Positions 1 through 29,782 of a stretch of 29,782 nucleotides of DNA are shown here, piece after piece. The DNA is taken from positions 1 through 29,782 of the IMG/VR virus record IMGVR_UViG_3300019360_000181. One strand, given 5' to 3'. Every line of letters starts with the position of its first letter. Position 1 is the first letter of the stretch. This stretch comes from a virus. The position numbers were made by a program, and so were the translations under genes. The notes under the pieces were generated by a model, which saw nothing but the letters and a program-made list of their open reading frames with translations, had not been told where the DNA came from and did not search any database.

Positions 1-122
1 GATCGAGGCGAGATACAACCGCCGCCGCCTGCACTCGACCCTCGACTATTGCAGTCCGGCGGAGTACGAAGAGAAGGCAGATCTCACATCAAACCCGTGT
101 CCACCGAGTCGGGGTTAGTCCA
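1..122 (+). mobile_element. IS3-family insertion sequence, right end only
   Basis: The first bases encode the C-terminal end of a DDE transposase of the IS3 family: the plus-strand frame from base 2 reads RYNRRRLHSTLDY, then SPAEYE, and stops at TAG 116-118. The family tail motif (YNxxRxHSxLxYxSPxxYE) is well known. The element ends at about base 122 with a terminal sequence whose reverse complement begins TGGACTAACCCCGACTCGG. The same 122 bases occur in reverse complement at 29661-29782, so two copies face each other with the same (transposase 3') end pointing inward. The rest of the element lies outside the window. The contig probably stops here because the repeat could not be resolved. Confidence 0.9.
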
Positions 123-332
123 GACGAATGGAAGCTGGTTCTCATGGCGGTACATGAGCGGTGTTGGGGAGTCGTCGGCGCAAGGCTATACGCCGCGGTG
201 CTAATATGGGCTAGCGGGAGGTATGATGATCCTCGCCTCAGGCTCATGGTGCAGGAAGCCGCCGGGAAGTTGAAGATTGAGCGATTGATCTGGCTTCCCT
301 AATTGCTTCGACATCGCACCAGGAAAGAGCGA
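123..332. other. Short region between the IS end and the glycosylase gene
   Basis: No convincing intact gene. A plus-strand frame is open from the IS junction to a TAA at 202-204 and could be the last 26 codons of a gene cut by the IS, but the stretch is too short to recognise. AGGAAAGAG at 321-329 serves as the ribosome binding site for the ATG at 333. Confidence 0.25.
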
Positions 333-1061
333 ATGCCTGTGACACAGACGATAGGGTGGAATCGAGCTCGGATCCTGGCAGTTCGCCGGCGGCTGATGCG
401 GTGGGGAACAGCAAACTTCGGAGTGTACCCGTGGCGCATCGAGCGCGATCCGTGGCGCACGCTGTTCGCCGAGCTTCTTCTTTAGCGAACGCGAGCCAAC
501 CAAGTCGCAGTCATCTATCCCAGTCTCGTCGCGCGGTTCCCGACTGCAGCGAGTCTGGTATGCGGTGGGGCAGAAGCCGTCGCTGAAGCTACTCGGACAC
601 TCGGCCTTCACCAGAGGGCTAAGTATCTCTTGAGAACAGCCAGAGTCGTGGCAAATCAAGGTGGTCGGCCGCCGGAGCAATCTGAGAAACTCCGCGAGGT
701 TCCCGGCGTAGGGATGTACACAGCCGCCGCGTGGTTGTCTCTGCACAGGGGCAAGAGAGTCACGGTCTTGGATTCGAATATCGTCCGTTGGCTAAGCCGG
801 ATGACTGGCCAGCGCTACAATCGTGACCCTCGGCACTTGGGGTGGGCGAAGGATGTCGCCGAAAGACTCACACCGCGTCGTGCCTTCAGGCAATTCAACT
901 ACGCCGCAATCGATTTCTCGATGCGAGTGTGCCGCCCGCGGGCGCCCCTATGTGACGAGTGTCCCGTCAGCAGATATTGCGACTACGGCATGGGCAGAGC
1001 TTCCGCTTCGAGGTCCCAACTGCGCGCGGTCTCGGCTCGCCTCGTCAAACTTGACTCCTGA
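333..1061 (+). pseudogene. MutY/Mig-like HhH-GPD DNA glycosylase with an in-frame amber stop
   Basis: One frame from ATG 333 (AGGAAAGAG just upstream) to TGA 1059-1061 encodes a complete helix-hairpin-helix base-excision glycosylase, interrupted only by TAG at 483-485. Visible landmarks, counting the stop as residue 51: PWR and DPW at 33-41, the family glutamate in AELLL (E47), the hairpin VPGVGMYTAAA at 123-133, the catalytic aspartate in LDSNIVRWL (D147), and a perfect C-x6-C-x2-C-x5-C iron-sulphur loop (C200, C207, C210, C216). The stop falls where relatives usually have glutamine or another residue (LLLxRTRAxQV), so CAG to TAG is the simplest change. AELLLxRTRA resembles thymine mismatch glycosylases that accompany cytosine methyltransferases more than housekeeping MutY. 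If read through, it would remove mispaired bases in DNA; as written it is probably a pseudogene. The neighbour downstream is a defence-type NTPase. Confidence 0.85.
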
Positions 1062-1099
1062 CAAGACAAGGATTCACGATTGAGCGCTGTGAAACACCC

Positions 1100-3727
1100 G
1101 TGCCAACCCGTCGGGAGTTGGAGGCCATGCGCCACGCGGCGATAGATCAAGTTACTCAAAGAGCCGAGAACGCGAAGTCAGATTCGGACTTCACGTACTT
1201 CTTCACGCTTCTCCTCCTAGGTGAAGCGTTGGCGAAGGCTGCCGTGCTGGGACTCGTCGCGGCGATTGGAGACGACAAGGATCGAAACCGCTATCGGCTC
1301 GAGCACCAGCTAGTCCACGCCGACGGAGTCGGCGATTGGGGCCGTGTGGTCGAGGACGCGCTAACAGGACAAGCAGCGCAGTTCTTGATTGCTGAGGCTA
1401 GAAACGAGCAGGCGGAGTTGACCAGACTGACTCGCAAGGGTGACTGGCAATACGACTCAGTTGCGGCGCTAAGGGCCACGCTCGAGCTGTTGGACATCGA
1501 TGCTGAAGCCCTTCCGGTGAAGACCGACATGAGGCGGTGGTTTCGGCTCTTCGCAACGCTACGAAACAAAACCAGGGCGCATGGGGCAACTCAACCCGCA
1601 CGCGCCAGCGTGGCTGCCAACGACTTGGCCAAGTCGATCCAACTCTTCTATGACAACTGCTCGCTCTTTTCGCGGCCTTGGGCGTACCTTCACCGGAACC
1701 TGTCGGGAAAGTACCGTGTCTCGCGGATCACGCAGGACGGCGGGGCATTCGACTTTCTGGCCAAGCAGTCTGATCACTCGTTCCCCAATGGTGTCCACAT
1801 CTTCCTCGGTAAGCCTCGGCACATCCCGCTCTTTCAGACGGATCCGGAACTGCAGGACTTCTTCCTGCCAAACGGGGGCCTGACTAGTAAGCGCTATGAG
1901 CTCTTGTCCTACTATTCAGACAATAGACGCGACGGTGATCTTAGCTCCTATATAACTCCGCCAGGTACACTTCCACCCAGTGAGACTGAGGGACATGGGG
2001 AGCTAATCGCTCAGGACCAATGCCTCTCGAACGTGCCAGATCTCTCTACAGAGTACATCCCACGTCCGAGGCTCGAGGAAGAACTCAATCGCCTCCTCGT
2101 GGACGATAGAAGGCCAATCATCACACTCGTCGGGAGTGGAGGAATTGGCAAGACATCGCTCGCTCTTAGCGTCGTTAGGAGACTGTTTGGGAGCAACCGC
2201 TATGAAGCGATCATCTGGTTCAGTGCTCGAGATGTTGATCTTCAGCTTAGCGGTCCGAAGCAAGTTAGGCCGAGTGTGATCTCTCCTGACGACATCAGCA
2301 AGCTGTACGCGCGCTTGGTCTGCTCGGAAGCTGTCTTGGAGAGCAGAGACTTCAACCCACGGACGTTCTTCGAGCAGCAGCTCCAGCGTTGTGACTTGGG
2401 CTCAACGCTCTTCATCTTCGATAACTTCGAGACAACCCAAAGCCCGATCGAGACGTTCAACTGGATCGAGTCATTCATTCGACTACCCAACAAAGCGCTC
2501 ATCACAACCCGCCTGCGGGAGTTCAAAGGAGACTACCCTGTTGAAGTTCAAGGCATGGAGGAGCCCGAAGCGCTTGCTCTAATCAACCAAACCGCAGCTC
2601 GGTTGGGTATCACCAAGTTGATTGACAAGGAGTATGTGGAGAAGTTGATTGCGGAGTCGTCTGGTCATCCTTATGTCATCAAGATCCTGCTCGGGGAGGT
2701 TGAGAAGCGCCGAAGGGCAGCGAACATTCCTCAGATCGTCGCAGGCAGTGAGGACATCTTGATCGCGCTCTTCGAGCGAACCTACGCCTCATTGTCTCCG
2801 TGTGCACAACGCGCCTTCTTGACGCTATCGGCTTGGAACTCTCATGTGCCTCGCTTGGCTCTCGAGGCAGTCCTGTTGCGTTCCACCCAAGAGCGAGATG
2901 AGGTCGAGAAGGGGATTGAGTCCTTACTCCAATTCTCGCTCGCAGAGCAACGAGATGCCCCAACGGACAAGCAACCATTCATGTCTCTTCCTCTTGTAGC
3001 AAGCGTGTTCGGGAGGAAGAAGTTGAATGTGAGTCCCTTCAAGGCCGGGATTCAGTCAGACGTTGAGTTGTTGCAGATGCTCGGCCCGAGTCGTCCTGGC
3101 GACATTCACCTCGGGCTGGCGTTGCGGCTTGAGCGTTTCATCGCCAACATCGCTCGACGCGTCGAGGCAGGCGAGTCATTCGAGGAATTCGAACCGATCC
3201 TCGAAATGATCTGTCGCAACTACAACCCCGGCTGGCTAATCCTGGCTAGATGGCACATGGAGACCCGTTCCTCAGAGGGTTACGAGAGCGCCAAGCGCGA
3301 ATTGAGGCTCTTCCTCGAGAACGACCCCGATGCTACCGAGGCGCCCGAGGCTTGGTTGATGCTTGGACACGCCTGCTACCAAACGGGAGAGCTGCTAGGT
3401 GAGATACATGCCTTTGTCGAGCGCGCTCAACTGAGCTCGGTTCCGTTCAATGACCTTTCGAGTACGGCCAACCGCCTGAACCAACTGCTGCGGGAGCGCC
3501 CGGAAATCGGCAGGGAGGCGCGCCGGAGCCTGGCTCAACGGCTGATGGGGGCGCTAGACAGACGCCGTAGTCAAGCCGATGCTGATGACTTCTCTCGCAT
3601 GGCTTGGGTTGCGATACATGCTGGACAAGAGTCAAAGGCTCTGACGTACGCGGAGGCCGGCTTGAAGCTTGATCCTTACAACATACACTGTCGTAAGGTT
3701 GCGGAAAGACTTCGCAGAGAGAGTTGA
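1100..3727 (+). CDS. HEPN-STAND (NB-ARC-like) NTPase, defence-type
   Basis: An 875-residue cytoplasmic protein of STAND architecture. The central NTPase has a P-loop GSGGIGKTS at 345-353, a Walker B strand TLFIFDNFE at 436-444, a sensor-like KALITTR at 465-471 and a GHPYVIKIL motif about 50 residues later, matching the order in NB-ARC ATPases. The N-terminal 190 residues are helical and contain RNKTRAH (R155 to H161), the Rx4-6H signature of HEPN ribonucleases and RNA-binding domains. The C-terminal 250 residues are helical and TPR-like (for example EAWLMLGHACYQTGEL, KALTYAEAGLKLDPYN) and would act as sensor. By analogy with bacterial NLR-like defence proteins, ligand binding would drive oligomerisation and unleash the HEPN effector; this is inference. 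The start is uncertain: GTG 1100 gives the longest frame, ATG 1127 is the alternative. It follows the broken glycosylase by 38 bases. Confidence 0.8.
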   Translation: MPTRRELEAMRHAAIDQVTQRAENAKSDSDFTYFFTLLLLGEALAKAAVLGLVAAIGDDKDRNRYRLEHQLVHADGVGDWGRVVEDALTGQAAQFLIAEARNEQAELTRLTRKGDWQYDSVAALRATLELLDIDAEALPVKTDMRRWFRLFATLRNKTRAHGATQPARASVAANDLAKSIQLFYDNCSLFSRPWAYLHRNLSGKYRVSRITQDGGAFDFLAKQSDHSFPNGVHIFLGKPRHIPLFQTDPELQDFFLPNGGLTSKRYELLSYYSDNRRDGDLSSYITPPGTLPPSETEGHGELIAQDQCLSNVPDLSTEYIPRPRLEEELNRLLVDDRRPIITLVGSGGIGKTSLALSVVRRLFGSNRYEAIIWFSARDVDLQLSGPKQVRPSVISPDDISKLYARLVCSEAVLESRDFNPRTFFEQQLQRCDLGSTLFIFDNFETTQSPIETFNWIESFIRLPNKALITTRLREFKGDYPVEVQGMEEPEALALINQTAARLGITKLIDKEYVEKLIAESSGHPYVIKILLGEVEKRRRAANIPQIVAGSEDILIALFERTYASLSPCAQRAFLTLSAWNSHVPRLALEAVLLRSTQERDEVEKGIESLLQFSLAEQRDAPTDKQPFMSLPLVASVFGRKKLNVSPFKAGIQSDVELLQMLGPSRPGDIHLGLALRLERFIANIARRVEAGESFEEFEPILEMICRNYNPGWLILARWHMETRSSEGYESAKRELRLFLENDPDATEAPEAWLMLGHACYQTGELLGEIHAFVERAQLSSVPFNDLSSTANRLNQLLRERPEIGREARRSLAQRLMGALDRRRSQADADDFSRMAWVAIHAGQESKALTYAEAGLKLDPYNIHCRKVAERLRRES

Positions 3728-3776
3728 GTCGTCAGCTTGAGCGTGCGTAGTTAGTCGAGCCAAAGCTGCATGGGGG

Positions 3777-4211
3777 CTAGTCGGAGTATCGCGCCTGGCC
3801 TACGAACTTGCAGAACTGCTCCTTGGCGTCCTTGAGCCTCTGCTCGGCAGCTCCGACCTCTTCCGACGTCGCCTTACCGGCCTTTCTCTGCTCTAGGATC
3901 AAGGCATGCTCGGACTTTCTTAGAAGGGCCTGAGAGCGAAGAAACGCTCCTTCCACGACCCGAAGGTGGTTCGGATAGCCCACATAGAACAGCTCGTTTC
4001 GCACGACTTCTTGAGTCAGGTTGCTACTGCGTATCAGCTGAGGCAGGGCGACTTCGAAGTACTGAAAAGCGCCGAGGGCCTTGTCTACGCTGAAGTTCTG
4101 TTCGGGCATCATCGAAGATCCGTTTGCAGAGACTTCAGGTGTCTTCCCACAGAGAGGCTCAGCCCAGGCCATGCCGGGCATCAGAACTAGAAGAATCAGT
4201 AGTGTCGGCAT
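3777..4211 (-). CDS. Small secreted protein of unknown function
   Basis: A 144-residue protein with a clear signal peptide (MPTLLILLVLMPGMAWA, cleavage likely before EPLCG). The mature part has two cysteines and a helical, charged second half (about 85-135) that may form a coiled coil. Family not recognised. GGGGGAGCAA precedes the ATG with good spacing, and the gene begins 9 bases after the stop of the membrane-protein gene 4221-5048, so the two are probably one transcript. It converges on the STAND gene. Confidence 0.65.
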   Translation of the reverse strand: MPTLLILLVLMPGMAWAEPLCGKTPEVSANGSSMMPEQNFSVDKALGAFQYFEVALPQLIRSSNLTQEVVRNELFYVGYPNHLRVVEGAFLRSQALLRKSEHALILEQRKAGKATSEEVGAAEQRLKDAKEQFCKFVGQARYSD

Positions 4212-4220
4212 TTGCTCCCC

Positions 4221-5048
4221 CTAGTTGTACTTCTCTACTGCCTTCCTGGCATGAGGCTCGAACTCGGCCTTCTGACTAGGTTCAGCATCGGCTAAACCTC
4301 CGGTGCCATTCAGCCTGTAGGTGTACCAGTACTCTTCGTTCAAATAGCTCCTGTTGGCAGCCCCGCCTCTATACTTTAGCTTCAAGAAGATAGCGAGACT
4401 ACCTATCTGACAGTAGTTACTAGGAAGCGTTCCGGGAGTCTTGCAGCTCGCTTCGACAATTCCGAGGGCAACTTCTTTCTTGGCTCCCCCAGGAATAGGC
4501 TTTACGATCTTGAGATCCCCGCTCTCTACGGAAGCATACGACCCCAAGAGAGACATAGCCCACATGAACTCTACGTCGTATGCGGGTTGTGGACCTATGT
4601 TCTCGATGTTCACTTTGGGCGTGAAGCTGGTAATAGCCCCTTTCTCCTCAGTCGTTATGGTGCCCCTGGTCCCCAAGAGAACTGGCCTAGAGGGGTCGCT
4701 CTCGGGAGTCCGGATGTAGTTCGCTCCGATGTCGAGGCTTGCCCAACAGGCGGTCGCAAAGAGCATGAGCAATACGGCCCAGGCTTTCTTGACTCTGTAC
4801 TGGTCCGGTATCAGCGACCAAGCGAGGAAGCACAGACCGACGCCGAAGAGGATGATGCTTACAAAGGTCGGGATGCCCCAATAGTGCTCTAGGAGCTGCT
4901 GACCGGCGAAGGTCACGATGCTGGTTACAAAGCTGTACCAGCGTGGAAAGGAAGGCTCAGGAGGCCGAACCCCCGTACGCAGGCGCTCGAACTGCTCCCC
5001 AGTGAGCGTGATCGTAACTGGCCCTGGGACACTCGGAAGATCGCTCAT
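4221..5048 (-). CDS. Two-TM membrane protein of unknown function
   Basis: A 275-residue protein with a polar N-terminus, two predicted membrane segments at about 60-80 (IPTFVSIILFGVGLCFLAWS) and 88-106, then a beta-rich domain of about 165 residues (CQIGSLAIFLKLKYRG, YWYTYRLNG). The soluble part may be periplasmic or cytoplasmic. Family not recognised. The ATG at 5048 lacks a strong ribosome binding site. It is likely co-transcribed with the secreted protein gene just downstream and sits next to the integrase, a common place for phage cargo genes. Confidence 0.6.
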   Translation of the reverse strand: MSDLPSVPGPVTITLTGEQFERLRTGVRPPEPSFPRWYSFVTSIVTFAGQQLLEHYWGIPTFVSIILFGVGLCFLAWSLIPDQYRVKKAWAVLLMLFATACWASLDIGANYIRTPESDPSRPVLLGTRGTITTEEKGAITSFTPKVNIENIGPQPAYDVEFMWAMSLLGSYASVESGDLKIVKPIPGGAKKEVALGIVEASCKTPGTLPSNYCQIGSLAIFLKLKYRGGAANRSYLNEEYWYTYRLNGTGGLADAEPSQKAEFEPHARKAVEKYN

Positions 5049-5141
5049 GGCTTCAGGCTAGCCGATGGGACGCCAGAAAGGACGAAGATCTCGTCGTTCG
5101 GCCGGACGGCTACTGAACCCGCCCCGAGAAGTTCTCTGGTC

Positions 5142-6155
5142 CTATACCAGGGCCCTGCTGGCAGCAGCGCGTTTGGCGTCTTCAGTCGTGTGCACGTAAC
5201 GCTGGGTCGTCGCTAGGTTCTTGTGGCCGAGGATCTCCATGAGCGTGCGGAGGTCCGTTCCATTGAGGAGCATTTCCGACGCAGCGCTGTGTCTCACTCC
5301 ATGAAGCAGAGTCCAGCGCTTGTAGAGCCCCGCCGCCGAGAAGGCTCTCCGAAGAGGCTTAGATACCTCGCTGAGCCTCCGTCGCGTGCTTCGTGCTGTG
5401 AAGAGCCAGTCTTCGTCAGAATTGAAGCGTTGTACTCGCCGATACTCGTTGAGCATCGACACGACGGGCGAGGGAACATAGACCCTTCGACGCTGATAGG
5501 TCTTGCTCTCCCATCCATCCTTTGGTCGCACAGTGATCGAGTCACCGTCAACGTCGCTCCACTTCAAGTGAAGAATCTCTTGACGTCGAAGTCCAGTCGA
5601 AGCGGCCAAAGCGATCAGTAGACGAATGCGCGGGTCGGCGGTTGACTGAAGAAGCTTGCGCACGTCCGAGCGAGACAAAAGGACAATCTCGCGTGGCGTC
5701 GCACGCAGCATCCGCACTTTGAAGGGCAGCTCGCGGATGATCTCCTCATCGACTGTGAGGTGTAGAGCGGCGCGAAGGATTCGGAGGTCAGCGTTGACTG
5801 AGTTTGCGCAAACTCTCTTCCGACGGACTGAAATGAACTCGGAGAGATCCTCCGGCGTGAGTTCTCGAACCGGGCGATCTCTGAAGTGCCGGAGAAGCGT
5901 CAAGCATGAGTATCTCGCGCACTGGACGCTCTTCGGCTTTGAGAACGTCTCCTGTCGTTTCAGGTAGCGTTCGCAGACTTCTCCGAATGTTGCTCCTGAC
6001 TCAGTCGCAGAGACGCGCCGAAGACGTGCATGTGCCTCGAGCGCCTTGGCGTAGTCGTTTCCCACGCTTCGTAGTCGGAACGATCCATCGCTGCTCTTGA
6101 ATTGGACGTAGTACGACTTGCCCCGTAACTGGAGGCCCTTCGGGAGTGGTCCCAT
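5142..6155 (-). CDS. int: Tyrosine recombinase (phage-type integrase)
   Basis: A 337-residue site-specific recombinase that would integrate and excise the element by cutting DNA through a tyrosine. N-terminal arm-binding segment at about 1-50, SAM-like core-binding domain at about 55-145, catalytic domain at 155-337. The catalytic set is complete: R190 in TGLRRQEIL, a lysine near 218, H285-x-x-R288 in LHGVRHS, H311 in ILGHKNL and the nucleophile Y320 in QRYVHTT. Length is normal. The gene lies 79 bases from a tRNA-Thr 3' fragment (6235-6280) that is its likely attachment core. The ribosome binding site is weak. Confidence 0.95.
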   Translation of the reverse strand: MGPLPKGLQLRGKSYYVQFKSSDGSFRLRSVGNDYAKALEAHARLRRVSATESGATFGEVCERYLKRQETFSKPKSVQCARYSCLTLLRHFRDRPVRELTPEDLSEFISVRRKRVCANSVNADLRILRAALHLTVDEEIIRELPFKVRMLRATPREIVLLSRSDVRKLLQSTADPRIRLLIALAASTGLRRQEILHLKWSDVDGDSITVRPKDGWESKTYQRRRVYVPSPVVSMLNEYRRVQRFNSDEDWLFTARSTRRRLSEVSKPLRRAFSAAGLYKRWTLLHGVRHSAASEMLLNGTDLRTLMEILGHKNLATTQRYVHTTEDAKRAAASRALV

Positions 6156-6234
6156 CTCGTTGGTAGAGTTTGGTAGGACGCACTGGACGAGCGGATGTCG
6201 GCGGCTCGGGAAGTCCGCGAAAAGTCTCGCGAAA

Positions 6235-6280
6235 TGGAGCCGACGGCCGGACTCGAACCGGCGACCTGCTGATTACGAAT
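6235..6280 (-). other. tRNA-Thr(CGU) 3' fragment, probable phage attachment core
   Basis: Read on the minus strand this is the 3' half of a tRNA: anticodon loop TTCGTAA (anticodon CGU), 3' anticodon stem TCAGC, variable AGGTC, T arm GCCGG-TTCGAGT-CCGGC, 3' acceptor strand CGTCGGC, discriminator T and encoded CCA at 6235. On the 5' side the match to a tRNA stops exactly at the anticodon loop: no GCTGA stem partner and no GCCGACG acceptor partner follow. That is the pattern left by tyrosine integrases that recombine in the anticodon loop and carry the 3' half. The integrase gene lies 79 bases to its left. Confidence 0.85.
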
Positions 6281-6602
6281 AGTCCGCGCTCGGTGACGCA
6301 AGACCGCGCTAACCAGCTCTCCTGTCTGTGGTTTTCCGCATGCTACCACGTCGCGCCGTGAGCTCGTGTACCAAGGATTTTGGTACACAGACGTGCCGAA
6401 GGGGGGCATTCTCGACCTGTCTCTCTACGACTTACTGCGTAGTGCAGGGAGCCGGCAACTCATGTGTCGTGGCCGAGATACTCGCCGCGAGCTATCTTCG
6501 GCCTTGAGGCCGGGCGTCGTTGCCTTCGGAGTAGTTTCTCTCTGGTATTGAAGAGTTACTTCCGGGTCTGAAGACTCCCAGCGAGTCTCTACCAGCGAGC
6601 AA
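6281..6602. other. Non-coding stretch with a palindrome
   Basis: No gene seen between the tRNA fragment and the small ORF at 6663 on either strand. It holds the 23-bp palindrome at 6366-6388 and, near 6303-6322, a D-arm-like string (AGCTGGTTAG on the minus strand) that does not fold into a complete tRNA. It may hold integrase arm sites or an operator. Confidence 0.5.
6366..6388. repeat. Perfect 9-bp inverted repeat, operator-like
   Basis: GTGTACCAA, a five-base spacer GGATT, then TTGGTACAC: a perfect dyad with 9-bp arms. It is not followed by a T run on either strand, so it is a protein-binding site rather than a terminator. Its place between the attachment core and the rightward genes fits an operator or an accessory recombination site. 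Confidence 0.6.
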
Positions 6603-6618
6603 GAAGAGTATTTTCTCT
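6603..6618 (+). promoter_or_regulatory. 16-bp element, copy 1
   Basis: GAAGAGTATTTTCTCT lies 44 bases before the ATG of the 6663 ORF. An identical 16-mer in the opposite orientation stands at 7580-7595, upstream of the methyltransferase. Each copy has an AGAG-N6-CTCT dyad. Two identical copies in front of two genes that face each other suggest a shared regulator. Confidence 0.5.
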
Positions 6619-6662
6619 CTGTCGAGGAGGGAAGTGACTCCCGCGTAGCCGATAAGGCTGAG

Positions 6663-6854
6663 ATGGACGATCAGGAGACGATCCGGGCCGAGATCAAATG
6701 CGCTGCGCTCCTCCTCCTCCTGGCGCTAAAGCGGGCGCTCGATCGAGATCTCATTCCGCATGACGAGCGGGTCCTTGAGGTCGTCGCCATGCTCGCGGAC
6801 CAGGGTAGCGGTCTATTCGAGGCGCAGGTGACGAAGGAACCGAGGTCCGACTGA
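6663..6854 (+). CDS. Small helical protein, unknown
   Basis: A 63-residue acidic protein with a leucine-rich helix (IKCAALLLLLALKRALDR) and a second helix (HDERVLEVVAMLADQG). AAGG lies about 8 bases before the ATG. Its 3' half overlaps by 104 bases the C-terminal tail of the methyltransferase on the other strand, so one of the two ends may be wrong. The 16-bp element upstream, shared with the methyltransferase, argues that it is a real gene. Confidence 0.45.
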   Translation: MDDQETIRAEIKCAALLLLLALKRALDRDLIPHDERVLEVVAMLADQGSGLFEAQVTKEPRSD

Positions 6855-7470
6855 GTTCAGGGCACTCGACGGGCACTCTCTCCTCGCGGAGCCTCTCCCA
6901 GACCAAGGCACATCGAGGTCGATCTATCTCGATCCCGATCGCGTTGCGGCCCTCGAGGTGAGCGGCGATCAGAGTCGTTCCCGACCCGCAGCACGGGTCG
7001 AGGATCCAGTCCCCGGGACGCGTCAACATCCGGATGAAGGCCTGCGCTTCCTCGATGGGTTGCTCCCACTCGAACCACTTCTTCGACTTACCTCCTCCCT
7101 GGAGGATGTCGACAAACGGAAGCACGGTGGGGCGGTACGGCGGCCGGTAGAAAAGCGCGTAAGGCTTGCCACAGGTCCGAACGTGCTCCCTGGCTCGGAA
7201 GTAACTCCCCGAGTGGATCACCTTCCCTAGCCACTGGTAGCTAAGTCCACGACCGAGCAGCTGGAGTATCTCCGGCAGGTACTTCGCACCCGTGTAGGTC
7301 AGAAACGGCGCTCCGGGCTTGAGCACGCGACCCGCAACGAGGCTCACGTCTCCCCAGAGGGGGAGGCACGGTCGGATGTAGGGCAGGTCAGTGATCACCG
7401 CGTCGAAACGGGCGTCCGGGCAGATCTTCAGTAGTTCTCGGCAGTCTCCATTTAGCAGTCTGATTGTCAT
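6751..7470 (-). CDS. DNA methyltransferase, beta class (N4-C/N6-A type)
   Basis: A 239-residue protein of the N6_N4_Mtase family that would transfer methyl from S-adenosylmethionine to adenine N6 or cytosine N4 in DNA. The catalytic motif IV is TDLPY (27-31), where DPPY or SPPY is usual; the SAM-binding motif I, LDPCCGSGTTL, follows at 157-167. This order is that of beta-class enzymes. The ATG at 7470 is set by AAGGAG 8 bases upstream; the longer frame upstream of it is not protein-like. The last 35 residues (from about 205) are rich in Pro, Arg and Ser and overlap the plus-strand 6663 ORF, so the true end may be earlier. There is no restriction partner; phage methyltransferases of this sort usually protect the genome or act in regulation. 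Confidence 0.85.
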   Translation of the reverse strand: MTIRLLNGDCRELLKICPDARFDAVITDLPYIRPCLPLWGDVSLVAGRVLKPGAPFLTYTGAKYLPEILQLLGRGLSYQWLGKVIHSGSYFRAREHVRTCGKPYALFYRPPYRPTVLPFVDILQGGGKSKKWFEWEQPIEEAQAFIRMLTRPGDWILDPCCGSGTTLIAAHLEGRNAIGIEIDRPRCALVWERLREERVPVECPELSRTSVPSSPAPRIDRYPGPRAWRRPQGPARHAE

Positions 7471-7579
7471 CTTCAGCTCCTTGATTGACGGCACGAAGGC
7501 ACGTCCAAGGGGCTGACTTCTTCTTCTCTGAGAAACCTCTTCTCGGCTGACGGGAAGCTCTTCAGCTCGTCGTCCGCAA

Positions 7580-7595
7580 AGAGAAAATACTCTTC
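7580..7595 (-). promoter_or_regulatory. 16-bp element, copy 2
   Basis: The reverse complement of this stretch is GAAGAGTATTTTCTCT, identical to 6603-6618. It is placed 110 bases upstream of the methyltransferase ATG and points towards it. Confidence 0.5.
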
Positions 7596-7714
7596 CGGCT
7601 CTCGGGAGATACTCGACGTTCAACTGTGTCGCTCCTGATCTCGTCTGATCCCTGCTGTCGCAATCAAGCACTCACCTCTGGCTGCCGATCGAGCGGTCAG
7701 GATGGAGGTGAGTC

Positions 7715-8137
7715 ATGGCGGGGACGGAGCTATTCATGATCCCGCGAACCGTCGTAGTTGAGCACCATCCAGTTGAGAGGGCGCTCGTCGCGATCTGGGA
7801 GTCGCTGAGTACTCCGCAATTCCGGGAGGCGATTCAGCGCGGGATGCAGGAGTGTCAGAGGGTCGGAGCCAAGACCTGGATCGTGGATCTAACTCACAAT
7901 CCGGGAATTCCGTTTCAGGACGAGCTGGCTTGGATTGACTCGGTGGGAGCGGATCTGGCTCGCTCTTCGGGCGTCGTCGCTCTGGTCAACGTCCACGGGA
8001 CCAGCACGATGGCCACAATTGGAGCGCGGCGCTGGACCAAGAGTGCCGACAAGAACGGTCTCGCAACATATGACTGCCAGAGCTTGCAGGATGCTCTGAC
8101 GATCGCGGCTGACGTCGGCGCTGGCCGAAAGCACTGA
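7715..8137 (+). CDS. STAS/SpoIIAA-like domain protein
   Basis: A 140-residue cytoplasmic protein. The pattern of strands and helices fits a STAS/SpoIIAA-like fold: a first strand with VVVEHHPVERALVAIWES (13-30), a central AKTWIVDLTHNP (51-62) like the strand before the phospho-acceptor loop, then helix LAWIDSVGADLARS and strand GVVALVNVH. STAS proteins are protein-protein adaptors or anti-anti-sigma factors; what this one binds is unknown. GGAGGTGA four bases before the ATG is a strong ribosome binding site. It is followed after 2 bases by a small membrane-protein gene, probably on the same transcript. Confidence 0.55.
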   Translation: MAGTELFMIPRTVVVEHHPVERALVAIWESLSTPQFREAIQRGMQECQRVGAKTWIVDLTHNPGIPFQDELAWIDSVGADLARSSGVVALVNVHGTSTMATIGARRWTKSADKNGLATYDCQSLQDALTIAADVGAGRKH

Positions 8138-8139
8138 CT

Positions 8140-8355
8140 ATGCTTCGAGCAGCTCTGCTCGCTGGCGTTCTGTTGTTTGCATCCACGGCAAGAGCTGAGT
8201 GGCCCCCTGGCTCTGCGGACGAGATGGAGCAGAAGTACGAGTGTCAACAGCAAGGAGGATGCGGAGGGTCTTCCTCCGGTGGAAGTATCCTCGTCTGGCT
8301 CGTGACCATCGGGATCGGGATCTGGCTCACGAGTAGAGGGGAGAAGCAGCGGTGA
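8140..8355 (+). CDS. Small exported or membrane protein
   Basis: A 71-residue protein: signal peptide (LRAALLAGVLLFASTARA), short acidic segment with CQQQGGCGGSSSGG, one C-terminal membrane helix (SILVWLVTIGIGIWLTS) and a basic tail. It starts 2 bases after the stop of the STAS-like gene. Family not recognised; phage small membrane proteins of this size are often lysis or exclusion accessories, but nothing here proves that. Confidence 0.55.
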   Translation: MLRAALLAGVLLFASTARAEWPPGSADEMEQKYECQQQGGCGGSSSGGSILVWLVTIGIGIWLTSRGEKQR

Positions 8356-8412
8356 GCTCGCTATCAGAATCCTCACCTGGCGCTCCAGGCTGCGCCGTGG
8401 CAAGACTTCGCG

Positions 8413-8436
8413 CGAGGGGCTTACCTAGGTCCCTCG
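8413..8436. other. Hairpin after the small membrane-protein gene
   Basis: CGAGGG and CCCTCG form a 6-bp stem around GCTTACCTAGGT, itself containing the palindrome ACCTAGGT. There is no T run, so termination is only possible, not shown. Confidence 0.35.
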
Positions 8437-8456
8437 GAGAACAATACCAGAGGCGA

Positions 8457-8485
8457 CTCACTGCTCATCTTCCCCTATCAGTGAG
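8457..8485. repeat. Dyad CTCACTG/CAGTGAG enclosing a copy of the CATCKTCCCCT motif
   Basis: Perfect 7-bp inverted repeat arms (8457-8463 and 8479-8485) enclose CTCATCTTCCCCTAT. The inner motif is the one repeated in tandem at 8771-8839, about 300 bases to the right. Confidence 0.5.
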
Positions 8486-8516
8486 TGGGCAGCAGGAAGT
8501 GAGTCGGCAGGAGGAC
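8481..8516 (+). repeat. Two 18-bp tandem repeats
   Basis: GTGAGTGGGCAGCAGGAA is followed at once by GTGAGTCGGCAGGAGGAC (15 of 18 identical). The second unit also supplies an AGGAGG ribosome binding site to the broken ORF that begins at 8525. Confidence 0.45.
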
Positions 8517-8524
8517 GCGTTGAA

Positions 8525-8731
8525 ATGACGTTGGTGGAAGCAAGAGCGCTCATTCAACTGAAGTAAAGCGAGGAACTCAACAAAGCCACGGGTCCTGAAA
8601 GGGCGACTCTTCACGCGAAGTCCAGGGCCAAAAGTACTAACGACGCGTATGCCCGTGCGCTTCGAGACCATCCCGTGGTGATGGCTGTGGCGCTCCATGA
8701 GTTCGTCGTGAAGAAGAGCGGCAGCAGCTAG
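8525..8731 (+). pseudogene. Small ORF interrupted by an in-frame TAA
   Basis: From ATG 8525 (GGAGG 10 bases upstream) a 68-codon frame runs to TAG 8729-8731 with one TAA at 8564-8566. Both parts look coding: LVEARALIQLK before the stop and SEELNKATGPERATLHAKS then HPVVMAVALHEFVVKK after it. The string QLK-stop-SEEL fits a former GAA glutamate codon. Family not recognised. Confidence 0.4.
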
Positions 8732-8770
8732 GATCCCCGTCTTGCGATTTGGCACTCTCAAGTACGCGCC

Positions 8771-8839
8771 TCACTCCATCGTCCCCTATACTGACTCATC
8801 GTCCCCTATAGTCACTGACTCACTCCATCTTCCCCTGTA
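8771..8839. repeat. Three 20-bp direct repeats upstream of the ncRNA promoter
   Basis: TCACTCCATCGTCCCCTATA (8771-8790) is followed directly by CTGACTCATCGTCCCCTATA (8791-8810), then nine bases, then TCACTCCATCTTCCCCTGTA (8820-8839). The core CATCKTCCCCT also occurs at 8464-8478 and 8975-8986. Spacing of two helical turns and a site 28 bases before the -35 box fit regulator binding sites; an iteron-type origin is the alternative. Confidence 0.7.
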
Positions 8840-8866
8840 AATCTGCATTGGCACTCACTTTTCTGC

Positions 8867-8895
8867 TTGCTTTTTTCGAGTGATTGCCGTATAAT
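8867..8895 (+). promoter_or_regulatory. Sigma70-type promoter
   Basis: TTGCTT at 8867-8872, exactly 17 bases, then a consensus TATAAT at 8890-8895. The predicted start is near 8902. No open gene follows for almost 700 bases, so the transcript begins with the structured region at 8902-9540. Confidence 0.7.
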
Positions 8896-8901
8896 TGTCT
8901 T

Positions 8902-9540
8902 GCTTCGAGAAGACGCTCCCCGCGCGGGTCGAGCGCACTGATTGCAGCCGTCTCTGGTCATACAGACCAGGACGCATCGTCCCCTTGTTCGTGTCCATAT
9001 CCACGACCAAGCGGGACACGAGAGCACGAGGTGCCATCCTCGCTCGTAGAAACGGGTGACCCCCGTTAGAAAGGGCTGCGCTCCTCTGTTGATGCAGAGA
9101 GAGCGCATCAGCTATTCAGCGGGCAGCGAGAGCTGCTCGCAAACTCCCCGCTGACTTCCATAGATGGGAATACCCGATTGCCGGTGGGAACCGGCTGAAA
9201 CACGGGGGAGCGCTTGTGGTCGCATCGTCAGTGAAGACCATTCCAGTTTGAGGAGCGCTGGACTTCCTTCTGTCTCTCCTCGATCCCGTGCAAAGACCGA
9301 GAGCGCGGGCTCAGCTCAAGAGACAGATACGACTGACTGGATTACCGGGAATAGACGGAGTGATCACCCCGAGTAGTCAGTCGCAACCCTAACGGGGAAG
9401 GGAAGATGGAGGAGCGTCAGCATGCCCGCAGCTCGCGAAAGCAGAGCTGTTGGCAAGTCAACGCAATCCACAGGTCTTCCCTGAACTGGAAAAGAGCAGG
9501 GAGACCGAAGGTCCCCCCGAGCTCTGCCCGACATCAAGCC
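8902..9540 (+). ncRNA. Candidate large structured non-coding RNA
   Basis: Downstream of a good promoter lies about 640 nt without a convincing gene but with many perfect helices in series. Arms seen: 8954-8959/8965-8970; 8989-8996/9014-9021 (8 bp); 9027-9031/9038-9042; 9051-9056/9062-9067; 9077-9088/9095-9107 (12 bp, one bulge); 9117-9123/9147-9153 enclosing CAGC-GAGA-GCTG; 9180-9185/9190-9195 with GGGA loop; 9217-9221/9236-9240; 9271-9277/9319-9325; 9331-9338/9375-9382 (8 bp); 9429-9434/9444-9449 enclosing GC-GAAA-GC; 9473-9483/9497-9506 with an internal loop. Three hairpins end in GNRA tetraloops, but only when read on the plus strand. This density, size and phage setting resemble GOLLD and ROOL RNAs, though I recognise neither consensus. 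It ends about 40 bases before a small gene at 9580, so a very long leader is the alternative. No tmRNA, RNase P or intron hallmarks are present. Confidence 0.7.
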
Positions 9541-9579
9541 CGCACTGAGCCCAGCTCATCGCGTGGAATAGGAGACGCC

Positions 9580-9774
9580 ATGACCCCAACTATGCCCGAG
9601 CTCAACCAGGAGATCGTCCGAGTGAGCCAATCACTCCGCGATCTTCCCCCTCGCACCAAAGCCCATCCGCTCGACTGGTCTACCCAGGAGATAGAACTCA
9701 CTCGACAGCTCTGCGCGTTGATCCATTACAAGCGGGATGCAGCTCGTCGCTTGGTCGGAGATCCGTCGGAGTGA
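9580..9774 (+). CDS. Small helical protein, unknown
   Basis: A 64-residue protein (MTPTMPELNQEIVRVSQSLR at the start) with two amphipathic helices. AGGAGA 5 bases before ATG 9580 fixes the start; the frame is open further upstream, but that part is inside the structured RNA region and is not protein-like. Its TGA overlaps the GTG of the AP2-domain gene by 4 bases, so the two are translationally coupled. No family recognised. Confidence 0.6.
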   Translation: MTPTMPELNQEIVRVSQSLRDLPPRTKAHPLDWSTQEIELTRQLCALIHYKRDAARRLVGDPSE

Positions 9775-10112
9775 AGATCCCCGCCTTCATCGAGCTATGT
9801 GCTCTGCACGCAGCGACGTGGAATTCCTCCCGCCAGGCTGCGCCAGTTGAGCCAGGTTCAGCGCAAGACACTCACCCTGATTCGGAAGACCGCCGCGGAT
9901 ACTTCCCGCACTACAACACCTGGAAGAACAAGAAGGACGATCTACCGCTAGGTGTCTACCGCTGGAAGGGATGCTCCGGCTACGTCGCGAAGTTTGGCAC
10001 TCGCTACCTAGGGACGTTCTCGACGATCTCCGAGGCTGCCGAAGCCTACTGGCAAGCGCGACGAGAAGAGGAAGCTACACCAGCTGCGATACTCGGAGTC
10101 TCGCTCCCGTAG
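9771..10112 (+). CDS. AP2/ERF-like DNA-binding domain protein
   Basis: A 113-residue protein whose residues about 60-100 form an AP2-type DNA-binding fold: LGVYRWKGCSGYVAKFG, then RYLGTFSTISEAAEAYWQA, matching the family pattern GVY...W.A.I...YLGTF.T..EAA.AY. In phages such domains usually accompany HNH homing endonucleases; here no nuclease domain is attached, and the N-terminal 55 residues are low-complexity. It may be a stand-alone regulator or a remnant of a homing gene. GTG start at 9771 overlaps the previous stop. It converges on the secreted TSP3 gene. Confidence 0.7.
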   Translation: MKIPAFIELCALHAATWNSSRQAAPVEPGSAQDTHPDSEDRRGYFPHYNTWKNKKDDLPLGVYRWKGCSGYVAKFGTRYLGTFSTISEAAEAYWQARREEEATPAAILGVSLP

Positions 10113-10126
10113 GAGTCTTTGCGGCG

Positions 10127-12355
10127 CTATGGGAACGCCGGGTCGAAGAGCCTGAAGTCGTCCAGGTAGATCTGCTCGCCGCCCACACGCCCCGCGCCTT
10201 CGTTGAGGTTCCATTGAATCCTGAACCTGCGGATCTCGGACAGGTTGATGGTGTTGTTGGCCTCGTCCCATCCGACCGTCGGATCGATCTCATACTCCTT
10301 CCAGACACCATGAGGAACCTCATTCGTGCCGAAGTACCAGATTCGGTTCGCGTTCGACACACTGCTTCCATGCGATGACAGAGTCACCCGGAAGCCATCG
10401 CTTGCTCCGAAGTGAGACGTATCTGGGACCAACATCCAGAACCGCAGCCGCTTGCCTGTCCAGTCCGACGCGGGAATCGTGTCATTGATAGCAGCATCAG
10501 CCGTGGGGCTCGTCGAGACCACCCGCAAGGATCCTGCCCCTTCGACTTTGATGAGCGGTTCGTCGAAACGTTGCGCCGACGTCGAAGTAAATACTGAAGC
10601 TTGACCATCCATCGAATACAAGACGGTGGTCACGTCGTGCGGAACACCCGGGCAGATGTCCGCCAGTGGTGACCCCAACGGGTCCGCCAGGTAGGCTCTC
10701 AGCTCCGAGACATCGGCTGCGGTACATGCTCCCGCAACGATGAAGTCGCAGCGATTCGCCGTATACGACACGGGTACTGTCGCGGCCGCGAGTTTTCGCC
10801 GGACGAAACTTGCATCGATGATGTTGACGGCAGCATCTCGGTTCAGGTCACCGCAGAACCCAAGAGCCGACTCAGGATCCCTCGGATCTGACCCTTGCGC
10901 GATCTCTACCTGATCGGAAACCCCGTCATCGTCAGTATCCGCGTCGGTTGGATCTGTTCCGTAGGTCGCCCACTCGAGCCAGTCCGAGAGCCCGTCGTTG
11001 TCGGAGTCTGAGTCAGAGTCTGAGGTTCCTGCAATCTGCTCTAGCCGGAGCGGCATTCCATCGCCGTCGGCATCGGTATCTCCAGGAAGGCCCGAGGTTG
11101 GATCGCAAGCGTCTCCGACGGTGTCGTCGTCTTCGTCGGCTTGATCTCCTACACCTGGAACGTTGACCTGGTCCGGTCCGTTCGGAACGGCTGGGCAGTT
11201 GTCGCAAACGTCACCCCACGTGTCGTCATCGCGGTCGAAGTTCGAAGCGTCACGTTCGTTTGGACAGGAATCGCACTGATCGGGCCAGCTATCGATGTCG
11301 TGGTCCAGCTGATAGTGATCCGGCGTCTCAAGAGAGTCCTGGACACCCTCGCACCTATCGCAGAGGTCGCCAAAATTGTCCTGATCTGCGTTGGCTTGGT
11401 CCGGATTGAATCCGTTGTTTGTGGGTCCCCAACAGTTGTCGTCACAGCCTGGGGGGCTCGGGCTCCCGAGCACACCGCAGATCTGTCCTCCATGCTCAAC
11501 GTCGTTCTGGTCTCCATCGTCGCAGACCCCATCGCTGTCGGTGTCATCACCTCTGTCACTGCATCCATTCGTCAAGGGACCATCGCAGATTCCGAAATTG
11601 CAGGTCTGTCTCTGGTTCCCGACTGCAGGACCGCATGCTTGTCCATGGGGGCGTTCGGTCCCGTCGCTGGTGACACACTGTTGGGCGCACTCGCAGTCTT
11701 GCCCTGTTGGCGACGACCAGGCGTGCATCTGCACGCAGGTTGGGGCCGACATGTTCCCATTCCAGTTCCCTGGACCGAAGAGATCACCCGGAGGCGCACT
11801 CCCTATGAAGTAGGGGTTCATTGTGCGGTGAATGAGTGCCGTTCGAAGGTAGTCATTCGCGAGCGCTACTACATCCTCGGGAGGGAAGACAGCATTGTTC
11901 CGCGCGAGGAACATCGCGCCTCCGGCCTCGAGGACGATGCAGGCACTCGCGTTTGGAGTGCCGAGAGGACCTCCACAGACCGTGATTGCGTCGACGACGG
12001 TCACGGAGAAGTTCCCGTGCGCTTGGGTAGCCGCTTGCGCACACGACAAGAGGTTACCTTCCACGGCGTCACTAATGGTCGCGCACGAAGCAGGAATCAG
12101 AGACGGCAGGACTACGATGTCGACGGTTTGACAGCAGGTGGAATCAAAGAGCCCTGCTGCGTCGCCATCGCGGAGACACAAGCCAGCAACGTAGTTCTGA
12201 ATGTTCGACTGAAGAAGCTCGCCCGGATAGTCCTCTATCAACGACCGGAGCTGGATCGAGAAGATGTTCGTGCGGTTGTTCGTACACAGCTGCGCGTGAG
12301 CACTCTCCCCAACCAAGAGAACTGCGATCGCAGCAAGACAGAGTCGAGCTATCAC
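10127..12355 (-). CDS. Secreted protein with thrombospondin type 3 repeats and dockerin-like segment
   Basis: A 742-residue exported protein. Signal peptide 1-21 (ending ESAHA). Residues 22-265 form a Cys-containing domain of unknown type. From about 268 to 495 come acidic calcium-binding thrombospondin type 3 repeats (DTDSDGVCDDGDQ, DRDDDTWGDVCDNCP, DADTDDDGVSDQVE). Residues 500-569 resemble a type I dockerin (CGDLNRDAAVNIIDASFVRR, then CTAADVSELRAYL). The last 165 residues are a beta-rich, carbohydrate-binding-like module (YSMDGQASVF, IYLDDFRLF). Its role is probably adhesion or surface attachment; no enzyme domain is evident. The GTG start overlaps the stop of the upstream gene (GTGA), so it is the last gene of the coupled secreted operon. 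Such a protein is unusual as phage cargo. Confidence 0.8.
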   Translation of the reverse strand: MIARLCLAAIAVLLVGESAHAQLCTNNRTNIFSIQLRSLIEDYPGELLQSNIQNYVAGLCLRDGDAAGLFDSTCCQTVDIVVLPSLIPASCATISDAVEGNLLSCAQAATQAHGNFSVTVVDAITVCGGPLGTPNASACIVLEAGGAMFLARNNAVFPPEDVVALANDYLRTALIHRTMNPYFIGSAPPGDLFGPGNWNGNMSAPTCVQMHAWSSPTGQDCECAQQCVTSDGTERPHGQACGPAVGNQRQTCNFGICDGPLTNGCSDRGDDTDSDGVCDDGDQNDVEHGGQICGVLGSPSPPGCDDNCWGPTNNGFNPDQANADQDNFGDLCDRCEGVQDSLETPDHYQLDHDIDSWPDQCDSCPNERDASNFDRDDDTWGDVCDNCPAVPNGPDQVNVPGVGDQADEDDDTVGDACDPTSGLPGDTDADGDGMPLRLEQIAGTSDSDSDSDNDGLSDWLEWATYGTDPTDADTDDDGVSDQVEIAQGSDPRDPESALGFCGDLNRDAAVNIIDASFVRRKLAAATVPVSYTANRCDFIVAGACTAADVSELRAYLADPLGSPLADICPGVPHDVTTVLYSMDGQASVFTSTSAQRFDEPLIKVEGAGSLRVVSTSPTADAAINDTIPASDWTGKRLRFWMLVPDTSHFGASDGFRVTLSSHGSSVSNANRIWYFGTNEVPHGVWKEYEIDPTVGWDEANNTINLSEIRRFRIQWNLNEGAGRVGGEQIYLDDFRLFDPAFP

Positions 12356-13284
12356 TGCTGGTCGCCCTGAGATCCGCGAAGTTCAGCTCGCCGCCTCTCT
12401 AACCGCGCGTCCAAATCTCCCGCAGGACAGTCCGGTAGCGTGCCCCACCGGACGAGAATGACGAACGGGAGCGCCTTCGGGTCCTGCGGCTGCTCGTTGA
12501 ACCATGCCCAATACTCATCGCCGGGTAGATTCGGATGTTCGTTCAGGTACTGACTCACTGTCCTTCGTGAAATGCGAAACTGGCCAGGCCCGTAATAGCA
12601 GTTCGAGAGCTTATCGAGTCCGCGCCGCGCTCGACTGCGCATGATCGCCTCGATGATCTGTAGCTCCGAGACATCCGGATTGAATGAGAGGAGCATCACC
12701 GGGCCGCCCTCGATTCGCTTTGCCTCAAGCTCAGCAGAGCTGTAAGGGGATTGATCCGATCCCATCTCGCGTAGGCTCAGCGGTTGACTCGGCACTTGCC
12801 CTTGACGAATGAGCCGCTCGCGCTCTGCCAGTAGCTTCGCCGTCACGTCTCCCCTGGGGCAGACTACTCCCTTCGGTAGAGGGTACGTATATGGGGCGTA
12901 GATCATTAGCGGCCTGGGGCTCACACTGGGGTCTTCGGGCTCGTCCATGAGAGCCTGGAACTTCTCTGCCGGATCCATGTACCGGGTTTGGATGAGTATT
13001 TCATCGATGCGCTCATCAGAGACTCGGCGTTCTACGGGTCCGTAGTGACAGTCCTCTTTGTCGGCGCCTGTGTCCGCACGGAGTCGGATCGATGCGTCTA
13101 CTCTGTCGATCTCAGAGAGACTCGGATCCCATGGCTTGCCGACGTGGTCTGGATCCGGCGTCAGCTCGCTTCGTCCCCCCGATGCAGCGCCAGGGATCGG
13201 AGATCCGACGGGGCCGCTCTGTTGAGCTTTCGCCGCCAGCGGCAGCACGAGGAGGACAACGCTCACGAGTCTCAGTACGGACAT
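12352..13284 (-). CDS. Secreted protein with two copies of an unnamed domain
   Basis: A 310-residue protein with signal peptide MSVLRLVSVVLLVLPLAAKA (1-20). I chose ATG 13284 because the longer frame upstream has no signal and is not protein-like. Residues 79-159 and 229-303 are two copies of one module: both begin C-H/Y-YGP, have R-V/I-S about seven residues later, a P-x-EDP/QDP segment in the middle, and end with CPxGD-V/L-x-A-K/R-L. Each copy keeps two cysteines that could form a disulphide. I do not recognise the family. The gene ends in a 4-base overlap with the TSP3 gene, so the two products are made together and probably work together outside the cytoplasm. Confidence 0.7.
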   Translation of the reverse strand: MSVLRLVSVVLLVLPLAAKAQQSGPVGSPIPGAASGGRSELTPDPDHVGKPWDPSLSEIDRVDASIRLRADTGADKEDCHYGPVERRVSDERIDEILIQTRYMDPAEKFQALMDEPEDPSVSPRPLMIYAPYTYPLPKGVVCPRGDVTAKLLAERERLIRQGQVPSQPLSLREMGSDQSPYSSAELEAKRIEGGPVMLLSFNPDVSELQIIEAIMRSRARRGLDKLSNCYYGPGQFRISRRTVSQYLNEHPNLPGDEYWAWFNEQPQDPKALPFVILVRWGTLPDCPAGDLDARLERRRAELRGSQGDQQ

Positions 13285-13599
13285 GAGAGCAGCTTTCGAG
13301 AGCCGCCTCTCCAAGTCAAGAGGACTTCTTGCGACTACGAAATCCACGGAACTACGGGATCTCGACGACGCGAGCGCTAGCCAAGGACTCCAGCTGAGGC
13401 CACTCCTCTCCATGGGGAGAACGTGAGGCAGGTGAACCAGCAGTACGGCGAGCAGTGGTGCGGGCCGCTGCATCTCTAGTGCTCCTTGTCCTTTCTCCTG
13501 GTCTCACTTTCGTGGCCTGTCCTGGAGCTGAGGCCTCCTGTCGACTCCGGGAATGGCAAGACCTACGCGCCTCCCCTCGAGCGGTCGACCTGCGAGTCA
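13285..13599. other. Intergenic stretch, nothing recognised
   Basis: 315 bases between the exonuclease stop and the two-domain secreted protein. Open frames exist on both strands but are rich in Arg and Ser and lack start signals; I see no gene, repeat or terminator. Confidence 0.4.
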
Positions 13600-15216
13600 C
13601 TAAGAACACCGAACCCTGTGGACTCTGCTCTTCTCGGGCATGGTGATCGTCCTATGCTCGCTTGCCCAGATCATCTTGAGATATACGTCGGCGTGGCTGT
13701 CATCCCCTTTTCCGTGATTGCCTCGGACTCTCCCTGCCCTCGTGCAGCCCAGCCAGAAGGAGTCATGGATCTCGGTTGGGGCACCGGTGGGCCTTCGAGC
13801 GTCACCCTCCTCACTCACATAGGTGAGGAGCACGCCTCCGCCCTGATTCGTTGGAACAAGAGTCACTCTGAGTGTCCCAAGTCGAGTATCGCCGAGCAGG
13901 CGCTCCTCCATGACCCCGAAATTGATGTTGACAGGTCGCCGAGTGGCTCGTTGCTGGATGCTGAAGGTCGGAACGTAGCGCTTCACATCTGCCCACCTTA
14001 GATCCCGTCGTGGTGGGCCAACCCAATTTGCGTCATAAGTGCCACCGGATTGAGGAACGAAGTCATAGTCTGAGATCCTGAACTGGGTCAGCTCGTTGAA
14101 GCAGCCAGGGTCACCTGTCGGAGCAGGCACGGGAATCGGGTTCTGGCTCGTCACCGCGTCGTAACGAAGAAAGGAAGTCATGATGTAGGGATCAGTCAGC
14201 AGCGCATCCTTCACCGAGGTGTCGACGGTAGAGGCGCCTTCCCGGCGAAGTGCCCCGGCCGATCCAGGAAACGCCTGCGGACGACCTACCCAGATGATGT
14301 CCGCCCAATCCAGATCCTCTGACGCTGGATAGAAGCTACTGTAGATGACTTGGCGCACGTCGGAAGAAAGTTCCGTGCAATTGAAGTCTCCCGCCAGTAT
14401 CGGAGTTAGGTCACCGGGTTGTTGCCACGAGTGGATCGCGGCCATTAGCTCGACGAGTTCCTTGAAGACCCTGACCTGACCGTTCTTAGCGTTCGACATA
14501 TGAACCGAATAGAACGGAACGATCATGCCGGAGGAGAGAACCGTGAATCGCGCACCCACAACGTGGCGCTTCATGCCTCCGACCTGTGTGACTTCGAATG
14601 TGAGCGCTCTAGGACTCCCTGCGACCATCTGGACGAGGGTTGATCCGACATAGCCGTTCATACCGTACTGACCGCTCGCGCTCGAGTTAGTCAGGCCTTG
14701 TCGGAAGCACTCGACCGGAAAGAGCAGCTGCCGGTTGTTCCCGCAAGGTAGAGGCTTAGGGGTCACCCGTATCCCGCGTAATTCTTGTCCGAACACCGAC
14801 GGGAACGTGAAACGAGTCCCGTGGAGTTCTTGTAGACCAAGAAGTCCCCACGTCTGCGGTCCGACGCTTTGCTCGAATCTCCTCGCTAGCTCACGAAGCC
14901 GGGCGACACTGCTCTCGTCGTCGTCGCCTTGCCTCTCTTCAACGTTCAACGTTGAAACTGCGAGTAGCTGCGCGTTTTGACCCCCGGCCTGCCCCGTCGG
15001 GGTGACCTTGCAGCGCTGTTCTCCCGGACTGCATTCTGTTGCGGTTGGCGCGGAGTCTTCAGCAGTCGATGAAGTGACTATGTCACTCGCATCGCTCCGC
15101 TTGAGATTGTCCGCGTAGCTCGGGAGAGCCAACAGCGAACCGACGACGAAGACAGAAACCGCGAGCCGCAGACAAATTCCAAATGAGTCCCAGCTCGAAC
15201 GAAGCCTACACCCCAC
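13600..15216 (-). CDS. Secreted endonuclease/exonuclease/phosphatase-family protein
   Basis: About 538 residues. An EEP-fold phosphodiesterase is shown by the strand LLGLQELHG with the metal-binding glutamate (E130), VPFYSVHMSN (233-242), and PILAGDFNCTE with the GDFN motif at 276-279. Members cleave nucleic acids or phosphate esters; the substrate here is unknown. The usual C-terminal SDH motif is not evident, so activity is not certain. A hydrophobic signal segment (LRLAVSVFVVGSLLALPSYA, 17-35) follows the GTG at 15216, chosen because frames upstream belong to other genes; it lacks a clear ribosome binding site. Residues 44-80 are homologous to the Cys-rich peptide encoded at 16907-17191, with most cysteines lost. 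It lies in the secreted operon, after a frameshifted small gene. Confidence 0.7.
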   Translation of the reverse strand: MGCRLRSSWDSFGICLRLAVSVFVVGSLLALPSYADNLKRSDASDIVTSSTAEDSAPTATECSPGEQRCKVTPTGQAGGQNAQLLAVSTLNVEERQGDDDESSVARLRELARRFEQSVGPQTWGLLGLQELHGTRFTFPSVFGQELRGIRVTPKPLPCGNNRQLLFPVECFRQGLTNSSASGQYGMNGYVGSTLVQMVAGSPRALTFEVTQVGGMKRHVVGARFTVLSSGMIVPFYSVHMSNAKNGQVRVFKELVELMAAIHSWQQPGDLTPILAGDFNCTELSSDVRQVIYSSFYPASEDLDWADIIWVGRPQAFPGSAGALRREGASTVDTSVKDALLTDPYIMTSFLRYDAVTSQNPIPVPAPTGDPGCFNELTQFRISDYDFVPQSGGTYDANWVGPPRRDLRWADVKRYVPTFSIQQRATRRPVNINFGVMEERLLGDTRLGTLRVTLVPTNQGGGVLLTYVSEEGDARRPTGAPTEIHDSFWLGCTRAGRVRGNHGKGDDSHADVYLKMIWASEHRTITMPEKSRVHRVRCS

Positions 15217-15247
15217 GACGAGACAGAAATTGGCAAGAAGTCGGGAT

Positions 15248-15582
15248 TCAGTGGAACTCGCGCGACCACCACCTGGGTCTATCTCGGCCTGCCCTGATGG
15301 TGTCTCGGAGGAACAGGCATTCCTCTCGGTGATCCAGCTTCTCCCACACCTCTGGGGGAAGACTCTCTGCAAGCCGCCGTCGTGAAATGTCAACGAACTC
15401 GAATAGCGTGCGGGGCTCCGAGGATCCACCTTTGCGGCTTCGGCGAGGACTCGTCCTCGCATCACCGCTTCGATCTGAGTGTTGTAGATACCCATGGCGC
15501 GAAAGGCGCCGTCTTGTTTCAGCCGCCGTCGCTTGTCTCGTGTCGGAGTGACCCGATAGTCGCCGCTCGTTCGGCCTGGCAT
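15248..15582 (-). pseudogene. Small gene with a frameshift
   Basis: From ATG 15582, with AGGAGAG 7 bases upstream, a coding frame reads MPGRTSGDYRVTP, then RDKRRRLKQDGAFRAMG and IEAVMRGRVLAEAAKVDPR. At about 15420 the coding character passes to the next frame: TLFEFVDISRRRLAESLPPE, VWEKLDHREECLF, RPRWWSREFH, stop at 15248. A single-base indel restores one basic, helical protein of about 110 residues. No signal peptide, unlike its neighbours. It sits between the metallo-beta-lactamase and exonuclease genes. A true mutation, a sequencing error or programmed frameshifting are all possible; no slippery site is obvious. Confidence 0.55.
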
Positions 15583-15620
15583 GGTGTCTCTCCTTGGAGC
15601 CCCGAACCACCTGCCCGTCT

Positions 15621-16910
15621 CTATCTCGCTGTTGTCACAGCAAGTGTCCCATCCATTCTCGCCGTGATGTCCACGTTCCCATCCCAGCCGGTCGCGTAGA
15701 TCGCTTTGGTCATCGTCTCCGTCTTGAAGTCCTTCACCGCAGTCGCAATGTGGACTCGCTTGGACGGACGAGTCAGCGACACAGCGTGCTCGAGCATGTC
15801 CACCGCGGTGTCTCGCGGATGCCCATACTGCCACGCGGTCCACTGCGTCTCGCGGTCGAACGGTCCCACAGAGATCAGCGCGACTTTCGGAGACATCGCT
15901 CCTAGGAAACTCGTCGTCGAGCCGTTGTACGAGCCGTGGTGCCCGACGTGGTAGACGTCGATGTTCAACCGCGGTGTCCCATCGTAGTAGTCGACGAGTG
16001 TCTCGATCGCCGGCTCTTCGAGATCGCCGCTGAACAAGAAGGAAGCGCTTCCGAAGTCAACTCGGATAACGAGTGAATGGTTGTTCTGGTTCGCGAACTC
16101 ACCTTGCGGCCAACCTGGATTGGACGCGACGTGGCCAGAGAGAACGGTGATCTTCGGATCGACCTGGCCACAGTCCACAGGATCGATCGTGCCATCGGTA
16201 AGGCCCGACTTGTTGCCTCCGCCGACTACTTCCGAATCCTCGACGGATCGCTGGACAACAGTCCGCCCATCGTCGTTCGCGTGATCTCTCATCCACTTCG
16301 CGTTCGCTGAACCAGAGCCGTTATAAGTCCCGTTGTGGACGTAGCGCTCGACCTTGAACGTCTCGACCACCTTGCGAAGAGCGCGGTTGTGATCCACGTG
16401 CGTGTGAGTCGTGAACTCAACCGCGATGGTCTGGTTGAGATCGGTGCGCCGCCGAAAGAACGCCGATAGATAGTCGACTAGTGTCTGCGTCGTGTCGGAG
16501 TTCTCTCCGCCTGCATCGATCAAGACCGCCGCGCATGGAAACTCGAGCAGAGTTGAATCGCCTTGGAGAAGGTCGATGAAGTGCGCGGTCATTGTGCTCG
16601 CGCCAGCTCCGCCGGCAGCAGCGGGCTGTGTCGGCTGACTCGGCGGCCCGGCGACAAGATCAGTCCACGCCTTGCTGACGAAGCCCTCGACTCCCGATGT
16701 CAGCCGAACCTTGTAGTAACTCGGGACGTCGTCCAGAAACTCGGCAGTCTCACCAGGTGACAAGGATCCAATCCGATCCCCAGTCGAACTTGGCTCCGCG
16801 CGAACGATCACGCGGGTGACGACTCGATCCGAAGGGACAACTTGGTCAGCTCGCGCGAGTGACGAAACCGCGAGGAGCGCGAGCGCAGCACAAAGGAGGA
16901 ATTGGCTCAC
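15621..16910 (-). CDS. Secreted SH3b plus ComEC-like metallo-beta-lactamase hydrolase
   Basis: A 429-residue exported protein. The GTG start at 16910 overlaps the previous stop (GTGA) and opens directly into a signal peptide (VSQFLLCAALALLAVSSLAR). Residues about 28-86 are a bacterial SH3 domain (VIVRAEPSSTGDRIGSL, YYKVRLTSGVEGFVS). From about 107 a metallo-beta-lactamase fold of the ComEC/Rec2 type begins: HFIDLLQGDSTLLEF, IDAGGEN, the metal motif THTHVDHNRAL with H169, H171, D173 and H174, then FLFSGDLEE and YHVGHHGSYNGS. Relatives are ComEC C-terminal domains and secreted nuclease-like hydrolases; the fused SH3 domain suggests attachment to cell wall or a surface polymer. Partners in the operon include an EEP phosphodiesterase, so extracellular nucleic-acid breakdown is a fair guess. 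Confidence 0.85.
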   Translation of the reverse strand: MSQFLLCAALALLAVSSLARADQVVPSDRVVTRVIVRAEPSSTGDRIGSLSPGETAEFLDDVPSYYKVRLTSGVEGFVSKAWTDLVAGPPSQPTQPAAAGGAGASTMTAHFIDLLQGDSTLLEFPCAAVLIDAGGENSDTTQTLVDYLSAFFRRRTDLNQTIAVEFTTHTHVDHNRALRKVVETFKVERYVHNGTYNGSGSANAKWMRDHANDDGRTVVQRSVEDSEVVGGGNKSGLTDGTIDPVDCGQVDPKITVLSGHVASNPGWPQGEFANQNNHSLVIRVDFGSASFLFSGDLEEPAIETLVDYYDGTPRLNIDVYHVGHHGSYNGSTTSFLGAMSPKVALISVGPFDRETQWTAWQYGHPRDTAVDMLEHAVSLTRPSKRVHIATAVKDFKTETMTKAIYATGWDGNVDITARMDGTLAVTTAR

Positions 16911-17191
16911 CGGCAGACCTCGCTCGCGTTGCAAGCGCATCCTCTGCCCTTGTGACACGTGTAACTCGCGCTGATGCACGAGTTCCCGCACGCTTGCCCC
17001 TTCGTGCAGATCTTGCAGCACTGCTCACGAGGGATGCAGCTTCTTGCAGCCAGCGCCGACTCTTCAGCGGCCGGTGAAGCGACCTCGCTGCTCGTCCCCT
17101 TGGACTCGTCACCGGAGCTCGTAGAGGGGGAGACAAGGGAGAACGCGAACAAGAGGACGAGGACAGCGAGGGTAGAGCGCCAGTTCAACAC
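16907..17191 (-). CDS. Small secreted cysteine-rich protein
   Basis: A 94-residue exported protein with signal peptide (LAVLVLLFAFSLVSPSTSSG) and a compact C-terminal domain with nine or ten cysteines from residue 52 (CIPREQCCKICTKGQACGNS, then CISASYTCHKGRGCAC). From memory, similar CCKICxxGxACGxxC modules occur as separate small proteins or as tails of extracellular nucleases in several proteobacteria; I cannot name the family. Overlaps of 7 bases with the DUF3892-like gene and 4 bases with the metallo-beta-lactamase gene show tight coupling. A degenerate copy of residues 35-70 is fused to the exonuclease encoded at 13600-15216. Confidence 0.7.
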   Translation of the reverse strand: MLNWRSTLAVLVLLFAFSLVSPSTSSGDESKGTSSEVASPAAEESALAARSCIPREQCCKICTKGQACGNSCISASYTCHKGRGCACNASEVCR

Positions 17192-17463
17192 GCGGGGAGC
17201 GACAACAGGTTGTCGCGCTCGGTGTCGTTCGGTTGCGTCCTGAGATACTCAAGATTGCCGCGACGAGCGACCTTCACCCAGACTCTACTCGAGTCGCTGG
17301 GGTCGATCACATAGAATCTGTCGATCGCTTCCTTGATGCGCCGAACCCCCTCGGCCCGAGTGATTCGTCCACCGAGATCGGAGAAGCGTCCGATGTGGGT
17401 GATGCACGTGCAGTCACTCTTCGGGCCTTCGGTGGTCACGCAAGTGACTTGCCGATCCGCCAT
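17185..17463 (-). CDS. DUF3892-like small protein
   Basis: A 92-residue cytoplasmic-looking protein that fits the DUF3892 pattern: VTCVTTEG at the start, a THIGRFSDLGG segment, helix GVRRIKEAIDRFYV, strand VWVKVARR, then EYLRTQPND and a terminal NLLSLPAC. The ATG at 17463 has GGAG 8 bases upstream. Function of the family is unknown to me. It is the first gene of the minus-strand secreted operon and the only one of the intact members without a signal peptide, so it may be a regulator or a chaperone-like partner. Confidence 0.65.
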   Translation of the reverse strand: MADRQVTCVTTEGPKSDCTCITHIGRFSDLGGRITRAEGVRRIKEAIDRFYVIDPSDSSRVWVKVARRGNLEYLRTQPNDTERDNLLSLPAC

Positions 17464-17708
17464 GCTGTGGCTCCGCAAAATCGAGCCCCCACCGAATCGA
17501 AAGCGTACACCCAGCGAACAGAGACTAACTTGGGAAGAATTTGGGAATCAGCCAGCCGCTGAGACAGCCCGTCGTGATTCCACAGAGTCTTTCCGTCCGG
17601 GTAGCGGAAGGAGCTTCAAGCCATATCGAGCCCTCGATCCCCTCGGTCGTCGCCTGTCAACTCACTTGCGTTGACGTTCCAAGGGCACGGCGTACGCTTC
17701 CTGTGGAA

Positions 17709-18152
17709 ATGTCGTGGCGCGAACGAACACTTGGAGAGCTCTGGACCGGGACTCGAGTCGCGTGGGAGCGGTTCTGGTCGGGAGTCGACTGGGCAAAGAA
17801 GTGGCGCGATCGCTTCGTCACCCTTGGGGTGATCGCTGGAGCAATGGGTCTCTACACGTGCCTACGCCTTGAGTACCCCGAAGCCTTCACCGCGACCGGA
17901 CCGAGACGAGCACCGGAGATTGTGCGCGTGGAGCCGCCAGGAAGGACCCCTGAGTCACCCGAGCCGCTGCCGCCTGTCTCAGCTGCGCCGACCCCCACCC
18001 CGGAGACCCCGACCGAGGTCATCACGGATCCGAACGATCCGAGATACCTCGCTCCCCCGGTTCTGATCCAGATCCCCCAAGGTGCCCAGGCTCCGACGAA
18101 ACAACCACAAGACCGGGGACGTGGGGTCTTGACGGGTGGGTCGTTCCGCTGA
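17709..18152 (+). CDS. Single-TM protein with proline-rich tail
   Basis: A 147-residue protein: basic, Trp-rich N-terminus (MSWRERTLGELWTGTR), one membrane helix (FVTLGVIAGAMGLYTCL, about 36-52) and a long proline-rich, probably periplasmic tail (PESPEPLPPVSAAPTPTPE). ATG 17709 was chosen because the frame upstream is not protein-like. The layout recalls TonB-like or spanin-type spanning proteins, but no family motif is visible. Confidence 0.55.
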   Translation: MSWRERTLGELWTGTRVAWERFWSGVDWAKKWRDRFVTLGVIAGAMGLYTCLRLEYPEAFTATGPRRAPEIVRVEPPGRTPESPEPLPPVSAAPTPTPETPTEVITDPNDPRYLAPPVLIQIPQGAQAPTKQPQDRGRGVLTGGSFR

Positions 18153-18156
18153 CCCC

Positions 18157-18194
18157 AAAAAAGAACCCCGCCTGATTCTCGCGACCAAGCGGGG
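18157..18194 (-). terminator. Intrinsic terminator (minus strand)
   Basis: Read on the minus strand: CCCCGC (18194-18189), a loop, GCGGGG (18171-18166), then TTCTTTTTT. It lies 34 bases after the stop of the 54-residue gene at 18228-18392 and would end the minus-strand transcript that includes it. Confidence 0.7.
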
Positions 18195-18227
18195 CTCCCC
18201 CGTGAGTTGAGTTTTTTGAACTGTCTT

Positions 18228-18392
18228 CTACTGCGATGGATCGAGCGGTTCTCGCCCCTTGCGGATGATCCCGCGACCTCGGGGAACGAACGTCCCGCGA
18301 GCGATCGCGTGACCCTTCGCGAGTGCGCCGAAGAGCGCACCCCCAAGGATCAATCCAGCCAGTATCATCATCACCGTATCCTGATTCAGCAT
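18228..18392 (-). CDS. Small membrane protein, 54 residues
   Basis: Short gene with a very good ribosome binding site (CGGAGG, 6 bases before the ATG). One membrane helix (TVMMILAGLILGGALFGALA) and a basic tail (RGRGIIRKGREPLDPSQ). It is followed by an intrinsic terminator. Size and layout fit a phage small membrane protein such as a holin-like or exclusion protein; the sequence does not decide this. Confidence 0.6.
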   Translation of the reverse strand: MLNQDTVMMILAGLILGGALFGALAKGHAIARGTFVPRGRGIIRKGREPLDPSQ

Positions 18393-18470
18393 GTCCAACC
18401 TCCGTAGTGGTGAGTGAGGGAAGGGAACCGGTCGGAGGGATGTTGAGTCCCTCCGACCCCGTTTCCGAGT

Positions 18471-18866
18471 TCAGCTCGCTTGCTTCGCAGCTTCCGCGAG
18501 CGCAGTCAGTGCCGCGGTCGCAACCGCGATTGCGCGATTCAGCTTGGTTCCGACTGACCGAGCCTTCGCGACCTTCCGAGGTGCGTCCGCGTAAGCGTCC
18601 TCGCTGCGCTTGTGGTCGTTCGCGTTGTACTTCGCGACGAGTCTCTCGAAGACATCGCAGCGACCTTCCGAGTAGAACCGAGCGAAGTAAGCTCGGAACG
18701 CTCCACCCGAGAACCAGGTCGGATGCTGTGAGTAGTGACTGCTCTCCCACTTCTTGAAGTGAGCGAAGTCCACGTCGTAGCCCTCTTCGCGCATCTGCTC
18801 GAAGAGGATCTCAGTGGACTGCCTGTTGATCCCGGTGAACGTCTTGGTCTTGTGGTCTGAGTACAT
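18471..18866 (-). CDS. Conserved-looking hypothetical protein
   Basis: A 131-residue soluble protein. The N-terminal two thirds contain aromatic-rich segments (FAHFKKWESSHYSQHPTWFS, AYFARFYSEGRCDVFERL), and the C-terminal third is an Ala-rich helix. AAGGAA 7 bases before the ATG supports the start. Not recognised. It is probably co-transcribed with the 54-residue membrane protein gene downstream. Confidence 0.6.
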   Translation of the reverse strand: MYSDHKTKTFTGINRQSTEILFEQMREEGYDVDFAHFKKWESSHYSQHPTWFSGGAFRAYFARFYSEGRCDVFERLVAKYNANDHKRSEDAYADAPRKVAKARSVGTKLNRAIAVATAALTALAEAAKQAS

Positions 18867-18879
18867 GAGTCAGTTCCTT

Positions 18880-18954
18880 TCAGCGGGGAGACAGCAAGCC
18901 AGTCACGAACCCGAGCAGGGTCAGACCCAAGAGCAGGAGATCCGTCGCAGGCAT
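18880..18954 (-). CDS. Possible 24-residue membrane peptide
   Basis: ATG 18954 opens a 24-residue peptide with one hydrophobic helix (DLLLLGLTLLGFVTGLL) and ends 13 bases before the ATG of the 131-residue gene. No clear ribosome binding site. It could be a leader peptide or a chance ORF. Confidence 0.3.
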   Translation of the reverse strand: MPATDLLLLGLTLLGFVTGLLSPR

Positions 18955-19042
18955 CGCAGCAACCCCATTTCTCGCGCCGCTCCCCAGATCACCCGACCCG
19001 GTTCGCGTTGCGTTTTCATGCGGGGGAGGGGTTGCAGGCGGT

Positions 19043-19180
19043 ATGCCCGCGCCGGACCAATTCCTGAGCAATCTGGCGGGGTTAGGGCCGCCGTATGCCG
19101 GCGCAAGCGCGCAAACTCCGGCACGCCACAAGTACGCAGTTCGAGCGCAGCTTACCGGCAATCTCAACCAAGCCGAGTAG
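19043..19180 (+). CDS. Possible 45-residue protein
   Basis: ATG 19043 to TAG 19180; starts MPAPDQFLSNLAGLG and ends TGNLNQAE. Amino-acid make-up is protein-like and GGAGGGG lies about 12 bases upstream, but there is no family and no neighbour to support it. Confidence 0.3.
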   Translation: MPAPDQFLSNLAGLGPPYAGASAQTPARHKYAVRAQLTGNLNQAE

Positions 19181-19285
19181 TTGGGCTCCGCCGCTGCACT
19201 GCGAGCAGCTGCTCGCACCTCTGCGAGCTCGCGCTCGCACCGAGACTACGCGGGGTCAGCCCCGCAAAGGAGACCGAATGCCAAG

Positions 19286-20165
19286 ATGCCTACACAGATC
19301 GTTGTAGAAGGAGACTCCCGAACCGAGCTCGCGAAGATCGAGACCAGCTCGATCGACGCGGTGATTACCGACCCGCCATACGCCGAGATCGATCGTCCCT
19401 ACGGACGACTCACTGAGTCCGACTGGCACTCACTCATGGACGAGGTGATCCGCGAGGTTCGCCGGGTCCTGAGACCAACTGGATCAGCTGTCTTTGTCCT
19501 GCAGCCGAACTCCGAACACGTGGGATCGATGCGCCCCTGGCTCTGGGAGTTCATCGCCAAGTACTCCCGCGAGTGGAACCTCATTCAGGACGTGTACTGG
19601 TGGAACTTCGCCACCCCGCCAACAGTTCATTGCCAAGCCAAGAACGGGTTGATGCGACCGAGCGTGATACTGCGTCTGGCTTGGTTCCAGTGACTGCTAC
19701 CGAGACCAGTCCGCGATCCTCTGGTCTGCGTCGAAGTCGATGCAGAACACCCAGAACTCGGAAGAGTGGGAACTTCGCTCGACCCCCAGCGGAATGAACA
19801 CCCGCATGGGTCGGATCGCCCAATCAGTCCGCGACAAGCAAGGGAAGGTCACTCCCTACAACCTGCTCCCGATCTCCAACGTAGACCCCCGTGAGTCAGC
19901 CGGAGCTTGGGGCCACGGAGCCGGAACGCCGTACGCGCTGTGCGACTTCTGGACGAGATACATCGTCCCTCGGGACGGAGTAGCTCTGGACCCGTTTGCG
20001 GGGACTGGAACTACTGGACTCGCAGCCAAGTATCAGCGGAAGAGCTGGATCGGGATTGAAGCGATGCCCGAGTACGCGGAGATCGCCCGACTACGAGTAG
20101 AGAAGAGTTTTCACCGGCCGGTGAAAGTCGACGAACCGAACGACTACAACGTGCTGGAGTTCTGA
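19286..20165 (+). pseudogene. Frameshifted beta-class DNA methyltransferase
   Basis: The first part (ATG 19286, stop 19693) has the N6_N4_Mtase start VVEGDSRTEL and catalytic TDPPY (D29-Y32), then a helix ending VYWWNFATPPTVHC and KNGLMRPSV. The remainder continues in another frame: YCVWLGSSDCYRDQSAILWS, followed by LDPFAGTGTTGLAAKYQRKS, the SAM-binding motif I, and IGIEAMPEYAEIARLRVEK. The break is at 19664-19668 (GTGATAC, where GTGAAATAC would restore VKY), so two bases are lost or one gained. Joined, it is a typical phage DNA methyltransferase of about 292 residues. It differs from the enzyme at 6751-7470, so the element once had two. AAGGAGA stands 12 bases before the ATG. A real mutation and an assembly error cannot be told apart here. 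Confidence 0.8.
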
Positions 20166-20210
20166 GTCTTCGAGCCTGGCGGGTGTGCTCTCAGACTCAA
20201 AGCAACAGGG

Positions 20211-20747
20211 TTACGCGTTCACCTTTTGAAAGGGCCGATCGGCTCTCCAGTCCATCCACTGCGATAGCCAACGCTGGATGAACGACACGCGATAAACCTC
20301 ATCGTTCAGACCTTCGGCGAGCGCCTGCTCGTTGTGGCACAAGATGTCAAGCACGCGGAGAGGTGGCTCCTCATCGGCTTCTATCTCCAAACGTTGTTCG
20401 CATAGCTGCGAGTAAGTTCCGTCATCGTAGGTACCTGCTCGCACAATCTCTCGCTCAAGCCGGATCCAGCGACGCTCGAAGTCGCGGTGTTCGCGCGCTC
20501 GAATCGCATGTCCCATGACGAGATCGAACGCCGAGATAATGGTGACCGTTGCTCCGAACCAAGGCGCGAGCCAAGTGTAGTCCGAGTTCGTTTGCAGAGA
20601 TGCAAAGGTCGCGGAACCAAGGATCACGGTGAAGAAGACCGTGAAGCGATTCAGATTGTCGAAGTGTCGCCGACGTCGCGCGTGATAGCGCACTGACCGT
20701 CGGACGCCAAAGACCAAGCGGTCTCTCCGGGTCTCCAGATCGTTCAC
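20211..20747 (-). CDS. Two-TM SLATT-like protein
   Basis: A 178-residue membrane protein: basic, His- and Arg-rich N-terminus (VRYHARRRRHFDNLNRF), two close membrane helices at about 35-51 and 58-77, then a long helical cytoplasmic tail (AREHRDFERRWIRLEREIV and on). This layout matches the SLATT (DUF4231-like) family of two-TM proteins, thought to form pores in nucleotide-driven conflict systems; assignment is from layout, not from a decisive motif. The GTG start overlaps the stop of the 60-residue gene upstream by 4 bases. It is the third gene of a coupled cassette with two paralogous small peptides. Confidence 0.55.
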   Translation of the reverse strand: MNDLETRRDRLVFGVRRSVRYHARRRRHFDNLNRFTVFFTVILGSATFASLQTNSDYTWLAPWFGATVTIISAFDLVMGHAIRAREHRDFERRWIRLEREIVRAGTYDDGTYSQLCEQRLEIEADEEPPLRVLDILCHNEQALAEGLNDEVYRVSFIQRWLSQWMDWRADRPFQKVNA

Positions 20748-20926
20748 TTGGGTTTGCCCCCGCCCCCTTTGCTGCCAGGAGGTTGTACGGTATCGCGGAT
20801 CCCCGGCTTGGGGACTCTCTCAATGGATCTTCCGGCGCTCGAATCCCGGCCCTTGCCACCGTGATCGCGCCGAGTCACTTCGCCAGAGCTTTTCTTCCGA
20901 CCCGACTTCTTCCGGGTACCAGCCAT
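20744..20926 (-). CDS. Small basic disordered protein, IRDTV paralog 2
   Basis: A 60-residue Lys/Arg/Gly-rich protein (MAGTRKKSGRKKSSGEV, then PGIRDTVQPPGSKGGG). It shares the layout of the 62-residue protein encoded directly upstream (20933-21121): Lys-rich KKSG start and a terminal IRDTVxPP motif. The gap between them is 6 bases and its end overlaps the two-TM gene by 4. Family not recognised. Confidence 0.55.
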   Translation of the reverse strand: MAGTRKKSGRKKSSGEVTRRDHGGKGRDSSAGRSIERVPKPGIRDTVQPPGSKGGGGKPK

Positions 20927-20932
20927 CGGTAG

Positions 20933-21121
20933 CTACTCGTTCCCATCCTTCTTGGGGAGAGGAGGCGGGACCGTGTCGCGGATGACGGAAGTGTTCCCTG
21001 TTCCACCCTTGTCACGCTTCTCAAGCGGAGCAGGTTCCGGCCGACGAACCGGGCGCGCCGGTGCATCTCCCTTGCCTCGCTCCTGCCGACCTCCGTCGCC
21101 TCCAGACTTCTTTACCCCCAT
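20933..21121 (-). CDS. Small basic disordered protein, IRDTV paralog 1
   Basis: A 62-residue protein (MGVKKSGGDGGRQERGKG, then SVIRDTVPPPLPKKDG). ATG 21121 is fixed by AGGAGG 6 bases upstream. It is low in complexity, probably unfolded alone, and related to the next gene by KKSG and IRDTVxPP. It leads a three-gene minus-strand cassette and is divergent from the 56-residue gene at 21266. Confidence 0.6.
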   Translation of the reverse strand: MGVKKSGGDGGRQERGKGDAPARPVRRPEPAPLEKRDKGGTGNTSVIRDTVPPPLPKKDGNE

Positions 21122-21265
21122 GACAACCTCCTGTATTGAGTTCACCCAAGATCGTAGCAGCATGAGCGCGCGATCGTGACTCAGAGAAGTCCACGTCGCC
21201 GATTTCACGCGAACTCTTGCCGCGTACACCACCGAGATACAATAGACACAAGAGGAGACTGGTGT

Positions 21266-21436
21266 ATGGCCCAGAACGAGAAGACATCGAGGGAGCTTGC
21301 GAAGCTCGCTGCCAAAGTCCTCGCCGATGGTCGTAGCGGGAAGACCGCGAGAAGACTGGCGGGATCGGTACTGACTCAGACACCCGATCGGATCAAGAAG
21401 GCGGCTCGCGCGGAAGAGAAGAAGCGCCGCAGCTAG
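21266..21436 (+). CDS. Small basic conserved protein
   Basis: A 56-residue helical protein with the pattern KTSRELAKLAAKVLADGR, then SGKTARRLAGSVLTQTP. Small proteins of the form K.A...L.D.R..K..K..AGS.L.Q are widespread in bacteria and on mobile elements, function unknown. GAGGAG 9 bases before the ATG; a TACAAT at 21238-21243 could be its -10 box. It precedes the HEPN-type membrane protein gene by 15 bases, a spacing typical of two-gene modules. Confidence 0.6.
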   Translation: MAQNEKTSRELAKLAAKVLADGRSGKTARRLAGSVLTQTPDRIKKAARAEEKKRRS

Positions 21437-21451
21437 GGATCCTCGCTGGAA

Positions 21452-22054
21452 ATGAGCCAGCCGTGGTTCGATTCGATTGTCGATCTCATCGTCGGGGTGT
21501 CGTGGCCGCTTGTGGTGGCATTCGTCGTCTTCCTGTTTCGCGATGTCATTCGTCGACGGCTCGAGGATCTGAAGAGGGTGGAAGGCGGTGGACTGAGTGC
21601 AGACTTCGAGGCCCGCATAGTCCGGGCTGAAGACGCTGCCGAGAGCGCACGCGAGGAGCGCTCTGACGCCGAAGTCGCGCCGGTAGTGCATCGCGAGAGC
21701 CTCATCGAGGATCTTCTCAAGGTCCATGGAAACAGCGCGTTCCTCGCCGCGTTTAGTGACCTCGAGGCCATACTCCGAGACGCGGCTGACGATGCGAACG
21801 TTCCGCTCCCTAGGCTCATTCCCCTGTCGGCAGTCATTCGCGAACTGCAGAAGCGGGAGATCTTGTACTCCGAGGGCGCAGATGCGATCTCGCAGCTAGC
21901 GACGATCCGGAACGACATCGCACACGCGGGGGCACCCAATCTCGGCTTCGACGAGGCAAGAAGACTCGTCGAGGCGACAGCGTTGATGAGCGGGATCGTC
22001 TCGGGAATCGTGCGAGGAAGGCGCGCCGTTCGCAGCCAATCTAGTGAGAACTGA
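21452..22054 (+). CDS. Membrane-anchored HEPN-like protein
   Basis: A 200-residue protein: one N-terminal membrane helix (IVDLIVGVSWPLVVAFVVFL, 9-28), a charged coiled coil at about 33-75, and a helical C-terminal domain with ATIRNDIAHAG, in which R153-N-D-I-A-H158 matches the Rx4-6H HEPN motif. HEPN domains are often RNases in toxin-antitoxin and abortive-infection systems, although the RNxxAH form also occurs in non-catalytic relatives. The preceding 56-residue basic protein may be its partner. Start ATG 21452 has only a weak ribosome binding site, consistent with coupling. Its TGA abuts the stop of the convergent gene at 22055. Confidence 0.6.
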   Translation: MSQPWFDSIVDLIVGVSWPLVVAFVVFLFRDVIRRRLEDLKRVEGGGLSADFEARIVRAEDAAESAREERSDAEVAPVVHRESLIEDLLKVHGNSAFLAAFSDLEAILRDAADDANVPLPRLIPLSAVIRELQKREILYSEGADAISQLATIRNDIAHAGAPNLGFDEARRLVEATALMSGIVSGIVRGRRAVRSQSSEN

Positions 22055-22579
22055 TCAGGGGTCCGGGGCGGACATTTCGCACTCAATCCTGATCGCGTTC
22101 CGCATCCCCCAAACGTCGGAGACCAAGAGCTGGTAGGTCTTGGCTGCCTGAAGGTCCATCTGCAAGGCCTGTCGATCGAACTTCCACCATAGAATAGAGT
22201 TCTGGTTCTCGAACACTTCAATGCGTCCGTCAGACGTACGCCCAGCAAACTGGTACGGGTCCAACAGCCCTTCGCGCGAGTCCTGGTGAATTCCAAGTGA
22301 CTCGCCCACCGAAAAGGACAGTGGCTCACCGCGGTTTGGATTCACTGCAACAACGGTGATGAGCACAGTGGAGTGGAGGAAGCGCGGAAGGAGTAGGGGG
22401 CACAACGAAAGCGCGAAGACGAGCGAGCCGACGAGCCGCCAGCGCCAGCCGTACTCCCAGGACACGCCCAAGGTCATGATCCCGAAGTAGATCGGGACCA
22501 AGAGCAAGAACTCGGCGGGTATTCCGAGAACCCAGTCGATCACGGCGCCACATCGTAGTACATCGCTCGGAGAATCCAC
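22055..22579 (-). CDS. Membrane protein, unknown
   Basis: Up to 174 residues; two or three hydrophobic segments in the first half (VLGIPAEFLLLVPIYFGI, LVGSLVFALSLCPLLL), then a soluble beta-rich domain (DGRIEVFENQNSILWWKF). The start is either GTG 22579 or GTG 22543; the second begins right at the hydrophobic part. Not recognised. Stop codons of this gene and of the convergent HEPN-like gene are adjacent. Confidence 0.55.
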   Translation of the reverse strand: MDSPSDVLRCGAVIDWVLGIPAEFLLLVPIYFGIMTLGVSWEYGWRWRLVGSLVFALSLCPLLLPRFLHSTVLITVVAVNPNRGEPLSFSVGESLGIHQDSREGLLDPYQFAGRTSDGRIEVFENQNSILWWKFDRQALQMDLQAAKTYQLLVSDVWGMRNAIRIECEMSAPDP

Positions 22580-22608
22580 CGGCCGCTACAAAGCGACCAA
22601 GGAAGTGA

Positions 22609-22857
22609 CCCAACCTGCCAAGACCACTAAGACCCGACCAACCCCGAGCTGATCAAGGCTCTCGATTCTATCGAGAGTTCCTCGACGAGTATCAAGACGA
22701 ACCTGAAGCCCTGGACTGGATCACCGCGAACTCAGGGACGCTGGTCCACCAGTTTCATACACTCGAGGTGCTGACGGAGAGACAGCTACATCGAATCAGC
22801 GCAGCGGAAGTGGAGCTATTCGAGAGGGATCAGATCGGATTGCCGCCGAGATCATAG
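22609..22857 (+). pseudogene. Probable remnant of a broken gene
   Basis: An 82-codon frame without an ATG ends at TAG 22857 and carries protein-like sequence: FYREFLDEYQDEPEALDW, TANSGTLVHQFHTLEVLTER, AAEVELFERDQIGLPPRS. Just upstream other plus-strand frames look coding too (NPELIKALDSIE; RYKATKEVTQPAKTTK), which suggests a gene broken by one or two frameshifts. Its end overlaps the PIN gene on the opposite strand by 28 bases. Confidence 0.35.
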
Positions 22858-23288
22858 ACTTCGCGGGGACGGATGATCGACAGGATCCCAGAATAGGGAT
22901 CGAAGTCGCTGTCGTGGGTTACGAGGGGGATGCCCTCAAGAAACGCAATGCACGCGTACAGAAGATCGGCGCCTCTGAGTCGATCGAAGCGAGTGTAGAG
23001 CTCGGCATCCCATACCCTTCCAAGGAAGTCGGGAGAGATCTCATACAGCTCGGTGTTGTTCTCGAAGAGCGGAGCGTGCCGGTAGATGCTGCCTGTCTGC
23101 CCGCGCTCGCGGGCCCTCCGAGACTGAGTCGCCTGGAATTCGAAGAAGATGATTCCAGGGACTACCCAGACCGCCGCATCCTCGTCATAGAGGTTCCGAA
23201 AGAACGAGTAGCAGGGCTGATGCAGAGGATCATCGCTGTTCACGATTCCCACGAGAACGCTTGCGTCGAGCAGGTAGCGCTGCCTCAT
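22830..23288 (-). CDS. PIN-domain protein (VapC-like)
   Basis: A 152-residue protein with the acidic residues of a PIN nuclease: D8 in LLDASVLVGIVN, E50 in IIFFEFQA, D108 in LRGADLLYACIAF and D126/D128 in PLVTHDSDFD. VapC toxins of this kind cleave tRNA or rRNA. The ATG at 23288 was chosen because the fold starts there; the longer frame upstream is Cys- and Arg-rich and not protein-like. No antitoxin gene is visible before it, so it may be an orphan or have a non-toxin role. Confidence 0.75.
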   Translation of the reverse strand: MRQRYLLDASVLVGIVNSDDPLHQPCYSFFRNLYDEDAAVWVVPGIIFFEFQATQSRRARERGQTGSIYRHAPLFENNTELYEISPDFLGRVWDAELYTRFDRLRGADLLYACIAFLEGIPLVTHDSDFDPYSGILSIIRPREVYDLGGNPI

Positions 23289-23454
23289 GGAGATCCAAGG
23301 TACCGAATCGGCCCTATGTAGAGGGACACAACGATCTCTCGGCTGGTCTGGTTCTCTCCGCGAGACGCAACAAGAACACACGCCGCCTAACTGACATTCG
23401 TCCCCTTGGATTGACACGAACCGGAGAGAGCCGACCTGCTTCAAGGAGATAGCT

Positions 23455-23601
23455 ATGCCCGAACAGCTGATCACCCTGATCGAAACCCTCCAGCGACGGT
23501 TGTCTACGGGACTACAGAAGCGCGAAACCCGGATCCAAGACGCCCAGCGAGAACTCGACGAGCAGAAAGATCGTTATGAGAACCACTGGGGGACGAACTG
23601 A
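23455..23601 (+). CDS. Small coiled-coil protein, 48 residues
   Basis: Starts MPEQLITLIETLQRR and continues as one charged helix (RIQDAQRELDEQKDRYENHW). AAGGAGA 6 bases before ATG 23455 is a strong start signal. Upstream, a CATTCGTCCCCTTGG string resembles the CATCKTCCCCT motif at 8771-8839 and a TTGACA lies at 23411-23416, though no good -10 box follows. Convergent with the next gene (5-base gap). Not recognised. Confidence 0.65.
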   Translation: MPEQLITLIETLQRRLSTGLQKRETRIQDAQRELDEQKDRYENHWGTN

Positions 23602-23606
23602 TCCGC

Positions 23607-24248
23607 TCAACACCACCATTCGCCGACGACCTTGGCAGCCCCTACAAGGACTGCCGAGACCGAGACAAGAATCGGCACACGATGTTCTACCCAGGCCATC
23701 GGCCCAACTCCCCAGAATGGCTCAAGCCTGGAGGAGGGTTGGAAGCTTGGCTTCTCCGAGTACTCCGCCTGTTTCGCTGAGACTGACTGTTTGATTTCAT
23801 CGGCGAAGCTGCTGTTACCGAAGGATTCTCTCGCCTGTCTCTGGTCCAAATCCAAGGCATCCATCAGTTCCCGGTGAGCGATCGAAAGACGCTGCCGCCA
23901 GTAGCGGAAATCCCTAGCAGCGAAGGCGAGAAACTCGGACAGGAAGTAGGAGGTGAATGCAACTCCGCCGCCTATCAGAACCAAACTCTTCGCTCCATCA
24001 AGCGTGAGCCCCAGCGCTTCGACCTTCGTCGGTCTCAGATCGAACAGCGACATCGCGAGCGTGATGACCGCCGAAAGCACGACTGCTCTACGCATCCGCT
24101 GCGACTCTTGGCGAAACGTAGGTGCCCACTTCATCTCAACGAAAGCCCTCTCTGCTTCAAGGGCTGCGTCGTGAGCGCTCTTCCAGAAGCCCATCACCCG
24201 GTCGAAACCAGCGACGATTTGGGGATCGGGTGGCTCGGAGGTCGACAT
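23607..24248 (-). CDS. Multi-pass membrane protein, unknown
   Basis: A 213-residue protein: cytoplasmic helical N-terminus (about 1-55), membrane segments near 55-70 (AVVLSAVITLAMSLF) and 87-110 (LVLIGGGVAFTSYFLSEFLA), a charged loop, and a last membrane segment near 192-208 (VPILVSVSAVLVGAAKVV). RRAVVLSAVITL..FDLRP.KVEALGLTL recalls a broad family of uncharacterised bacterial membrane proteins with an LGL/LGI signature after the first helix. No function can be given. Confidence 0.6.
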   Translation of the reverse strand: MSTSEPPDPQIVAGFDRVMGFWKSAHDAALEAERAFVEMKWAPTFRQESQRMRRAVVLSAVITLAMSLFDLRPTKVEALGLTLDGAKSLVLIGGGVAFTSYFLSEFLAFAARDFRYWRQRLSIAHRELMDALDLDQRQARESFGNSSFADEIKQSVSAKQAEYSEKPSFQPSSRLEPFWGVGPMAWVEHRVPILVSVSAVLVGAAKVVGEWWC

Positions 24249-24360
24249 CGTGGATACACACTATAGCTCGAGCACGAGGGCGATTCGGGTCCTTCCAGCG
24301 ACTGAGCGCCGCAGGTGTGCGCGAAGCGCGACGTCTCTTCAGACAGTGGCTCTCGAAATC

Positions 24361-25029
24361 GTGCCTACAACAACACGAGTCATCTTCCCCTTGGAGGTCA
24401 TCTTCCCCTTGTCTGTCATCGTCCATGATCAAGCCGTGCTCTCCGCGCTCCGGGATCTCCACCGGAATCGCTACCGGACCGTGACTGCGGACGCTCTCAA
24501 TTCCACTGCCTTTGAGATCCGCGAAGCCGAAGGAGCCCAAGTGGCCAAGGTCTTCGAGTTCAAGAGCTCGAGCACCAAGAGCTTCCTCGCGTCCGAGAAG
24601 TCATTCCTCTTCAACAAGGCCACTGAGCGGAAGCTCTCTGTCCGCATCTTCCCCCGCGACAAGGCCAATTCACTGCTCTTGATCCACGAGGAGGGAGGTT
24701 CGGTCTCTGTCCCCGACGAGCGCACGCTCAAGCTGGGAACCAAGGTCGCTATCCCGGTCGGAGTACGCGTGAATGCGCGAGGTCGCGTCCCCAAGGGACA
24801 GACCCCGGGAGAGCTAGTCACCTCCAGGAAGGGCTTCGTGAATCGTCGCCAGACTGCTGTTCTCCAACCGCAAGCGCGCGGAGTGGTGGTGGCCTATGCG
24901 CTGATCGACGCATTTCGAGATCGTCCGCGCCTGAAGTTCACCACGACTGCCTTCGAAACCGCGAAGAAGCAGTTTCCGATCAAGGCTCAGCGAGCGCTGG
25001 ATAAGTTCGCTCTGCGCTCCGGTCGCTAG
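24361..25029 (+). CDS. Phage protein upstream of terminase, unknown role
   Basis: Up to 222 residues from GTG 24361; TTG codons at 24391 and 24409 are alternatives, as none has a clear ribosome binding site. The body looks like a phage morphogenesis protein: ALRDLHRNRYRTVTADALNS, TAFEIREAEGAQVAKVFEF, a basic FNKATERKLSVRIFPRD, then IHEEGGSVSVP and KVAIPVGVRVNARGRVP, ending with a helical LKFTTTAFETAKKQFPIKAQ. Proteins with this EEGG and RVP layout lie near head or tail genes of other temperate phages, but I cannot name the family. The start lies in 18-bp tandem repeats that are translated in frame. Two bases separate it from the small terminase gene. Confidence 0.6.
   Translation: MPTTTRVIFPLEVIFPLSVIVHDQAVLSALRDLHRNRYRTVTADALNSTAFEIREAEGAQVAKVFEFKSSSTKSFLASEKSFLFNKATERKLSVRIFPRDKANSLLLIHEEGGSVSVPDERTLKLGTKVAIPVGVRVNARGRVPKGQTPGELVTSRKGFVNRRQTAVLQPQARGVVVAYALIDAFRDRPRLKFTTTAFETAKKQFPIKAQRALDKFALRSGR
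24379..24432 (+). repeat. 18-bp tandem repeats at the start of the head module
   Basis: GTCATCTTCCCCTTGGAG, GTCATCTTCCCCTTGTCT and a degenerate third unit GTCATCGTCCATGATCAA follow without gaps. Each is six codons, so the ORF reads VIFPLE, VIFPLS, VIVHDQ. The DNA core CATCTTCCCCT is the same as in the repeats at 8771-8839, which suggests a regulator site overlapping the gene start. Confidence 0.5.
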
Positions 25030-25031
25030 CC

Positions 25032-25505
25032 GTGGAAGCGCTCAATCGCACCGATCTCGCTCGTCTGCTCGACGTCGCTCTCACCACGATCGACTCCTTT
25101 GTCGCTGCCGGAATGCCCGGTAGAAAAGGGGACGATGGAGGGTGGAGGTTTGACCTGAGCGAGTGTCTCCCCTGGTATCGCGAGTATCTGATGCGCTCTG
25201 CCAATCGCACTTCGAACTCCGACTACCAGCAAGCCAAGACTGCGAAGGAGTGTGCTCTCGCGGAGCTCGCGCAGATGAAGGTGGAGCAGCAGAAGGGAAG
25301 TCTCGTCGCGGTGGAGTGGGCTGCGAAGCAGGTGAGCGACGTTCTCTCCGAAGCGCGTGCAGCTCTTCTTGCTGTTCCGAATCTCGTTGCCTCGGATCTC
25401 TCGTCCATCTCCGACGCGGATGAGATCCGCCAGAAGCTCGAACTCGCCATCCACTCAGCGATGGAGCGAGTTCATTCCGCCGTCGATTCGCTGACGAGCA
25501 GCTGA
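25032..25505 (+). CDS. Phage terminase small subunit (Nu1-like)
   Basis: A 157-residue DNA-packaging protein. N-terminal winged-helix domain (LNRTDLARLLDVALTTIDSF, then VAAGMPGRKGDDGGWRFDLS and CLPWY) as in lambda Nu1, which recognises cos DNA; the rest is helical and charged, for oligomerisation and contact with the large subunit. GTG 25032 lies 2 bases after the previous stop. The large-subunit gene follows directly. Confidence 0.85.
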   Translation: MEALNRTDLARLLDVALTTIDSFVAAGMPGRKGDDGGWRFDLSECLPWYREYLMRSANRTSNSDYQQAKTAKECALAELAQMKVEQQKGSLVAVEWAAKQVSDVLSEARAALLAVPNLVASDLSSISDADEIRQKLELAIHSAMERVHSAVDSLTSS

Positions 25506-25573
25506 GCGCTCAAGCCCGAGTCCTCGAGTTACTGCGCCGTACTGTTCGCGCGACGTTCAGCCCACCGCCCGAC

Positions 25574-27445
25574 TTGAGTGTCTCTGCGTGGGCTGACCTC
25601 TACCGCGTAGTCTCCTCGTCCAGCTCTGCGATCCCTGGCCCTTGGAAGACAGAGGTCGCCGAGTACACGCGCGGAATCATGGATGCGATCTCCGATCGCG
25701 ACACTCACCAGGTCGTGATCATGGCAGCCGCTCAGGTAGCCAAGACCGAGATCATCTTGAACGCGCTCGGGTACGTGATTCACCTTGATCCCGGCCCCAC
25801 GCTCTTCATCGTCCCGAAGGACGCGAAAGCTCGGGAGTTCTCGACAGAGCGACTAGCTCCGATGCTCCGAGATACTCCCGCACTGCGAGACAAGATCGAT
25901 CTGTCTCGCACCAGAGACTCTTCGAACACCATCCTCGAAAAGGACTTTCCCGGTGGGCACCTCTCCATGTGTGGAGCGAACGTGCCTTCCAACCTCGCCA
26001 GTCGCCCGATCAAGTATCTCTTCGCCGACGAGGCCGACCGACTAGATGAGTCCGCTGGGACCGAGGGTGACCCACTCGACCTTGCGATCGTCCGTACGAA
26101 GACGTTCACCAACCGCGGTCGGAAGATCGTCATCTGCTCGTCTCCGACGATCGCTGGACTATCTCGCGTAGAAGCTGCATTCGCTGAGTCAGATCAGCGC
26201 TACTTCCTCGTTCCCTGCCATGCGTGCGGTCACTTTCAAGAGCTGACCTGGTCGCAGGTTCGCTTCGAGAACCGCGATCCCAACACTGCGCTGTACGAGT
26301 GCGTAGCGTGTCAAGCTCGCTGGTCGGACACGGAGCGGAGGCAAGCTGTCCGTCTCGGACACTGGGAAGCTGCGGAGCCCTTCGACGGGATCGCTGGTTT
26401 CCACATCTCCGAGCTCTACTCCCCATTCACATCTCTTTCTGACGTCGTGAAGGCCTTCCTTGCTGCCAAGGACTCTCGATCTGCAGAGCGGATGAAGGTC
26501 TGGACGAACACCAGCCTTGGACAAGTCTGGGAAGACGACGGAACGACCCTCGACGAGTCAGAGCTCGCGACTCGAGTGGAGCCGTACGCAGCCGAAGTTC
26601 CGTTCCCGGTCTGCATTCTGACTGCGGGAGTCGACGTCCAGGACGACAGACTCGAGGTCGAGGTGATCGGGTGGAACCAGGACGAAGAGAGTTGGGGGAT
26701 CGCCAAGGAGGTTCTCCTCGGAGACCCAGGTCAGTCAGAGGTTTGGAAGAAGCTCGATGCAACTCTCTTCCGCAAGTACCAACACGAGTCAGGGATCGAG
26801 ATGCGGATCCAGAGCATCGCGGTCGATACCGGTGGTCACTTCACGCAAGCGACCTACACGTACTGCAAGCTCCGTCGCAAGAACGGAGTCCATGCGATCA
26901 AGGGTCGCGGAGGTTTCGGAGTTCCGTTCGTCGGAAACCCAAGCCGAAACAACCGAGCCAACGTCGCGCTCTTCTTGATCGGAGTGGATCCTGGCAAGGA
27001 GTCGATCGCCAACAAGCTCTCACTCGACTCACCAGGTCCTGGTTACTGCCACTTCCCGAATCGAGCTGGGTACAACGAAGAGTTCTTTCGGCAGCTCACT
27101 GCGGAGAGACTCGTCACCCGATACACGAGGGGAGTGCGTCGTCGAGAGTGGGTCAAGCTCGCTGGACGACGGAATGAAGCCTTCGACTGCCGAGTGTACG
27201 CGTACGCCGCGCTCTACATCCTGAACCCCGACCTCCCCGCGATCGCGGAGAACTTCCGCAAGCGCCTCGAACTCGAGGCTCAGCGCGTGGAAGCTCAGAG
27301 CGAAGCCTCGCTCGCGAGCCAAGAACCAGCGCAAGAGACTCCGATCAGTCCGCCGCCTGAGCCCATGAAGCGAATACGCGAGCTGCGCCGACGGCCTCGC
27401 CCGACTCGACCAGTGTCGATCCGAGACCGTATCCGCGGCTGGTAG
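25574..27445 (+). CDS. Phage terminase large subunit (GpA family)
   Basis: A packaging motor and nuclease of about 623 residues, the usual GpA length. ATPase: Walker A variant AAAQVAKTE (51-59), Walker B YLFADEADRL with D152-E153. A zinc-finger-like pair of CxxC motifs (C215/C218 and C243/C246) follows, then the nuclease start GVDVQDDRLEVEVIGW. The first familiar residues (PPPDLSVSAWADLYR) begin upstream of the TTG at 25574, and the same frame stays open back into the small-subunit gene without an ATG, GTG or TTG, so the true start may be a CTG overlapping the upstream stop near 25502 or this TTG. It cuts concatemers and translocates DNA into the prohead with the small subunit and portal. Confidence 0.93.
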   Translation: MSVSAWADLYRVVSSSSSAIPGPWKTEVAEYTRGIMDAISDRDTHQVVIMAAAQVAKTEIILNALGYVIHLDPGPTLFIVPKDAKAREFSTERLAPMLRDTPALRDKIDLSRTRDSSNTILEKDFPGGHLSMCGANVPSNLASRPIKYLFADEADRLDESAGTEGDPLDLAIVRTKTFTNRGRKIVICSSPTIAGLSRVEAAFAESDQRYFLVPCHACGHFQELTWSQVRFENRDPNTALYECVACQARWSDTERRQAVRLGHWEAAEPFDGIAGFHISELYSPFTSLSDVVKAFLAAKDSRSAERMKVWTNTSLGQVWEDDGTTLDESELATRVEPYAAEVPFPVCILTAGVDVQDDRLEVEVIGWNQDEESWGIAKEVLLGDPGQSEVWKKLDATLFRKYQHESGIEMRIQSIAVDTGGHFTQATYTYCKLRRKNGVHAIKGRGGFGVPFVGNPSRNNRANVALFLIGVDPGKESIANKLSLDSPGPGYCHFPNRAGYNEEFFRQLTAERLVTRYTRGVRRREWVKLAGRRNEAFDCRVYAYAALYILNPDLPAIAENFRKRLELEAQRVEAQSEASLASQEPAQETPISPPPEPMKRIRELRRRPRPTRPVSIRDRIRGW

Positions 27446-27451
27446 GAGACC

Positions 27452-27997
27452 ATGACCACCTCAAGACACTTTTCAGAGATGACTCATCTGTTCTCAGGTG
27501 ACTCGATCTACTTCACCGAATCTCTCTCTCATTATGCGACCTGGTCGATCTCGTATCGCCTCGTCGGACCGCAGGCGATCTCGCTCGTCGCGACTGAGGA
27601 ACCATCGGGAATCTTCACCGTCTCTGTCTCAAGCTCCATCAGCGCCGGCTATCTCCCCGGACTCTACAGCTGGTCTGCGATCGCCAGCCTCGGGACAGAG
27701 CGAGTGACCTTGGCGACTGGGAAACTCACCGTCCTTCCCAACCCTGCTGCCGCGGCCGCCGGCGACCAACGCTCCCATGCGCGCAAGGTCCTAGAAGCTA
27801 TCGAAGCCGTGCTCGAGCGACGCGCCACCGAGGACCACTTGTCGTACACGATCGCTGGTCGCTCGTTGAGCAAGATCCCTCACGCCGAGCTCTTCGATCT
27901 ACGCCAGAAGTACCGCGCCCTGGTGATCGCTGAGGAACGAGCCGAACGACTGGCTCAGGGAAGAAGCAGCAGCGCGACGATCAAGGTTCGTTTGTAG
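27452..27997 (+). CDS. gpW-like head-tail joining protein with an added N-terminal domain
   Basis: A 181-residue protein. The last 70 residues (ARKVLEAIEAVLERRA, YTIAGRSLSKIPHAELFDLR, KYRALVIAEERAERL) match the pattern of gpW-type joining proteins: helix, beta hairpin with a GRSL turn, helix. The first 100 residues form a beta-sandwich-like domain (SISYRLVGPQAISLVA, YLPGLYSWSAIASLG) ahead of an Ala-rich linker. AGGAGA precedes the ATG. Its place between terminase and portal is that of gpW in lambda-like phages. Confidence 0.75.
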   Translation: MTTSRHFSEMTHLFSGDSIYFTESLSHYATWSISYRLVGPQAISLVATEEPSGIFTVSVSSSISAGYLPGLYSWSAIASLGTERVTLATGKLTVLPNPAAAAAGDQRSHARKVLEAIEAVLERRATEDHLSYTIAGRSLSKIPHAELFDLRQKYRALVIAEERAERLAQGRSSSATIKVRL

Positions 27998-28036
27998 AGC
28001 GAATCGAGACACTAGAGAAGGAGACGACTCAGCCGA

Positions 28037-29542
28037 ATGAAACTCCCCTGGCCGTTCAGTAAGTCCCGTCCAACGATAGCCGCGACGGTTGTCCCGCAGT
28101 CGAAACGACCTCGCCGAATCCGACACGGATTCGATGGAGCCACCACAGGGACTCTCTACTCCCGCTGGCTCACCCTGGATCAGAAGCTCGATCTCGAGCT
28201 CCGGTCATCGCTTCCCGCCTTGCGCGCGCGAGCTCGCGACCTGATGAAAAACGACGACTACTGCCGCCGCTACATGAACCTACTGCTGCAGAACGTCGTA
28301 GGCCTCGGAGTTCAGCTCCAAGCTCGGATCTCTGACTCGAACGGAAAGCTCGACACAGCCAACAACCGGATGATCGAAGACGCTTGGTGGAAGTTCACTC
28401 GGAAGGGAAGAACCTCGGCCGATGGAAAGCTCTCCTTCCACGATGTCGAGAGACTCGTCCTGAAGGGAGCTGGGACCGACGGAGAGATCTTCATCCGCAA
28501 GCACGTGGTCAACTCCGAGTTTCGGCTGGAAGTGATTCCTGCCGACGCGGTCGACGTGAGGTACGAAGCGGACCTCGGCAAAGGGCGACGGGTAGTCATG
28601 GGAGTCGAACTCGATGACTTCAACCGCCCGCTCGCCTATCACGTCGTGACTCGACCCCAGTCATCTGGGGAACAGCGAGTTCGCATCCCAGCGAACGAAG
28701 TGATTCATGTTGTGGATCCTGAGTTTGCTGATCAGACCAGAGGCTTCCCGTGGATCGTCTCCGGTATGCGCACGCTGCACGTGCTCAAGCTCTACCGAGA
28801 AGCTGAACTCATCGCAGCCGACGTAGCCGCAGGGAAGATGGGCTTCTTTACCTCGAGGACCGGTGAGGAGTTTTCCGCCATCGCGGTCGATCGCGAAGAA
28901 GAAGACGGACCACTGATCACGAACGCAGACCCAGGCACCTTCCACGAGCTTCCCGAGGGAATGCAGTTCTCCACCTTCGATCCCCAGCATCCCAACTCCT
29001 CCTACGCGCCCTTCGTGCAAGAGGTCCTACGCGGAATCGCGTCGGGCTTCGGTATCTCGTACGCGGCGCTCGCCAACGATCCCACCGCGATGAGTTGGTC
29101 CGCTCTACGCCACGTAGAACTGCAGGACCGAGACTTCTATCGCACGAAGCAAGCCTGGCTGATCGAGTCACTCCATGTTCCAGTGTTCGAGGCCTGGCTT
29201 GAACACGCAATGCTATCCGGAGCTCTCGACGGGAAGACGATTCCCCCGAGCGCCTTCGACAAGTTGAACAACGTCCAGTTCATGCCCCGCTCTTGGGCTT
29301 GGGTCGATCCACTCAAAGACATCGAAGCCAACCGCGAGATGGTGCGCATGAACGTCAAGAGCCTCACTGCGGTAGCAGCAGAGCAAGGCTCGGACCTGGA
29401 AGAAGTGATCAAGCAGCGCGTGAAAGAACGAGCTCTGCTTGACGCAGCCGGCCTTCCCGACGGGCTCGACTCTCGAGTCAGTCCGGCGCAGGCCGACGAC
29501 GAAGGAGGTCAACCTGTGAATGGGAGACCAACAGAAAAGTAA
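28037..29542 (+). CDS. Phage portal protein (lambda gpB family)
   Basis: A 501-residue protein that forms the dodecameric DNA entry channel of the capsid. Family landmarks: a basic start, LRARARDLMKNDDYCRRYMN (near 62-81), NVVGLGVQLQARI, GTDGEIFIRKHV, a long MSWSALRHVELQDRDFYRTK helix region near 350, and VEAWL-like FEAWLEHAM. Length is slightly under lambda gpB. The C-terminal tail is acidic and Gln-rich. Its end overlaps by 23 bases the start of the prohead protease gene. Confidence 0.93.
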   Translation: MKLPWPFSKSRPTIAATVVPQSKRPRRIRHGFDGATTGTLYSRWLTLDQKLDLELRSSLPALRARARDLMKNDDYCRRYMNLLLQNVVGLGVQLQARISDSNGKLDTANNRMIEDAWWKFTRKGRTSADGKLSFHDVERLVLKGAGTDGEIFIRKHVVNSEFRLEVIPADAVDVRYEADLGKGRRVVMGVELDDFNRPLAYHVVTRPQSSGEQRVRIPANEVIHVVDPEFADQTRGFPWIVSGMRTLHVLKLYREAELIAADVAAGKMGFFTSRTGEEFSAIAVDREEEDGPLITNADPGTFHELPEGMQFSTFDPQHPNSSYAPFVQEVLRGIASGFGISYAALANDPTAMSWSALRHVELQDRDFYRTKQAWLIESLHVPVFEAWLEHAMLSGALDGKTIPPSAFDKLNNVQFMPRSWAWVDPLKDIEANREMVRMNVKSLTAVAAEQGSDLEEVIKQRVKERALLDAAGLPDGLDSRVSPAQADDEGGQPVNGRPTEK

Positions 29543-29699
29543 GGAACGAGTCGTTGATTCGAAGTTCCTGTTCAGGACTCTTGCCCTGGACGCGAGCTCG
29601 ATCAACGCTGAGTCTCGAACGGTTGAGATTCTCTGTACGAACGAGTCAGTAGTCGAAGACTGGACTAACCCCGACTCGGTGGACACGGGTTTGATGTGA
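29520..29699 (+). pseudogene. Prohead protease gene, truncated by the IS
   Basis: ATG 29520 follows AAGGAGG by 11 bases. The frame reads FLFRTLALDASSINAESRTV, EILCTNESVVED, which matches the N-terminus of phage prohead proteases (DASSINxExRTVE...SE.PV). At 29661 it enters the IS end and stops at TGA 29697-29699, giving a 59-residue fusion, far short of the usual 180 residues or more. Without capsid maturation protease the phage would be defective. Confidence 0.8.
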
Positions 29700-29782
29700 G
29701 ATCTGCCTTCTCTTCGTACTCCGCCGGACTGCAATAGTCGAGGGTCGAGTGCAGGCGGCGGCGGTTGTATCTCGCCTCGATC
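29661..29782 (-). mobile_element. IS3-family insertion sequence, right end only (second copy)
   Basis: Exact reverse complement of 1-122; base 29660 also matches by chance. The terminus begins TGGACTAACC at 29661 and the transposase C-terminus reads on the minus strand. It is inserted in the prohead protease gene. The remainder lies beyond the window. Confidence 0.92.

Follow-up and report, generated by a model that had tools for sequence, protein, structure and literature searches.

What lies in the roughly 850 non-coding bases between the end of a broken-looking open reading frame (ORF) at 8731 and the start of a gene at 9580 in an IMG/VR viral record, and does it act on its own or for the genes behind it? 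The whole 29,782-base record was analysed and is here called the window. Three CATCKTCCCCTRTA repeats, a promoter candidate and a structured RNA candidate follow one another in this stretch. Our answer, well supported and drawn from a single sequence, is that 8902-9577 very likely encodes a large structured plus-strand RNA of a phage-like contig, one that matches no known family.

Genes and gene remnants recognised in the window include:

5142-6155, minus strand: tyrosine integrase
about 6238-6285, minus strand: 3' half of a tRNA-Thr(CGT)-like gene, adjoining the integrase, read from the sequence
6751-7671 and about 19286-20165: DNA methyltransferases
9580-9774, plus strand: 64-aa gene with no assigned function, codon score +8.1 (small positive)
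9771-10112, plus strand: 113-aa gene, codon score +25.5 (clear positive), match to PHROG 953 (E 1.8e-5)
25574-27445: large terminase
28037-29542: portal

The tRNA-Thr(CGT)-like half at 6238-6285 is probably an attachment site; its 5' side is not a proper tRNA half, yet a D-arm-like GAGCTGGTTAGCGC is present there. Cargo atypical of phages was seen at 10127-17021 and 20211-20747 (minus strand) and at 1100-3727 (plus strand), namely TSP3/dockerin-type, SLATT-like and NB-ARC proteins and a protein combining SH3 with a ComEC-like metallo-beta-lactamase, the last weakly similar to defence-associated MBL proteins. The contig ends form a perfect 123-bp inverted repeat (1-123 and 29660-29782), whose translation (IEARYNRRRLHSTLDY...) resembles, in our view, the C-terminus of an IS3-family transposase; the assembly was probably broken at two inverted IS copies. 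The ORF at 8525-8731 has a Shine-Dalgarno-like GGAGG and one in-frame TAA, at codon 14 (MTLVEARALIQLK*SEELNK...GSS), and may be a pseudogene, a sequencing error or a case of stop readthrough.

That about 640 nt here are free of genes, as the earlier note on this DNA had claimed, is borne out by a codon model for which ten confident genes of the window served as the training set: scores were negative for the tested ORFs inside the RNA on both strands and positive for the genes at 9580 and 9771. The 64-aa product of the first of these genes had no Pfam, PHROG or PADLOC match. The 113-aa protein is similar to phage HNH endonucleases (PHROG 953 and 99) in their C-terminal part only; we presume a resemblance to AP2, a call that Pfam did not make.

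The fold of this non-coding stretch is far better than that of dinucleotide shuffles. On the plus strand, the folding energy of 8902-9580 is -306.1 kcal/mol (z -8.5, 20 shuffles), 8902-9540 gives z -7.2 (100 shuffles) and 8902-9577 gives z about -7.1 (200 shuffles), while the contig background averages z -0.39 (sd 1.29) for plus-strand 200-nt windows and -0.73 (sd 1.63) for 640-nt tiles. Neither flank has excess structure (8352-8900, z 0.1; 9580-10112, z -0.3). Elsewhere in the contig, the most foldable 640-nt tile, 18001-18640, has z about -4.5 on both strands and no inverted repeats of 12 nt or longer. The structured features are:

8902-9577, plus strand: structured RNA candidate, outer limits
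8936-9239, plus strand: domain I, branched, with GNRA loops GAGA (9128-9131) and GGGA (9186-9189); z -7.1 on plus, -5.8 on minus
9241-9491, plus strand: domain II, with closing helix 9241-9249/9483-9491 (probability 0.90); z -6.5 on plus, -4.8 on minus
9399-9482, plus strand: rod of domain II, capped by GAAA (9437-9440); z -8.4 on plus, -5.0 on minus

Each domain is significant independently. In all, 19 helices of 4-10 bp have a mean pair probability of at least 0.9, the longest uninterrupted one having 10 bp. The earlier note had counted at least twelve helices of 5-12 bp and held that random sequence rarely gives such a series; the second statement agrees with the z scores of -7 to -8.5, and the first stands as to number but not as to the 12-bp helix, which was not seen. 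The region 8902-9540 that it had delimited is indeed structured, but strong structure stops near 9491 (9493-9577, z -1.8).

The minimum free energy (MFE) structure also forms the three GNRA-closed hairpins proposed earlier, with GAGA at 9128-9131, GGGA at 9186-9189 and GAAA at 9437-9440 all as hairpin loops. This is an excess, as the shuffles averaged 0.295 such loops and none of 200 reached three. The further claim that these loops fix the plus strand as the RNA holds in part: that strand is favoured, but folding of the minus strand is unusually strong as well (z -6.1 to -7.5), near-equal folding being expected when most pairs are Watson-Crick. Our choice of strand rests on the GNRA loops, on the better folding of the plus strand for both domains, the rod and sub-domains 8949-9047 and 9052-9217 (the short hairpin at 9330-9383 being the exception, with no plus advantage, among the tested pieces), and on A-rich unpaired positions, a modest excess (A fraction 0.417 against 0.393 in shuffles, reached by 14 of 200). 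The promoter candidate points the same way. Counting against the plus strand, 9519-9497 on the minus strand resembles a terminator hairpin, which could stop leftward transcription.

Upstream of the RNA lie two features that bear on its expression:

8777-8839, plus strand: cluster of three CATCKTCCCCTRTA repeats (starts 8777, 8797 and 8826), upstream of the promoter
8867-8895, plus strand: promoter candidate read from the sequence, with -35 TTGCTT (8867-8872, 3/6), a 17-nt spacer and -10 TATAAT (8890-8895, 6/6)

The predicted transcription start is about 8902. The perfect TATAAT and the 17-nt spacing are as first described, but the promoter is weaker than that description suggested, with a -35 matching at three of six positions and no call for 8867-8895 by a consensus promoter scanner. 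Allowing up to two mismatches, CATCKTCCCCTRTA has six matches in the window against 0.39 expected, and a fourth near-copy lies at 8466-8479. The cluster probably represents binding sites of a putative regulator, and its place just upstream suggests that the promoter is regulated. A related copy occurs within the RNA at 8971-8985 (GACGCATCGTCCCCT). Positions 9400-9411 of the RNA are exactly complementary to 8823-8834 in an upstream repeat (12 nt, reached by 9 of 2000 shuffles); we set antisense pairing aside, since this match was chosen post hoc and the site is inside a predicted helix.

Relatives of the RNA were sought at several levels. Against phages and plasmids, blastn returned short chance matches only (E 0.2 or more). 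Degenerate-pattern scans derived from RNA-frame translations, which reach close relatives only, had no positive control and could be escaped by a diverged family, confirmed no relative in viral contigs (IMG/VR) or GTDB genomes. The neighbouring proteins encoded at 9771 and 7715 had no relatives in viral contigs, nor did the 9771 protein match phages by tblastn, and the integrase search gave one distant relative. The terminase has 76 viral and 18 genomic relatives at identities of up to 49%; judged by these nearest terminases, about 50% identical, the phage itself is isolated. Nothing real was found by blastn of the RNA against 68 terminase-related sources (50 viral records and 18 genomes), nor any homolog in about 480 further genomes (nearly 400 from the large phylum of an Ensifer genome and 85 from that of a Poribacteria MAG), and a covariance model built from the one rod sequence (9396-9491) and run on 83 sources and 299 genomes recovered only the window itself. 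As none of the searches yielded a homolog, support for the fold comes from the single sequence and not from covariation.

Structure beyond chance in a non-coding phage stretch places the candidate in the general kind of large structured phage ncRNA. We judge it just probable that it is a discrete provirus ncRNA of about 560-640 nt, from an undescribed family analogous to ROOL and GOLLD and not a member of either. The z scores of the whole fold, the significant domains and rod that fold better on the plus strand, the GNRA excess, A-rich unpaired bases, unstructured flanks, non-coding ORFs and clustered repeats favour this reading; the lack of a homolog, the foldable minus strand, the weak -35, the lack of a convincing plus-strand terminator and the start of a gene 88 nt past domain II, behind a good Shine-Dalgarno, count against it. 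Transcription, strand and ends of the RNA are what we infer from these features. The plus strand would be transcribed from the promoter with perfect -10 and poor -35, probably with a phage regulator bound at the upstream repeats; the RNA would fold into two branched domains, one with the long GAAA-capped rod, and the three GNRA loops would probably dock in helices. Least certainly, the RNA may be a structural scaffold that acts by itself, as an oligomer or together with a protein, in the manner proposed for GOLLD and ROOL, rather than through base pairing with target RNAs.

The strongest competitor, to which we give a lesser though serious chance, is a long structured 5' leader of the gene pair at 9580 and 9771 that would control their translation or transcription; it might, for instance, sequester the Shine-Dalgarno in a stem formed with the RNA's 5' end. 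We found no convincing plus-strand intrinsic terminator between the RNA and the 9580 gene, and in the MFE structure bases 8916-8919 are the pairing partner of that gene's Shine-Dalgarno (GGAG, 9571-9574); the same 5' bases can instead pair with 9205-9212 at a cost of only 1.4 kcal/mol in 8902-9620, which is switch-like. However, the probability of the Shine-Dalgarno pairing is 0.68 only for an RNA with its 3' end at 9577, and drops to 0.05-0.39 once the fold takes in more of the gene; the switch was not retained, its outcome varying with the chosen 3' end. The downstream genes are moreover small, with unassigned functions, and length and structure exceed those of usual leaders; so much structure is rarely seen in leaders longer than 600 nt. 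In our judgement a leader is possible but less favoured than a stand-alone RNA, given the extent of structure and two large closed domains that stop 88 nt before the start codon.

Two further explanations appear improbable. One is a DNA-level structure, a replication origin or similar site in which iteron-like repeats and DNA hairpins accompany an AT-rich stretch. Unusually good folding on both strands would suit it, as would the iteron-like repeats beside the T-rich stretch 8800-8899 (38 T and 17 A per 100), but the GNRA loops and the plus-strand advantage of the domains point to RNA, and the genes scanned nearby included none recognisable as encoding a replication protein.

The other, which we doubt to much the same degree, is that the RNA belongs to a known class of large RNAs or ribozymes but has diverged beyond recognition by covariance models. 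Size and setting are ROOL-like (PMC12286853) and comparing a single sequence with models has limited power, but 8700-9800 had no plus-strand match in cmscan even at E up to 10, nor did the ROOL model (RF03087) match when run alone (without a positive control). The sole weak Rfam match was sX14 on the minus strand, at chance level (E 3.4). At gathering score, cmscan of the window gave no plus-strand Rfam match, the models including GOLLD, ROOL, OLE, HEARO, introns, RNase P and tmRNA; the earlier note had recognised no consensus and pointed to the GOLLD, ROOL, OLE and HEARO models as the check. A tRNA and tmRNA search found none. For a self-splicing intron of group I or II there is no covariance match and no split gene around 8900-9580. 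Chance hairpins or a decayed, functionless element would fit an orphan sequence and the in-frame stop in the neighbouring ORF 8525-8731, but the z scores (-7 to -8.5), together with the excess of GNRA loops, make this very improbable.

Returning to a discrete ncRNA, a new class of RNA, as the earlier note had raised, is no more than possible on the one sequence at hand. More speculative, and in our view rather unlikely, is the fuller proposal of a new class of large ornate phage RNA that has no sequence relationship to GOLLD, ROOL or OLE; a regulated provirus promoter would drive its expression, and it would assemble into an RNA-only or RNA-protein particle.

Four known RNAs invite comparison. 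OLE is likewise ornate and about 600 nt long; the candidate has no covariance match to it, and OLE is not found in phages. It occurs chiefly in Gram-positive Bacillota that are extremophiles or anaerobes (PMC12054373). HEARO resembles the candidate as a structured RNA 5' of a gene partly similar to HNH endonucleases, yet here there is neither an Rfam match nor an IsrB-type ORF downstream, the 113-aa protein being far too small for IsrB. GOLLD and ROOL, both encoded by phages, assemble into RNA-only cages of 14 and 8 chains, respectively, which exceed ribosomes in size and have no known function (PMC12286853). Like GOLLD, the candidate is large and phage-borne, its 5' and 3' domains are separate and one of its loops is GAAA (PMC12286853); it differs in lacking a covariance match, and GOLLD members often exceed 800 nt (PMC12286853). 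With ROOL (RF03087) it shares a length of about 600 nt, a phage or prophage setting, many short helices and a position near tRNA-derived sequence (PMC12286853), and differs in having no match to the ROOL covariance model. It is our guess, by analogy, that the candidate works as these two do. If it is another, unrelated RNA of the GOLLD/ROOL kind, this would suggest that phages have evolved such RNAs repeatedly, and a further example would help to tell their general features from class-specific ones.
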